Shown here piece by piece: positions 1 to 64,000 of a stretch of 64,000 nt of DNA. Source of the stretch: Indolivaga alginatilytica (GTDB taxonomy: Bacteria; Bacteroidota; Bacteroidia; Bacteroidales; Dysgonomonadaceae). The stretch lies in assembly GCF_003201355.1 (NCBI RefSeq), contig NZ_QICL01000005.1, forward strand, positions 62,001 through 126,000, written 5' to 3'. The translations under genes were made by a program, and so were the position numbers. Each line of letters opens with the position of its first letter. Within the stretch, counting starts at the first letter, position 1. The notes under the pieces were generated by a model. It saw nothing but the letters and a program-made list of their open reading frames with translations. It ran no database searches and was not told the DNA's origin.

Positions 1-63
1 GTCAAAACATTCGAAATACTAGACTTGTAATACAGAACTCTTAAGTCTAAATTCTGATTATTT

Positions 64-163
64 CCTAACTACACTATGCAATAAATTATAATTGTTGTGC
101 GGATATGGCCTTGCTGTGTTCCTGTACTATTATACCTTATACAATAAAAAGGTCTCAGACCTT
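64..163 (+). repeat. Dispersed ~91-bp intergenic repeat, copy A
   Basis: Diverged forward copy of the family described under 32281-32373. The end hairpin is intact at 149-163 (AAGGTCTCAGACCTT) and is preceded by ACAATAAAA, as in other copies. The left part is recognisable only by fragments such as CTAAC-TA-ATGCAAT. It occupies the leader of the first susC gene, about 40 nt before its start codon. The remaining bases 1-63 show no gene. Confidence 0.6.
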
Positions 164-203
164 AATTAACCGTGAGAAACCAAACCATTAAAATCTAGTT
201 TAA

Positions 204-3200
204 ATGAAAGAAAAAGAAAACAAAAAGCCAAAACTGATGAGTCGGTGGCTCGTTCTGTTCCTGTTTGTTTTTTGTCTGGGGCATACCCTTTCTGCACAGA
301 CACTAAATGTTACGGGGGTAGTAAATGACGATTCGGGAGAGCCGATGATCGGTGTTACAGTTACTGTGAAAGGAACAACAAAAGGTACTATTACCGATTT
401 GAATGGAGGATTTACATTGGCCTGTCAAAAAGGAGATGTACTTAGCTTTGTTTATATGGGTTATAACAATCAAGATGTGAAAATTGACTCAAATAAGAAG
501 CTCGTGATTGTTATGACAGAAAACACAAGACTACTGGATGAAGTTGTAGTTGTGGGTTATGGTGTTCAGAAAAAACGGGACATCACAGGAGCAATAACTT
601 CTGTCGATTCAAAACTAATAGAAGAAAGATCTCCTATTAATATCTATGATGCACTTCAAGGTGCAGCACCGGGTCTTCAGGTTACATCTGCATCAGGTGC
701 TCCGGGAGGATCAAATATGATACAGGTACGTGGAGCTTCTACTTTTGACGACAGTGGAGTTTCTCCTCTATATATTGTTGATAATGTGATAACAAGTAGT
801 ATTGATAATATCAATCCTCTGGATATCAAGTCGATTGAAATCTTAAAAGATGCGGCTTCAGCATCTATATATGGAGCGCGTTCGGCTAATGGTGTTATAA
901 TAATTACCACAAAATCAGGAGAATCGGGCAAACCCAAAGTAGACCTTCGTTATTTACGGAGCTACAGTTCTATGGCAAACAAGCTGCCACAAGTAAATGC
1001 ATTCGATAGAGTATTGAATATGCAAGCAAGTGATTTTAGTAATCCCTCAAAAACTCTAGAAAAATTTAGTGCTGTAACTGACTCTGTAGGCTTAGTTAAT
1101 AGCGTAAATAATTTCTATCAGGATTTGTTGACACAAACCGCCATCAGAAACGATATTAATTTAGGAATTAGTGGGGGAACCGATAAACTGAAGTATATGG
1201 CTTCATTTGGTTATGTGGGCGATGAAGGTATTATAAAGACAAGTTATAATGACCGTATTACCGGCCGATATAATATGGACTTTAGTGGATGGGATAATTT
1301 AAAATTCACGACCAGAGTGAGCTTTAGTAATAATAAAACTAATAGCATCAATGAAGGAAATGTGTTTCAGACTGCAATGAGGCGCCCTCCAAACATGATT
1401 GTTTATTATCCTGATGGCACATTTGCACCCCATCATGCTATGGGAGGAAATAGAAATCCCGTTCAGGAATTATATGGACGAGACAATAAAAGAGAACGCT
1501 TTCAAGGGGTTATTTATCAGGGAATGGACTGGAAGTTTACAAACTATTTATCATTATCCGCAAATATGCAAGGCGATTTGGGTTTAACTCGTAATACTCA
1601 ATTTACTTCTAAAGAATTGGATAGTAATGCTGATGAAAGTTTACGAAAAAACACGGCAGCAGATAAAACGACCTTTAATCAAAGATATTCGGGTGAGATT
1701 TATTTAACCTTTAATAAAACTCTGGGAAAACATCATGTTCTTTCTGCAATGGCTGGATCAAGTGTTGAAACAGGTAAAAATGAATATTTGAATTTTGAAG
1801 GATCCGATCTGGTTACCGAATCGATACATACGATGAATATGGCAAGTTTAGATTTGGCTAAAACATATACGACTGCCGAAGATTATGCTCTAGCCAGTTT
1901 ATTTGGTCGTGTAGGTTATACTTATAAAGATAAGTACATATTTAACGGAAGTGTGAGGTACGACGGTTCATCGCGTTTTGGACCTAAAGAGCGTTGGGGG
2001 GCATTCCCGGCATTCTCTCTAGGGTGGCGTTTTTCCGATGAGGCATTTATGAACTGGGCATCCAACGTAGTTTCGGACGCAAAATTACGTGGTAGCTGGG
2101 GGGTAACCGGAAACGATAGAGTCGGATATTACGAATATCAAACGCTTTTTACCTCAGGAGAATATAGTTACAATGGTACCAGTGGAGTAGTTCCGGTATC
2201 TACTTACGGTAACCCTAGTCTGCATTGGGAAGAAACCAAACAAACGAACTTGGGGCTTGATCTGAACTTATTCAACGGACGAGTTACTTTCATCGCAGAT
2301 TATTATATTAAAGAGACTAGTGATCTACTATCTACTATGAGCTTGCCTTATACAACAGGTTATGACAAGATGCGTGTAAATCTCGCCAGTGTAGAAAACC
2401 GTGGACTCGAATTTTCTTTATCGGGATATCCCGTTATGACTAAGGATTTTAAATGGAATACAACTGTTAACTGGTGGACAAACAAGAATAAAATAACAGA
2501 TCTGGCAAAAGAAGATTATGTGGAAAGCAGTCTGTGGCTGGTGGCAAAAGGCAAAGCAGCCGGTCAATGGTATGGTTATAACAATGAGGGCGTGTATGAA
2601 TATGATTTCAGTAATGCATATACCACTGACTATAAAACGCGTTTGAATCCAGTATTGAAAAGAGATGAAAATAATAATGTAATTATAGGACTTAACGGTC
2701 AACCAATTCTGGAGGGATATGTATTGCCTGACGGATCGAAGTATTCGGGAGATGTTAAGCAAATCTTACAAAATGGGGTAGCAGCAGCCGGAGGAGATGT
2801 TATATGGGAAAATATTGCGGATAAAGACGGCAATTATGACAATAAGATAGATGATAATGACCGTAAAGTTTTAGGGAGTGGAAATCCGGATTGGTTCGCT
2901 TCATGGGACAATAATTTTACATACAAAAACTTCTCTCTGTCATTCAATCTATACCTGAGCTGGGGAGGAAAAGTCTATAATAAACTGAAACAATATTATA
3001 CGACATGGGGTGGTAATACACACATGCAACATCCTGAGTATATAAGAACGGGATGGAAATATCAAGGACAAATAACACCTTGGTATGCATTAGACACCAG
3101 AGCCCGAAAAACTCAAAACAGACAAGAATTAAATAGTCAGTATTTGGAAGACGCTTCATTCCTGCGATTGAAAAATATTCGTTTAACCTATAATGTAGAT

Positions 3201-3389
3201 CATAAATTCTTAAATAAAACACCACTTCGTACTTGTCAGATATATGTGTATACAAATAATTTGGCTACGTGGACTGAGTATTCGGGTTATGATCCCGAAA
3301 TTGGAGGTAGTGTATTGACTCCGGGAAGAGATAATTCGGCATATCCACGTTATCGTGAGGTTGGATTTGGAATCAATGTTGGATTTTAA
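204..3389 (+). CDS. SusC-like TonB-dependent outer-membrane glycan transporter
   Basis: Imports oligosaccharides across the outer membrane using TonB energy, working with the SusD lipoprotein encoded next. The 1061-residue protein has a signal peptide ending near residue 32 (LSAQ), a carboxypeptidase-regulatory-like beta-sandwich (about 34-112), a VVVVGYGVQKK segment near 115-126, a plug domain to about 235 with the signature IESIEILKDA, and a long beta-barrel ending in aromatic Phe. Length and order are normal for SusC. It is the first gene of the locus and carries a repeat-family hairpin in its leader. The SusC/D family assignment is firm. The glycan specificity cannot be read from sequence, though the downstream enzymes suggest an acidic heteroglycan. 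Confidence 0.96.
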   Translation: MKEKENKKPKLMSRWLVLFLFVFCLGHTLSAQTLNVTGVVNDDSGEPMIGVTVTVKGTTKGTITDLNGGFTLACQKGDVLSFVYMGYNNQDVKIDSNKKLVIVMTENTRLLDEVVVVGYGVQKKRDITGAITSVDSKLIEERSPINIYDALQGAAPGLQVTSASGAPGGSNMIQVRGASTFDDSGVSPLYIVDNVITSSIDNINPLDIKSIEILKDAASASIYGARSANGVIIITTKSGESGKPKVDLRYLRSYSSMANKLPQVNAFDRVLNMQASDFSNPSKTLEKFSAVTDSVGLVNSVNNFYQDLLTQTAIRNDINLGISGGTDKLKYMASFGYVGDEGIIKTSYNDRITGRYNMDFSGWDNLKFTTRVSFSNNKTNSINEGNVFQTAMRRPPNMIVYYPDGTFAPHHAMGGNRNPVQELYGRDNKRERFQGVIYQGMDWKFTNYLSLSANMQGDLGLTRNTQFTSKELDSNADESLRKNTAADKTTFNQRYSGEIYLTFNKTLGKHHVLSAMAGSSVETGKNEYLNFEGSDLVTESIHTMNMASLDLAKTYTTAEDYALASLFGRVGYTYKDKYIFNGSVRYDGSSRFGPKERWGAFPAFSLGWRFSDEAFMNWASNVVSDAKLRGSWGVTGNDRVGYYEYQTLFTSGEYSYNGTSGVVPVSTYGNPSLHWEETKQTNLGLDLNLFNGRVTFIADYYIKETSDLLSTMSLPYTTGYDKMRVNLASVENRGLEFSLSGYPVMTKDFKWNTTVNWWTNKNKITDLAKEDYVESSLWLVAKGKAAGQWYGYNNEGVYEYDFSNAYTTDYKTRLNPVLKRDENNNVIIGLNGQPILEGYVLPDGSKYSGDVKQILQNGVAAAGGDVIWENIADKDGNYDNKIDDNDRKVLGSGNPDWFASWDNNFTYKNFSLSFNLYLSWGGKVYNKLKQYYTTWGGNTHMQHPEYIRTGWKYQGQITPWYALDTRARKTQNRQELNSQYLEDASFLRLKNIRLTYNVDHKFLNKTPLRTCQIYVYTNNLATWTEYSGYDPEIGGSVLTPGRDNSAYPRYREVGFGINVGF

Positions 3390-3478
3390 GTAAATGAAAG
3401 TATTTAATAATATGCTTTCTAATTATAAGAGGTTATAGTTTTCATACTTGACAAAGTAATAAAAAGGTCTGCGACCTT
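3387..3478 (+). repeat. Dispersed ~91-bp intergenic repeat, copy B (between susC and susD)
   Basis: Full-length forward copy. Its first bases (TAAGTAAATGAAAG) include the stop codon of the upstream susC. Its end hairpin AAGGTCTGCGACCTT lies at 3464-3478, 15 nt before the susD start. The left half closely matches copy J in the urease operon (both read TAAGTAAATGAAAG, then T-rich TTTAATAATAT-CTTTC). It therefore fills the whole susC-susD junction. Confidence 0.8.
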
Positions 3479-3493
3479 AAAATAAATAAAACA

Positions 3494-5026
3494 ATGAAAA
3501 AATATATATTATTCACTATCATAGGAGCTTTCGGGCTTTTGGGATGTAATGATTTCTTAGACAGGGATCCTTTATCCGATATGTCTCCTTCAACCTTCTT
3601 CGGGTCCAAGGGGGATATGCGTACATGGAATGCAGGTATATACGATGCGATGCAAAAAACATTAAACAGAGCTCATATCGACTGGGGAGATTTGCGCTCC
3701 GATAATTATACTACAACAGGCTATGAAGACAGTCAGGTGTATATGAATGCTCTCGAATCTACCAAAGAAGAATATAGTTGGAAAGATTTGTATTCATGTA
3801 TAACCAGATGCAATACGGCAATAGACAGATATCCTACTATACCAGGTATCATAGAGTCTGATTATGCTAATTATATAGGGCAAGCGCACGGAATGCGTGC
3901 ACTAATGTATTTTTATGCAATACGTGTATGGGGAAGAGTTCCGTTAGTAACGGAGCAATGGGATGGAGATGTCGTGAAATCACAAGTCCCCAGATCGGAA
4001 ATAGAGGTTATCAAAAAGCAGATAATGGACGATATCTCCAAAGCTGAAGCATATCTGGTAAATACCTCCGACAAGTTTTATATCAATTATGCAACTTGTA
4101 AAGCTTTGAGAACAGATGTTCATATGTGGTTTAAGGAGTATAAAGAAGCATCGGAAGCATCCGTATATTTCGAAAACAATAGCAATTTCGAATTGGTGAA
4201 GAATGAAGCCGAATGGAAACAAATGTTCTTAGTACCCAATTCATCTAAAGAAGCAATATTTGTTATGGCATGGAATTTTGATGCGGATGGCGGTTCTCTA
4301 TGGCCTCAACGTGTAGGTGCGTCCAATACAAATAACGGATACAAAATTTCTCAAACTCTGTTTCAGGAATTTGTAGACAGACGTTATTCCAATCAAGGTG
4401 CGGATGGTCGTTTGTGGAATGTACTGGATACTGTTAAATTGTATTACAATAATAGTAGGATGCCGATATCGTATAATACTTATTATGCAGTGGGAATAGA
4501 AAAGAATACAAAATATAGCGAGGTGGATCCTAACAGAGAATATGACTCGAAAAATTCTGTCTATAAATCTCAGTGGTTGGTATTGTCAACTACCAGTGCA
4601 GCAGTTCAACCTCAGATATATAGAGTAGCTGACGTGCTATTATTAAGAGCAGAAGCTTTAAATCAACTGGGTCGGGGTAGTGAAGCACTTGAGATCGTCA
4701 ATAAGATTCGTAAACGTGTAGGATATTTAGCTGATGCTAAAAAAGAAGTCTCCGCTATATCAAATAAAGAAGAAGTAGAAACGGTTATTCTACTTGAGCG
4801 TCAGTTAGAGTTTATGGCAGAAGGAAAACGTTGGTTTGATCTGGTAAGAACAAATAGAGTGATTCCGGTAATGGATAAAGTAATCAAAGAGCGTCAATCG
4901 GCTATTGGAATAAACCCAACAGGGTTTGGTGATGAAGGACGAATTCTGGCTCCGATATATTACCGTGAATTTGAGGCTAACCCTGCATTAAGGGGAGATC
5001 AGAATCAACCTTACTCAGAAGGATAA
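3494..5026 (+). CDS. SusD-like surface glycan-binding lipoprotein
   Basis: Caps the SusC transporter and binds the glycan at the cell surface. The 510-residue protein begins with a lipoprotein signal whose lipobox ends LLG-Cys18, followed by the NDFLDRDPLSD segment typical of SusD/RagB. The helical TPR-like core includes MRALMYFYAIRVWG (near 135-150), and the C-terminal part carries LLLRAEALNQLG and EFMAEGKRWFDLVR, both family hallmarks. Length is normal. It is separated from its susC partner by about 100 bp holding a hairpin repeat, whereas the second pair in this locus lacks such an element. Confidence 0.95.
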   Translation: MKKYILFTIIGAFGLLGCNDFLDRDPLSDMSPSTFFGSKGDMRTWNAGIYDAMQKTLNRAHIDWGDLRSDNYTTTGYEDSQVYMNALESTKEEYSWKDLYSCITRCNTAIDRYPTIPGIIESDYANYIGQAHGMRALMYFYAIRVWGRVPLVTEQWDGDVVKSQVPRSEIEVIKKQIMDDISKAEAYLVNTSDKFYINYATCKALRTDVHMWFKEYKEASEASVYFENNSNFELVKNEAEWKQMFLVPNSSKEAIFVMAWNFDADGGSLWPQRVGASNTNNGYKISQTLFQEFVDRRYSNQGADGRLWNVLDTVKLYYNNSRMPISYNTYYAVGIEKNTKYSEVDPNREYDSKNSVYKSQWLVLSTTSAAVQPQIYRVADVLLLRAEALNQLGRGSEALEIVNKIRKRVGYLADAKKEVSAISNKEEVETVILLERQLEFMAEGKRWFDLVRTNRVIPVMDKVIKERQSAIGINPTGFGDEGRILAPIYYREFEANPALRGDQNQPYSEG

Positions 5027-5059
5027 TTTAAATGAAAGTTTGACTAAAATAGTAGAATT

Positions 5060-5734
5060 ATGATAAAAAAATATATAAGAATAGCTTTTGCTATTATCGC
5101 TTTCCCACTGATATTTGCGGGTTGTGAAGTTTTTGGTTTGGATTTGCAAGAACCTTATGACTATGACTATGAAGCAGGTACTTACGATAATCATATAAAT
5201 ATGACGGTCTGGGAATTTGTACAAACCCGTCAGGATCTTTTTCCTATTATGAAAGAGGCTATTGAGTACGCCGAGATGCAAAATATGTATAATGAGCCGG
5301 CAGCAACTTACCTTCTGCTTGCTGATAAAGCTTTTAATTCAACAACATCTACGGATCTGAGTTACTTTCAGACGCATAAGCTATATGAAAGACCCGGTGA
5401 TGAAACAAGTTTGTATGCACCCATATCGATGACTCAATATCCAAAAGAGCAGGTAAAAGAATTTTTGCTTTATCATATTGTAAAGGGGGCACATACATGG
5501 AGTAACCTTCCTGCCGAACCAAAATGGTTTGACTCTTATGCTTCTGCCGATACAGCTAAAGTAAATATGTATCTGATAAAAGACCGTAATCCAAATATTG
5601 TCTTTAATAACTTTAATGGTCACTACAAGCCCGAAATAAAACCGCGCACAAGCAACCTCCTTTCGACTTCGGGAGCATATATTCACGTGGTAGAGTCATG
5701 GATAGATAGACCAACCAAAGACATATTGAAATAA
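5060..5734 (+). CDS. Fasciclin (FAS1)-like lipoprotein, probable accessory surface glycan-binding protein
   Basis: Predicted surface lipoprotein of 224 residues with lipobox FAG-Cys22. From about residue 48 it shows the pattern of one fasciclin domain: MTVWEFVQTRQDLFPIM (H1-like opening), TYLLLADKAF in the middle, VKEFLLYHIVKG (the FLxYHxxxG part), and a closing segment with TSGAYIHVVESWI. This is a weak but consistent match in residue order. It sits directly after susD (34-bp gap), the place where SusE/F-type binding proteins are normally encoded. A role in holding glycan near the transporter is inferred from position. No catalytic residues are apparent. Confidence 0.65.
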   Translation: MIKKYIRIAFAIIAFPLIFAGCEVFGLDLQEPYDYDYEAGTYDNHINMTVWEFVQTRQDLFPIMKEAIEYAEMQNMYNEPAATYLLLADKAFNSTTSTDLSYFQTHKLYERPGDETSLYAPISMTQYPKEQVKEFLLYHIVKGAHTWSNLPAEPKWFDSYASADTAKVNMYLIKDRNPNIVFNNFNGHYKPEIKPRTSNLLSTSGAYIHVVESWIDRPTKDILK

Positions 5735-5759
5735 ATTGACAAATAAAAATTGTATATAT

Positions 5760-6830
5760 ATGAAACATTATATAAAATCACTATACTTTATATTGCTTTG
5801 TGGACTCTTGGCTACAAGCTGCTCAGACGATCATTATGTAGAAATTGATTCGTTGAACACCGACGGAGATGAGTTCTATTGTAATCAGAAAGTTAAGATA
5901 TGGATGGCTGTCCGTTCCGACGATTTGAGTGAAGTAGATTATCAATGGTCTTGCGAAGGCGGACGCTTAACCCAGCCTCAAGGCTTGGATGAGATGACTT
6001 GGCAAGCACCAAATACTCCCGGAACTTATAGCGTATCGTGTACTGTTAGCTCGGGAGGGAAATCTGAAACACGTATTCACAAAATGTACGTATCCAGTTA
6101 TTTCTTCGAAAAATTCGAGAAAACTCCTTATGGAATTGTAGTTCAAACAGGAGCTGAAATATTAGCAAAGACCGAATCTATTGGTGGCATAACTAATACT
6201 TATGCTCAATTTAATGGCAAATCAAGTACCGAGGCACAACGCTATTTAGAGAAAGTCTTTAATGATGCTCAGTTGAAAATTCCATTTAGCACAATGTCGA
6301 AGATTGGGTTTATCAGTGCCATTCCCAAAGATTCATTGACAGTAGGTCAAAAGAAAGGTCCTCCTTCATTGTATTATACTTGGGTGTTAAAACGTGATCC
6401 TAAACAAGCTGATGCCATATATCCAGTTCAGCTGACAGTTGAGTGGTATCCAAATGTGAATGGAAAAATGCCTGTGACATCTCTTGGTGAAAAATTTAAT
6501 CTTGCTATCTCAATTTCTTATTTAGAGAAGGGTATTTCAAAAGCAGTTTCGTTGAGGACATACATACCTGAAATTTCATCTTTTGATAATAAGATATACA
6601 AAAAATTCTCAATGAGTGTCGATAAAGATTATTACATCTATATCCATTTAGATGGAAAAGAAGTCTATAAATCAGAGTGGCTGAGAACTTTCAGAACAAC
6701 ACATAACAGTCAGGATGATATTTATATAGATAGATGGCGAATCGGATTTCCTAATGGAACAGGAAAAGACTTACCCGTTTTATATCTGGACGATGCATAT
6801 GGAGCCAATGATGGAACCATACTTAAATAA
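5760..6830 (+). CDS. Surface lipoprotein with Ig/PKD-like and jelly-roll regions, probable glycan-binding protein
   Basis: A lipoprotein of 356 residues. I prefer the ATG at 5760 over an upstream TTG at 5736, because only the ATG gives a compact lipoprotein signal (lipobox ATS-Cys21). Residues about 25-110 form an Ig/PKD-like module (VDYQWSCEGG, then GTYSVSCTVSSGG). The rest is beta-rich with a C-terminal LYLDDAYG segment like those of concanavalin-type sandwich domains. It follows susC-susD-FAS1 without a promoter-sized gap, so it is probably the SusE/F-position binding protein of this operon. No enzyme motif is visible. Function is inferred from position and architecture. Confidence 0.65.
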   Translation: MKHYIKSLYFILLCGLLATSCSDDHYVEIDSLNTDGDEFYCNQKVKIWMAVRSDDLSEVDYQWSCEGGRLTQPQGLDEMTWQAPNTPGTYSVSCTVSSGGKSETRIHKMYVSSYFFEKFEKTPYGIVVQTGAEILAKTESIGGITNTYAQFNGKSSTEAQRYLEKVFNDAQLKIPFSTMSKIGFISAIPKDSLTVGQKKGPPSLYYTWVLKRDPKQADAIYPVQLTVEWYPNVNGKMPVTSLGEKFNLAISISYLEKGISKAVSLRTYIPEISSFDNKIYKKFSMSVDKDYYIYIHLDGKEVYKSEWLRTFRTTHNSQDDIYIDRWRIGFPNGTGKDLPVLYLDDAYGANDGTILK

Positions 6831-6870
6831 AGAATTAAATATATATCTAGTGTTTAAGTAGGTATAATGT

Positions 6871-6898
6871 GGGGGCGGATTTATTTGTTCGCCTCTCC
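6871..6898 (+). other. GC-rich imperfect hairpin, possible weak terminator or RNA processing site
   Basis: GGGGGCG is followed by a 12-nt AT-rich loop and then CGCCTCTCC, pairing with two G-U wobbles. It stands out in otherwise AT-rich DNA just after the second binding lipoprotein. There is no clean T-tract, so termination is uncertain. Confidence 0.35.
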
Positions 6899-6906
6899 AT
6901 TATTCG

Positions 6907-7092
6907 ATGTATTATAGCTTTGTTCTTTATATAAATCTGAAATATTTATTAATCTATGGCACGGATACTTTAAATGTCAATAGCTCTGTCAATATAAAAG
7001 ATATTGAGTCTATAGAAGTGTTGAAAGATGCCTCAATGTATGGGCTCAAAGGTTCAAATGGTGTGATTATTATTAAAACAAAGATAAATTGA
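6907..7092 (+). pseudogene. Remnant of a TonB-dependent receptor plug domain
   Basis: An open stretch of 61 codons contains IESIEVLKDASMYG followed by GSNGVIIIKTK, which is the end of the plug domain found in SusC-type receptors (compare IESIEILKDA and NGVIIITTKSG in the first susC here). No signal peptide, N-terminal domain or barrel is encoded on either side. The surrounding 384 bp (6831-7214) hold no other gene. It looks like the trace of a third susC that was deleted. A functional micro-protein cannot be excluded, but nothing supports one. Confidence 0.7.
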
Positions 7093-7214
7093 TTTACTTT
7101 TTGAATAGAAAGCATCCATTTTAGCAATATTTTGAATTTACAACGAGTCCGAATGAAGTTATGGAGTTGAAAAAAGCAATATAGAATTAATAGAAACAAG
7201 ATATCTAATATATT

Positions 7215-8738
7215 ATGAAAATATTACGAAATACAATCCTTTTAGCCTTTTTCTGTCTGCTTGTAATGCAATTGAATGCTCAAGAAACATGGCAGTCAAA
7301 TCTTGTAAAACTAAATACAAATGGAAGCTTAAGCTATACACCCGATAAAGAGGGAAATATAATACCCGATTTTAGTAGAGTGGGCTACCATCATGGAGAT
7401 AAAAATATTCCTGATTATCCTATAACTATGATGCTTCAGCCTCTTATTGCAGGAGATTGTACGCCTATCATTCAAGAGGCTATTAATAAAGTATCATCTA
7501 TGCAAGCTGATGATACAGGGCATCGGGGGACAATATTGCTGAAAAGCGGAGAGTACAAAATGGAAGGCAGTTTATATATAAAAACTAGCGGAATAATTAT
7601 TCGAGGGGAAGGTGATGGCACTGAGGAAACCCGGCTTATCTCATTAAGTAAGGATCAAAAAGCGCTTATAAATATTCAAGGCGAAGGCAAAATAACAGAA
7701 GTTGAAGGAAGTCGTGTGAAAATAACAGATAAGTTTGTACCTGTGGGTACTCATTCGTTTACGGTTGCTTCATCGAAGAACCTAAAGGTGGGTGATCGTA
7801 TTATAGTTTTTCGTCCGGGAACTGCTGCATGGATTGAAGCCATCCGTATGAATCAGATTGTGGAAAGACAAGGTACAAAGCAGTGGCAAGCCGAAGAATA
7901 TAATTTACGGTTTGAACGTGTGATAACTGCAATAAAGGGTAATCTTATAACCATTGATAACCCGATAGTAATGCAATTGGATGAGAAATTCGGAGGTGGA
8001 GAAATCTACAAATACACATATGATGGACGTATCAGCGAAATAGGTATCGAGAATTTATATTTAGAAAGCAGATATATGGGAGAGCAAGACGAGGAACATA
8101 GCTGGATAGGCGTAGAATTTAATCATGCCGAAAATTGTTGGGTTAGAGATGTGACCGCACGCTATTTCGCTTATGCTTGTGTAAGTATCGAAGCAGGAGC
8201 CAAAAATATAACTGTCCGTGAATGTAAGAGTTACGAAGCGAAATCGATTCCTACAGGAGGAAGACGCTATTCTTTCAATAATTGGGGACAGCAAAATCTA
8301 TTCATGAATTGTGTGAGTACGCAAGCTCGCCACGATTATGTAACAGGAGCCAGAGTTTGCGGTCCCAATGTGTTTTATAATTGTGTGGCAAGGCAATCAT
8401 TGAGTGATATTGGACCCCATCATCGTTGGGCTGTTGGTACATTGTATGACAATATAACCACTGATAATCAAATAAATGTTCAGGACAGAGGACATATGGG
8501 AAGCGGACATGGCTGGGCAGGAGTAACACAAGTGTTATGGAATTGCAAAGCCCGGATTGTAGCTGTACAAAGTCCATGGGTATCCGGAAGTAATTATTGT
8601 ATTGGTTTGCAAGGTGAAAAGACTCCCGGACATTTCAGAGATCGTCCTGATGGCATATGGGAAGGACATAATAAAGCGGGCTTAATACCTGTTTCCCTGT
8701 ATTTGGCTCAGTTAAAAGCTCGTCAAGCTAATAAATAA
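7215..8738 (+). CDS. Secreted right-handed beta-helix protein, putative polysaccharide lyase or hydrolase (paralogue 1)
   Basis: A 507-residue exported protein (signal to about residue 23, LNAQ) of the pectate-lyase-like parallel beta-helix type. The early segment IIPDFSRVGYHHGD with GTILLKSGEYKM is the usual first turn of such helices. Later turns carry stacked Asn/Cys/His positions such as TGGRRYSFNNWGQ, GPHHRWAVGTLYDN and GSGHGWAG. It shares these blocks with the protein at 20082-21842, so the two form a paralogous pair. I do not recognise a named CAZy family and see no canonical GH28 or PL1 catalytic set. Conserved Arg, His and Trp in the late turns are candidates for the active site. It sits immediately upstream of the GH29 fucosidase gene (11 bp). 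Confidence 0.7.
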   Translation: MKILRNTILLAFFCLLVMQLNAQETWQSNLVKLNTNGSLSYTPDKEGNIIPDFSRVGYHHGDKNIPDYPITMMLQPLIAGDCTPIIQEAINKVSSMQADDTGHRGTILLKSGEYKMEGSLYIKTSGIIIRGEGDGTEETRLISLSKDQKALINIQGEGKITEVEGSRVKITDKFVPVGTHSFTVASSKNLKVGDRIIVFRPGTAAWIEAIRMNQIVERQGTKQWQAEEYNLRFERVITAIKGNLITIDNPIVMQLDEKFGGGEIYKYTYDGRISEIGIENLYLESRYMGEQDEEHSWIGVEFNHAENCWVRDVTARYFAYACVSIEAGAKNITVRECKSYEAKSIPTGGRRYSFNNWGQQNLFMNCVSTQARHDYVTGARVCGPNVFYNCVARQSLSDIGPHHRWAVGTLYDNITTDNQINVQDRGHMGSGHGWAGVTQVLWNCKARIVAVQSPWVSGSNYCIGLQGEKTPGHFRDRPDGIWEGHNKAGLIPVSLYLAQLKARQANK

Positions 8739-8749
8739 AAACATAGGCA

Positions 8750-10639
8750 ATGAAAAAACATATTATATCACTTGCTTTAGCCAGTTTATTATTAACCACT
8801 GAGTCCTATTCTCAAATTAAATTTGACAAAGGAGATGAACAGGGAATGGATGTAGGAAAACTCGATTTAGGGCAGGATAGTATTGCAGTGCAAGCAGCAT
8901 TATCGGGTTGGTGGAAAGATTCACAAAAAACTCTTAATGAAAGAATGTCATGGTATAACGATGCCAAATTTGGATGCTTTATCCATTGGGGGGTATATTC
9001 CGGAGCAGGAGGAGAATGGAAAGGAAAACCAGTTACCGGATACTCGGAGCATTTGATGAGAAAAGAAAAAATATCACTTCAAGAATACAAAGACAAATTA
9101 GTTATTCCCTTTAACCCCGTAGACTTTGATGCCGACGAATGGATGCGACATGCTAAAGAAGCAGGTATGCGTTATTTTATAATAACAGCCAAACATCACG
9201 ATGGGTTTGCGATGTATTTCTCAGATGCTTATCCGTATGATATGCGAATGACCGAATACAAAAAAGATCCCATGAAAGAACTGAGGGCTGCCGCCACTAA
9301 ATATGGAATCAAGTTTGGGTTTTATTATTCTCATGCCTTCGATTGGGAACATCCCGATGCTCCCGGAAACGATTGGGATTATAATAATCCCGGAGGAGAT
9401 AAACTCATAGGGGGAGCCAACTGGTGGTTGACTCGTACCGATTTTATACCTCATGCAGATAAATATGTAACCGAAAAATCGATACCTCAGATCGTGGAAC
9501 TTATTAAAAAGTACAATCCTGATATATTGTGGTTTGATACACCTCATAAGTTACCCTTATATGAAAATATCAGAATATTGAAAAGTATTCGTGAAGCTAG
9601 TCCCGATATTGTGGTTAATGGTCGTTTAGCACGTTTTTCGGGAGGTAATTTGGGTGATTATATCAATACAGGAGATAGGGCTGCGTACTTTTTTCCCGTG
9701 AAAGGATATTGGGAGTCTATTCCCACAACTAATGAATCGTATGGATACAGCAAATACGATTTGTCTCATAAAACGGTGAGCCATTTTGTTCGTTTGGTAT
9801 CATCTGCAACATCAAAAGGTGGAAATATCTTGATGAATGTAGGTCCGATGGGAAATGGGAAATGGGATGAAAAAGATATTGAAATTTTTAAAGGAGTAGG
9901 GGAATGGCTTTCTGTATATGGAGAAGCTATCTACGGAAATGAAAGAACTGATCTTCCTGTTCAGACGTGGGGTGTTACAACCAAAAAGGATGGTATAACT
10001 TATCTGCATATATACAATTGGCCAAAAGATGGAAAACTTATAGTGGGAGGTCTGACCTCTGATATTGACAAAGCATGGATTGTAGGTGAGGCAAACAAGA
10101 GTGACCTGAAAATCGGTAGATTAAATGATAAAGATATTAAGATCGCTCTACCTGTGGCAGCACCTGATACTATAAATACAGTAGTGGCTTTGACCTTGAA
10201 AAATAAAAAAACTGCCTATCCTGTAAGATTACTTTCTGCTTTATCTGATAATATACTATATACATTCGACGCAGAGCTGAAAGGAAAAGGTTTAGGTTAT
10301 GGAGATGGTAAACCGAATAGAAATTATGTGAGAGGGTGGAATAGTAACAGTCAATCCTTACAATGGAAGTTCCGTATAAATGAATCAGCTAATTATGACA
10401 TCTATATAGATTATAATACTGAATCGGAAAAAGATAAAGGGAGCGTTACTTTAAATATTAATGGAAAAGTATATAAGATAAATTATGTGTCAAGACTGGA
10501 AAAAGACGGAACAAATAGTATTCAGGTAGGACAGATTAGTATTCCTGAGGGAGAATATACCTGTTTATTGGAAGGGGATAAACAGGAGGGAGTCTCTTAT
10601 ATGAGACCCATAGCTGTACGTTTTATTCCAACTAATTGA
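8750..10639 (+). CDS. GH29 alpha-L-fucosidase with C-terminal beta-sandwich module
   Basis: Releases terminal alpha-L-fucose by a retaining mechanism, probably in the periplasm or at the surface. The 629-residue protein has a signal peptide (to about SYSQ). Its GH29 barrel is marked by WYNDAKFGCFIHWGVYS, YFIITAKHHDGFAMY and PDILWFDTPHK, where Asp263 is the expected nucleophile. NILMNVGPMGNG closes the barrel. Residues about 500-629 form an extra module (WNSNSQSLQWKFRI, then YDIYIDYN) resembling CBM-type sandwiches. Last gene before a terminator, so it probably ends the first operon. Family assignment is firm. Linkage preference is unknown. Confidence 0.92.
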   Translation: MKKHIISLALASLLLTTESYSQIKFDKGDEQGMDVGKLDLGQDSIAVQAALSGWWKDSQKTLNERMSWYNDAKFGCFIHWGVYSGAGGEWKGKPVTGYSEHLMRKEKISLQEYKDKLVIPFNPVDFDADEWMRHAKEAGMRYFIITAKHHDGFAMYFSDAYPYDMRMTEYKKDPMKELRAAATKYGIKFGFYYSHAFDWEHPDAPGNDWDYNNPGGDKLIGGANWWLTRTDFIPHADKYVTEKSIPQIVELIKKYNPDILWFDTPHKLPLYENIRILKSIREASPDIVVNGRLARFSGGNLGDYINTGDRAAYFFPVKGYWESIPTTNESYGYSKYDLSHKTVSHFVRLVSSATSKGGNILMNVGPMGNGKWDEKDIEIFKGVGEWLSVYGEAIYGNERTDLPVQTWGVTTKKDGITYLHIYNWPKDGKLIVGGLTSDIDKAWIVGEANKSDLKIGRLNDKDIKIALPVAAPDTINTVVALTLKNKKTAYPVRLLSALSDNILYTFDAELKGKGLGYGDGKPNRNYVRGWNSNSQSLQWKFRINESANYDIYIDYNTESEKDKGSVTLNINGKVYKINYVSRLEKDGTNSIQVGQISIPEGEYTCLLEGDKQEGVSYMRPIAVRFIPTN

Positions 10640-10659
10640 ATATTGGAAGGAAAATAAAT

Positions 10660-10697
10660 AAAGTCTTACAATATTTCTGATGTTGTAAGACTTTTTT
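10660..10697 (+). terminator. Intrinsic terminator after the first PUL operon
   Basis: AAGTCTTACAA (10661-10671) pairs perfectly with TTGTAAGACTT (10683-10693) across an 11-nt loop and is followed by a T-run. It lies 20 bp after the GH29 stop codon and separates that operon from the regulator gene. Confidence 0.88.
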
Positions 10698-10749
10698 GGA
10701 TTGATTTCACTATTTTTATCGGGAGTTGGAATATTTCCCAAGAGTGAAT

Positions 10750-10852
10750 TAAGTAACAATAAGTAGGAACAGATATATATATTATAAACACACGGTGAAT
10801 ATAATATATCGATTAACTACTATACCAAAGTAACACATAGGTCTGAGACCTT
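10750..10852 (+). repeat. Dispersed ~91-bp intergenic repeat, copy C (leader of the HTCS gene)
   Basis: Forward copy with a diverged body. CCAAAGTAACA precedes the end hairpin AGGTCTGAGACCT at 10839-10851, matching the CAAAG-AATAAA lead-in of other copies. The hairpin ends 17 nt before the regulator start codon. Confidence 0.65.
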
Positions 10853-10868
10853 ATTAGCCTGATTTTCT

Positions 10869-13800
10869 ATGAAGAACTTACTACTTCTTCTTCTCTTCTC
10901 TATGTCATTAATCTGTGTGGAGGGAAAAGAATTATATTACTTCTCTAATCTATCGCTAGGAAATGGATTATCCCAAATAACGGGAACCTCCATTCTCCAG
11001 GATAGTAAAGGGTTCATGTGGTTTGGAACACGGAATGGTTTGAATCGGTTTGATGGCTATAATTTTGATGTATTTATAACGAATGCAGAAGACAATTCGA
11101 GTATAAGTGATAATCATATTCTATGTATGACCGAGGATAATCATCAGAATCTTTGGATAGGAACAAACAATGGACTTAATTGCTTAAACCCTTCAACAAA
11201 TAAATTTAAGAGGTATTATCTCGAACCTAATAATCAGAACTCTTTATATCACAATACAATATTGTCTATCTTTTTTGACGATCAGAATAATCTTTGGGTG
11301 GGTACAAATCAAGGCTTGAATTTATACGATCGGGCTACGGATACATTTCGCCGTATAACGATAGATAATCTATTGGAAAATAATCGTGTGAATGCAATAG
11401 TAAAGAAAGAGAATAAACTTTATCTCGGTACTTTAAGTGAGGGATTAATTGTATATAATCTGGATAATAAACAATATACAGTTTATAAAAACACACCGAA
11501 TGATCCGTATAGCATTTCTGATGATTATGTGAAAGTCCTTTTTATTGACAGGAACGACAATTTATGGGTGGGTACACAAAACAAAGGCATAAGTTATTTG
11601 AAGAAAGGTGGAAAGGAATTTACTTATTATAATGAGAGTAATGGGTTGACAAATAATAATATAAGAAACATTACTGAGGCACCGGACGGAAGTATTGTAG
11701 TGGGAACTTTTAATGGGCTCAATGTGATAGACAATAAAACAGGAGAGATTACACAATATAAAGAATATTCTTCAGGGCAAGGTGCATTGAGTCATTACTC
11801 GATTATCAGCGTTTACTTCGACCGATCGCAAACGTTGTGGGTGGGCACCTATGCGGGCGGTATTTGTTATTACAACAGATATGGTCAAAAATTTCAGTTT
11901 TATAATCCCAGTGCAAGTTTGAAGGCTATATTGGGAATAATGGGACCCATTGTCGAGACTCCAAGCAGCCTTTATATTGCAACTGAAGGAGGAGGATTAC
12001 TGGAAGTGGATAAAAAAACAGAATCATTTAGCCATTACTTGATATTTGATAATGCGAATAAAGTATATCAAAAGAATATAATAAAATCGCTTTATCAAGA
12101 TGGATCAAGAATACTTTGTGGGACCAATCTCGGTACTATTTATAGTTTTGATATGAATAGCCGCAAATTTTCATTGGAGTATGATCTGAAAGAGGAAAGG
12201 TCTGTTTATCAGATAGGAAAAACCCGAAAAGGAGACTTAATAATAGGTGGTGTTAGCGAATATGGTTTTTCTCTGGTTTTAGGGAATAAAGATGTAAAAA
12301 AAGAATTTCCGGTTATAGGGAAGCCAAATACTCGATTTTCGGATGTAAGAAGTATACTTGAGATCGAGACAAATGTATTTCTTATTGGAACAAGAAATAA
12401 TGGTCTGTTCTATTATGACTATAATACCCATATACTGAAGAATTATAAGAATAACCCGTTAGAGAATAATCCGGATAAAATACCGGAAAACTTTGTTACT
12501 TCTATAGTTAAAGATAGTGCGGGACAGATATGGATTGGAACTTTTGGTGGAGGTATAAGCCTGTTTGATCCTAAATCGGATAAGTTTATTACTTATGGCA
12601 CGAGAGACAGCTTATTGAATAACAATGTGTGTATGATTGTAGATGGCGGCAATAGGCATCTATGGATTAGTACAATTACAGGTATTTCCGACTTTAATAC
12701 AGAAGCGAGGTCTTTTCAGAATTATACACATTCCAATGGACTTAAAATTGATGAGTTTACTCTTCATGCAGGTTTGAAGCTCTCGACTAATAATATAATT
12801 TTTAGCGGTAGTAATGGTTTTGTAACATTCAATCCGCAGCGAATGACTGTTAACCCTTATGTTCCACCCATTGTCTTTAATAATTTATATATCAATAATA
12901 CTAAAATCGTGCCCGGTGGTGAGGATAAAATACTTAGAGAGCAATTGAATTCACAGAAAGAAATTGTTCTCAAATACGATCAGTCTAATATTTCAATAGA
13001 GTATAGTGCTCTCAACTTCATCTTTGCCGATAAAAACCAGTATGCTTATAAATTGGAAGGCTTCGATAAAGAATGGAATAATGTGGGATCAAGACGGATG
13101 GCATATTATACAAATATCCCTCCCGGAGAATATCGGTTTGTAGTTAAAGGATCTAATAATGACGGTGTTTGGAATGATGAAGGAGCAAGTATAAAAATCA
13201 TTGTTTTACCTCCATTCTGGAAAACATGGTGGGCCTATATCTTCTATGTTCTTTTTATTACCGGTATTATATTGTTTATTATACGCTATTTTATAGAGAA
13301 GAAGCGATTGGAAGATGATATAAAACTGAAACAGATGGAAGCGAAAACACAAGACGAATTCCATCAGGCTCGAAATAAGCTATTCACTAATTTTTCGCAC
13401 GAACTAAGAACCCCACTTACGCTGATCATTAACCCGTTGGAAGATATGGTGGAAAAGGAGGACCTTACCTCTAAGGTCAAAGAAAATATGATACTGATGA
13501 GGAGTAATGCCCGAAGATTATTACGTTTGGTTAATAACTTAATGGATTTCCAAAAGAAAGAAAGTGGGACAATGAGTCTGAAAATCTCAGAAAATGATTT
13601 TGTGAAATTTTCCGAAGAAATGGTTTTAATATTTAGAGAATTGGCAGTTTCGAGGAAAATTAATTTTGAGTTTAATCATACGATAGATTTTGTTAATAAT
13701 TGGTTTGACAAAAGCTTAATGGAGAAGGTGTATTTCAACTTGCTGTCCAATGCTTTTAAAAATGTGCCAAACGGAGGGGTTATTGAAGTCAATTTAACTA

Positions 13801-14960
13801 GTATGCCTCTGTCTGAAATAAAGAAGAGTTTTGCAGAAAAAACAAAAACGTTTACAAATGGAGATATATCATATATAATAATGGAAATCAAGGATTCCGG
13901 AACCGGAATTGCAGATGATGAACTGGAGAAAATATTTATACCATTTTATCAGGTGGCACAGAACGAACACTCTGCATCGGGTACAGGCTTGGGGTTGAGC
14001 TTAAGTAAATCTATTATAGAAATGCATCATGGAGTTATATGGGCTGAAAGTCCCGAAGAATCAGGAGCTATTTTCAGATGTATTCTTCCCATATGTAAGG
14101 ATTGTTTCAGAGATGATCCCTATACCGAGGAAGTCACAGAGGAGACTGAATTTCCATATACCATAGATATTTCGGAAGATAAAGAATCGGAGGAAAAGAA
14201 AACGATAAAAAGAACCACAATTTTAGTTGTGGAAGACAATATTGATGTTCGTAAATATATTATTTCTCTATTAAAAGATGCACATAATATTATTGAAGCC
14301 GCCAACGGATCGGAAGCTATTGATAAGGCTGTAAATCATTCTCCCGATCTAATAATCTCGGATCTGATGATGCCCAAAATGGATGGTATGGAAATGTGTA
14401 AAAAGATAAAAACCGATTTGCGAACCAGCCATATTCCGGTGATAATGATTACTGCACGTGCCATGACCGACGATATAAAGGAAGGGTACGAGGCAGGAGC
14501 AGATGAATATATCGTGAAACCGTTTAACTCGTCTTTATTAATTGCCAGAGTAATAAATATTCTTCAAGCCAGAGAGAGTTTAAAAGAGATATACGGGAAA
14601 CGGTTCTCTTTGGAAACTTTAGGTGTTGAAGCTTCTTCTGTAGATGAACGATTTATGCAGAAGTTATATGAAATATTAGAAAAAGATGTTTCGAATCCCG
14701 AACTTAATTTGGATGATTTTAGTCGGGATGTTGGAATGAGCAGAGCTAATTTATATCGAAAAATAAAAGCTATTACCAATCTTTCCCCTAATGAGTTTAT
14801 TCGTAATTTTCGTTTGAATATGGGGGCGAAAATGTTGAAAGAAGCAAAGCTGCCGGTTTCGGAAGTATACGTTGCCGTAGGATTTAATAGTCATGCTTAT
14901 TTTTCAAATTGTTTCAAAACTTATTTTGGAATGTCTCCTACAGAATACACAAATCAATAG
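10869..14960 (+). CDS. Hybrid two-component system (HTCS) regulator of the PUL
   Basis: Senses a periplasmic oligosaccharide and activates transcription from one polypeptide of 1363 residues. In order: signal peptide (1-19), many beta-propeller repeats of the Reg_prop type with GFMWFGTRNGLNRFDG and NLWVGTNQGLN signatures (about 25-680), a Y_Y_Y domain (about 690-765, with YAYKLEGFDKEWN), one membrane helix (about 780-810), and a histidine kinase core with phospho-acceptor His844 in FSHELRTPL. The ATPase G-boxes are DSGTGIADDE and GTGLGLSLSKS. A receiver domain follows with Asp1165 in SDLMMPKMDG, then an AraC-type DNA-binding domain (about 1260-1363). All key residues are present. It is the only regulator gene in the window, placed between two groups of PUL genes. 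Confidence 0.96.
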   Translation: MKNLLLLLLFSMSLICVEGKELYYFSNLSLGNGLSQITGTSILQDSKGFMWFGTRNGLNRFDGYNFDVFITNAEDNSSISDNHILCMTEDNHQNLWIGTNNGLNCLNPSTNKFKRYYLEPNNQNSLYHNTILSIFFDDQNNLWVGTNQGLNLYDRATDTFRRITIDNLLENNRVNAIVKKENKLYLGTLSEGLIVYNLDNKQYTVYKNTPNDPYSISDDYVKVLFIDRNDNLWVGTQNKGISYLKKGGKEFTYYNESNGLTNNNIRNITEAPDGSIVVGTFNGLNVIDNKTGEITQYKEYSSGQGALSHYSIISVYFDRSQTLWVGTYAGGICYYNRYGQKFQFYNPSASLKAILGIMGPIVETPSSLYIATEGGGLLEVDKKTESFSHYLIFDNANKVYQKNIIKSLYQDGSRILCGTNLGTIYSFDMNSRKFSLEYDLKEERSVYQIGKTRKGDLIIGGVSEYGFSLVLGNKDVKKEFPVIGKPNTRFSDVRSILEIETNVFLIGTRNNGLFYYDYNTHILKNYKNNPLENNPDKIPENFVTSIVKDSAGQIWIGTFGGGISLFDPKSDKFITYGTRDSLLNNNVCMIVDGGNRHLWISTITGISDFNTEARSFQNYTHSNGLKIDEFTLHAGLKLSTNNIIFSGSNGFVTFNPQRMTVNPYVPPIVFNNLYINNTKIVPGGEDKILREQLNSQKEIVLKYDQSNISIEYSALNFIFADKNQYAYKLEGFDKEWNNVGSRRMAYYTNIPPGEYRFVVKGSNNDGVWNDEGASIKIIVLPPFWKTWWAYIFYVLFITGIILFIIRYFIEKKRLEDDIKLKQMEAKTQDEFHQARNKLFTNFSHELRTPLTLIINPLEDMVEKEDLTSKVKENMILMRSNARRLLRLVNNLMDFQKKESGTMSLKISENDFVKFSEEMVLIFRELAVSRKINFEFNHTIDFVNNWFDKSLMEKVYFNLLSNAFKNVPNGGVIEVNLTSMPLSEIKKSFAEKTKTFTNGDISYIIMEIKDSGTGIADDELEKIFIPFYQVAQNEHSASGTGLGLSLSKSIIEMHHGVIWAESPEESGAIFRCILPICKDCFRDDPYTEEVTEETEFPYTIDISEDKESEEKKTIKRTTILVVEDNIDVRKYIISLLKDAHNIIEAANGSEAIDKAVNHSPDLIISDLMMPKMDGMEMCKKIKTDLRTSHIPVIMITARAMTDDIKEGYEAGADEYIVKPFNSSLLIARVINILQARESLKEIYGKRFSLETLGVEASSVDERFMQKLYEILEKDVSNPELNLDDFSRDVGMSRANLYRKIKAITNLSPNEFIRNFRLNMGAKMLKEAKLPVSEVYVAVGFNSHAYFSNCFKTYFGMSPTEYTNQ

Positions 14961-15073
14961 GCAAGGATAAAACGTCGATTGGATTGATTCTGCAATTATT
15001 TGATTGTTTTTTACAAATGATTAGATAACTCTTTGAGTAGTTTTATGATCTGAATACTTTAGACCTAAATACT

Positions 15074-17932
15074 ATGAGACGTTTAATTATAACCTTATCT
15101 GTTCTTATAAATACGGCTTTTCTTTGGGGAGCAGCCTCAAAGTCTTCAACAATTTTGGTTGAAAGAGGTTTTGCTCCTAATGTAATACGCATTGGCGTAG
15201 ATACATTGGTAATATCTTCGAGTTCTACATATTTATATACTGTGGATACACCGGAAGATCAAGGTTTAGTTTCTACAGGAATTACTGTTAATAGTCTGCA
15301 AGAACAACTTAGGAGAAAGGACAATGAACCCTTTGCTTACACTATCCTTGATAAGGATGGAAAAGTAAAAATGAACGGTTATTTAGTTTCGGATGATATT
15401 CTGGAAATTACTATTTCGGGTAAAAAGAAACGGTTTAATATTAAAGTTGAAGAAAAAGCATTATCGCCTAAATTAGCAGCTCATCGCGAAAATTACACTA
15501 TAGATATTCCATCTGATATTGTACTTGATTTCATAGCCGGGCAAAGAACTCCTTATGCAACAATACGTATATATATACCTAAGGGTATTAATGTAACTTT
15601 AGACAATACAACAGTAGATGTAATAGGTCGAGGAGAAGTAAGTTTACGTGATCTGCCTAAACAATCTATCGGGCGAACAGGTACAAACTATTCCTGTAAA
15701 AAAGTGGGAGAAGCAACTGTTTCGACGCATACCGACGGAGGACAGATTATTACTTTCTCCGATATTGATTTAAGACCGCTAAACGGCATTGATTTGAGAA
15801 TTCGAATCAAAAATGTAGAGTTGGCAAGGAGAGGAAACTATGTTTTTCAATCGGATTATACTACTTCTCAACCTCAGATTTATACAAGTGCTATTACTCC
15901 AATGAGTGTGGCTACAGTTACGGCTACCACCTCCATTACAAATTTCAGAAGAGAGCTTCCCCGAATGTTCACATATAATGAAAGTTCAGAACTTTATACC
16001 GATTTAAAATTTCAATGGTCTGTACCTAAAAAGGCGACAAAAGTAATTTTGATGCAATCTTTAAATGATGGTAAGAGTTGGTCTGTAGCAAAAGAAGTCG
16101 ATCCTTTATTATCATCAGTAGAATTTAGAAATATTGAAAAGGATAAACTTTATATGTTTAGACTATCGGTAAGAGGTGGCGATAATGAAGGAGATTCAAA
16201 CCCCGTATATTTCTACTCGGGAAAATGGAGTGCAAGGTCATTAGGCATAAAAGGCGATGGAATTGCAGATGACACAGAGGCTGTTAATAAAGCAATTGAT
16301 TATATAAATTCGTTAGGAGGAGGCGTTCTATCTTTTACAAAAGGAGTTTATAATATACGCACAGCACATTTAAAAAGTAATGTCTGGTTACATATTGATA
16401 AGGATGCGACATTGAAAGCTATTCAAGGCAATGACGCTCCTGAGAATACTTGGTTCAGCGATAAAGCATACCGATCGGGATTATCCCCTACTGATAAGTC
16501 TCCCTATTCTGATCCTGAAAACTATTTGACGAAACAAGATGTGGGGCATACCTTCTTTCGGAATACGATGTTTTTTGCAGAAAGAGAAGAGAATATCAAG
16601 ATATTCGGAAATGGCAGGATTACAGGCGATAGCAATTTAGTGACAGGCGATAAGGTTATGAATAATGCTCCCGAAAAAAGAGCTGATAAAATGTTTACTT
16701 TCAAACTTTGTAAAAATGTAGAAATTGGGGGCTATAATATTGATAAAGATTTATGGTATAATCCATCAACGGATGAACCGTATTATCTGAATGATAAAAA
16801 CGAGATGCTTGATAATATGCTGTATATAGATCAGGGTGGTCATTTTGTTCTTCTAGCAACCGGTTCTGATAGTATAAACGTGCATGATACATACTTTGGT
16901 AAAGCCGAGGTTGGGAATTCCCGTGATATTTATGATTTTATGGGATGTAGTCATGTGATTGCAAAAAATATTTACTCGAAAGTGAGTTCCGATGATATTG
17001 TAAAGCTAGGTTCTGATTGTTCATTAGGTTTCACACGTCCTGCGAAGGACTATATGGTGCGGAATATTATTGGAGATACAAACTGTAATCTTTTTCAGAT
17101 AGGCTCAGAGACTGCCGACGATATTCAGGATGTATATATTGATAATATATATGTTTTGGGTTCTAATAAAGCAGGGTTTTCTATTTCAACGAATGACGGA
17201 GGGCACGTAAAAAACATCTATCTGAATACAGGGCGTACAGGCTTGGTACACCATCCATCCAAAATGTTTCGCACTCGTGCTCCTTTTTTTATTTCGATAT
17301 CTAACAGGGGGCGTGTGATAGGAGCAGATGTAGAAATGTATTCTTTTTCAGAGAATGCTGAAACACGCAATGAACTGCTATGCACGAATGTAAATATAGG
17401 ATCGGTCGAAAATATTATAATAAATAATGTCGATATATCAGAAGTATATGCCGGTAGTTCTTTTAAAGCGCCACGCTGGGTAGCTTATGATGGTAAACAA
17501 AACGAAGCTACACCTATAATTGCCGGATATAAATTAGCGGATTCAGACAAGGTACAAGGTGGTCTGAATTTCAAATTACCTAATGGGGAACATACCGCGT
17601 ATATTAAGAATATTCAGTTCAAGGATATAAATCTACTCGTCAAAGGAGGACATCCGTCTGAGGATTCAGACGCTTCACCTCCAGAAATAGGTGTAGGGCG
17701 TTACAATGTGGGAGATATGAAGATACAACCGGCATATGGTTTTTGGTTTCGCCATGCAAAGGAGGTATTATTGAAAAATTGTGTCATCAGATACGAGAAA
17801 CCCGACGGACGATATGCTGTAGTTTTAGATGATGTAATTGGAGCTACGATAGAATCATTAGCTATACCTGAAGACCATGTGAAACAGCCGGCTATAAAAG
17901 AAATAAATGCGCAGAAGATTACTGTAAAATAA
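15074..17932 (+). CDS. Large secreted GH28-like beta-helix enzyme with N-terminal accessory region
   Basis: An exported protein of 952 residues. Residues about 25-385 are beta-rich and unrecognised, ending in a fibronectin-like stretch (FQWSVPKKATKVILMQS). From about 390 a pectinase-like beta-helix begins (KGDGIADDTEAVNKAIDYI, GGGVLSFTKGVYNI). The expected GH28 acid positions can be matched loosely: NSRDIYDFMGC supplies Asp618 and Asp621, and SSDDIVKLGSD supplies Asp640-Asp641. The usual Gly-His-Gly is absent, with QIGSE in its place. It probably cuts a uronic acid containing chain, but this is inference. The divergence and unusual N-terminus leave its family open. It is preceded by 113 bp without a clear promoter. 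Confidence 0.65.
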   Translation: MRRLIITLSVLINTAFLWGAASKSSTILVERGFAPNVIRIGVDTLVISSSSTYLYTVDTPEDQGLVSTGITVNSLQEQLRRKDNEPFAYTILDKDGKVKMNGYLVSDDILEITISGKKKRFNIKVEEKALSPKLAAHRENYTIDIPSDIVLDFIAGQRTPYATIRIYIPKGINVTLDNTTVDVIGRGEVSLRDLPKQSIGRTGTNYSCKKVGEATVSTHTDGGQIITFSDIDLRPLNGIDLRIRIKNVELARRGNYVFQSDYTTSQPQIYTSAITPMSVATVTATTSITNFRRELPRMFTYNESSELYTDLKFQWSVPKKATKVILMQSLNDGKSWSVAKEVDPLLSSVEFRNIEKDKLYMFRLSVRGGDNEGDSNPVYFYSGKWSARSLGIKGDGIADDTEAVNKAIDYINSLGGGVLSFTKGVYNIRTAHLKSNVWLHIDKDATLKAIQGNDAPENTWFSDKAYRSGLSPTDKSPYSDPENYLTKQDVGHTFFRNTMFFAEREENIKIFGNGRITGDSNLVTGDKVMNNAPEKRADKMFTFKLCKNVEIGGYNIDKDLWYNPSTDEPYYLNDKNEMLDNMLYIDQGGHFVLLATGSDSINVHDTYFGKAEVGNSRDIYDFMGCSHVIAKNIYSKVSSDDIVKLGSDCSLGFTRPAKDYMVRNIIGDTNCNLFQIGSETADDIQDVYIDNIYVLGSNKAGFSISTNDGGHVKNIYLNTGRTGLVHHPSKMFRTRAPFFISISNRGRVIGADVEMYSFSENAETRNELLCTNVNIGSVENIIINNVDISEVYAGSSFKAPRWVAYDGKQNEATPIIAGYKLADSDKVQGGLNFKLPNGEHTAYIKNIQFKDINLLVKGGHPSEDSDASPPEIGVGRYNVGDMKIQPAYGFWFRHAKEVLLKNCVIRYEKPDGRYAVVLDDVIGATIESLAIPEDHVKQPAIKEINAQKITVK

Positions 17933-17980
17933 GGTGCTGGAACTGTTTGTTCTGTAGGTAAGCGTAACTGCAATAGTTTA

Positions 17981-18058
17981 TTAAGGTCGCAGTTTAGCAA
18001 GTATAACAGCTACAGGTAGTTAAGGTGATAAAATATTGCATTAAATATTTAGTACTAC
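17981..18058 (-). repeat. Decayed copy K of the dispersed intergenic repeat (reverse orientation)
   Basis: TTAAGGTCGCAG at 17981 matches the first arm of the hairpin of copy F. The text AGCAAGTATAACAG and TGATAAAATATTGCATTAAA then follows the body of copy F, which reads CAAGCATAACA and TGATAAATCATCGCATTAAA. The second hairpin arm is deleted. A second, forward-facing half (CAACAATAAAGTGTGACCTTAA, given here in two parts: CAACAATAAAG and TGTGACCTTAA) lies at about 18101-18125. Confidence 0.55.
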
Positions 18059-18136
18059 CTGTACGGAGAAAGTATATCGAATATTTACTTAACTTAGTAT
18101 AGCAACAATAAAGTGTGACCTTAAAATCAATTTAAT

Positions 18137-19996
18137 ATGAGAATCTGTATTTTCATCTGGGCTTTTATCTCTCTGCCTTTTGGTTATTTATCAGCTCAAA
18201 CTATAGGAAAAGATACCATTTCGTTGGGTGAAGTAACTGTGGTTAGTAGTACAAAAACACAAGTTAACCGCAATCAGATACCGGCCACAGTATCAGTTAT
18301 CACACGTGACGAAATAGAAGCGGATGGAGAATCGGCTCTACTCTCTGTTTTGTCGGGACGTGTACCGGGGCTTTTTGTGACAGAGCGTAGTATAACGGGT
18401 TTTGGTGTATCGTCGGGTTCAGCTGGAGCTGTCAATATCAGAGGAGTAGGAGGCGGAAATAAAGTGCTGATGCTTCTTGACGGGCAACCCCAGTGGGCAG
18501 GTATTTTCGGGCATCATCTTCCTGATACATACGTATCTTCTGATGCCGAAAAGGTAGAAGTAATACGAGGTCCGGGTTCGCTGCTCTATGGGTCTAATGC
18601 TATGGGCGGAGTTATTAACGTAATAACACGTAAGGCAAAGCAAGATGGAATTAATGGACAGGCACGTTTACAATACGGATCGTACAACACACAAAAATAC
18701 ATGGCGAATGCCGGATTAAAAGAAAATAAACTGAATGTATTTGCGTCCGTTAATCATGATCGTACAGATGGGCATCGTGATAATTCGAAATTCTATATAA
18801 CTAACGGATTTGTTAAGGCCGGCTATGAAATCTCTCATAACTGGAATGTATCAGGTGATGCCATGGTAGCTAAATTTAAATCGAATAATCCGGGAAGTAT
18901 TGAACAGTTAATGACAGATAATTGGGTGGATGCTCTTCGCTCATCTTATTCATTATCAGTAGAGAATAACTATTCAAAGACAAGTGGGGCATTTAAGGCT
19001 TTCTATAATTATGGAGATCATGAAGTAAATGACGGATGGAAAAATGGAAAGCCTAGAGATTATTTATTTGAATCGAGAGATCATAATGCAGGGTTTATGC
19101 TTTATCAATCGGCTCATTTTTTCAAGGGTAATCTTTTAACTGCCGGACTCGATTATAAAAACTGGGGAGGTCATGCCTGGAATCAATTTCCAGACAAAGA
19201 AGTGGATATTATAGATAAAACTGTAAATGAAACAGGAGTTTATGTATTGATGCAACAGACATTATTTCACAATTTGACATTAAATACAGGTATTCGCCTC
19301 GAAATAAATCAGGTATATGGTCGTGAATGGGTGCCGCAAGTTGGAGCAGCTTATCAACTGAATAAAAATACAACTCTTAAGGCTTCATTGTCAAAAGGCT
19401 TTAGAAGTCCCAATCTTAGAGATTTGTATATGTATGTTGCAGCAAATCCCGATTTAAGACCTGAATCGATGATAAATTATGATTTTTCGATTCTCCAAAA
19501 ATGTTTGCAAAGTAAGTTAAATTTCGAATTAACAGCTTTCTATATCGATGGGAAGGATATGATACAAACTGTTCCTGTAGATGGAAAAATGCTAAATGAG
19601 AACACCGGTTCTTTTATAAATAAAGGATTTGAGTTTGCTGTCAATTACTATATTTTACCCTCTTTAAAAGTGACAGGGAATTATAGTTTTCTCCGGACCA
19701 ATAAACCTATTATTGCTGCACCCAAACACATGGCATTTATTGAAACCACTTGGAAGATAAATAAATTGACATTGAGTGCAAATACTCAATATATCGATAA
19801 GTTATATACTCGGGTGGGAGACGATTCTAAAACCGAAAATTATACTTTGCTTAATGCGCGGGCTCTTTATAAATTATCGAAAACATTCTCTCTGTTTATG
19901 AATGGAGATAATCTTACAGGGCGTAAATATACTATCAACGAAGGGTTCCCTATGCCCGGTACTACTGTAATGGGAGGCATTGATATTATATTTTGA
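18137..19996 (+). CDS. TonB-dependent receptor without SusD partner, encoded inside the PUL
   Basis: Outer-membrane active transporter of 619 residues with signal peptide (to about LSAQ). The plug domain contains SLGEVTVVSSTKTQ as probable TonB-box region, PATVSVITRDEIE, MLLDGQPQWAG and VEVIRGPGSLLYGSNAMGGVINVIT. The 22-strand-type barrel includes LSKGFRSPNLRDLY and ends in Phe. It lacks the carboxypeptidase-like N-terminal extension of SusC proteins and is about 430 residues shorter, so it belongs to the BtuB/FepA-like branch. Position between carbohydrate enzymes and no adjacent susD suggest uptake of a small oligosaccharide or metal-bound product, which is inference. Confidence 0.88.
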   Translation: MRICIFIWAFISLPFGYLSAQTIGKDTISLGEVTVVSSTKTQVNRNQIPATVSVITRDEIEADGESALLSVLSGRVPGLFVTERSITGFGVSSGSAGAVNIRGVGGGNKVLMLLDGQPQWAGIFGHHLPDTYVSSDAEKVEVIRGPGSLLYGSNAMGGVINVITRKAKQDGINGQARLQYGSYNTQKYMANAGLKENKLNVFASVNHDRTDGHRDNSKFYITNGFVKAGYEISHNWNVSGDAMVAKFKSNNPGSIEQLMTDNWVDALRSSYSLSVENNYSKTSGAFKAFYNYGDHEVNDGWKNGKPRDYLFESRDHNAGFMLYQSAHFFKGNLLTAGLDYKNWGGHAWNQFPDKEVDIIDKTVNETGVYVLMQQTLFHNLTLNTGIRLEINQVYGREWVPQVGAAYQLNKNTTLKASLSKGFRSPNLRDLYMYVAANPDLRPESMINYDFSILQKCLQSKLNFELTAFYIDGKDMIQTVPVDGKMLNENTGSFINKGFEFAVNYYILPSLKVTGNYSFLRTNKPIIAAPKHMAFIETTWKINKLTLSANTQYIDKLYTRVGDDSKTENYTLLNARALYKLSKTFSLFMNGDNLTGRKYTINEGFPMPGTTVMGGIDIIF

Positions 19997-20081
19997 CAGT
20001 TTCTACAAGAATCTGACTGATTCTTGCAAATCCGAAAGATAATTTATGCTGAGATTTGAATATTCCTTAAAACTATTTATT

Positions 20082-21842
20082 ATGAAAGATAAAATAAGGA
20101 GGATAACATTATCCTTTATTCTAATCGTTACTAGCAGTTTATTATTCGGTCAATCTCAAAGTGAGTTAGTTTATTTCGGACAAAATGGAAAACTCGAATA
20201 CAAACCCTATTCAGATAAAGGCGATATAATTCCCGATTTTTCCAATTGTGGATATATGGGCGGTGGTGTAGCTATACCCGATTTGCCGATTGTAGCTGTG
20301 GTTGAATCTCCAAGTAGAGGAGATGATACTCCTGTAATTCAGTCGGTAATCAATTCGGTGTCAAAATTGAGCCCTGATAAAAATGGGTTCAGAGGAGCTA
20401 TATTAATAAAAAGAGGTGTATATAATATATCCTCTCCTTTAAAGATAACAGTTAGCGGCATAGTGCTGAGAGGGGAAGGAAATAATAAAGAGAATGGAAC
20501 CGTATTATTGGCTACTTCCACAAATAAATACAATGTGATTGAGTTAGGAGTTAATGCCAAACTTACACCTATAGCTTCTTCAGAACAATATATTACAGAT
20601 AAATATGTTCCATCGGGAAGTAAAATAATACATGTGAAAGATGCAGAGAAAGCATTTAAAGCAGGGGATAATGTGGTAGTGCATCGTCCAAGCACTGCCG
20701 AATGGATTCATGCGATCGGTATGGATTCAATAGCGCCTCGTCCGCTAAAGGGTGAGACTACGAAGGAGTCATTTCTGCGATTTCGTAAATACGGAAACAA
20801 CACAAATACAAATGGAACAAAACAGTGGGAGGCAGGATCTAAGGATTTGTTATTTGAGCGAACTATAGTTTCTGTTAACGGTGATAAGATTACTTTGGAC
20901 ATTCCTCTTGTAAATGCTCTGCAACAAGAATTTGGCGGAGCAAGAATTTATAAATATACTTTCCCCGAAAGGATTGCTCAGTGTGGAATCGAGAATATTT
21001 ATGGAATGTCGGTATATAATCCAAGGGTGAAAGAAAAAGATAAATATATAGGAGAGTATAATGCTGACGAAAAGCATGCAAACAATTTTGTTTTTTGCAA
21101 TGCGATCGAAAATGCATGGGTAAGAAATGTAAGTGTAGAACAGTTCGATTGTTGTGTTTGGACTTCTCCTTCTGCCAAGTTTATTACCGGGCAAGATTTA
21201 TCAGCAACAAATCCCGTATCGGTTATTACAGGAGGTCGTCGTTATGCCTATTCGGTTTGGGGACAGATGTGTTTGTTTCAGCGTTGTTATTCGAGTCACC
21301 ATCGACACGAATTTGTATTGGGGGCAAGCGTCGCAGGACCTAATGCTTTTGTAGATGGTTCGGGAGATATGACCTTTGCCTCAAGCGAGCCCCATCAACG
21401 GTGGGCAGCGGGTTGTCTCTATGATAATATTACAATCAAAGGACCCGATGGCTCGTTACTATCCGTAAATAGGGGATGGTATGGTTCGGGGCATGGTTGG
21501 TCTGGTGCGCAGATTGTTTTCTGGAATTGCAGTGCTCCCGTTATTATGGTGATGCAGCCTCCTACAGCTCAAAATTTTGCAATAGGAAGCAATGGAACTA
21601 TACATGATAAGTGGGTTAAGAATGGCAGGAAAAGTACAATAACAGCAATAAACGGAGTTTCCCGAAGCAATTTTCAGGACAAGGGATTGGTATCAATTGG
21701 TGATGGCTGGATCGAACTGGCGGATCAGACAGTTAATCCCAAAAGTCTTTATTATCAACAATTAAAAGATCGTTTAGGTCTGGATGCTTTACAAAATATA
21801 ATGAGTAGAAGCCAACAGCAGACCTTAATCGAAAAGAAATAA
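20082..21842 (+). CDS. Secreted right-handed beta-helix protein, putative polysaccharide lyase or hydrolase (paralogue 2)
   Basis: Paralogue of the protein at 7215-8738. I choose the ATG at 20082 (586 residues) over one at 20046, because it places the charged start right before the hydrophobic signal core (ending LLFGQ). Shared blocks include IIPDFSNCGYMGGG, GAILIKRGVYNISS, TGGRRYAYSVWGQ, EPHQRWAAGCLYDN and GSGHGWSG. An insertion of about 40 residues around 190-240 and a longer C-terminus set it apart. As for the first copy, a pectate-lyase-like beta-helix fold is likely but no known catalytic set is visible. It is followed by the GH105 gene, which would suit a lyase, because GH105 enzymes remove the unsaturated ends that lyases make. 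Confidence 0.68.
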   Translation: MKDKIRRITLSFILIVTSSLLFGQSQSELVYFGQNGKLEYKPYSDKGDIIPDFSNCGYMGGGVAIPDLPIVAVVESPSRGDDTPVIQSVINSVSKLSPDKNGFRGAILIKRGVYNISSPLKITVSGIVLRGEGNNKENGTVLLATSTNKYNVIELGVNAKLTPIASSEQYITDKYVPSGSKIIHVKDAEKAFKAGDNVVVHRPSTAEWIHAIGMDSIAPRPLKGETTKESFLRFRKYGNNTNTNGTKQWEAGSKDLLFERTIVSVNGDKITLDIPLVNALQQEFGGARIYKYTFPERIAQCGIENIYGMSVYNPRVKEKDKYIGEYNADEKHANNFVFCNAIENAWVRNVSVEQFDCCVWTSPSAKFITGQDLSATNPVSVITGGRRYAYSVWGQMCLFQRCYSSHHRHEFVLGASVAGPNAFVDGSGDMTFASSEPHQRWAAGCLYDNITIKGPDGSLLSVNRGWYGSGHGWSGAQIVFWNCSAPVIMVMQPPTAQNFAIGSNGTIHDKWVKNGRKSTITAINGVSRSNFQDKGLVSIGDGWIELADQTVNPKSLYYQQLKDRLGLDALQNIMSRSQQQTLIEKK

Positions 21843-21966
21843 ACCGATAGATTAAAAAAATGATTCGATTTTATAAATAATTGAATAAGTATTACAAATC
21901 CAATGGATTATCAGTCGCTACATTTGAGAACCTGAATATATTACCGAACCTTTATTTTTTAATACC

Positions 21967-23106
21967 ATGAAAAAGACAATACTCTCAATCTTATTTTTCA
22001 CAATGGGCATTTTCTGTATTTCAGAATTGTATGCCCGGGAAAATACAGATTTGAAAAACTGGCCAAAAGGAAAAGATCCTGAAACTATTGGGTTGCTGGT
22101 TGCAAATCGCTTTGTAGAAAGTCCGCATAATAGTTTCAGACCACCTGCACCTCCCAAATCAATTACTTACCCAGAAGTATGTGCATGGTATGGAGCCATT
22201 AAATTTGCAGAAGTAACTAATAATAAAGTATTGCTCAAAAAATTGGAGCAGCGTTTTTTACCTTTCTTCGATGATGAAAAGCATTTAGTACCCAGACCGT
22301 TTCATGTAGACTATTCGGTTTTTGGTACAGTTCCTTTAGAGCTTTATAAACACAACAAAGATCAGCGATTTTACGATATGGGTATGCGCTTTGCCGATGC
22401 ACAATGGACACTACCTGTAGATTCTCCTGAAGTGAAGAAAAATGAATATCAGAAGTTTTTAGATCAGAATCTTACATGGCAGACTCGCTATTGGATTGAT
22501 GACATGTATATGATAACAATGGTACAATCTAAGGCATATCATATTACAGGAGATAAAAAGTATATAGAGCGTGCTGCTCATGAGATGGTTATTTATCTGG
22601 ATACCATTCAGCGACCTAACGGACTGTTTTTCCACGCACCCGACGCTCCTTTCTTTTGGGGGCGGGGCAATGGTTGGATGGCGGCCGGTATGAGCGAGTT
22701 GCTGACTTCTTTAGATAAGAATAATAAAGACCGCTCGACTATTATGGCATCTTACCTAAAAATGATGGAAAGTCTAAAAAAGTACCAGAGACCCGATGGA
22801 TTGTGGGGGCAGCTTATAGACAAACCCGAATCGTGGGTAGAAACATCAGGTTCGGCCATGTTTGCATATGCTATGATAATGGGTGTAAAAAACGGATGGC
22901 TCGATAAGAATGAATATGCTCCTTCGGTTCGTAAGGCATGGCTCGCTTTGATTGATTATATCAATGAAGACGGAGATATATCGAACGTCTGTGAGGGTAC
23001 TAATCGCAAGAATGATTATCAGTATTACCTTGACCGTAAGCAAAAAACAGGAGATATGCATGGGCAGGCTCCTATGCTATGGTGTGCGTGGGCATTATTA
23101 AAATAA
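21967..23106 (+). CDS. GH105 unsaturated uronyl hydrolase
   Basis: Hydrolyses the 4,5-unsaturated uronic acid left at the non-reducing end by polysaccharide lyases, starting with hydration of the double bond. The 379-residue protein has a signal peptide (to about LYA) and a six-hairpin alpha-barrel. RYWIDDMYMI carries the expected catalytic Asp178, RGNGWMAAGMSELL and [14 protein letters not shown] are typical family segments, and the C-terminus ends GQAPMLWCAWALL. Length is normal for GH88/GH105, and the RGNGW and VETSGSAM features favour GH105. Whether it prefers unsaturated galacturonyl or glucuronyl ends is not visible. Two further unsaturated-uronyl hydrolases are encoded downstream. Confidence 0.92.
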   Translation: MKKTILSILFFTMGIFCISELYARENTDLKNWPKGKDPETIGLLVANRFVESPHNSFRPPAPPKSITYPEVCAWYGAIKFAEVTNNKVLLKKLEQRFLPFFDDEKHLVPRPFHVDYSVFGTVPLELYKHNKDQRFYDMGMRFADAQWTLPVDSPEVKKNEYQKFLDQNLTWQTRYWIDDMYMITMVQSKAYHITGDKKYIERAAHEMVIYLDTIQRPNGLFFHAPDAPFFWGRGNGWMAAGMSELLTSLDKNNKDRSTIMASYLKMMESLKKYQRPDGLWGQLIDKPESWVETSGSAMFAYAMIMGVKNGWLDKNEYAPSVRKAWLALIDYINEDGDISNVCEGTNRKNDYQYYLDRKQKTGDMHGQAPMLWCAWALLK

Positions 23107-23130
23107 AACAACCTTTGAAAATAATAGTTT

Positions 23131-25269
23131 ATGAAGAAAATCACTATTTCGACCATCTTGAGTCTGGTTGTATTCTTATTACAAGCCCAGTCGATTCAAT
23201 GGACTGAAGAGTTTCCCGGGGTCTGGAAAGGTTCGTTTGGTAAGCCCGATTCCTATACCTTGCTGAGTGCTGCCGGCAGTAAACCAAAATCGGATGTATT
23301 GAGTAAATTGCAAGAAACAGCATTCCCGTTGAATAAAACAGAGATTCATGCTGAGATAATAGATGGAAAAACGTATTTGAGATTTCCTCTTATGAAAGAC
23401 GAGCAGATATATGGCTTGGGACTTAATTTTCAGACAGTACATCAACGAGGTAAGATACTCAATTTGCATGTAGACCATTATGGAGGAAAAGACAATGGAC
23501 GGACACATGCTCCCGTGCCATTTTATGTTTCTTCGGAAGGATATGGTATACTAATCAATTCGGCTCAATACCTCACATTTTACGTTGGAACAGGTGTCAG
23601 AAAGGATTCGAAGAATCCACCTGTGGCAAAAGATCGTAATACGGATAAAACATGGAGTTCGCGTCCTTATTCGGATGCCGTTGAGGTGTATATTCCTGCC
23701 GAAGGGATAGAGTTTTATGTATTTGCAGGAGAGTCGTCTTTAGATGCCATCAAAAAATACAATCTGTATTGCGGGGGCGGCACACTTCCTCCTCGTTGGG
23801 GGCTGGGTTTTACGCAACGTGTACAAAAATTATATACTGCGGATGATGTAATGAAAGAGGCTGCCGAATTCGAAGAAAAAGGATACCCCCTCGATTTTAT
23901 CGGCTTGGAACCGGGCTGGCAAACCAAAGCTTACCCATGTTCTTTCGAGTGGGATAAAAGTCGTTTTCCTGATCCTGCGGGATTTACAAAGAAGATGCTG
24001 GACAAAGGTATTCGCCTCAATTTATGGACTAATCCGTATGTTTCTCCCGAAGCTTCAATAAGTAAAGAGATAGAACCATACACAGGTTCTCATACTGTAT
24101 GGTGTGGTACTGTACCCGATTTGAACCATCCCGAAGCGAAAAGAATATTTGCCAATCAATTGGATAAAGATCAGGTGAAAATCGGAATCAGTGGTTATAA
24201 AATTGATGAAGTAGATGGTTACGACTTCTATTTATGGCCCGACATGGCAACTTTTCCATCGGGAATTAGTGGTATACAAATGCGTCAGACTTATGGTGTA
24301 TTGGCTCAAAAATTAACAGATGGGCTGTATCGGAAAGAAAATACCAGAACATTCGGTCTTGTAAGAGCTTCCAATGCAGGAGCTAATAATCTGCCTTATG
24401 TGATCTATAATGATTATTACAGTCATCAAGATTTTATAACAGCTTTGGTAAATAGTGGATTCTGCGGAGTGTTATGGACCCCTGAAGTGAGAGGTTCAAA
24501 AACGGGTGAAGAGTGGTTGCGTAGATTTCAGTCTGTAACTTTCTCACCCATGGCTATGATTAATGCATGGTCGAGCGGAACCAAGCCTTGGTCGTTTCCC
24601 GAAGTTGCCGATCAGGTAAAATATTATGCAGAATTGCGTATGCAGTTGATGCCTTACTTCTATTCTGAATTTGCAAAATATCATTTTCAAGGTACTCCAC
24701 CTTTTAGGGCAATGGCTTTGGAAGAAGGTTTCAGAAATGAATCAAAAACTGTTGCAGGTAGCCAGAGTTTAGAGGATAATCCTTACTTGGAAGCTGTTAA
24801 TAAAGAAGTGAAAGATCAGTATATGTCAGGAGAATATTTATTGGTTGCACCCTTGTTTACAGGACAAAGTACACGCAAGGTTTTACTGCCTCAAGGCAAT
24901 TGGTATGACTTCTACACAGGAGAATTAGCAGGCAATGGACAAGAAATAACAGTAACTCCCGGATTAGACAGGATTCCGGTATATGTGAAAGACGGTGGTA
25001 TTATTCCATTGATGGAAACCCGTTTACATGCTCCGGCTGCGGGTGAAAAAGTGAATATGGAGATTCGCCATTATGGCACTAAAGAAAGTTCATACAACCT
25101 GTATGATGATGACGGTGTGAGTTTCGATTATGAAAAAGGAGCATATTCTTGGAGAAAGATCGAAATTAAGAAAGACAAAAAAGGACAGTTACAGGGAAGT
25201 ATATCTAATGCTGTAAAAGGAAAACCTGATAATATAGCAAAAGTTGGTTTTCGCTTTATGAGTAAGTAA
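23131..25269 (+). CDS. GH31 family alpha-glycosidase, divergent
   Basis: Retaining alpha-glycosidase of 712 residues with signal peptide (to about LLQAQ). N-terminal sandwich with QIYGLGLNF and HAPVPFYVSSEGYGILIN, then the barrel opening PPRWGLGFTQRVQKLYTADDV. GYKIDEVDGYD supplies the probable nucleophile Asp359. The family's usual acid/base segment (W-S/T-G-D-N) is replaced by YNDYYSHQD, so this is a divergent subgroup. C-terminal sandwich with GIIPLME and LYDDDGVSFDY. Family members cleave alpha-glucose, alpha-xylose or alpha-galactose. With several galactosidases around, galactose is possible, but this is a guess. Confidence 0.85.
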   Translation: MKKITISTILSLVVFLLQAQSIQWTEEFPGVWKGSFGKPDSYTLLSAAGSKPKSDVLSKLQETAFPLNKTEIHAEIIDGKTYLRFPLMKDEQIYGLGLNFQTVHQRGKILNLHVDHYGGKDNGRTHAPVPFYVSSEGYGILINSAQYLTFYVGTGVRKDSKNPPVAKDRNTDKTWSSRPYSDAVEVYIPAEGIEFYVFAGESSLDAIKKYNLYCGGGTLPPRWGLGFTQRVQKLYTADDVMKEAAEFEEKGYPLDFIGLEPGWQTKAYPCSFEWDKSRFPDPAGFTKKMLDKGIRLNLWTNPYVSPEASISKEIEPYTGSHTVWCGTVPDLNHPEAKRIFANQLDKDQVKIGISGYKIDEVDGYDFYLWPDMATFPSGISGIQMRQTYGVLAQKLTDGLYRKENTRTFGLVRASNAGANNLPYVIYNDYYSHQDFITALVNSGFCGVLWTPEVRGSKTGEEWLRRFQSVTFSPMAMINAWSSGTKPWSFPEVADQVKYYAELRMQLMPYFYSEFAKYHFQGTPPFRAMALEEGFRNESKTVAGSQSLEDNPYLEAVNKEVKDQYMSGEYLLVAPLFTGQSTRKVLLPQGNWYDFYTGELAGNGQEITVTPGLDRIPVYVKDGGIIPLMETRLHAPAAGEKVNMEIRHYGTKESSYNLYDDDGVSFDYEKGAYSWRKIEIKKDKKGQLQGSISNAVKGKPDNIAKVGFRFMSK

Positions 25270-25287
25270 CCTCTAGGCTCTCTTTTG

Positions 25288-25374
25288 GGTAAATGAAAAT
25301 ATAAAGTTATACGATTGAGTCAAAAAAGATGATAATTACTATGCTTGCTTAAATACTAAATAGGTCTGAGACCT
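25288..25374 (+). repeat. Dispersed ~91-bp intergenic repeat, copy D (leader of GH97 gene)
   Basis: Forward copy. It starts GGTAAATGAAAATAT as copies B and J do, with a diverged middle, and ends in AGGTCTGAGACCT at 25362-25374, 24 nt before the GH97 start codon. It fills most of the 129-bp gap after GH31. Confidence 0.7.
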
Positions 25375-25398
25375 TTATATTCCTAAATACTATATACT

Positions 25399-27342
25399 AT
25401 GAAAAATATAATTGTTGGGATAATTTTTATTCTAATGTTCACCTCTTGTTTGGGTAAGAAATCGGAATGGGTACTTTCTTCCCCCGATGGAAATGTAACG
25501 ATTACCGTTCTTAACAAGCAATCGTCAGAAGGAAATGATGCTTCACTCGTGTATCATGTGACTTATAATGGAAAAAAAGCAATCATGGAGTCTCCTCTGG
25601 GAATTGATAGGGAGGACGAACAATTTTCCACTAATCTTAAACTCGATTCGGAAAGTAAACCGATTCTGATTGATGAAAAATATACCCTCAAGTCAGGAAA
25701 AAAACTCAATGTCCATAACTATGGAAATGAGCAGACTCTGACTTTTAAGAATTCAAACGGGAAAAGTGTACAATTGATAATGAGAGCATATAATGACGGA
25801 GTTGCATTTCGTTATAAATTCCCCGAAAGTGACACTAATAGTTTTAAAGTAATGTCAGAAAAGACGGGTTTTGCTCTTTCTACAGAGGGTAAAGCTTGGA
25901 TACATCCTTATGACTGGAATAGCCGATTCAAGCCGAGTTATGAACAGTACTGTGAAAATGAAATAGCTATTGGTACCGATTCTCCTAATCCTAAAGGATG
26001 GGCATTCCCTATGCTGTTTAATACAAATGGGCTGTGGGTAATGGTTACCGAAGCTGTTTTGGATGGTTCTTATTGTGCAACACATATAAGTAGCACAAAA
26101 GACGGTTTGTATAAGATACGGTTTGCAGAGAAAGAAGAAGTTATCATTCCTGATGATCCTGAACCGGTATCAAACCTACCATGGGCTACACCTTGGAGGG
26201 TAATTGCCATCAGCAATAATCTGGCAGGTATAGTAGAGACTAATATCGTTCAAAACTTGAATTTACCATCGGTTATTTCGGATGAATCATGGATAAAACC
26301 CGGCCGTTCGAGTTGGAGCTGGTGGTCGAACGGTGCCTCTGCGAGAGACTATAAGACACAGATTGAATATGTCGATTTTACAGCAGATATGGGATGGGAA
26401 TATATGTTGATAGATGCAGGCTGGCCTGATATGGAAGGCGGCACTATGGAAGATGTAGTTAAATACGCAAATAGTAAAAATGTTGGTGTGTGGTTATGGT
26501 ATCATTCGGGAGCAGGTCGTTCGCAAGATACGATAAATAGTTTTAATCTGATGGCTGTGAAAGACGCACGTAAAGCCGAATTAACACGTATTCAGGAGCT
26601 GGGGGTAAAGGGTATAAAGGTAGATTTCTTTGATACTGATAAGCAAAATATTGTAAAACAGTACTATGCAATATTATCGGATGCTGCCGATCATCATATT
26701 ATGGTCAATTTTCACGGGTCTTCACTTCCTCGAGGTCTGGAAAGAACTTATCCTAATCTGATGACAACCGAGGCCATAAAAGGTGCTGAGTCTTTTGGTC
26801 GTCAAGTGGCTTGTGATAAAGCGCCCCGTCATAATACAACAGTGCCTTTTACACGTAATATGGTAGGATCGATGGATTATACTCCGGTGACTTTCTCGAA
26901 TAAGATTCGTCAGGGAGTAGAAGCTTTTAATGTTACTTCATATGCCCATCAATTAGCTCTTTCAGTGATTTTTGAATCGGGTGTCCAGAATTTCGCAGAC
27001 AATTACAAATCGTATGAATCTCTTCCCTCTGCTCCTCTAAATTTTTTAAAGGGGATACCTGCAGCTTGGGACGAAACCAAACTACTGGATGGCTACCCGG
27101 GTGATTATGTGGTTATGGCTAGACGAAAAGGCGATACTTGGTATATAGGTGCAATCAATGGTAAGAATGAAAGCCGAGAAATAGAACTTGATTTGTCATT
27201 TCTTTCTCCTGCCAAGAATATAGAAATAATCTCAGATGGTACAGAGAGAACACAATTTACAGAACACGCAGAAATAGTAAAAGAGACCTTAAGCATTCAT
27301 GTTTTACCCTATGGAGGGTTTGTTGCAACAGCCAAACCTTAA
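25399..27342 (+). CDS. GH97 alpha-glycosidase, retaining type (probable alpha-galactosidase-like)
   Basis: A 647-residue lipoprotein (lipobox FTS-Cys17) of family GH97. N-terminal super-sandwich (about 25-275), then the barrel opening SSWSWWSNGASARD and YMLIDAGWPD, and GIKVDFFDTDKQ with Asp409, at the place where retaining members carry the nucleophile. NFHGSSLPRGLERTYPN and TTEAIKGAE follow, with Glu458 a candidate acid/base. GH97 inverting glucosidases such as SusB use Glu catalysts instead, so the Asp suggests the retaining galactosidase-like branch. This specificity call is inference from family knowledge. It has its own repeat hairpin leader and precedes the second susC. Confidence 0.88.
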   Translation: MKNIIVGIIFILMFTSCLGKKSEWVLSSPDGNVTITVLNKQSSEGNDASLVYHVTYNGKKAIMESPLGIDREDEQFSTNLKLDSESKPILIDEKYTLKSGKKLNVHNYGNEQTLTFKNSNGKSVQLIMRAYNDGVAFRYKFPESDTNSFKVMSEKTGFALSTEGKAWIHPYDWNSRFKPSYEQYCENEIAIGTDSPNPKGWAFPMLFNTNGLWVMVTEAVLDGSYCATHISSTKDGLYKIRFAEKEEVIIPDDPEPVSNLPWATPWRVIAISNNLAGIVETNIVQNLNLPSVISDESWIKPGRSSWSWWSNGASARDYKTQIEYVDFTADMGWEYMLIDAGWPDMEGGTMEDVVKYANSKNVGVWLWYHSGAGRSQDTINSFNLMAVKDARKAELTRIQELGVKGIKVDFFDTDKQNIVKQYYAILSDAADHHIMVNFHGSSLPRGLERTYPNLMTTEAIKGAESFGRQVACDKAPRHNTTVPFTRNMVGSMDYTPVTFSNKIRQGVEAFNVTSYAHQLALSVIFESGVQNFADNYKSYESLPSAPLNFLKGIPAAWDETKLLDGYPGDYVVMARRKGDTWYIGAINGKNESREIELDLSFLSPAKNIEIISDGTERTQFTEHAEIVKETLSIHVLPYGGFVATAKP

Positions 27343-27385
27343 TTGAAAACCAAAATCTAACTTATTACAATCTAATGCATGTGTT

Positions 27386-30300
27386 ATGAATAAACAGGAA
27401 CGAATGAGATTGAAAAAAAAATGTACACTATTTATTGTATGCTTTTTTTGTACTGCTTGTTTGATGGCTCAATCCTTCAAAATAAGTGGAAGTGTTATTG
27501 ATGAAAAATCAGATCCCGTTATCGGTGCGACTATCTCTATAAAAGGAACAACCACCGGAACGGTAGCAGATTTGAACGGAAAGTTTTCATTGGATGTACC
27601 AAATGAAAATTCTATACTGGTTGTTAGCTATGTGAGTTATACAAAACAAGAAATAAAAATCGGATCAAAACGAGTTTTTAATATTGTATTGAAAGAAGAT
27701 CAGCAACTATTAGATGAAGTAGTCGTTGTAGGATATGGTGTTCAAAAGAAGGCTAACTTAACAGGGGCAGTAGGAGCGGTTAATAGTAATGAATTGAATT
27801 CTCGTATTGCACCCAGTACTTCCTCTCTGCTTCAAGGTCGAATGGCCGGATTGCAGGTTACGCAGAACTCAGCCATGCCCGGTAGTGAGAACGTAGAGAT
27901 GCGTATTCGTGGTATGGGAACGTTCAGTTCAGCAGGAAATAATCCCCTTGTGCTGATCGACGGAGTGGAAGGTGATATGAATAAACTGAATCCCAATATG
28001 ATTGAAAGCATTTCGGTTCTAAAGGATGCTTCATCCGCCGCCATTTATGGATCGCGAGCTGCTAATGGTGTAATACTTGTGACCACAAAGGCGGGAACTG
28101 AGGGACGCCTTAATATAGAATATAGTTTTAACTATTCGATGCAAAAGCCGACGAAACCTATGGATCGTATTACGAATTCTGTAGAGTATATGGAAACAAT
28201 CAATAAGGCAATCGATTTCTCAAAGAATATAAATGCGGCATGGAGATATACGGACGAAGAGATTGATCGTTATAGAAGAGGTCAAGATCCGAATGATCCG
28301 ACTTATAATCCGGCACAATATCCTAATTGCGATTGGATGGATTATTTGATTCGAGACGCAGCACTTAGTCAGCACTTCCTCAGTATTAATGGAGGTAGAG
28401 GAGGAACAACATTTAATGTGGGGCTAGGTTATTTAAATCAAAAAGGTCTTCTGTTGGGTACAGATTATGAGCGATACGATGTACAGGTAAACTTCAAATC
28501 GTCTTTAACTAACCGGGTGACTTTTGGTACTAATATATCAATGAACTATGGTGTTCGTCATGATACTTCATTTAATGATACCGATTTAGGTAATATGAAT
28601 GCTTCACGCGATCAGATGCGAAGTGCATATGCTGCTTCGCCACTGATGACACCGCAATTACCTGACGGTAGTGGACGTTGGTCTTCGTATGCCTATGAGA
28701 ATAAGGGCGGAAATAAGAACCCGATCGCTAATGCTATTGCAGGTGGAGGACAGCTGATAGATAGCAACTATATACTGGCAAGTACATTTATGAATGTGAA
28801 GATTGTTGACGGACTTAGTGCAGAGGTCAAAGGTGCGGTTAAATTTGCAGAAAACCAGTATAAGATTATGAATGCAACATGGGATGGAGCGGTATTTTTA
28901 CCGGATGCAAATGGTGTTTTTGAAAACCGTCCTTCTACTTCAATGCAAAGTTTTCGCCAGCGAAATAACCGTTCGAAACAATATACACTTTTTAGTACTC
29001 TTAATTACTTGAAGACTTTCGATAAAGTACATAATATTACTGCAATGGCGGGATATAGTCAGGAAAGTTATAATTATGAGCAAATCGAAGGTTATCGTAC
29101 CGGCTATACTTCAACCGATATGTGGTATTTGAAACCGGGTCCGACTCCGGCTCAGACCAACGATAGTGATGTGAATGAGTGGGCTTTAATGTCATTCTTC
29201 GGACGAGCCAATTACGATTACGATGGTAAGTATTTAGTGGAAGCAAATGTTCGTCGTGATGGAACTTCACGTTTGCCCAGAAATGGTCGTTGGGGAACAT
29301 TTCCTTCCGTATCAGCAGGATGGAGAATCTCTGAAGAAGATTTCATGAAAGGTCTTTCCTATATGGATAACCTTAAGGTGAGGGCTTCATGGGGACAATT
29401 AGGTAATCAGAATATAGGTAATTATCCTTATCAGGATATGCTTGAGAATGACAATTACAATTTCGGAGGAACAATGACAAGTGGCTATACCAGTAAATCG
29501 ATAGTAAATACGAATATCAAGTGGGAAACTACTACGTCTACTAACGTTGGGTTAGATTTTGGCTTTCTGGGGAATAAACTGTATGGTTCGGTAGATTGGT
29601 ATCGCAAATATACTACTGACATTCTTCGCACATTACAAGTGCCTAATTTTGTCGGGATCGCAGGGCCTACGGTAAATCAAGGTGAAATGGAAAATATCGG
29701 CTGGGACTTTAGTTTGGGACACGATAATAAAATTGGAGACGTTCGCTATAGCATCAGAGCTAATTTGGATACCTATAAAAATACCTTGCTAAACTATGGT
29801 GCCGATGAGATAAACGGAGTGAATATACGCAGAGAAGGTTTGCCTTGGAATACTTATTATGTAATGGTTCAGAATGGGGTTTATCAGAATCAGGCAGAGA
29901 TAGACAACGAAGGAGTTGTGAGAACTTATGCAGGTGCAGTAACTATCAAGCCCGGTGATATCAGATATACAGATATAAGTGGTCCTGACGGAGTACCCGA
30001 TGGAGTTATTGATGCCACTTACGACCGTGCTACGGTATCGGGAGCCTTCCCTAAATTTAATTACGGTTTCAATATTAATGTTAGTTATAAGATGTTTGAT
30101 CTTAGTTGTTTCTTCCAAGGAGTTCAGGGACGAAAACTCTATGTCTCATCTTGGGGTATTTCTCCTTTCAATCAAGCTTCTGCTCCTCCCGTATTTTGGA
30201 GGGACGCATGGGATGGCGAAGGCACATCAAACTATATACCGCACATCTACATGGATGGCTATGGACCGATGCAAGCCGGTTACTCCTCTTTCTTCCTTAG

Positions 30301-30535
30301 AGATGCATCTTATCTGCGTATGAAGAGCATTCAAGTTGGTTATAATGTACCTGCTATATGGGCGAAGAAACTATTTGTTCAAAATGCTCGAGTATATTTC
30401 TCAGGTGATAACCTATTGACATTTACTAATTTCTTCGATGGACAGATAGATCCTGAACGTACAGGACAGGGATCGAGCGATGCAATGTATCCTCAGGCGA
30501 AGATATTTACATTTGGTTTAAAAGTAACATTTTAA
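27386..30535 (+). CDS. SusC-like TonB-dependent outer-membrane glycan transporter (second pair)
   Basis: Second glycan importer of the locus, 1049 residues. Signal peptide ends near CLMAQ, followed by a carboxypeptidase-regulatory-like domain (KISGSVIDEKSDPVIG), VVVVGYGVQKKANLTGAV, and a plug with IESISVLKDASSAAIYG and AANGVILVTTK. The barrel includes GRANYDYDGKYLVEANVRRDG and ends in Phe (GRANYDYDGK is shared with many SusC barrels). A start 18 bp downstream (Met7) is also possible. It differs clearly from the first SusC, so the two pairs probably accept different fragments of the same glycan or different glycans. Confidence 0.96.
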   Translation: MNKQERMRLKKKCTLFIVCFFCTACLMAQSFKISGSVIDEKSDPVIGATISIKGTTTGTVADLNGKFSLDVPNENSILVVSYVSYTKQEIKIGSKRVFNIVLKEDQQLLDEVVVVGYGVQKKANLTGAVGAVNSNELNSRIAPSTSSLLQGRMAGLQVTQNSAMPGSENVEMRIRGMGTFSSAGNNPLVLIDGVEGDMNKLNPNMIESISVLKDASSAAIYGSRAANGVILVTTKAGTEGRLNIEYSFNYSMQKPTKPMDRITNSVEYMETINKAIDFSKNINAAWRYTDEEIDRYRRGQDPNDPTYNPAQYPNCDWMDYLIRDAALSQHFLSINGGRGGTTFNVGLGYLNQKGLLLGTDYERYDVQVNFKSSLTNRVTFGTNISMNYGVRHDTSFNDTDLGNMNASRDQMRSAYAASPLMTPQLPDGSGRWSSYAYENKGGNKNPIANAIAGGGQLIDSNYILASTFMNVKIVDGLSAEVKGAVKFAENQYKIMNATWDGAVFLPDANGVFENRPSTSMQSFRQRNNRSKQYTLFSTLNYLKTFDKVHNITAMAGYSQESYNYEQIEGYRTGYTSTDMWYLKPGPTPAQTNDSDVNEWALMSFFGRANYDYDGKYLVEANVRRDGTSRLPRNGRWGTFPSVSAGWRISEEDFMKGLSYMDNLKVRASWGQLGNQNIGNYPYQDMLENDNYNFGGTMTSGYTSKSIVNTNIKWETTTSTNVGLDFGFLGNKLYGSVDWYRKYTTDILRTLQVPNFVGIAGPTVNQGEMENIGWDFSLGHDNKIGDVRYSIRANLDTYKNTLLNYGADEINGVNIRREGLPWNTYYVMVQNGVYQNQAEIDNEGVVRTYAGAVTIKPGDIRYTDISGPDGVPDGVIDATYDRATVSGAFPKFNYGFNINVSYKMFDLSCFFQGVQGRKLYVSSWGISPFNQASAPPVFWRDAWDGEGTSNYIPHIYMDGYGPMQAGYSSFFLRDASYLRMKSIQVGYNVPAIWAKKLFVQNARVYFSGDNLLTFTNFFDGQIDPERTGQGSSDAMYPQAKIFTFGLKVTF

Positions 30536-30638
30536 GATGCTACACCTCTTATTGTCTGTCTAAATATAAATATAAATATAAGTTATGGTTTTAATACATG
30601 ACATTAAATTATAGCTTTTACTTAATACCCGTATAAAA

Positions 30639-32243
30639 ATGAAAAAATATACTATAATAACCTGCTTTTTATTTGCTCTGATTCTAGCCGGCTGCCAGGA
30701 TTTTCTGGATAAAGACCCTCTTGATCAGTTGAGTAAAGATAAGTTTTACAAAAATGAGACGGAGATACAGCAAGGTCTGGTGTCGACCTATCTTCGCTAC
30801 CGTTCACAATTGATTGGAGGAATGGGAGCCGGCAACGGTTCAGCAATAGACATGGAAGCACTAAGTGACAATGCTTATTCATCCTCAGGATTCCAAAGTT
30901 TGCAAAATATAGCTCAGGGAGGTATGACATCCACAACGGGAGGAGCCGTTACGGGTTTATGGAATGATGCCTGGCAAGGAATCGCCTATTGTAATTACTT
31001 TTTGGATAATCTGGAAAGACCCGAAGTAAAGAGTTTAGTAACTGACGAAAGATATAAACAATACAGAGGGGAAGCCCTTTTTAATCGTTGTTATTTTTAT
31101 TTTTTATTGATCCAGAACTATGGTGATGTTCCTTTTTTGACTCATGCTGTTGAACTTGATACTCCATATATGAATATGAAGAGAGAGTCGGTAAGTACTG
31201 TTGTTCCCCAATTACTATCGGATATGGATTTGGCTATTGAAGGACTTCCCTTAAAGGCTTATACAGATGGCCATGCAGTAAAAGGATCGGCGGTTTTGCT
31301 TAAAACACGTATCTTGATGTATAACAAACAGTATGCAGAGGCTGCTACCACTGCATATTCTTTGATTGGGAATACTAAAAATCCACATAAAATAGTTGAC
31401 GATTATTCAGGTATATTCTTTGGAGACCAAGCAAATAATCAGGAAATAATGTTTTCTGTTTGGTATGCCTCGCCGGATGATATGCACCAGTTTGATCAGT
31501 TTACAGGAAGTCGTATGTCTTGTTACCCATTGTTCGATTTGGTGAAAGCATATGAAGAAAAGTCTTCGGGTGTGAGAGATCCTCGCCTATCAATGACTAT
31601 TTTTATGGTAGGCGATCCTTGGATAATGTATAACGGAACTACAACTAAAACATTCCAGTACAAAACTAAAAACCCCGTTGCCGGAGGTCCTGATATAATA
31701 CTTGACCCTACCATATATTCGTACTCCGGTCAGCAATTTCCTCCTAGAGACGGTACTCCCCGGACATCGGAAGGCAATATCCCGGTAAGCTCTTTAGCTT
31801 GGAAAAAAGGAGTGAATCCGGCTCTCGTTCAGGCTAGGGACAGGATAAGTTCTCAACATTGTGTATTAATGCGTTATGCCGATTTACTTCTATTGTATGC
31901 CGAAGCTATGTTTGAATCGGGAAAAGCTTCTGATCCAACAGCATTGAAGGCTCTTAATGAGGTTCGTGCCCGTAAAGGAGTAGAGATGCCCCCTAAAACC
32001 GAATTAACCCGCGATAATATACGTAACGAGCGTCGTGTAGAATTGGCATATGAAGGGATACGTTACTATGATATCAAACGTTGGGACATTGCAAAAGATG
32101 TAATTCCCAGAAAGGTCCCTAATCCGACTCTTGCTGCTGCACAGCAAATCAGATGCTTATGGGATGGTAACCTATGGCCTATACCTCAGAATATTATGAA
32201 TATAATGACTCCTGCCGGATGGGTGAATAATGCACCTTATTAA
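30639..32243 (+). CDS. SusD-like surface glycan-binding lipoprotein (second pair)
   Basis: Partner of the SusC at 27386-30535. The 534-residue protein has lipobox LAG-Cys19, then QDFLDKDPLDQLS. Core segments are FNRCYFYFLLIQNYGDVP and MRYADLLLLYAEAMFESG, with NERRVELAYEGIRYYDIKRW near the C-terminus, the standard RagB/SusD closing region. The 103-bp gap from susC holds no copy of the hairpin repeat, unlike the first pair. No SusE/F-type lipoprotein follows, since the next gene encodes a multi-module enzyme. Confidence 0.95.
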   Translation: MKKYTIITCFLFALILAGCQDFLDKDPLDQLSKDKFYKNETEIQQGLVSTYLRYRSQLIGGMGAGNGSAIDMEALSDNAYSSSGFQSLQNIAQGGMTSTTGGAVTGLWNDAWQGIAYCNYFLDNLERPEVKSLVTDERYKQYRGEALFNRCYFYFLLIQNYGDVPFLTHAVELDTPYMNMKRESVSTVVPQLLSDMDLAIEGLPLKAYTDGHAVKGSAVLLKTRILMYNKQYAEAATTAYSLIGNTKNPHKIVDDYSGIFFGDQANNQEIMFSVWYASPDDMHQFDQFTGSRMSCYPLFDLVKAYEEKSSGVRDPRLSMTIFMVGDPWIMYNGTTTKTFQYKTKNPVAGGPDIILDPTIYSYSGQQFPPRDGTPRTSEGNIPVSSLAWKKGVNPALVQARDRISSQHCVLMRYADLLLLYAEAMFESGKASDPTALKALNEVRARKGVEMPPKTELTRDNIRNERRVELAYEGIRYYDIKRWDIAKDVIPRKVPNPTLAAAQQIRCLWDGNLWPIPQNIMNIMTPAGWVNNAPY

Positions 32244-32280
32244 GCATAAGGAGATAAATAGAGTATATGATTGATCGAAT

Positions 32281-32373
32281 TAAGTAATTCTAACTATTTA
32301 ATGCAATGATTTATCAGCATAACTATCTCTGGTTGTTATGCCCAGCCAAAGCAATAAAAAGGTCTGCGACCTT
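32281..32373 (+). repeat. Dispersed ~91-bp intergenic repeat, copy E (reference copy)
   Basis: This full-length copy starts TAAGTAATTCTAACTATTT and continues through ATGCAATGATTTATCAGC and CCAAAGCAATAAAA to the end hairpin AAGGTCTGCGACCTT (32359-32373: 6-bp arms, 3-nt loop). Its reverse complement matches copy F at 43675-43765 almost base for base, and copy H repeats it in forward orientation. It lies between susD and the three-module enzyme gene. Confidence 0.85.
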
Positions 32374-32447
32374 AATTATCCGAATCGGCTGAATAAAAGG
32401 CTGGTTCGGGTATTTATCAAAGAAATTAAAAGGAATAAGACCATAAC

Positions 32448-35417
32448 ATGAATCTAATGAAGAACCTACAAAAAATATCAAGTCTATTCTCCTTACTTGT
32501 TGTCTGTTTTCAAGTAAATGCTCAGGCTGGTCGAACGGCAAATGCCGATGGCAAAACAGATACCTATAAATTGATAGAATCCTTTGGTTATGGAGTTGAG
32601 GTGCCAGATTGTAAACATCCCATCAAGCATATTACACAACAATATGATAGTGAACTGCAAAAGCAAGTATTTGTTTTTACACTTCATGCTCAATTAGATG
32701 ATGATCGTTGTGGAGCACAGGATAGGCAACGCACAGAAATAAAGACCTTCGGGCCATCGCCCGAATCGATGAAAGGGCATAGAGGAAAAAAACAGCAATA
32801 TAAATGGAAGTTTAAGCTGGATAAAGATTTTCAACCGTCGCCTAACTTTTGCCATATTCATCAGATAAAAGCCGATGCCGGACCTAATGCAGGAGCACCG
32901 ATCGTAACGCTTACACCTCGTTTCAAAGGTGGTAAAGAGGTGTTGGAATTTAACGTTGTTTCTCCCTCAAATGTATCTACAATTCTGGCAGAAGAAGACT
33001 TGTCGTTGTTTAAAGGAATCTGGGTAGAGGTAACAGAAACAATATTGCATGATAACCCCGGTAGGATAGAACTGGAAATTAAAAGAGTATCGGATGGTAA
33101 AAGACTTCTTTATGGTAAAAGCAATAAGGTCGATATGTGGCGTGACGGAGCACGATTCAACCGTCCGAAGTATGGGCTTTATCGTAGTCTTAAAGAGCCA
33201 TCCTATTTAAGAGATGAGTCTGTTTTGTTTGCAGATATAGAATTTATAGAGATATCAGATAAGAACCATACTCGAAGAACAAATACGGGATGGGAGCTGG
33301 CTACTGATATTGAAAGAGAGTTGCTTGCCGTTTTACCACAGCAAACATTTAATGTGGTAGACTTTGGTGCAGTGGGTAACAATACAAACGACTGCTCAGA
33401 AGCTTTTGCCCATGCCATAGAGAAATGTAACAAAATGGGAGGTGGTACTGTTTTGGTTCCAAAAGGGATGTACAAATTAAATACACCTCTCTATTTGTTG
33501 TCAAATATTCAGCTTCTACTATCAGAAGGATCAATATTATCTTTTGATCCTCAAATGATGTCTGAATTTCTGATTAGTTCCGATAATCAAGAGAATATCA
33601 GATTAACGGGACCCGGAAAAATTAGAGGTAATGGCAAAGGAGCAATATGTTTATCGGATAGTCGAAATATACTTATCAGTAACTGTGATTTTGAGTCTTC
33701 GGGCGATAATATTACGATTCGGGCTAATACCAAAAGTGAGAATATTATTCTAAAGAACAATTATTTCAGAAAAAGTGGAGAAAGTGCAATTACTCTTGGT
33801 GGCAGTACACCAGGAGTAATTCGGAATATATTTGCCAATCAAAATACTTTTGGGGTCATTCCTAAATATATTGTACATATGTACGGCACAGATAGGGGTG
33901 GACTTATCGAAGATATTTGGATGAGAGATAATTACTCGGAAGGTTATCCTTGTGAAACAGCTTTTCAATTAGAGCAGTTAGTAAGTGATTCATCTAAAAG
34001 TGCGAATATTCCTATATTATGGTATAGCTATTTTGAGAATTTCTCGAACTTGAATGCTACTAGTAAAGGAATATCCTTTACCTCTGTATCAAAAACGACA
34101 CAGCCTATCGAAAGTATGTGGTTTAAGAACATACAAATAATAAATGCTACAGAAATTATTAACAGACATACAACGAGAGATATTTATGTGGAAAATGTGA
34201 GTGCAAAACCTATTGATTTGTCTGATATTACAGAAACAGGTGTAGCGAATGCCTATTTACCTTATGCACCAGTACCCCAATTTTGGTCGGTGACTGCTGC
34301 ACAAAGTACTATGGCACGTTATCCTGATTTTACGAAAGCATATTGGAATGCATGGACATATGTTAATAGTTACATGGCTTGTGTTTTCGAACGTTTGTAT
34401 AAAGCTACGGGAGACGACACGTATCTTAAATATATAAAAAGTTATATAGATAATTTTATAGATGAAGACGGTAATTTTATTGCTGTCACCAATTATAAAG
34501 GCTTATCGAGAATACCTAATGTATTTGATAATCTGGATAATATGATGCCCGGAAATACGCTTGTCATGTTATACGAATATTATAAAGAACCTCGTTATAA
34601 AAAAGCAGCCGATTATATATTTGCATGTCTGAAAAACTATCCCCGAAATAATGATGGCGGTTTTTGGCATGGTAAAGGTCTTCATGGGCAGATGTGGATT
34701 GATGGTGTTTTTATGGGGCAAATGTTTTTACTTCGATATGGTCGTTCCATTGGTGATGCAGAATATGCTTATGATGAGGCAGTCAAACAAATAGTGGCTT
34801 ATGCTAAAAGGGGGGAGCAAGGTAATTCGGGACTCTATGTACATGGTATTTATGAGTCGGGGCATGGTGACCGCCTTTGTCAATGGGCAGATCCCTCTGG
34901 CGGTAAATCGTCCGAAGTATGGGGAGAAGGACTGGGATGGTATGCTTTGATATTGGTTGAGGCATTAGAGACTCTCCCAAAGAATCACAAGGGATACAAT
35001 GATGTTAAAGATATATTCGTTCGTTTGGCAGAAGCCTTGAAGCGTACCCAAGACCCTAAAACCGGAGGCTGGTTTCAGGTTGTGGATAAAGGAAACAGAC
35101 CCGATAACTGGATAGAAACTTCGGGAAGTGCTATGTTTACATATGCATTGCAGCAAGGTGAAAATCTGGGAGTTCTGAACAAAAAGGACTACGAATTGGT
35201 TGTTAAAGATGGATACACTTCCATTGTTAACCACGCCAAAATAAACGAAAGAGGATTGGTTGATATCCATGAAGCATGTGATGGTGTGGGGGTGCAAGAA
35301 AACTATGAAAAATATATTAACTACAAAAAATCTCTGAATGCTAAAGAAGCCTATGTTGGTTTTGTTTGGGCTACCGAAATAGTAGAAAGAGATGCAATAA
35401 AAAAGAATCTAAAATGA
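32448..35417 (+). CDS. Three-module secreted enzyme: jelly-roll lyase + GH28-like beta-helix + GH105
   Basis: A 989-residue exported protein (signal to about VNAQ) joining three carbohydrate modules. Residues about 30-285 resemble beta-jelly-roll lyases of the PL7/PL13/PL20 type: RQRTEIK (Arg95, Glu97), CHIHQIK (His138, Gln139) and KYGLYR (Lys241, Tyr245) are the expected active-site strands. Residues about 300-600 form a GH28-type helix starting [11 protein letters not shown]. Its catalytic region reads SSGDNITIR, with one of the paired Asp replaced by Asn and no Gly-His-Gly, so it may be inactive or binding only. Residues about 610-989 are a GH105 barrel with [10 protein letters not shown] (Asp752), EGLGWYAL and [11 protein letters not shown]. 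The lyase would make unsaturated ends that GH105 removes. The stop codon overlaps the next start (ATGA). Confidence 0.8.
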
Positions 35418-38011
35418 AAAAAACACAACTTGTAAAATCAGGTTTAGTTGCACTTTCTATCTTCTTTACAATGGGGAGCTGCAAGACCGAAGAAGTTAAA
35501 AGTAACGACCTTAAGCTTTGGTATGATCGTCCGGCACAGGTTTGGGAAGAAGCACTGCCTTTGGGTAACGGACGTATTGGTGCAATGGTATTCGGAGAGC
35601 CTCAGAAAGAGCTTTTCCAGTTGAACGAAAATTCGCTGTGGTCGGGATATCCCAAAGATGCTAATAATCCTAAAGCGGCAGGTGCTTTGCCTGCGGTTAG
35701 GGAAGCTATCAACAATGGCGATTATGTAAAAGCATCTTCTATCTGGAAAAATAATGCACAAGGACCTTATACGGCTCGTTATTTACCGATGGCAGATTTA
35801 CACCTTACAACATTGTCGGGTAATGATATTACAAATCTGTATCGTGATTTGAATATCTCTGATGGAACATCTACGGTAAGTTTCGAATCAAACGGAGTCA
35901 AATACAAACGGACGGCTTTTATATCTTATCCTGACCAAGTGATGGTAATCCGTCTCGAAGCAGATAAGAAGCAATCACTGTCATTTGATGTTGCTTTAGA
36001 CAGTAAACTCAGATATATATCTAAAGCTAAAGAAGATACTTACTTAGTATTAAAAGGAAAAGCTCCTAAACATGTAGCGCACAGATCGGATGAACCAGAA
36101 CAAATAGTATATGATGAAGAAAAAGGTGAGGGCATGAATTTCGAAGTTCATGTAAAAGTCTTAGCTGAAGGTGGAAAATCTACGGCTAAAGATAGTATTC
36201 TGAGCATTAATAATTCGGATGCTGTAACTCTGATTCTTTCAGCAGCTACAAGTTTTAACGGATTCGATAAATCTCCCGGTCTCGAAGGTAAAGATCCTTC
36301 TTTACAAGCTACGGCTAATATGGAAGCAGCCTCAAAGAAATCATATGCTGAGCTATTAAGCAATCATACAAAAGATTACAAATCGTTATTCGATAATGTA
36401 GTTTTAAATCTTGGAGAAGTAAAACCGGAAAAAGAAGCTTTACCGACTGATAAAAGACTGGAACAGTTTTCGACCGATGATAGTGACAATGGGATGGTTA
36501 TCTTATATTACCAATATGGTCGTTATCTGACTATTGCTTCTTCTCGTTCAGGCTCAATACCTTCTAATCTTCAAGGATTGTGGAATCGCCATGTACAACC
36601 TCCTTGGGGTTCTAATTATACGACAAATATAAATACGGAAATGAACTACTGGCCTACTGAATTAACCGGCTTGCAGGCTTGTCATGAGCCGCTTCTTAAT
36701 TTTGTGAAGTCTCTATCTATTAATGGACGAAAAACTGCACAGATAAATTACGGCATGGATACAGGCTGGCTGGCTCATCACAATACAGATGTGTGGGCAC
36801 AGACAGCTCCCACCGGTAATTATAATATAGACCCAAGGGGTTCGCCACGCTGGTCGTGTTGGCCAATGACTGGCGTTTGGTTTTCTCAGCACTTGTGGGA
36901 GCATTACGCTTTTGGTGGCGATAAACAATATTTAAAAGAAAGTGCATACCCTCTCATGAAAGGAGCAACCGAATTTGTTTTGCAATGGTTGCAGAATGAT
37001 GAATCGGGTTATCTGGTAACAAATCCGTCTTCTACTCCCGAAAATTTATTTAAATACAAAGACAAAAACGGCAAGGAGCAGACGGGAGAGATAAGCAAAG
37101 CCACTACTATGGATATGGCTATGATTTGGGATTTGTTGACCAACTGTATTGAGGCTTCAAGAGTACTGAATATAGACAGTGACTTCCGTAAGACTTTAGA
37201 AGAAACAAAGGAAAAACTATATCCGCCACATTTGGGTTCGAAAGGACAGTTACAGGAATGGTATAAAGATTTTGAGGAAGTAGATCCACAACATCGTCAT
37301 GTATCGCATTTGTTCGGATTACATCCGGGTAAAGAAATATTACCTCGTGTAACACCCGAAACAGCTGCGGCAGCTAAACAAACTTTATTATTGAGGGGCG
37401 ATGGCGGCACAGGTTGGGCTATGGCTTGGAAAATAAATTTTTGGGCACGTCTCGAAGATGGAAATCATGCTTACTTGATGTTGAAAAACGGTTTAAGGCA
37501 TGTGGATGCAACCGATGTTTCGATGAAAGGTGGAGGTACATACTCTAATTTGTTTGATGCTCATCCTCCTTTCCAAATTGATGGGAATTTTGGAGGAACG
37601 GCAGGTGTTACCGAAATGTTGCTGCAAAGCCATGCAGGAGAGATTTTCCTTTTACCGGCGTTGCCCGATAATTGGAAAGACGGTTCAGTAAAAGGACTTA
37701 GGGCGAGAGGCGGTTTCACTATAGATATGGAATGGAGAAACGGTAAAATAACGAAGGCTGTTATTTATTCTGCTTTGGGAGGAAATTGTAGGGTTAGAAC
37801 TTTGGCTAAAGTATCGGCAAAAAGTTTTGATCTGAAATTGGCGGAAGGCAAGAATCCGAATGAATTTTATTTTATAGGAAAAGCTCCCGAATTAGTCAAG
37901 GGTGACAATGCCTCGCCATTACAGAACTTAAACCTGAAAGAAACATCATTAGTAGATTTTTCGACAGAAAAAGGAAAGAGCTACGAACTGCTAAATACAT
38001 CAGACAAATGA
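35414..38011 (+). CDS. GH95 alpha-L-fucosidase / alpha-L-galactosidase
   Basis: Inverting enzyme removing terminal alpha-L-fucose (or alpha-L-galactose). I take the ATG at 35414, which overlaps the upstream stop by ATGA and gives a clean lipoprotein signal (lipobox MGS-Cys23, 865 residues). Earlier in-frame starts lie inside the previous gene. Family segments: [19 protein letters not shown] near the N-terminus, [31 protein letters not shown] with the catalytic Asn pair, and [19 protein letters not shown] with the catalytic Asp. Length is normal. It is translationally coupled on both sides, since its own stop overlaps the DUF362-like start in the same way. Fucose against L-galactose preference cannot be decided here. 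Confidence 0.93.
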
Positions 38012-39450
38012 AAACTAAATTATTGGGAATATTTCTTGTTGCAGTTCTTCATGTAGGAACTCTGACTGCTCAACACGGGCATCCTGATCAGTTGACTACA
38101 AAACCTGCCACTAAATACGATTGGAAGCCGGATGCTTCTAATAAACCGATAGGCGATGCAAAAGGAATCTATAGGGGTAGGGTTTCGTGGGCTCATATGC
38201 CGGGTGTTGCACATTGGGCTGGAGATTGGAAATCGATGGAGAACTCATGGTGGTCTGATCGAAGTACTGATCAGGATGGAGTTAACAGAATGTTAGGTAC
38301 TATTATATGTTCGCTTTCGGGGCACAATAAATATGAAGATGCATGGCAAGCAATTTTTAAGTATCATAACCGTACTTTAGGTCGTAATAATTCGGGTTAT
38401 AAAAAAGGAGAGATAGTTGCTATCAAATTAAATATGAATGGTACCTATCGTATAACCAGACATACCAATGCCACGGATACTTCTCCGCAAATGGTGTATG
38501 CTATGATAGAGCAACTGGTTAAATACGGGGGAGTGGATGCAAAAGATATTGTAGTTTACGATGCCAAAAGGGATATATATCCTGAAATATTAATGAAAGT
38601 ATGGTCTGATTACAAAGATGTACGTTTTCTACAATCAAAAGAACCGGGCGAAGAGCAAAAGCATCCTTATTACGGAGAGTTTCGCAATATCGAAACTCCT
38701 CAATGGGTACAGGCTATAGAGTATTCTAATGGGCAATACGACAGGGCACGTAATATTCCCAAGCAGATAAAAGATGCAACTTATCTGATCAATCTGGCTT
38801 TATTGAAGGCACACTCTTATCCGTATTCTAATCAGGAAAAAGGAGATGAAGGGCAAACTGCAGTTACTATGATTGGTAAGAGTCATTATGGAACTATACA
38901 GCAACCCGATGAACTTCATGCCATTATAAATACCAATAAAGAAGGTGTTGCAAATGCCTTTTCTCCGATGATCGATATGGCTGCTTCACCCGAATTAGGA
39001 GCGAAATCGATATTATATATTCTCGAAGGTCTGTATTGTGCCCGCAAGCATAATTCGAATCCTGTACACTTTCCGAATGCACCATTTAACAATCAGGTTT
39101 ATCCGTATGCTAATCCGGAGTGGCCTTCCTCGATATTGGGTTCTCTGGATATGGTAGCATTAGATTCTGTGGGCCTGGATATTTTATATTCTCAAAGCCA
39201 GAATAATAAAGACCCTGAAAATGATAACAGACCATCTATAATGATTCGAGAAAATGCAGATGATTATCTGCATGAAATGGCTTTGGCCGGCGATAATCCT
39301 CCATCGGGAACAGTCTATATGCAAGGGGGGAAGAAGGTTGAAAGTCTGGGAGTTCACGAACACTGGAATAATGACCAAGATCGTCGGTATTCGCGTAATC
39401 TTGATCCTAAAAATGGGCGGGGTATTGAGTTAGTCTATATTAAACTATGA
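38008..39450 (+). CDS. Secreted DUF362-like protein of unknown function (paralogue 1)
   Basis: A 480-residue exported protein (signal to about LTAQ). The core resembles DUF362: [15 protein letters not shown], then [16 protein letters not shown] and [14 protein letters not shown], a Rossmann-like pattern. Flanking regions are specific to this type: [18 protein letters not shown] and [16 protein letters not shown] near the start, and [23 protein letters not shown] and [11 protein letters not shown] near the end. A paralogue lies at 45341-46822. The start codon overlaps the GH95 stop (ATGA), so translation is probably coupled. I do not know its activity. Export and PUL context suggest a role in handling the glycan, perhaps a sugar or substituent not covered by the known glycosidases. 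Confidence 0.7.
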
Positions 39451-39465
39451 AAAAGAAGAAATATA

Positions 39466-41634
39466 ATGAGAAAATTATCCTTATTCCTATTAACTTCTGT
39501 TACGTGTCTGAGCCTTTGGGGGCAAGGTGCTACGGACGGTCAGATATTAAAAATTAATACCAATAATTCGAGCTTGACTTTGTTGGCAGGTAACGACAGC
39601 TTGCTCTATCAGTTAGGGTATGGCAGTTTACAAGCTCCCGAATATACTATTCCTCCCAAAGGAATAGCCCGAGAGAAAGAATTTTATCCGCCATCGGGGA
39701 ATGGATTTATAGCTGAGCCGGCCATTGAAGTGAATCATGCTGACGGTAATACATCTACGGATTTGTTTTATCAAAATCATAAAATTACAAAAATTGATTC
39801 TAATATTGATTTGACGGTTATTCATTTGAAAGATCCTCAATATCCGTTTTTTGTAGATATATACATCAAGTCTTACCAAAAAGAAGATATTCTGGAGATG
39901 TGGACAGAGGTATATCACGAAGAAAACGGTGCTGTTACTCTGTATAAATATGCTTCGGCATCTCCCATATTTTCAGCGAAAAATTATTGGTTGACTCAAT
40001 TTTGTGGGAATTATAAAAGAGAGGCTACTTTGGTTGAAGAAAAACTATCTTCAGGAATCAAAGTTCTCGATTCAAAGATTGGGGTAAGAGCACACCAGAT
40101 GAGGATACCTTCATTTATGCTTTCATTGAATCAACCTGCAAACGAGGATAGTGGAGAAGTATATACCGGTTCTTTGTCATGGCCGGGAAGTTTTCAACTG
40201 GCTTTTGATCTTGATTGGAATAATAACCTGCGTGCGTTATCCGGCATTAATCCTTATGCTTCAAAATACGTTTTGGAGAAAGGGCTAAAATTTAAAACTC
40301 CTGTTTCAATCTGGACATATAGTGATTCTGGGAAAGGGCAAGCCAGTCGTAATTTGCATACATGGGCAATAAACTATACTGTTCGTGATGGAAAGAAAGA
40401 CCGCCCGATTTTATTGAATAATTGGGAAGCTACACATTGTGATTTTGATGAAAAGAAGATAGTATCTCTTTTTGATGGAGCCAAAGAAGTGGGTATCGAA
40501 TTATTCCTGCTCGATGATGGTTGGTTTGGTAACGGAAAATATGCCCGCGACGATGACAAGCATGGTTTAGGAGATTGGGATATAGACATGAAAAAACTGC
40601 CTAGCGGATTATCTTATCTGTGTAACGAAGCATCAAAACGAAAAATAGGTTTTGGCATCTGGTTAGAACCAGAAATGGTTAATCCAAAGAGCCTTTTGAA
40701 TGAAAGGCATCCCGATTGGGTAATCACTCAGGCAAAACGCACACCATTGTATGGTCGTAATCAAATGATTTTGGATTTAACTCGCCCCGAAGTTCAGAAG
40801 TTCGAATGGGATGAGGTTATAGACAAGACTTTGAAACCGAATCCGGGTATATCTTATGTAAAATGGGATGCTAACCGTTATGTAACTCAGCCCGGCTCAT
40901 CATATTTGCCAGCGAATAAACAATCTCATTTATTGATCGACTATAATAATGCTTTGCTTGCTTTGATGAAAAAGACCAAAGACAATTACCCCAATGTAAT
41001 GATGATGCTTTGTGCAGGTGGTAGCGGACGCACCGATTATGGAAGTATGCAATATTTTCATTCCTTCTGGTCTAGTGACAATACCGACCCGTTGAAGAGA
41101 GTATTTATTCAGTGGGGATTCTCTCATATATTTCCCGCTAATACGATCTCGGCACATGTTACACGGATGGGTGGTCGTCCGATGAAATTTGCAATAGATG
41201 TTGCTCTAAGTGGTGCGTATGGTATCGATTTAGATTTAGCCAAGTTGACTCCACAGGAGAAAAAACAAATAGAGAGCAGTGTCGAATTGTACAAAAAGAG
41301 TCTTCGTCCGATAGTGCAACAAGGAAACTTGTATCGTTTAAGTTCGCCCTATGAGAATGCGAATGCTTCTCTAAGTTATATTTCTCAGGACAAGGCTAAA
41401 GCTGTTGTTTTTGTCTATCAGGTTGAAGATGGTCAGAATAATAAAATTAAATTGAAAGGACTTGATCCTACTAAAAACTATACGCTGAAAGAACTGAATC
41501 TCGAAGCGGGTAAAGCATCTTCTTTTGATTTGAACGGTAAAACTGTTTCAGGAGCAGAACTTATGAGTAATGGATTCACTCCTGTTTGTGTGAAACAATT
41601 GGAGAGTATGGTTATAGGGTTAAATGTTGAATAA
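39466..41634 (+). CDS. GH36 alpha-galactosidase
   Basis: Removes terminal alpha-linked galactose by retention. The 722-residue protein has a signal peptide (to about SLWGQ), an N-terminal super-sandwich, and a barrel with NNWEATHCDFDE, ELFLLDDGWFG, GFGIWLEPEMVNP, YVKWDANR (nucleophile Asp468) and FWSSDNTDPL (acid/base Asp538), plus MGGRPMKFAIDVALSG. All family hallmarks are intact and the length is normal. It starts 15 bp after the first DUF362-like gene, in the same transcript. Bacteroidota members of this type usually work in the periplasm. Confidence 0.94.
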   Translation: MRKLSLFLLTSVTCLSLWGQGATDGQILKINTNNSSLTLLAGNDSLLYQLGYGSLQAPEYTIPPKGIAREKEFYPPSGNGFIAEPAIEVNHADGNTSTDLFYQNHKITKIDSNIDLTVIHLKDPQYPFFVDIYIKSYQKEDILEMWTEVYHEENGAVTLYKYASASPIFSAKNYWLTQFCGNYKREATLVEEKLSSGIKVLDSKIGVRAHQMRIPSFMLSLNQPANEDSGEVYTGSLSWPGSFQLAFDLDWNNNLRALSGINPYASKYVLEKGLKFKTPVSIWTYSDSGKGQASRNLHTWAINYTVRDGKKDRPILLNNWEATHCDFDEKKIVSLFDGAKEVGIELFLLDDGWFGNGKYARDDDKHGLGDWDIDMKKLPSGLSYLCNEASKRKIGFGIWLEPEMVNPKSLLNERHPDWVITQAKRTPLYGRNQMILDLTRPEVQKFEWDEVIDKTLKPNPGISYVKWDANRYVTQPGSSYLPANKQSHLLIDYNNALLALMKKTKDNYPNVMMMLCAGGSGRTDYGSMQYFHSFWSSDNTDPLKRVFIQWGFSHIFPANTISAHVTRMGGRPMKFAIDVALSGAYGIDLDLAKLTPQEKKQIESSVELYKKSLRPIVQQGNLYRLSSPYENANASLSYISQDKAKAVVFVYQVEDGQNNKIKLKGLDPTKNYTLKELNLEAGKASSFDLNGKTVSGAELMSNGFTPVCVKQLESMVIGLNVE

Positions 41635-41684
41635 AGTCTCGGATCTCTAATTAATTTGTAGGAGGTGGAGTAAAAATACATAAT

Positions 41685-43676
41685 ATGAAAAAATATATCT
41701 TATTAGGTCTTATATTAATATGGGGCATCTGGAATACCGAGGCACAGAATAACCGTTGGCAGTTAGCTGATACGGGAGGCATAGAATGGAATATCAAAAG
41801 TAATCTGCCTCACGATGACCATATCGAGATGAGTGGCAGAAAACTGTCGGTAGTACTTCGTTACGGGGTGGATGCCGATAAGAATTTTTCGGTGAATAGA
41901 AGTATCATATGGCCAATGCTTCGTTTTCAACCCAATAAGACCCGTTCGCATCTCAATAAGCAGTTTGCGTTAGATGTACGGGATTTATTGTTGATTAATA
42001 GCCAGTCATTAGGTCAGGAAACTGTCGATAAAATATCGTTGGAGGGGCTTATGGTAGTAGATAGTCGTTTCGAGAAGAATAGCCTTCGGATGACCCGTGT
42101 CCTTTATCCTTCAACAACGGAAGCTGCTTATTTCGAAAAATATACCATTCAGAATATTGGCGAAAAAGCAATTTCGGTTGATTTACCCGATTTAGATATG
42201 ACCTATATTTCAGATCCGGCTCTTGGCATTTATGGTGGATATACTTATGGTGTAAAATCGAGCCATAAAGGATATTATACTCTTGAATCGGGTAAAGACC
42301 TGACCTTCTATATTACTTTTTCGGCACGAAAGATAAAGGAGCCGCAACCTGCTTTCAATCCTGAGCAAGAGCTTGTAGCACGAAAAGAGTTTGTAGAAAG
42401 TATCTGGTCTAATTTGGTTTTAGAAACACCCGATAAGGTTTTGAACAGAATGTTTGCCTTTGCTAAAATCAGAGGTTCTGAAAGTATTTATGAAACAAAA
42501 GGAGGCTTGATGCATGGTCCGGGTGGTGAGGCATATTATGCCGCTATTTGGGCAAACGATCAGGCAGAATATATTAATCCGTTTTTTCCTTACTTGGGTT
42601 ATGAAACAGGTAATGAATCGGCTTTGAATTCGTTTCGTCATTTTGCACGCTTTATGAACGATGAATATAAACCTATTCCAAGTTCTATTATTGCCGAGGG
42701 TGACGGTATTTGGCATGGAGCTAAAGATCGGGGCGATGGAGCTATGATTGCTTATGGTGCTGCCCGTTATGCTCTGGCTAAAGGAAGTAAAACTGAAGCA
42801 GAAGAATTGTGGCCGTTAATTGAATGGACATTAGAATATTGTAAACGAAAAATAAACGAGAATGGCGTAGTAGCTTCTGATTCGGACGAATTGGAAAATC
42901 GCTTTCCTGCGGGAAAAGCCAATCTGTGTACCTCAGGTTTGTATTACGATGCTCTTATATCGGCAGTTTATCTGGGAAAGGATTTAGGTAAGCCCAATAA
43001 GCAACTGGACGAATATAAGAAAGAAGCGGAAACTTTGAGAAAAAACATAGAAAAGCACTTCGGTTATAAAGTAGAGGGTTTTGATACGTATCGCTATTAT
43101 GAAGGCAATGATATTCTTCGTTCATGGATATGTATTCCTTTGACTGTTGGTATCTTTGATAGATCGCAAGGAACTATTGATGCGCTGTTTTCTCCTCGCT
43201 TGTGGACTGATGACGGACTGTTAACTCAGGCAGGTACTGAAACTTTTTGGGATCGTTCGACCCTTTATGCTTTAAGAGGTGTATTTGCAGCGGGAGCTAC
43301 TGAAAAAGGGCTGGAATATCTTGAGAAATATTCACAAAGAAGATTATTAGGTGAGCATGTTCCCTATGCAATCGAGGCTTGGCCCGAAGGTTCGCAACGT
43401 CATTTATCGGCAGAAAGCGGATTGTATTGCAGAATATTTACTGAAGGAATTTTTGGTATCCGTCCTACAGGATTGAAATCGTTCGAAATGACACCTCATA
43501 TGCCTTCGGAATGGAATTATATGAATCTGAAATCGATCAAAGCTTTTGGCGAGACCTTCGATGTAAATATCACCGGAAAGGATGGTGGATTAGAGGTTGT
43601 AATTAAGAGTAAATCGGGTAAAACTCTTACCAAAAAGATTAAGCAAGGAGAAACTATCAGAGTTAACTTCAAATAA
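41685..43676 (+). CDS. Six-hairpin glycosidase-superfamily protein, unassigned family
   Basis: A 663-residue exported protein (signal to about NTEAQ). Residues about 25-230 are a beta-sandwich, followed by an alpha/alpha-barrel from about 245 to 590 with AAIWANDQAEYINPFFP, GDGIWHGAKDRGDGAMIAY, TFWDRSTLYALRG and EAWPEGSQRHLSAESGLY, then a short beta tail. The pattern is that of GH37/63/78-like six-hairpin enzymes, and the acidic residues in ANDQAEY and DGIWHGAKDR are candidate catalysts. I cannot place it in a family. An AGGAGGTGG run lies about 17-25 nt before the start, too far for an ordinary Shine-Dalgarno. Position between GH36 and GH28 suggests one more step in glycan breakdown. Confidence 0.55.
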   Translation: MKKYILLGLILIWGIWNTEAQNNRWQLADTGGIEWNIKSNLPHDDHIEMSGRKLSVVLRYGVDADKNFSVNRSIIWPMLRFQPNKTRSHLNKQFALDVRDLLLINSQSLGQETVDKISLEGLMVVDSRFEKNSLRMTRVLYPSTTEAAYFEKYTIQNIGEKAISVDLPDLDMTYISDPALGIYGGYTYGVKSSHKGYYTLESGKDLTFYITFSARKIKEPQPAFNPEQELVARKEFVESIWSNLVLETPDKVLNRMFAFAKIRGSESIYETKGGLMHGPGGEAYYAAIWANDQAEYINPFFPYLGYETGNESALNSFRHFARFMNDEYKPIPSSIIAEGDGIWHGAKDRGDGAMIAYGAARYALAKGSKTEAEELWPLIEWTLEYCKRKINENGVVASDSDELENRFPAGKANLCTSGLYYDALISAVYLGKDLGKPNKQLDEYKKEAETLRKNIEKHFGYKVEGFDTYRYYEGNDILRSWICIPLTVGIFDRSQGTIDALFSPRLWTDDGLLTQAGTETFWDRSTLYALRGVFAAGATEKGLEYLEKYSQRRLLGEHVPYAIEAWPEGSQRHLSAESGLYCRIFTEGIFGIRPTGLKSFEMTPHMPSEWNYMNLKSIKAFGETFDVNITGKDGGLEVVIKSKSGKTLTKKIKQGETIRVNFK

Positions 43677-43765
43677 GGTCGCAGACCTTATTATTGCTTT
43701 GGCAAGCATAACAAAAAGAGATAGTTTGCTGATAAATCATCGCATTAAATAGTTAGAATTACTTA
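43675..43765 (-). repeat. Dispersed ~91-bp intergenic repeat, copy F (reverse orientation)
   Basis: Full-length reverse copy. The hairpin AAGGTCGCAGACCTT (43675-43689) overlaps the TAA stop of the preceding gene, and the other end (AGAATTACTTA) stops 2 bp before the ATG of the GH28 gene. It therefore fills the gap exactly. It matches the reverse complement of copy E with only scattered differences. Confidence 0.85.
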
Positions 43766-43767
43766 AT

Positions 43768-45318
43768 ATGAAAAAGCTTTCTTATGTATTATATATTTTG
43801 GTATTGTCTGTCACTACAGCATTTGCAAAGAATTACAATGTGAAAGATTTCGGTGCTGTAGGTGATGGGCGGTATCTGGATTCTCCTGCAATACAAAAGG
43901 CGATAGATGCTTGTACGGCAGATGGGGGAGGAATGGTTATCATACCCAGAGGAACTTATCTTGGGGCAACAATAGTTTTGAAAGATAATACTACTCTGCA
44001 TCTCGAAGAGGGTGCCTTATTGTTGGGTACTACTGATCTGAATGCTTATGATCTGATCGATCCTTTTACCGATGGTTTGGGGGTGGATGTGGGACGTACT
44101 TTTATTGCGGCTGTAGATGCAAAGAATATTACTATTGAGGGTAAAGGAATTATTGACGGACAAGGTTCTGCCCTTAAGGCTAAACAAATAGAAACAGACA
44201 ACCGTCCGGAAGGACAACGTTGGGGAGCAAGACCTTTTTTGTTACGTATTGTTAGATGTCAGGGGGTAAAAGTACAGGATGTAACGCTGAAATACTCGGC
44301 TTCGTGGACATCTCACTACGCTCAAAGTTCGGATATTGTGATAAGTAACGTAAAAATAACAAGCATTGGAGTTGCTCATAATGATGGGATTGATATCGAT
44401 GGTTGCGAACGGGTCAGAATAACCAACTGTGATGTGGAAAGTGGGGATGATGCTCTTTGCTTCAAAACTACATACAGTAAAAATCCATGTCGAGATATTG
44501 TGGTTGATGGTATGAAATTAAAAAGCAATCAGGCGGGAATCAAGATGGGAACTGAGTCGATGGCTCCTTTTGAGAATATCAAGATTTCTAACTGTCACAT
44601 CTATAATACGAATAACGGAGGAATTAAACTTCTAACGGTTGACGGTGCCCATTTAAGAAATATACTGATTGAGGATATTACCATGGATAATGTCAGAACA
44701 CCGATGTTATTCCGTCTGGGTTCGAGATTAAATGTGTTCAGAAAAGAACGGGATCAGCAACAACCTACCGGAACATTCGAAAATGTAGTTATCCGTAATG
44801 TTAAAGCAAAGAGTGCTGAAAAAACTCAGCTTACTTCTGCTTCGGGAATATTAATAACAGGTGTTCCCGGACATCTTATTACGAATCTCACATTGGAGAA
44901 TATCGAAATAGCATTGCCCGGTGGTGGTACAGTTGAGGAGGGTAGGCATGAGGTTCCTGAGGCAGTCAATGAATATCCCGAGATAAAAACATTTGGACCG
45001 ACCATTCCTGCCTATGGTGTTTGGGCGAGACATGCAGATGGTTTAAAGCTCAATAATATCACTTTCAAAGTTGAAAATCCCGATTTAAGACCTGTTTTCG
45101 TTTTTGAAGATGTGAAAAATGTATCGATTAAAAAGCTGAATGCGGAGGCATTCGAAGGTTCAGAGTCTGCTATTCGGATAGAAAATTCTGAAAACGTTCA
45201 AATCGCTATTTCGGGTTTGAGAGGGAAATCTCAAAAACTATTGGAAGTGGAAGGGGCGGATAACACTATCAGTTTGCATGGTAAGCAAATACTGAAAACG
45301 ATTGAAGGTGCGAAATAG
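43768..45318 (+). CDS. GH28 family glycoside hydrolase (polygalacturonase type)
   Basis: Inverting hydrolase acting on galacturonic acid containing chains in most known members. The 516-residue protein has a signal peptide (to about TAFA) and the parallel beta-helix start YNVKDFGAVGDG. Catalytic acids are visible as HNDGIDIDGC (Asp206) and VESGDDALCFK (Asp227-Asp228). The usual Gly-His-Gly is replaced by QAGIKMGTES, a variation seen in many Bacteroidota GH28 proteins of exo-acting type. It is the only one of the GH28-like proteins here with the full Asp triad in a classical context. Exact linkage is unknown. Confidence 0.88.
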   Translation: MKKLSYVLYILVLSVTTAFAKNYNVKDFGAVGDGRYLDSPAIQKAIDACTADGGGMVIIPRGTYLGATIVLKDNTTLHLEEGALLLGTTDLNAYDLIDPFTDGLGVDVGRTFIAAVDAKNITIEGKGIIDGQGSALKAKQIETDNRPEGQRWGARPFLLRIVRCQGVKVQDVTLKYSASWTSHYAQSSDIVISNVKITSIGVAHNDGIDIDGCERVRITNCDVESGDDALCFKTTYSKNPCRDIVVDGMKLKSNQAGIKMGTESMAPFENIKISNCHIYNTNNGGIKLLTVDGAHLRNILIEDITMDNVRTPMLFRLGSRLNVFRKERDQQQPTGTFENVVIRNVKAKSAEKTQLTSASGILITGVPGHLITNLTLENIEIALPGGGTVEEGRHEVPEAVNEYPEIKTFGPTIPAYGVWARHADGLKLNNITFKVENPDLRPVFVFEDVKNVSIKKLNAEAFEGSESAIRIENSENVQIAISGLRGKSQKLLEVEGADNTISLHGKQILKTIEGAK

Positions 45319-45340
45319 AATAACTAATAAATAAGATAAA

Positions 45341-46822
45341 ATGAAACAGCCTTTATCTAAAATGACTGATTATAGGATAATCAAATTATTGTTTGTATTT
45401 ATCATAATCCTTTCTTTTTCATCTATAGGAAATGGATCTATAGCTGTGGGGCAGGAATCGAAACCAAAGCCTATAACTAAATATGACTGGAAGCCCGAAG
45501 CCACTAATCAACCGATAGGTGTGGCTAAAGGAATATTTCCGGGTCGGGTATCTTGGGCACATGCTCCCGGAGCAGCCCATTGGTCGGGTAAGTGGCAGTC
45601 GATGGAAAGCCCTTGGTGGCTGGATGAAAATACCGATCAGAAAAAAACAGGAGAAATGCTGGGGAATATTCTGGTAACGTTGACCGGACAAAAGGATTAT
45701 AATAAAGCCTGGAATGCTTTATTTGAGTATCATAATTTGAACACTAAAAATAAGAAAGCAGGCTATAATAAGAATGAGGTTGTGGCTATCAAGATAAATA
45801 TGAATTCAACTAATCGTCCCGAGAGAATCAATAATTATACAGATGTAGCACCTCAAACAGTATATGTGTTGGTCGAACAGCTTGTCAAATATGGAGGTGT
45901 TCCCGAAGACAAGATCGTGATTTATGATGCTAAACGTTATATTTTGCCTGAGGTTCTGGAGAAGGTATGGAGAGACTTTAAAGATGTGCGTTTCATTCAG
46001 GAAAAAGATTTTACGGAACAACAAAAGCATCCTATATACGGCGATTATAGCCGTTTCGAAATGCCCGATTGGATAAAAGCAATCGAATATTCAAATGGAG
46101 TAGATTATCCAAAGGCTACTAATATTCCTAAGCAGGTAAAGGATGCTTCGTATCTTATTAATCTGGCTATGCTCAAATGTCATTCTTACCCGTATTCCAA
46201 TATGGAGGGAGGGGATGAAGGACAGACAGGGGTGACAATGATCGGTAAGAATAACTTCGGTTCCATTCAGGGGCCATCCGATTTGCATGGCTTGATTAAT
46301 ACCAATAGAGAGGGAAAAAAAGATTCTTATTCGCCGATAGTTGATCTGGAAGCATCGCCTAATCTGGGAACTAAAACTATACTTTATTTGCTCGATGGAC
46401 TTTATACTGCACGAAAACATTCGTCGTATGCAATGCATTTTCCGAATGCACCTTTTTATAATAAAAACTACCCTTATGAAAACCCTGAATGGCCATCGTG
46501 CTTATTAGGTTCGTTAGATGGTGTTGCTTTAGATTCGGTGGGATTGGATATTCTGTATTCACAAACTAAAAACAATAACGACCCGGATAATGACTATCGT
46601 CCCTGGATGCTGATACGTGAAAACGCAGATGGCTATCTGCATGAAATGGCACAAGCAGACAATTCTCCGTCGGGTATGGTTTATAAACAAAACGGAAAAA
46701 GAGTTTCGAACTTGGGTGTTCACGAGCATTGGGATAGTGACGAGACCCGCCGTTACTCTAGGAATCTCGATCCTCAAAATGGTAAAGGAATAGAGCTTAT
46801 ATACTCCAGAATAGATAAATAG
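45341..46822 (+). CDS. Secreted DUF362-like protein of unknown function (paralogue 2)
   Basis: A 493-residue paralogue of the protein at 38008-39450. An N-terminal hydrophobic stretch (KLLFVFIIILSFSS) suggests export. Met8 at 45362 is an alternative start. Strongly shared blocks are KYDWKPEATNQPIGVAKG, GRVSWAHAPGAAHWSG, EVVAIKINMNSTNRP, DKIVIYDAKRYILPE, PEWPSCLLGSLDGVALDS and LGVHEHWDSDE. Conservation is highest at the two ends and in the DUF362-like core. It follows GH28 by 22 bp and precedes GH88. Two copies kept at different points of one locus suggest distinct substrates or partners. Activity is unknown. Confidence 0.7.
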   Translation: MKQPLSKMTDYRIIKLLFVFIIILSFSSIGNGSIAVGQESKPKPITKYDWKPEATNQPIGVAKGIFPGRVSWAHAPGAAHWSGKWQSMESPWWLDENTDQKKTGEMLGNILVTLTGQKDYNKAWNALFEYHNLNTKNKKAGYNKNEVVAIKINMNSTNRPERINNYTDVAPQTVYVLVEQLVKYGGVPEDKIVIYDAKRYILPEVLEKVWRDFKDVRFIQEKDFTEQQKHPIYGDYSRFEMPDWIKAIEYSNGVDYPKATNIPKQVKDASYLINLAMLKCHSYPYSNMEGGDEGQTGVTMIGKNNFGSIQGPSDLHGLINTNREGKKDSYSPIVDLEASPNLGTKTILYLLDGLYTARKHSSYAMHFPNAPFYNKNYPYENPEWPSCLLGSLDGVALDSVGLDILYSQTKNNNDPDNDYRPWMLIRENADGYLHEMAQADNSPSGMVYKQNGKRVSNLGVHEHWDSDETRRYSRNLDPQNGKGIELIYSRIDK

Positions 46823-46912
46823 AACGGAAAGTATAAATAATTGAACCAAATTTACAAACCCAATCGGCCTTTATACCTGACTTTTGTATCTAAATTGGAA
46901 AATTTATATACT

Positions 46913-48157
46913 ATGAGAAAAATATTATTTTGTGTTGCAGTTTTACTTGTCACACTAGCTTCTTGTAAAACTGAAAAGAAGGATATTGTGAAAGATGATT
47001 TTGATTTTGCATCGAAGCAATTAATCTTTGCAATGACAGAGGTAAGTAAAGCGATTGAGGAAGAATCTCCGGAAAGCAGGGAAAAAAGGAAAAAAAAGAA
47101 TTTGGGTCCTTTGGTAAATCCACGTACTATAAATCCCGATGGAAAACTTTCATTAGTAGCATCACGTGACTGGACAAGCGGTTTCTTTCCCGGCGAACTT
47201 TGGTATATGTACGAATATATTAAAGATAAGAAATGGGAGGCAGCAGCCCGTAAGTATACTGATCCTCTGGAACGCGAAAAAACGAATGGAGGAACTCACG
47301 ATATGGGTTTCAAAGTCTATTGCAGTTTTGGAAACGGTTATCGTTTGACGAAAGACGAAAATTACAAGAAAATTTTACTTGAATCGGCATATACCCTAAC
47401 AACCCGTTATCAACCCAATGCAAAGATTATCCGTTCGTGGGATCATAGTGGTGATAAATGGAAATGTCCTGTGATCATAGACAATATGATGAATCTGGAA
47501 TTGTTATTCTGGGCATTCAGCGAAAGTAAAGATTCTTTGTTCTATGATATAGCTGTAAATCATGCTCAAACTACTATAAAGAATCATTTTCGGGAAGATT
47601 ACAGCTCGTATCATGTGATTGATTATGATACGATAACCGGTGCAGTAATTAATAAACATACTCATCAGGGATATTCTCACTCATCGGCATGGGCACGGGG
47701 TCAGGCATGGGCGGTATATGGTTATACGATGTGTTACAGGGAAACTAAACTGCCTGAGTTTTTAGAACAGGCTAAAAATATAGCAAATTATATTTTTACT
47801 CATCCTAATCTGCCTGAGGATTTGATTCCTTATTGGGACTTCAATGCTCCCGAAATTCCTAATGAGCCGAGAGATGTATCGGCAGCTACTGTTACCGCTT
47901 CTGCTCTTTATGAATTGAGTACTTATGATAAAGAAAACAGCCCGAAATATTTAAACTGGGCTAATACTATGATGGATAATTTATCTAAAAATTATTTAGC
48001 TAAAGTAGAAGAGGACAGAGGTTTTTTATTATTACACAGTACGGGATCTAAACCGAGCAATCTGGAGGTAGATGTGCCTTTGGTATATGCCGATTATTAT
48101 TTCCTTGAAGCTTTATTAAGAAAACAACAACTGGAACAAACCGGAAAATTGTTTTAA
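46913..48157 (+). CDS. GH88 unsaturated glucuronyl hydrolase
   Basis: Removes 4,5-unsaturated glucuronic acid from lyase products. I choose the ATG at 46913 (414 residues) over one at 46841, because it begins a lipoprotein signal with lipobox LAS-Cys18. Family motifs: DWTSGFFPGELWYMYEY, GGTHDMGFKVY with catalytic Asp130, PVIIDNMMNLELLFWA with Asp190, then HQGYSHSSAWARGQAWA. The spacing of the two Asp is close to that of characterised enzymes. Glucuronyl preference is family knowledge and points to glucuronic acid in the target glycan. The stop codon overlaps the hairpin of repeat copy G. Confidence 0.93.
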   Translation: MRKILFCVAVLLVTLASCKTEKKDIVKDDFDFASKQLIFAMTEVSKAIEEESPESREKRKKKNLGPLVNPRTINPDGKLSLVASRDWTSGFFPGELWYMYEYIKDKKWEAAARKYTDPLEREKTNGGTHDMGFKVYCSFGNGYRLTKDENYKKILLESAYTLTTRYQPNAKIIRSWDHSGDKWKCPVIIDNMMNLELLFWAFSESKDSLFYDIAVNHAQTTIKNHFREDYSSYHVIDYDTITGAVINKHTHQGYSHSSAWARGQAWAVYGYTMCYRETKLPEFLEQAKNIANYIFTHPNLPEDLIPYWDFNAPEIPNEPRDVSAATVTASALYELSTYDKENSPKYLNWANTMMDNLSKNYLAKVEEDRGFLLLHSTGSKPSNLEVDVPLVYADYYFLEALLRKQQLEQTGKLF

Positions 48158-48200
48158 GGTCTCAGACCTTTTTATTGCTTTGGTAAGCAAAATCACAAAA
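48156..48200 (-). repeat. Partial copy G of the dispersed intergenic repeat (reverse orientation)
   Basis: The hairpin AAGGTCTCAGACCTT (48156-48170) overlaps the GH88 stop codon and is followed by TTTTATTGCTTTGGTAAGCA, as in copy F, before similarity fades. The T-run after the hairpin gives it a terminator-like look. With copy H it forms an inverted pair with hairpins at both outer ends. Confidence 0.7.
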
Positions 48201-48273
48201 GAGGCTAAAAATGAATGAAGAAATAAAGAAAATAGCCCTTAAGCAAATATTAGGGCAAATTTTAAACAGGCTC

Positions 48274-48365
48274 TAAGTAATTCCAACGATTTAATGCTAT
48301 ATTTAAAAGCTGTAATTCACTATATTTGTTGTATTTGGTAAAAAAATAAAAAGGTCTTAGACCTT
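48274..48365 (+). repeat. Dispersed ~91-bp intergenic repeat, copy H
   Basis: Full-length forward copy starting TAAGTAATTCCAACGATTT, as copy E does, and ending in AAGGTCTTAGACCTT (48351-48365). A further decayed hairpin (AAGTTTAAGACCTT) lies at about 48443-48456. TATATTTG at 48321-48328 matches the Bacteroidota -7 promoter pattern, but no matching upstream TTTG is clear. The 304-bp gap 48158-48461 holds only these elements. Confidence 0.78.
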
Positions 48366-48461
48366 AATAGTTATATTGTTAAATTTTATTTTGGTCGGGA
48401 TACAAGTCATTGTATTTCGACCAAAACAACTAGAGAATCAAAAAGTTTAAGACCTTAAATA

Positions 48462-50927
48462 ATGAATAACACAAGGCGTATGAATATGTTTAAGAAAATT
48501 ATCTTATTATGTTTATTTCTGGGGATTTCATTGTATTCTTCAGCACAAATTAATTACGAACCAAGAACACGGTTAAATGATGGTTGGGAATTCCTGAAAC
48601 AAGACTTGGGAAGTATCTGGGAGGCTGTGAGGCCTGTAAAAGCCGGCGATCCCGAGAGTGTTCCCTTATGGACTAAAGTGAATCTGCCCCATTGCTTTAA
48701 CGAAGAAGATGCGGTTGACCCCGATGTAAACTATTACGAAGGTCCGGGTTGGTATAAGAAAATGCTGGAAGTAAATAATCCTTATCCTGATGGACGTATT
48801 TTATTGCAATTTGAAGGAGCAGGACAGAAAACCGAGGTGTATATTTTTACTCAAAAAGTAGGCTCTCATGTGGGAGGATACGATGAATGGATTGTAGATA
48901 TCACGGATGCGGTTAAGAAATTTCAACAGTCGGATGAAGCCAAGCGTTTTGGAGGAAAAATACCCTTAAGCATTCGATGTGATAATACCAGAGATACCGA
49001 GATGATTCCCTCTGATTTATCGGACTTCAATATCTATGGTGGAATATACAGATACTTGAATTTGGTATATGCTCCGGCTCTGTCTTTCAAAGATATTTAT
49101 ACAAATCCTTCGGTAGACGAAAAAGGAAAAGAAGGTAAGCTCTCTATAAATGTTGATTTTCTCAACTTTTCTAATATTGCAAATGCAAAATTGGATATAA
49201 AAATATACGATCCGAATGGCAAGATCGTGAAGCAAGAAAGTCAGACACTAAATGATTTTCAAAGTAAGAATGTTTTGTCAGTGAACATCCCAAAACCAAC
49301 GCTTTGGTCTCCAAAGAATCCTAATCTTTACTCCTGCGAATTGACGCTGTCATCGTCTTCGGGAACGATCACGAACAAAAATAAATTCGGATTCAGACAT
49401 TTTGAGTTTAAAGAGAAAGGTCCTTTCTTTTTGAATGGCGAACGCTTTTTATTAAAGGGAACACATCGCCATGAAGATCATGCAGGATTAGCGGCTGCCA
49501 TGCCCGAAGACTTGATTATAAAAGAAATGGAGATGATGAAAGAGATGGGTGTAAACTTTATCCGTCTGGGACATTATCAACAATCTCGTATTGTTTTGGA
49601 GCAATGCGACCGTTTAGGGTTTTTGGTTTGGGAAGAAATTCCTTGGTGTCGTGGAGGCTTAGGAGGTGATGTATATAAAGATCAAGCCAGAAGGATGCTT
49701 ACTAATATGATTACTCAGCACCGTAACCATCCGTCTATTATTTTGTGGGGAATGGGTAACGAAAATGACTGGCCTAACGATTTTCCTGAATTTGATAAAG
49801 AAAAGATTCGTGCTTTTATGACAGAGTTGCACAATCTCTCTCATAGTCTTGATGATAGCCGATTGACTTGTATTCGTCGTTGCGATTTCTGTAAAGATAT
49901 TGTAGACGTATATTCTCCTTCTATTTGGGCAGGTTGGTATAGAGGCATATATACAGAATATAAAAAGTTTTCGGAAGAAGCCAGAGATCAGGTTAACCAC
50001 TTTCTACATGTAGAGTGGGGTGGGGATAGTCATGCCGGACGCTATGCCGAGATTGATTATAGTGATCTGAATAAAGTTAAAGCCGGAGATATGTCAATTT
50101 TTGAGTCTATAGCAAAAGCTTCAAAAGACAATACATGGAACGAGACATATGTTTGTGATATTATCGACTGGCATCTGAAAGAGCAGGAAACTATGCCTTG
50201 GCTGACCGGTGCAGCTTATTGGCCTTTCAAAGATTTTTCGACACCTGTACGCCCCGATAATCCGGTTCCTTATGTAAATCAGAAAGGTGTAGTTGAACGT
50301 GATTTAACAAAAAAAGAAGCCTTTTATGTATTTCAATCCTATTGGACAGATGAGCCTATGATTCGTATTTTCGGTCATAGTTGGGAAACACGTTGGGGTA
50401 AAGCTGATGAGAAGAAATTGATAAAAGTATATTCAAATTGTGAGCAGGTTGAGTTATTCTTAAATGGTAAAAGTTTAGGAATGAAGAAACGTAATTCTCC
50501 CGATTTTCCTGCCGCAGGTTTAAGATGGGAATCATTGCTTCAACAAGGTAAAAACACATTGAAAGCAGTCGGTATGAAAGGAAAGGTAAAGATCGAAGAT
50601 GAAATCAGCTTCGATTATGAAACACGTCCTTTTGGAAAGGAAGCCGAATTGAAAGTTTCGGTAACAGAGGCCGATCAGGATCATGTTTGGGTAGAAGCCG
50701 AATTAATAGATAGTAATGGTGTTCTATGTTTAGATTCACGTCAATTTATCTGCTTTGAATCGGTAGGTGACGGGCAATTGATTAAAAATCAGGGAACATC
50801 TACGGGATCGAGTAAAGTACAAGCTTGTAATGGACGTGCTAAAATAAAACTGGCAAAGAATAAAGGAGAGTCGGTAATTGCCGTTAAATCAGAAGGATTA
50901 AAAACTGTTTTTGTGACGGTTAAATAG
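48462..50927 (+). CDS. GH2 beta-glycosidase (beta-galactosidase or beta-glucuronidase type)
   Basis: Retaining beta-glycosidase of 821 residues with signal peptide (to about YSSAQ). Modules: jelly-roll (about 35-215), Ig-like sandwich (about 220-325), TIM barrel (about 330-635) and C-terminal Ig-like region (about 655-821). Barrel residues seen are GTHRHEDHAG, FIRLGHYQQS, LWGMGNENDW with acid/base Glu434, and FLHVEWGGDSH with nucleophile Glu518. The family covers galactosidases, glucuronidases and mannosidases. The galactose-rich enzyme set favours beta-galactosidase, but glucuronic acid is also likely in the target, so I leave it open. Starting Met1 or Met7 is undecided. Confidence 0.9.
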   Translation: MNNTRRMNMFKKIILLCLFLGISLYSSAQINYEPRTRLNDGWEFLKQDLGSIWEAVRPVKAGDPESVPLWTKVNLPHCFNEEDAVDPDVNYYEGPGWYKKMLEVNNPYPDGRILLQFEGAGQKTEVYIFTQKVGSHVGGYDEWIVDITDAVKKFQQSDEAKRFGGKIPLSIRCDNTRDTEMIPSDLSDFNIYGGIYRYLNLVYAPALSFKDIYTNPSVDEKGKEGKLSINVDFLNFSNIANAKLDIKIYDPNGKIVKQESQTLNDFQSKNVLSVNIPKPTLWSPKNPNLYSCELTLSSSSGTITNKNKFGFRHFEFKEKGPFFLNGERFLLKGTHRHEDHAGLAAAMPEDLIIKEMEMMKEMGVNFIRLGHYQQSRIVLEQCDRLGFLVWEEIPWCRGGLGGDVYKDQARRMLTNMITQHRNHPSIILWGMGNENDWPNDFPEFDKEKIRAFMTELHNLSHSLDDSRLTCIRRCDFCKDIVDVYSPSIWAGWYRGIYTEYKKFSEEARDQVNHFLHVEWGGDSHAGRYAEIDYSDLNKVKAGDMSIFESIAKASKDNTWNETYVCDIIDWHLKEQETMPWLTGAAYWPFKDFSTPVRPDNPVPYVNQKGVVERDLTKKEAFYVFQSYWTDEPMIRIFGHSWETRWGKADEKKLIKVYSNCEQVELFLNGKSLGMKKRNSPDFPAAGLRWESLLQQGKNTLKAVGMKGKVKIEDEISFDYETRPFGKEAELKVSVTEADQDHVWVEAELIDSNGVLCLDSRQFICFESVGDGQLIKNQGTSTGSSKVQACNGRAKIKLAKNKGESVIAVKSEGLKTVFVTVK

Positions 50928-51290
50928 TTTTTATCTATTAGTTAACGGTTAACAATCAGTAGTTATCAGTCAATGGGGTGCAGTAGAGACTGACCTGTAT
51001 GTCTGCCCGAATCGGGAAGTAATAAACATTGAATAGTAAACAGTAACAAGGGAAAATAAAACTCATAGAAAAAGTGTTACTTTTGTCACTTTTGTCACTT
51101 TTGTCACTTTTGTTACTTTTTTATTTGTTTTGTCCTGATCTTTAGTGGTTTGTGAAAATTACAAAAGTGACATTATTAGTCATTTACCGGTTACTTTTGT
51201 TACCTGAATTGTTTACTTTTTGTAACTATTGATTCGCATTAATGATATATTTTATTTAAAAAATGCTTTCATCTACTTAAAAATTTAACT
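50928..51290. other. 363-bp intergenic region with 9-bp tandem repeat and inverted arm
   Basis: No gene seen. From about 51078 to 51120 the 9-bp unit TTTTGTCAC is repeated about four times with small changes. The opposite strand sequence ACAAAAGTGAC appears at 51161-51171, so the RNA could fold back. TACTTTTG at 51078-51085 and 51192-51199 fits the TAnnTTTG promoter pattern of Bacteroidota, but without a convincing TTTG upstream. It probably holds the promoter or leader of the lyase gene that follows. Confidence 0.5.
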
Positions 51291-52469
51291 ATGAAAGGAA
51301 AACGATCTATAATATTATTATTTGTATGTTTCTTATTCTCTGCTTTGGTATCTTGTTCCGGTAATATTGATTGGGCAAATAAAACAGAGGTTACACTGCA
51401 TAGTATAATCATAAAGAATGCGCAGTGGGCAATGTCCGAAAGTCCTCAGACAGTTACGGACTTTCGATGTGAGAGGAGTGCAGGAGGGATTCATGATTTT
51501 TATTCGGAGGGTGATTACTGGTGGCCTAATCCGGAGGATCCCGATGGACCTTATATACGAAAAGACGGGCAGACTAATCCAGATAATTTTGTAGCTCACC
51601 GATTGGCTATGATTCGCTTTAATAAAATAGTAGGGGCTTTAGCGTCTGCTTATTTAGTGACGGGAGATGAGAAATATGTAAAATATGCTTTTGTACATAT
51701 AAATGCTTGGTTAACTGACCCGGCAACAATGATGAATCCCAATTTACTATATGCTCAGGCTATTAAAGGCATCACTACGGGAAGAGGAATCGGTATTATA
51801 GATACTATTCATTTGATGGAAGTGGCACAGGGAATAGCCCGTATGCAAGATGCTGCTTGTGTGGATAAGGAAAATCTGAAGGCTGTTAAGAATTGGTTCT
51901 CTGAATATGCAGGGTGGATGACTACGCATCAGAATGGTATTGACGAGATGAATGCACAAAACAATCATGGAGGTTGTTGGGTAATGCAACTGGCTGCTTT
52001 TGCCAAATTAACAGGTGATAAAGATAAACTCGATTTTTGCAAAACCCGCTATAAGAATGTATTATTACCTGAACAAATGGCTGAGGATGGAAGTTTCCCA
52101 CGGGAGATATCCAGAACAAAGCCTTATGGGTATTCTTTGTTTAATCTGGATGTGATGGCAACAATATGCCAGATACTATCTACACCAGATGATAATCTGT
52201 GGGAATATACTACATCGAAAGGCTTGAATATGAGAAAGGGCATTGATTTTATGTATCCATTTATCAAAGACAAATCAACATGGACTTATCCTAAGGATGT
52301 AATGTATTGGGATAATTGGCCTGTAGCTCAGCCGTCCTTGTTATTTGCTGCAAAAGCATATAATGATGAGAGGTACTTTGACTTGTGGAAGTCTCTTGAT
52401 CATACGCCTACTGTTGAAGAGGTGGAAAGAAATCTACCAGTGAGGAATCCTTTGATTTGGGTGAACTAA
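51291..52469 (+). CDS. Alginate_lyase-fold polysaccharide lyase (PL38-like, probable glucuronan lyase)
   Basis: A 392-residue lipoprotein (lipobox LVS-Cys22) of the alpha/alpha-toroid alginate lyase superfamily. The segment HDFYSEGDYWWPNPEDPDG followed by PYIRKDGQTNPD is characteristic of this superfamily branch, and AQNNHGGCWVMQLAAFA supplies the Asn-His pair of the active site. FPREISRTKPYGYSLFNLD carries the Arg/Tyr candidates. From memory of the family, PL38 members cut beta-1,4-glucuronan, which agrees with GH88 in the same locus, but the PL38 placement is not proven here. Last gene of the PUL, followed by a terminator. Confidence 0.8.
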   Translation: MKGKRSIILLFVCFLFSALVSCSGNIDWANKTEVTLHSIIIKNAQWAMSESPQTVTDFRCERSAGGIHDFYSEGDYWWPNPEDPDGPYIRKDGQTNPDNFVAHRLAMIRFNKIVGALASAYLVTGDEKYVKYAFVHINAWLTDPATMMNPNLLYAQAIKGITTGRGIGIIDTIHLMEVAQGIARMQDAACVDKENLKAVKNWFSEYAGWMTTHQNGIDEMNAQNNHGGCWVMQLAAFAKLTGDKDKLDFCKTRYKNVLLPEQMAEDGSFPREISRTKPYGYSLFNLDVMATICQILSTPDDNLWEYTTSKGLNMRKGIDFMYPFIKDKSTWTYPKDVMYWDNWPVAQPSLLFAAKAYNDERYFDLWKSLDHTPTVEEVERNLPVRNPLIWVN

Positions 52470-52477
52470 CAAAATAA

Positions 52478-52515
52478 AAAAATAGACTGTCTCATAAAAA
52501 AGGCAGTCTATTTTT
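52478..52515. terminator. Bidirectional intrinsic terminator between the PUL and the urease locus
   Basis: AAAAATAGACTG (from 52478) pairs with CAGTCTATTTTT (to 52515) around a 14-nt loop. The A-run on one side and T-run on the other make it work for both converging transcripts: the lyase gene on + and the urea transporter gene on -. Confidence 0.9.
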
Positions 52516-52534
52516 CCGAATAATGAAAAGGTAT

Positions 52535-53425
52535 TTATTCTATATTGGAAGAAGGTATAAATCTTTTTACCAATACATCTCTTATTATTAGAGTTAGCCA
52601 AGTACCCATTACGAATGGGAAGGTAAGAACCGGAAGATCGCACCTAATCATGATCTCTTCGGTTATACCTGATAATATAACTGCAATGATTACGTATAAA
52701 CCATCAATTTTTCTTGTTCCGGCAAATGCTATTGCACATAATACAGGATTGAAGCTAAACATTCCCAGTTTAACATCTTCGATACGGTCTTTTAGTAAGA
52801 TAGCAATTAAAACGCCGAATAATGCACCGAAAAGTCCATATAGGGCAGATGTAGGAGAGCTAACATAAACCGCAATAAAGAAGATTATACCGGATATAAG
52901 ACTTCCTTGAAAAATAACATCACCAAATCCCAAACCATAATTCATTAATGAAAATGGAGTATAATTATCAACTAAATCAACCAGATAATCGGGAGAAGCG
53001 TCAGGAACAGGTGCAACACTGTGAAAAACGTACAATGATATCCATACCAAAACAATAAACGGGAAGGTGAATACCGGTACTTTTTTCTCCAGACAGAAGT
53101 TCATAATTAATGTACTCACAGCCGATAATACAACAATGGCGATCCAGATAGTTACAGTTGGTTCGAAAAAGGCAATGAGTGCCACTCCGACTAATGTAGC
53201 ATTAAATCCATAAAGTCCCGAATTGATATTCTCTTCTTTAAATTTCAGAATTTTTGCAGTCAATGTTCCTACTATAACAGCAAGAATAGCAGCGACACCC
53301 ATCAACGGCGCATTTATAAGAATGCCAATAAGGAAAAGCAAGCCTGTAAGTGCATTGTTTTGCAACATAATTTGCCCCACACCTTTAAGGTAGGGATCCC
53401 AAAAATATACTTTATCAGTTTCCAT
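52535..53425 (-). CDS. Urea transporter (UT family)
   Basis: Channel-like inner-membrane protein of 296 residues passing urea into the cytoplasm for urease. About ten hydrophobic segments arranged as two similar halves. The internal repeat is visible as SGLYGFNATLVGVALIAFF in the first half and LGMFSFNPVLCAIAFAG in the second, matching the urea-binding loops of the UT family. Length is normal for bacterial members. It is the last gene of the - strand block, 42 bp after the porin gene. Its presence rather than an acid-gated UreI channel suggests uptake at low external urea. Confidence 0.92.
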   Translation of the reverse strand: METDKVYFWDPYLKGVGQIMLQNNALTGLLFLIGILINAPLMGVAAILAVIVGTLTAKILKFKEENINSGLYGFNATLVGVALIAFFEPTVTIWIAIVVLSAVSTLIMNFCLEKKVPVFTFPFIVLVWISLYVFHSVAPVPDASPDYLVDLVDNYTPFSLMNYGLGFGDVIFQGSLISGIIFFIAVYVSSPTSALYGLFGALFGVLIAILLKDRIEDVKLGMFSFNPVLCAIAFAGTRKIDGLYVIIAVILSGITEEIMIRCDLPVLTFPFVMGTWLTLIIRDVLVKRFIPSSNIE

Positions 53426-53467
53426 TATGATTTTTATTTAAAAAATTAAGTTATATTAGTCTATCTG

Positions 53468-54643
53468 CTAGAACAATACTAATGGGCTAACAATTCCGAT
53501 AAGGAGTTGTCCTGTATTGTTGTTTGATAAGTTAAGAGTGTTTCGGGCATAATCGGAGAAGTTGTTATATCGTCCGACATAAGCTGCGAAAAGTTTTACA
53601 TTGTAAGGCTTGTATATATGATATTCAAGAGCTGCTGTAAAACCCCATTGAGTTCTGATATGGTCGTCTGCATTAGCATCCGGATTTCCATCCCAATAAT
53701 TGGAATTTGTCATACCCATAATTGTAGTACTCCATCTGGGTGCAAAGAAATATTCGGCTCTTACCCAATGTTCCATATATTTTACATCTTGAGCTCTGTG
53801 GGCAAAATTATATCCTAGTATATCACTTATGACTCCTGTATTATCTAAATCTTCGGTACTGTATTTGAAGTCATATTGTAATGTAAGATTAGGCAGCTTG
53901 AGCTGATTACCTAGTGCTAATAAATTCCAGTGTTGATTTTTAGCTAAATTATATATACTATAACTCCACATCGTACTGAATTTTTCGTCAGCAAAGTCTC
54001 CTTTCCAGTTTACAGTTCCCCCTAGAGGAGCTCTGGCGGCTTCTATACCCGGAGTTTCGCCATAGCGCATTTCAAACGATCGAGTATTGGAGTTTACTAT
54101 CTGGAGTGTAAAGTTCTGGTGAGGTACGGCAGTCCAGCTGGCTTTAATACCCGACAAGAAGAAATCTCCATACTGTACCATATCATTATAGGTATACATG
54201 TATACCGGATTTATAAATAACTCATAACTACCCCATTCCGATAACATCTTACCGGCAGTAAGAGAAAAGTCAGGAGTTATAGCAAAGGTTGCATGAGCCA
54301 AATCTATAGAATGGTTTAGCCTGTCGGTAGTGTTTGCGTCCGTAGAGTTATTGGCATATCTGTCTCGAAAAGTAAAACTAATTTTATCGGTAATTTTTCC
54401 TGAAATTTCTAATCGAAATTCATTCATCTGGAATTTAGAATTGTCAAAATTACTATTCGTAAAATTAGTGTTTGATGCAAATCGCATATTTGCAATCATA
54501 TTTACATCTTTAAAATACTTTCCTTTGTTCAGTGAAATAAGTGGCTGAGGCGAGTCTTCAGACTCAAGTCCCAAGCTTGTATCCTGTGCGAATGTGTAGT
54601 TGCACAAAAGGACACTGATAATTATTAAAATAATCTTTTTCAT
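53468..54643 (-). CDS. Outer-membrane beta-barrel porin of the urease locus
   Basis: A 391-residue protein with signal peptide (to about YTFAQ) and alternating beta-strand pattern ending in Phe. Segments such as KISFTFRDRYANNSTDANTT, AHATFAITPDFSLTAGKM and WVRAEYFFAPRWSTTIMGMTN resemble phosphate-selective porin O/P-type barrels. Location between the nickel-permease-like gene and the urea transporter suggests that it lets urea or metal complexes cross the outer membrane. This role is inferred from position alone. Confidence 0.75.
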   Translation of the reverse strand: MKKIILIIISVLLCNYTFAQDTSLGLESEDSPQPLISLNKGKYFKDVNMIANMRFASNTNFTNSNFDNSKFQMNEFRLEISGKITDKISFTFRDRYANNSTDANTTDRLNHSIDLAHATFAITPDFSLTAGKMLSEWGSYELFINPVYMYTYNDMVQYGDFFLSGIKASWTAVPHQNFTLQIVNSNTRSFEMRYGETPGIEAARAPLGGTVNWKGDFADEKFSTMWSYSIYNLAKNQHWNLLALGNQLKLPNLTLQYDFKYSTEDLDNTGVISDILGYNFAHRAQDVKYMEHWVRAEYFFAPRWSTTIMGMTNSNYWDGNPDANADDHIRTQWGFTAALEYHIYKPYNVKLFAAYVGRYNNFSDYARNTLNLSNNNTGQLLIGIVSPLVLF

Positions 54644-54711
54644 AAAATCATGTATTAATGTTTGTAATCAATCCGAAAAATATATTAGTTGTGAGACGTT
54701 AAGATTGTTGG

Positions 54712-55413
54712 TCACCAATTCCAGAAGAGCATCCCTGCTCCACAGATTGTAACTACCCCTCCTCCTATAGCATACGAGTAACGTTCGAGAACATTTGTTT
54801 TTATTAGGGAAAAACCATAGTACCCAAGCAAAACTATACTAAGCATAGTTGCTACTGTGGTTAAGGTGAAAGTCCCTATTATTAATGATATTTCGGTTAC
54901 AGAGCGTGTAACGCCCGAATAAAAAAGAAGAGGAATAATCGGCTCACTAGGTCCCATGACAAAAATGGCAAGCAAGATCCAGGGAGTCACTTTTACTCTG
55001 TTCTGGGGATATACAGTTTCTCCGTGTTTATGTGTGTATACGTAGATATCATCACCATTATATACATCAAAATGCTTGTGAGGTTTGTTGGTATATGCTT
55101 TATATAATCCCCATACAAGGTATATACCTCCTAAAATAAAAACGCCCCATGCCGCTATATTTCCTCTGATATCCTGAAACCAGTCGAGTTTAGATAATTG
55201 CCAGCCGAGAACTAAAGCTATCAGCCCTATCAGAACCGAACTTAATACGTGTCCAATGCCGCACGCAATTGTCCACATAGCCGTAGTAAACAGAGACCAC
55301 TTCTTTGCACGTGAAAATACGATGAACGGTAAATAATGATCGGGACCGGCGGCTGTATGAACAAAGCTGATAGCTACTGTTGTTAAGAGGAGAGTCAATA
55401 ATTCGGGATTCAT
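54712..55413 (-). CDS. UreH-like membrane protein, probable nickel permease
   Basis: Integral membrane protein of 233 residues with about six hydrophobic segments. The start SFVHTAAGPDHYLPFIVF with its His-x-x-x-Gly-Pro-Asp-His pattern is typical of the UreH/NiCoT/HupE metal permease group, and the cytoplasmic loop has a His-rich run (HKHFDV, YTHKHGE). The second half contains VMGPSEPIIPLLFYSG. In other urease clusters such proteins supply nickel for the urease centre, and that role is likely here. It sits 6 bp after ureD, so it is clearly part of the operon. Confidence 0.82.
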   Translation of the reverse strand: MNPELLTLLLTTVAISFVHTAAGPDHYLPFIVFSRAKKWSLFTTAMWTIACGIGHVLSSVLIGLIALVLGWQLSKLDWFQDIRGNIAAWGVFILGGIYLVWGLYKAYTNKPHKHFDVYNGDDIYVYTHKHGETVYPQNRVKVTPWILLAIFVMGPSEPIIPLLFYSGVTRSVTEISLIIGTFTLTTVATMLSIVLLGYYGFSLIKTNVLERYSYAIGGGVVTICGAGMLFWNW

Positions 55414-55419
55414 GATTTT

Positions 55420-56268
55420 TCAATTTAAAGACGAAACTTTCTTTTGAACTGTAATCAAGTCTTTCTCTACAGTTTGTAGATCTGGAGTATTTAGCCTCCA
55501 TAGATATTTTTCTATTTCTCTGAATGAGTCGAATAGCTGTTCTCCTCCACTTCCAAGAATTCTCACTATTATAGAATTTGGTGCAGGTTGGGATACGCCA
55601 TAAATGATACCTTCTTCGAGTGATAATAAATCGTGTATGTGTTCTGCCTGGCTGTTGATATCCCCATTCCGTGTGTTTACATGAAGGAGGGTAGCCTGAT
55701 GAGTATAGCCTTCGAGTTGCCCTATCGAGTCTATATTCATTAAGGCAGGTTCAATCAGAATATTATCTTTTATTATCATTTTGTTGTTGTAATAAATCTC
55801 GGTAAGATTTTGAAACTGTTTAAAGAGGAACACTTCACCCGAAAGTTTTCGGCCACAAGTTACTATCTCACCATAAGTGAATATCGTCTCACTATCCATA
55901 TATACACTGTTATGTGCTTTGAATATAGACTGTTCGTGAGGTACTATAGGGTGCTGTATATAGCTTATTTCACTTTTTTCATGCAGTTTAATAATCATCT
56001 TCTGACTGGCTCCATCCTTCATCTTGAAAAGTCGTTGATACGATTGAGTTTGAAGTTGAAGCCTTGCATTCTTTTCTGTTGTTATCTCGATATCATAATT
56101 ATCATTATCGAGAATGCCCGGCGACGAACTCATTATCATAAGATAGAGAGCCGGATCGGGACGGTTTTCACCAACGTTTGCCAATCTGAAAGGACGGGTG
56201 AAATAAGTATCTTTGAGATACGTCCGTCCGTCTTTATGTCCTATTTTTAAGTCAAGTTTATTGATCAT
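55420..56268 (-). CDS. ureD: Urease accessory protein UreD
   Basis: Scaffold of the UreD-UreF-UreG complex that loads nickel into apo-urease. 282 residues, near usual length. Recognisable stretches are RLQLQTQSYQRLFKMKDG (the family's T-x-S/Q-x-x-R-x-x-K motif), followed by HPIVPHEQSIFKAHNSVYMD and GEIVTCGRKLSGEVF. It lies at the end of the accessory gene set, after ureG, with a 98-bp gap containing a hairpin. The divergence from proteobacterial UreD is normal for Bacteroidota. Confidence 0.9.
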   Translation of the reverse strand: MINKLDLKIGHKDGRTYLKDTYFTRPFRLANVGENRPDPALYLMIMSSSPGILDNDNYDIEITTEKNARLQLQTQSYQRLFKMKDGASQKMIIKLHEKSEISYIQHPIVPHEQSIFKAHNSVYMDSETIFTYGEIVTCGRKLSGEVFLFKQFQNLTEIYYNNKMIIKDNILIEPALMNIDSIGQLEGYTHQATLLHVNTRNGDINSQAEHIHDLLSLEEGIIYGVSQPAPNSIIVRILGSGGEQLFDSFREIEKYLWRLNTPDLQTVEKDLITVQKKVSSLN

Positions 56269-56317
56269 GGTATAAACGTTGTAAGAGATTTCTTTTTATT
56301 TACTTCTGTATGTAAAC

Positions 56318-56346
56318 CGGGCAATGTCACTGAGGATAATTGCCCG
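56318..56346. other. Hairpin between ureG and ureD
   Basis: CGGGCAAT (56318-56325) pairs with ATTGCCCG (56339-56346) around 13 nt. On the operon strand no T-run follows, so it is more likely a processing or stability element than a terminator. Confidence 0.5.
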
Positions 56347-56366
56347 ATTTCTTCTATCTTGATTGC

Positions 56367-57008
56367 TTATCTGATTAAGCCTTCCGGCTCCGGTGTATTT
56401 TCAAGCAATGCGTATTTTTTGATCCATGCAATCACTGTATCCAAACCTTGTAAAGTCATCAGGTTTGTGAAAACAAAAGGAGCTCCTTTTCTCATCTTTT
56501 TAGAATCGCGTTCCATTACACCAAGGTCGGCAAGAACATAAGGTGCCAAGTCGATCTTGTTAATAACGAGAAGGTCTGATCTGGTGATACCCGGACCACC
56601 TTTTCTTGGAATCTTATCACCTTCGGCCACGTCGATAACAAAAATGGTGACATCAGCTAAATCAGGACTGAAAGTTGCCGAAAGGTTATCGCCACCACTT
56701 TCTATAAAGATGATTTGTATATCATCAAACCTGCGTGCCATTTCGTCAACCGCTTCGAGGTTCATACTGGCATCTTCACGTATGGCAGTATGAGGACATC
56801 CTCCTGTTTCTACTCCTATAATCCGGTCTTGTGGTAGTTGACTGTTTCTTGTTAAAAACTCGGCATCTTCTTTAGTGTATATGTCGTTTGTGATTACGCC
56901 TATGCTGTATTCATTCATTAATCTGCGTGAAAGGCGTTCCAATAGTGCTGTTTTTCCTGATCCTACAGGACCTGCTACACCAACTTTTACGTATTTTCTC
57001 TTGTTCAT
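56367..57008 (-). CDS. ureG: Urease accessory GTPase UreG
   Basis: SIMIBI-class GTPase that powers nickel delivery to urease. 213 residues with P-loop GPVGSGKT (13-20), the metal-binding Cys71-Pro72-His73 in [29 protein letters not shown] and the guanine-specificity motif [12 protein letters not shown]. All landmarks are intact and the length is normal. It lies between ureF (77-bp gap) and ureD. Confidence 0.97.
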
Positions 57009-57085
57009 TTTTTTTATCTTTTAAAAGTGTCACTAAATCTTTAATATCTCAATTCTGTATATATTCTGATAATCTTATTTTCACA

Positions 57086-57772
57086 TTACGACATGTATAA
57101 TCTGGAGTATAGTCTTTCGTGTTCCATACAACGGATATCGAACCCAATATTGCAAAGTCCTACAAGGCTTCTGTCAAGTATTAATACCTGTGATACTGTT
57201 GATTGGATTACTTCTTGCATTTTGTATAAAATATCTTGTCCCGAAAGCTGACTCAGTGGAACGAGTTTTACCGCATTAGTAACCATTCCTACTGTTGCAT
57301 TATAAAGGAAAGCGTATATAACTTCGTGAAGCGGAATTTCAAATAGGGCAGCATATAAACCGAAGGTAATTGAATAATGTCCTTCTGCATCTTGTGAGGC
57401 AATTGCTGCCTGATATTCCTTAATAATAGGAGACGTTATTTGTCTGTCGAATATCTTTTGAAGTCTTATCCCTAGTTTACGGCTGGCTTGTTTTATTTCG
57501 GAAGGAGCTTTCAATGCTGCGCATTCTTGGTCGAGAGCAATGAGTCCTTCTATATTATTGCTTAATGCAATCTCATACGCCAATTTTACAAAGGAAGCAT
57601 CATTATAGAGTAGATTATTTGTAATCATGTTGTGGACAAACGTCTCTGTAGAGGCGTCGTCTTTTACAATTTTATGCTGCACATATGTTTCCAGACCATT
57701 AGAATGAGAGTATCCCCCAATCGGTAGCGTCGGATCACTTAAGTGCAGTAACTTCCCTAGATAAGCGTTCAT
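57086..57772 (-). CDS. ureF: Urease accessory protein UreF
   Basis: All-helical activator that binds UreD and UreG. 228 residues. The opening LLHLSDPTLPIGGYSHSNGLETYV is the family hallmark (read as LSDPTLPIGGYSHSNGLE), followed by an alpha-helical body with LYAALFEIPLHEVIYAFLYN and the closing region DIRCMEHERLYSRL. Length is normal. The 105-bp gap to ureE is filled by repeat copy J. Confidence 0.95.
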   Translation of the reverse strand: MNAYLGKLLHLSDPTLPIGGYSHSNGLETYVQHKIVKDDASTETFVHNMITNNLLYNDASFVKLAYEIALSNNIEGLIALDQECAALKAPSEIKQASRKLGIRLQKIFDRQITSPIIKEYQAAIASQDAEGHYSITFGLYAALFEIPLHEVIYAFLYNATVGMVTNAVKLVPLSQLSGQDILYKMQEVIQSTVSQVLILDRSLVGLCNIGFDIRCMEHERLYSRLYMS

Positions 57773-57785
57773 AATTGCATCGTTT

Positions 57786-57876
57786 TAAGTAAATGAAAGT
57801 TTTTAATAATATACTTTCGAATTGTAACAGGCTATTGCTGCTTTGCCTACCAAAGCAATAAAAGGTTTTCTACCTT
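57786..57876 (+). repeat. Dispersed ~91-bp intergenic repeat, copy J (inside the urease operon)
   Basis: Full-length copy between ureE and ureF. It starts TAAGTAAATGAAAGTTT as copy B does and ends CAAAGCAATAAAAGG with the hairpin decayed to AAGGTTTTCTACCTT (57862-57876). The hairpin end lies 1 bp from the ureE stop codon. Because this operon runs on -, the copy is reversed relative to its transcript, as copies F and G are. Its presence here shows that the family is not limited to the PUL. Confidence 0.8.
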
Positions 57877-57877
57877 G

Positions 57878-58387
57878 TTATTTTCCTAATCCCATTATTT
57901 TTGAGAAAATAGAATTTCCTTCTCCGTGTGAATGTCCATGGCTGTGTGGCTGTACACTCGCATTTACTATATTCAGTAGTTTTTTATGTACTTTCTCTGT
58001 ATGATATCCACTTGCGTTCAGCCATTTGAAAATAGGCTCTTCGTAAGGGATAAGTATTAAATCGTCCTGAATAAATACGGGTAAATGTTTATTGCCGATT
58101 TCGTAAGCTACACTTCCCATTTCTACCATATTGTGTGGTGTTACCTGTATGGCATCACAAGGAAGAATGTCAATGGCTATTATTTTATCTTCGTCCATAT
58201 AAATTACATCGTCCTGACGAAGGCGTTGTCCTTCTTTCATAAAACGTATGGCGACTTCTGTTCCTTGATTGGTTTTGCGTCGTTGTATGCGTTTGTTGGC
58301 TTCGAACCATTCAACTTGGATCAATTCTACTCTGCGATTAGCTATCTCTATGTCTTTTAGGCTACCTAATATCTGTTCTATTACCAT
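57878..58387 (-). CDS. ureE: Urease accessory nickel metallochaperone UreE
   Basis: Dimeric nickel carrier handing metal to the UreG complex. 169 residues: N-terminal peptide-binding-like domain with VELIQVEWFEANKRIQRRK, a central metal-binding domain with YEIGNKHLPVFIQDD, and a short His-rich tail (PHSHGHSHGEG, His148-His154). The family signature GNKHLP and the conserved central His are intact. Its tail is much shorter than that of Klebsiella UreE, so nickel storage capacity is probably small. Confidence 0.95.
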   Translation of the reverse strand: MVIEQILGSLKDIEIANRRVELIQVEWFEANKRIQRRKTNQGTEVAIRFMKEGQRLRQDDVIYMDEDKIIAIDILPCDAIQVTPHNMVEMGSVAYEIGNKHLPVFIQDDLILIPYEEPIFKWLNASGYHTEKVHKKLLNIVNASVQPHSHGHSHGEGNSIFSKIMGLGK

Positions 58388-58495
58388 AATCGTTTTAGTC
58401 TTTAATACAGCTAATTGTTTATTGGTCGTATAATTTCTTCTTATGTACTCTGATCACGACATTCCAAAGTCATAAATGGAATTGAGATTTTTTAG

Positions 58496-58525
58496 TAACC
58501 GGAATGTTTAACTGCATTCCGGTTA
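58496..58525. other. Strong hairpin between ureC and ureE
   Basis: TAACCGGAATG (58496-58506) pairs perfectly with CATTCCGGTTA (58515-58525) around 8 nt. It lies 23 bp downstream of the ureC stop. On the operon strand it is followed by ACTAAAAAAT, not by T, so it is not a standard terminator. It may set structural against accessory gene expression. Confidence 0.7.
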
Positions 58526-58547
58526 TTAATATCTACTTTATTCTGTT

Positions 58548-60269
58548 TTAGAATAAAAAATAGCGTTGTCCCAATGGAACCGTAGTTGCAGGTTCGCAAG
58601 TGATTTTAACACCATCTACTTTTACTTCGTAGTTTTCGGGATTAACTGTAATCTCAGGTGTCTTGTCATTGTGAATCAAGTCTTTCTTGGATACATTTCT
58701 ACAACCTGAAACAGGAAGAAGTGTTTTTTCCAAACCATATCCTTGTACTGTTCCATTATCGTAAGATACTTTAGAAACGAAAGTGATGCACGATTTATTA
58801 ATAGCTTTACCATACGCTCCAAACATATTGCGATACATAACAGGTTGAGGAGTTGGTATAGATGCACTTGGATCGCCCATACGTGCAGCAATCATCATAC
58901 CGCCTTTGATAATTATTTCGGGTTTTGCACCGAAGAAAGCAGGTTTCCACAATACAATGTCAGCAAATTTGCCGGGTTCGATCGAACCTACATATTGAGA
59001 GATTCCTTGTGCTATAGCCGGATTGATGGTATATTTGGCAACATATCTTTTAGCTCTGAAGTTATCATTTCCATGACCTTCGTCTTCAGTCAATGCTCCC
59101 CTTTGTTTTTTCATCTTATCGGCTGTTTGCCAAGTACGGATAGTAACTTCACTGATACGTCCCATTGCTTGTGAGTCGGAACTCATGATGCTGAATACTC
59201 CCATGTCGTGAAGGATATCTTCGGCAGCAATAGTTTCGGGTCTGATACGTGAATCGGCAAATGATACATCTTCCGGAATAGTACGTTTCAAGTGGTGACA
59301 AACCATCAACATATCAAGATGCTCGTCTATTGTATTTACCGTGTAAGGACGTGTTGGATTAGTCGATGCCGGTAATACATTAGGGTACATTGCAATCTTG
59401 ATAATATCAGGAGCATGTCCTCCACCTGCACCTTCGGTGTGGAAAGTATGTATTACACGACCATTGATAGCATTTATAGTATCTTCCAAAAATCCTGCTT
59501 CATTCAACGTATCTGTGTGGATAGCTATTTGAACGTCGTATTTGTCCGCTACTGTTAATGCTGTATCAATTGTTGCAGGAGAAGTACCCCAGTCTTCGTG
59601 AAGTTTCAAACCCAAAGCTCCGGCTTCTATTTGTTCGATTAATGGTCCTTCAGTAGATGAATTACCTTTTCCAAATAAACCAAAGTTCATAGGAAGTCCT
59701 TCCAAGGCTTGTAGCATACGTTCGATATGCCATGCTCCGGGAGTTACGGTTGTTGCATTTGTTCCGTCAGCCGGACCTGTACCACCACCGATCATAGTTG
59801 TTGTTCCGCTATATAAAGCGTGTTCAACTTGTTGAGGGCAAATAAAGTGAATGTGTGTATCAATAGCTCCTGCTGTAGCAATTAGGCCTTGTCCGCCATG
59901 AACTTCGGTTGAAGCACCAATAATCATATTAGGAGCAACTCCATCCATTGTATCAGGGTTTCCTGCTTTACCTATGCCTACAATTTTACCGTCTTTGATA
60001 CCCAAGTCAGCTTTTACAATACCTGAGTGGTCTATGATGATGACATTGGTTATTACCATATCTAAAACTCCCTGGTCGCGTGTGGCTACACTCGATTGGG
60101 CCATGCCGTCACGGATAGTTTTACCTCCTCCGAATTTATTCTCTTCACCGTATACGGTATAGTCTTTTTCTATTTCGACAATTATCTCAGTATCGCCCAA
60201 GCGCACTTTGTCTCCTTTGGTTGGACCATACATTCCAACATATTTGGCTCTATCTATTTTTAGACTCAT
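58548..60269 (-). CDS. ureC: Urease alpha subunit UreC
   Basis: Catalytic subunit of the nickel enzyme converting urea to ammonia and carbamate. 573 residues. The metal ligands and catalytic residues match Klebsiella urease with a constant offset of five: His139 and His141 (DTHIHF), carbamylated Lys222 (LKLHEDWG), His251, His277, catalytic His325 (VCHHLKR) and Asp365 ([10 protein letters not shown]). Length and sequence are those of an ordinary three-subunit bacterial urease. Starts 3 bp after ureB. Confidence 0.98.
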
Positions 60270-60272
60270 GGC

Positions 60273-60641
60273 TTATTTGTTTTTAAAGTTTTTACTTTTT
60301 AATAATTCAACACCGCGTTGCTTATTGTACTCAAGTGAAGTATCGCCATCTACTAAATTATTATTTCCAAATGCGCGACGTAGGCCTCCATAGACAACCA
60401 ATTCTACTTCTTTCTCTTCTCCCGGCTCAAAACGTACAGCCGTTCCGGCAGCGATATTCAGACGCATACCAAAAGCTTTGGCGCGATCGAAACTCATAGC
60501 ACGGTTTACTTCGAAGAAATGGAAATGTGATCCTATTTGTACAGGACGGTCTCCTGTATTCGTTACTTTTACTTTTGCAGTTCTACGGCCAACATTACAT
60601 TCAATGTCCCCTTTTGCGATAAAATATTCTCCAGGTATCAT
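60273..60641 (-). CDS. ureB: Urease beta subunit UreB
   Basis: Structural subunit, 122 residues, encoded separately rather than fused to UreA as in Helicobacter. Typical segments are [54 protein letters not shown] and [15 protein letters not shown]. About 15 residues at the C-terminus extend beyond the usual core, ending in a Lys/Asn-rich tail. Confidence 0.97.
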
Positions 60642-60660
60642 AATTTTGAATTTAATTTGT

Positions 60661-60963
60661 TCAACGTATAGGGCTATGTACTGTAACTAGTTTCACCCCA
60701 TCAGGGAATGTCGCCTCAATCTGTACATCGGGTATCATTTCTGCTATCCCTTCCATAACATCATTCTTAGTGAGCAGAGTTGCTCCATATTGCATCAGTT
60801 CTGCAACTGATTTTCCATCACGCGCTGCTTCGAGCAAGTGGCTCGAAATGTAAGCCACAGACTCGGGGTGGTTTAATTTCAACCCGCGTTGCTTACGCTT
60901 AGCTGCTACTTCTCCTGCTAGATGTAGCAACAGTTTTTCAGACTCTCTTGGTGTTAAATGCAT
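60661..60963 (-). CDS. ureA: Urease gamma subunit UreA
   Basis: First gene of the urease operon, 100 residues, normal for the gamma subunit. The start [20 protein letters not shown] is the family's standard N-terminus. [19 protein letters not shown] and [18 protein letters not shown] (the gamma subunit signature) follow. Nineteen bases separate it from ureB. Confidence 0.97.
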
Positions 60964-61534
60964 AATAGGGTATTTTTTATTAATGTTACAATCAGAGTAA
61001 AGTTTTTTGCTAACTTAGAACTCTTTCTTGGCTGTTTATTATAACATTTTTTGAAAGATATTGTTTTCTTATATATTACTTTAATTCTTACATTTTGATT
61101 TATTTGTAGTCTTAATGATGTTTTTTTGTATTCTTATACTATTCTGGAATAGGATGCTTGATTTAAAAGGTTTGTTTTTTATATAGATGATAAATAATTA
61201 GTTAGGGTGTTTATTGCTTTTGTTTTTCTGTTCCAGTTGAGCTGAGTGTGCTGTTTTTATGTTTTGCAACATATTAGAAAGTAAAAGGAGTTGCTATCTT
61301 TTTGTTATTTCGTAACACTTATTGCTTAGCTAATTGTTTAACGTTTTAACTTTAAATAAAGTTAATAATTTTAAAAATGGTGTTTGTTGTAATAATTAAC
61401 ATTTATTTGCATATTTGTGGGTAAATTTGTATTTGTTGCTATGGCTAAAATTCAATTATTCACTTTATGTTCTAAATCTGAATTGTTCTTACTGTAGATA
61501 CTCTCAATTAGTATCCATAATTCAATTAGTGCGA
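60964..61534. other. 571-bp AT-rich intergenic region upstream of ureA
   Basis: No gene or RNA structure recognised. It must contain the promoter of the urease operon on -, but I find no convincing CAAAnnTA (reverse of the TAnnTTTG -7 pattern) with a spaced partner. TAAATTTG at 61422-61429 fits the pattern on +, where no gene follows. No copy of the hairpin repeat is present. Confidence 0.5.
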
Positions 61535-63757
61535 TTAGAAATTATAGGCTACACGTGTTCTGAAAAAGAAAGGAGTACCTGGTGTGAAATGTATTTCCTC
61601 TACACTTGTGGCTTCATTTTGTAATCTGGATTCTGTCGCGAATTGGGTTTCTTTCCATTTTGTATCGAATAAGTTCTCTATGCTCATTCCAACGAGTAAT
61701 CCTTTATATTGATAATTGAGATTAACATCAAATATGGCAAAGCCGTCTGCCATTATTGATTTGTCTTCGTTTGCAGGACGATTATTCATAAAGCGAAACC
61801 TTAAACTTCCCGAAAAACCATTCCAGTTATTTAAACCCAGTCCTGCTGTGCTTGTAAAATCAGGAGCCAGAGGTATATAATTTTCTCCTTTGGGCTCGTC
61901 GATACTGCGGGCAAAAGCATAATTGGCATCTACATCAAAGAATAACCAGTTGTTGAGTTGATAACGTATTCCGAGATCAGCACCCATTCTGCGGCTTTTT
62001 CCGCTGGGTTCTATAATTCCGGCATCGCCTACATATACAAACTCCTGTTCGGAATATAAATACCACAATGCACTGTTAACGATAAGACGAGGGATTGGTT
62101 TCCAGATACTACCAAGATCCGAACCGAAAGCCCGGGGAACCGTCTTCCGTTCTTTATCAGTAACAACTACACGAGTATCGTTAGAATGAAATCCGAGTCC
62201 TGATTTAAGATAGAATTGCAGATTATTATTTTCACTGTATATAAAGTTTAATTTAGGAGATACCAATGTTTTTTGAACACCTTTATTTTTATAAACAGTA
62301 TCTAATCTGTCCTGATAATTAAATTGAAACTGATCTATTCTTAAAGCAGGTGCTATAGTTAATTTACCTAGCTCAAATTGGGCATTTGCATAGGCGAATA
62401 TATTCGATTGGTCTATATCTCCAAGCATCACATGAGAAAGTGTAATGTAGCGTTCTTTAGTTCTCGATAACTCTGAGCCTTTGATTGCATCGGCACGAAA
62501 TCCAACGCCTCCTTGTATAGAGGTTCTTACATCTCCCAGATCAAGAGTTTTTCCCCATTCGGTATTCAATCCAAAGATGTCTCTGCTTTCCTTTTGCCTG
62601 ATCTGGTCTCCATTTATAGGATCTTCCAGAAAGAATGTAAAATTCGAATATAATTCAAATTTGTATTTGCTATAGAATGTGTTTGCTTTGAAGTAGGTAT
62701 TGTCATCAATGGCTTTAAAATAAGCAGCATTGACATTCGTGCGTGAAGTATTTCCTCCTTCAGTGTCATCTACTGCACCGAACCAAGAGATAGTACCGTC
62801 ATTTACAAGACGCAAAGGTATTTGTCCTGACGCATCCCACTTACTGGTGAAGTGAGAAACTGTTAAAGAGAATTTGCTGTTATCGTTGAATCTGGAAGTG
62901 TATTTCCCGAAAAGATTTATTCTTTTGAAGTGCTGAGGGGCGTCGAAAGGACCATCGGTAAGGAGATATTCGGTTGCTATATAAGCGTCTTGGTTGGCTT
63001 TGTCTTGATCCAGAATATTAAACATTCCGATGATGCGTTTAGTATTGAACTGTCCTAGCTCTACTCCTACAGTACTTTTATCAAGTTTTTCTTTTGTTTT
63101 GAATGCAACATAACCGGCTGTAGCAAAATCTCCTTTATCTGCATAATAAGGGCCTTTTCCGAAGTCTATTTTATCTACTGTTTCCGGTATTAGAAAGTGT
63201 AAGTCTGCATAGCCTTGTCCATGAGCATGAGATACCATATTAACAGGCATTCCATCTACCGATATGGCTATATCGGTTCCGTGATCAAGGTCGAATCCAC
63301 GTAGGAACAACTGTTCGGCTTTACCACCTCCTGCATGTTGTCCAATAAATAATCCCGGTACTTTTCGTAGTATTTCCTGTGACGAGTTTACGGGAGTAAC
63401 TTTGAGGTCGATGGCTGTAATGAAATTTAAGCCTGCAAGTTTGGGGTGTATGACAACTTCTTCGAGGCGAAGAACATCTTCATCCAGAATAACAGTTTCA
63501 GTTTCTGATATATTTGCTTTTATTTCGAGGGTTTTATATCCTAACCCTCCGATTGATAAGATGTCGTTTTGTGCAGTCTTGTCTAATGTAAATACTCCGA
63601 ATTCATTGCTATGAGTGTGCTGATTTGTTCTGGCATTAAATATCTGGACTCCTTCAATTGGTTTGCCATTTTGATTTGTGATCTTGCCTTTAGCAATTTG
63701 CCCTGATGCTGTCACAGCAATTATCAAGAGTATAAATGTCAGAATTGCAGATTTCAT
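61535..63757 (-). CDS. TonB-dependent receptor upstream of urease, candidate metal importer
   Basis: A 740-residue outer-membrane receptor with signal peptide (to about TASGQ), a carboxypeptidase-regulatory-like domain (about 20-95, KGKITNQNGKPIEGVQIF), a plug with LEEVVIHPKLAG, ILRKVPGLFIGQ and LFLRGFDLDHGTDIAISVDG, and a barrel ending in Phe. The plug loop NMVSHAHGQGYADLHFLIPE (20 residues) is unusually His-rich, and another pair occurs in NARTNQHTHSNEFG. It is shorter than SusC and has no SusD partner. Same strand as urease, 571 bp upstream. Nickel or another metal complex is a reasonable cargo, but it is inference. Confidence 0.85.
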   Translation of the reverse strand: MKSAILTFILLIIAVTASGQIAKGKITNQNGKPIEGVQIFNARTNQHTHSNEFGVFTLDKTAQNDILSIGGLGYKTLEIKANISETETVILDEDVLRLEEVVIHPKLAGLNFITAIDLKVTPVNSSQEILRKVPGLFIGQHAGGGKAEQLFLRGFDLDHGTDIAISVDGMPVNMVSHAHGQGYADLHFLIPETVDKIDFGKGPYYADKGDFATAGYVAFKTKEKLDKSTVGVELGQFNTKRIIGMFNILDQDKANQDAYIATEYLLTDGPFDAPQHFKRINLFGKYTSRFNDNSKFSLTVSHFTSKWDASGQIPLRLVNDGTISWFGAVDDTEGGNTSRTNVNAAYFKAIDDNTYFKANTFYSKYKFELYSNFTFFLEDPINGDQIRQKESRDIFGLNTEWGKTLDLGDVRTSIQGGVGFRADAIKGSELSRTKERYITLSHVMLGDIDQSNIFAYANAQFELGKLTIAPALRIDQFQFNYQDRLDTVYKNKGVQKTLVSPKLNFIYSENNNLQFYLKSGLGFHSNDTRVVVTDKERKTVPRAFGSDLGSIWKPIPRLIVNSALWYLYSEQEFVYVGDAGIIEPSGKSRRMGADLGIRYQLNNWLFFDVDANYAFARSIDEPKGENYIPLAPDFTSTAGLGLNNWNGFSGSLRFRFMNNRPANEDKSIMADGFAIFDVNLNYQYKGLLVGMSIENLFDTKWKETQFATESRLQNEATSVEEIHFTPGTPFFFRTRVAYNF

Positions 63758-64000
63758 AATGTTACCTTTTAAATATTCGTGTTATTCATAACAGATAAAC
63801 ATTATTTATTGTTCAATAAGTGAAATAAGTCTTAAAATTTCAGACTCAATAGCATTGGATTAAATTTAAAGTTTACAGAATGTTTGTTATTGATTGATCC
63901 TTCTCTGGAGCAGTAAAAGCAGGTTTTAGAGTATTGAAAGGAGCTAAAGACTAAACTGTTTATATTTTAATCAAAAAATACTAAAGTGTATTTAAGTTAT

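Follow-up and report, generated by a model that had tools for sequence, protein, structure and literature searches.

The window (the whole 64,000-nucleotide stretch of DNA analysed here) contains one gene in which a probable signal peptide, a jelly-roll lyase module, a GH28-derived beta-helix and a GH105 module are joined in a single chain of 989 residues. Judged from its sequence and modelled structure, this protein is probably an exported and likely periplasmic two-step enzyme, in which the lyase would act first and the GH105 module second, with the helix as a non-catalytic spacer or binder. Predicted folds, residue conservation, orthologues, synteny and the existence of two kinds of middle module form the direct basis of this reading, from which we infer activities, substrate, binding and channelling.

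Architecture of the fusion protein and its genomic context

The fusion gene and its segments, all on the forward strand, are as follows.

32448..35417, +: fusion gene, ATG start, 989 aa (signal peptide, lyase, GH28-derived helix, GH105)
32448..32525, +: probable signal peptide, aa 1-26, ending in VNAQA and without a lipobox (by eye)
32526..33254, +: jelly-roll lyase module, aa 27-269, PF14099-like (Pfam, alignment, fold)
33267..33332, +: alpha-helical linker, aa 274-295 (predicted in the full-length model)
33336..34271, +: truncated GH28-type beta-helix with catalytic residues lost, aa 297-608 (Pfam, alignment, fold)
34278..35414, +: GH105 module, aa 611-989 (Pfam, YteR alignment, tree, fold)

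The initial annotation described a secreted protein joining the three modules in this order. Pfam and the AlphaFold/Foldseek folds agree on the order, and the residues named are found where they were placed (Tyr245, SSGDN at 417-421 and Asp752). The word "secreted" holds for export, based on a signal peptide recognized by eye, but exported and probably periplasmic is the better term. Similar N-termini, ending in AQAG, occur in Dysgonomonas HGC4, Dysgonomonas PF1-14 and the standalone lyase of locus L053. The full-length model, built from a 26-row alignment, has a pLDDT of 84.3 and a pTM of 0.54, so that the positions of the modules relative to each other are not fixed. In a Foldseek search with this model, GH105 structures rank first, the predicted (alpha/alpha) barrel resembling YteR (TM 0.86 by target); the GH28 exo-polygalacturonase 3jur and the galacturonidase 5olp are among the first 13 matches, and lyases of PL14 and PL7 lie further down the best 50 matches listed. 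Structure prediction, which had been proposed as a check, yielded a jelly roll with lyases as its first fold matches and a GH105 fold.

The window represents a large polysaccharide utilization locus (PUL) encoding an HTCS regulator, GH29, GH31, GH97, GH95, GH36 and GH2 enzymes, one GH28, one GH28-like gene, an alginate-lyase-type gene and three GH88/105 genes, the fusion counted. A SusC/SusD-like pair adjoins the fusion on its upstream side, a second such pair is recognized by BLAST similarity at 204-5026, and a further TonB receptor is located at 18137. The genes most relevant to the fusion are the following.

21967..23106, +: another GH88/GH105 gene
23131..25269, +: GH31 gene; in HGC4, PF1-14 and the metagenome-assembled genome (MAG) Pq454_bin51 the fusion is immediately preceded by a relative of this gene
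25399..27342, +: GH97 gene
27386..30535, +: SusC-like transporter; genome G087 has a Plug/CarbopepD protein with 75% identity
30639..32243, +: SusD-like protein; G087 has a SusD-family protein with 77.5% identity
35414..38011, +: GH95 gene, whose likely ATG overlaps the stop codon of the fusion (ATGA)
43768..45318, +: separate GH28 with its Asp residues

The gene order is GH105, GH31, fusion and GH95 in HGC4, and GH31, fusion and GH95 in PF1-14. The GH97-SusC-SusD block that lies between GH31 and the fusion in the window (25399-32243) is absent from this position in both genomes, and likely reflects, as far as gene order can indicate, an insertion into or a loss from the PUL. SusC/SusD relatives (49-59%) are present just upstream of a broken copy of the fusion in MAG C.2_15 (locus L064).

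A related PUL is found in another genus of the family (g9, genome G087), where lyase and GH105 are separate genes and SusC/SusD are 75-78% identical to those of the window. Its genes run lyase, GH97, SusC, SusD, GH95-like, GH105 (63.5%) and then a GH105 of the fusion clade, the last preceded by a stretch that Pfam does not match and that appears beta-propeller-like by eye. The G087 lyase is just 37% identical to that of the window and the GH97 29%; this lyase may therefore not be an orthologue. Fusion-clade GH105 modules preceded by an N-terminal region that resembles propeller hydrolases by eye were also observed at L170:322-2586, L172:361-2586 and L173:1477-3936, and the region preceding GH105 in L170 has no Pfam match.

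Several other genes of the PUL are conserved elsewhere. DUF362 proteins are encoded at 38008-39450 and 45341-46822, with relatives (59-72%) in PULs of another genus, and in PF1-14 (L051:1416-4352) relatives of the GH28 gene at 43768 and the DUF362 gene at 45341 form a single open reading frame (ORF) of 979 aa. The 663-aa protein encoded at 41685-43676 is conserved at 69-72% in PF1-14 and Pq454_bin51, matches neither Pfam nor NCBIfam at E 0.001, and is possibly a new CAZyme of this PUL.

Distribution of the fusion and its two kinds of middle module

The unbroken fusion was identified in the window genome, HGC4, PF1-14 and Pq454_bin51. MAG C.2_15 retains the module order, but its lyase is interrupted by a stop codon with the remainder in another frame. 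An assembly or chance artefact is ruled out because the fusion recurs in independent genomes. In the GH105 tree, the four unbroken copies and the broken one form a fusion clade of five with 99/98 support, with a long-branch warning for L004 and two more rows meeting the fused group.

The lyase family itself is far more widespread than the fusion. Ten of 101 genomes of the family match the lyase, three of them (the window's own genome, HGC4 and PF1-14) in open frames of 992-1012 aa, and in G023 the lyase occurs by itself (291 aa). In a sample of 395 genomes of the phylum, the lyase part is matched in eight others, in frames of 289-438 aa and in one of 1121 aa, and this longest frame has no GH105 match. 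In a scan of genome_contigs, 532 of 579 matched stretches encode a lyase relative, and among the best 80 of these 532 lyase and GH105 share one ORF in three (L063 of HGC4, L065 of PF1-14 and L067 of Pq454_bin51). A GH105 profile matches at 10 of these 80 lyase loci within the fetched flank, four of the 10 being fusion loci. Locus L066 encodes a lyase alone that is 79% identical and falls inside the fusion clade of the lyase tree (which holds 14 of the 75 loci other than the fusion loci and L066, with L064 represented by its N-terminal piece only), and the lyase can therefore exist without the other modules. None of 264 plasmid records covers 80% of the query; 20 phage records match the fusion, and the best five listed of these 20 match in the GH105 part only.

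The initial annotation had linked the two activities as successive steps, and a pathway link between the lyase family and the GH105 clade is supported: the two genes adjoin each other in L092, and a related PUL of a second genus carries both, each as its own gene. Within the 101 family genomes, the lyase is present in 10, the GH105 clade (E below 1e-120, a threshold of our choice) in seven and both in six, more than expected (Fisher p 1.1e-6, kinship ignored). After removal of the three fused genomes, both occur together in three of 98 (Fisher p 9e-4, kinship again ignored).

A second kind of middle module is present in Pq454_bin51. Its fusion of 1194 aa carries a full-length GH28 in the middle (PF00295, 86.4 bits) with the Asp residues kept, and this GH28 shares 66% identity across 489 aa with the one encoded separately in the window (43768-45318). 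This middle module is also the sole close copy found in the Pq454_bin51 genome, the next best match being 39% identical. In the middle-module tree, which comprises 14 GH28 loci, the window's GH28 and L067 and does not give which middle came first, the middle of Pq454_bin51 clusters with the separate GH28 of the window (100/99), and the helices lacking catalytic residues (hereafter dead helices) make up a clade by themselves (100/100). Because the two clades lie on opposite sides of a 99/99 split, a single GH28 origin shared by the two middles is rejected. The slot is therefore occupied either by an intact GH28 or by a dead helix, and in the latter case the PUL has an intact GH28 at another place.

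Joined genes are not confined to the fusion, and it is conceivable, if somewhat unlikely, that the fusion arose neutrally, through gene joining that is common in these PULs, and that a single chain brings no functional gain. Such joining is illustrated by the GH28-DUF362 ORF of PF1-14, by the unassigned N-terminal region joined to GH105 in three of four g9 loci, and by two GH28-matching open frames of Pq454_bin51 (1840 and 2110 aa). The persistence of one order, lyase-middle-GH105, throughout the fusion clade of five, with two different middles in the slot, argues against this.

The lyase and GH105 modules

The first module is matched by PF14099 (Polysacc_lyase) at aa 84-247 with 24.6 bits, below the cut-off of 29.9. 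Three orthologues exceed this cut-off (34.7 in PF1-14, 30.5 in Pq454_bin51 and 31.6 in HGC4), which suggests that the module is a divergent member of the PF14099 family. A model of the module from a 15-sequence alignment is all-beta (pLDDT 86.6), and the first ten matches of a fold search against the PDB are heparin lyase I (PL13) or alginate lyases, with a best E of 3.9e-8 and TM by query of 0.51-0.61 over these ten; the PL20 structure 2zzj is absent among the best 50 matches listed. The tyrosine motif proposed for the lyase proved to be conserved: at least 14 of the 15 aligned sequences of the family (90% class) retain both Tyr245, within K-Y-G-L-Y-R, and His138, within H-I-H-Q-x-K, and hhalign pairs the former motif with K-F-G-I-Y-R of heparin lyase I relatives at a probability of 11.9%. 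By analogy with PL7 and PL13, Tyr245 and His138 are presumably catalytic. PF08787 (PL7) has no match in the 101 family genomes, a result that is uninformative because the control is equally silent. Taken from fold and conserved residues, lyase activity by beta-elimination is probable.

PF14099 lyases, including PL20 glucuronan lyase (PMC10483417) and the PL13 heparin lyase I, share the jelly roll and the K-x-G-x-Y-R motif with this module, and the Pfam family with its orthologues above the cut-off; the sequence of the module is too distant for assignment to PL20 or PL13. Lectins and other binding domains are jelly rolls as well (PMC10916295), and lectins, GH131 and toxin binding domains do appear further down the best 50 fold matches listed. 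In ulvan pathways, a dehydratase producing the substrate of GH105 is reported in PMC8511951. Queried against solved structures, the lyase profile gave no relative, its sole match being unrelated (E 0.39). Even so, we consider it unlikely that the jelly roll is a binding module, or that it generates the unsaturated end by some other route, such as that of a dehydratase supplying GH105, given that a lyase-type set of Tyr, His, Arg and Lys is conserved in at least 14 of 15 family members and that the first ten fold matches are lyases.

The C-terminal module matches PF07470 (GH88/GH105) at aa 613-967 with 258.4 bits against a cut-off of 26.6. Alignment to YteR (E 2.8e-55) places Asp752 at YteR Asp143, the residue that is Asn in PDB 2gh4 (an entry titled D143N), and Asp697 at YteR Asp88, which we take to be the partner of the catalytic Asp143. 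The catalytic Asp that had been pointed out for this module is accordingly intact. Asp697, Asp752, His799 and Trp825 are invariant in all five sequences of the fusion clade, the broken L064 copy included. The module resembles YteR (PDB 1nc5 and 2gh4), an unsaturated rhamnogalacturonyl hydrolase of family GH105, in fold and sequence and has its catalytic Asp; YteR consists of one module, whereas the GH105 described here is the C-terminal part of a 989-aa chain. The module may thus hydrolyse unsaturated uronyl residues, as its model and alignment suggest.

The middle helix and the proposed function

The middle module matches PF12708 (pectate-lyase-like helix) at aa 301-509 with 41.8 bits, and a right-handed beta-helix is predicted, confidently at aa 301-460. 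The best NCBIfam model, lying mostly over the helix, is alpha-galacturonidase BT4155 (NF049892; 85.4 bits against a cut-off of 800), and PF00295 (GH28) has no match in the window protein at E up to 1. GH28 enzymes presumably rely on three catalytic Asp residues, in Asn-x-Asp-Gly and Asp-Asp. In an alignment with seven chosen GH28 loci, the window's separate GH28 and L067, the Asp of Asn-Asp-Gly and both Asp of the pair are present in all nine full-length GH28 comparators. Neither the Asn-Asp-Gly Asp nor the leading Asp of the pair survives in any of the four dead-helix copies; the second (Asp420) is kept in three of them and is Asn in PF1-14. Compared with GH28 (BT4155 model; PDB 5olp), the module shares the N-terminal strands and the helix fold, but 88-120 residues are gone in two deletions (17-18 and 71-102 residues) immediately before the lost Asp positions. 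The initial annotation had cited loss of a paired Asp and of Gly-His-Gly; the former stands, and the latter is not diagnostic because the His is also absent in four of the nine full-length GH28s, the Asp losses and deletions being the diagnostic features. The helix as a catalytic GH28 is rejected on these losses and deletions.

Identity between the window and PF1-14 is 47% for the helix, 74% for the lyase and 79% for GH105. Between the window and HGC4, omega is 0.188 for the helix (95% 0.105-0.289), 0.065 for the lyase and 0.103 for GH105, a contrast from one genome pair in which a lower helix dS (0.26 vs 0.41-0.43) forms part of the difference; the helix value exceeds that of GH105 in 95% of bootstrap draws. 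By these comparisons the helix is the fastest diverging of the three modules, with constraint apparently relaxed, yet still under purifying selection. That selection, the confident fold and the retention of Asp420 in most copies would be compatible with a helix that is still catalytic, perhaps in an altered role through Asp420 alone, which is very unlikely in view of the two Asp positions missing from every copy, the Asn in PF1-14 and the deletions.

The favoured reading is the two-step enzyme with a non-catalytic helix. SusC/SusD would import an acidic (uronic-acid) oligosaccharide, which the jelly-roll lyase would cut by beta-elimination using Tyr245, His138 and neighbouring basic residues, so that the newly formed non-reducing end would bear a 4,5-unsaturated uronate. 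The GH105 module (Asp752, Asp697) would then remove this residue; that lyases leave a residue cleaved by GH88/GH105 is described in PMC8511951. The dead GH28 helix might provide a rigid spacer and perhaps an oligosaccharide-binding surface, with the GH28 step supplied in trans by the separate GH28 gene of the PUL. In Pq454_bin51, the GH28 with its Asp residues in the slot would give a potential three-activity chain. A tentative and rather doubtful extension is a periplasmic assembly line with an exchangeable middle slot, in which the dead GH28 would have become a glycan-holding scaffold that hands the product of the lyase on to GH105. In the relative, a working GH28 of the same PUL would have taken the slot, so that one chain would carry three consecutive activities. 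One GH28 of the PUL is nearest to a rhamnogalacturonidase model (280.8 bits, below the cut-off of 500) and, together with the YteR-like GH105, gives a lead towards an acidic glycan of rhamnogalacturonan or gum type as candidate substrate, in preference to plain glucuronan.

Chains combining lyase, hydrolase and accessory modules are already known from the GH5+PL31 enzyme CelAly and from PL7+GH16 enzymes (PMC13235733). These enzymes attack two different polymers, whereas the two activities of the fusion, if active, would be consecutive steps on one product. Among the matches listed from the full-text literature, in which subscription journals are mostly uncovered, no description of the lyase-helix-GH105 order was found, and this order appears to be a new arrangement among multimodular CAZymes. 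If active as proposed, the fusion would be a natural one-chain design whose second step removes exactly the residue made by the first. The pair of dead-helix and GH28-intact forms offers a natural comparison of the middle module as spacer, binder or catalyst, and the fusion also points to a large lyase family without a solved relative found here. The GH28-like matches within the two long open frames of Pq454_bin51 (genome G495) lie at C168:33942-35309 (1840 aa) and C129:23460-25592 (2110 aa), which suggests that this genome may encode further large CAZyme fusions.
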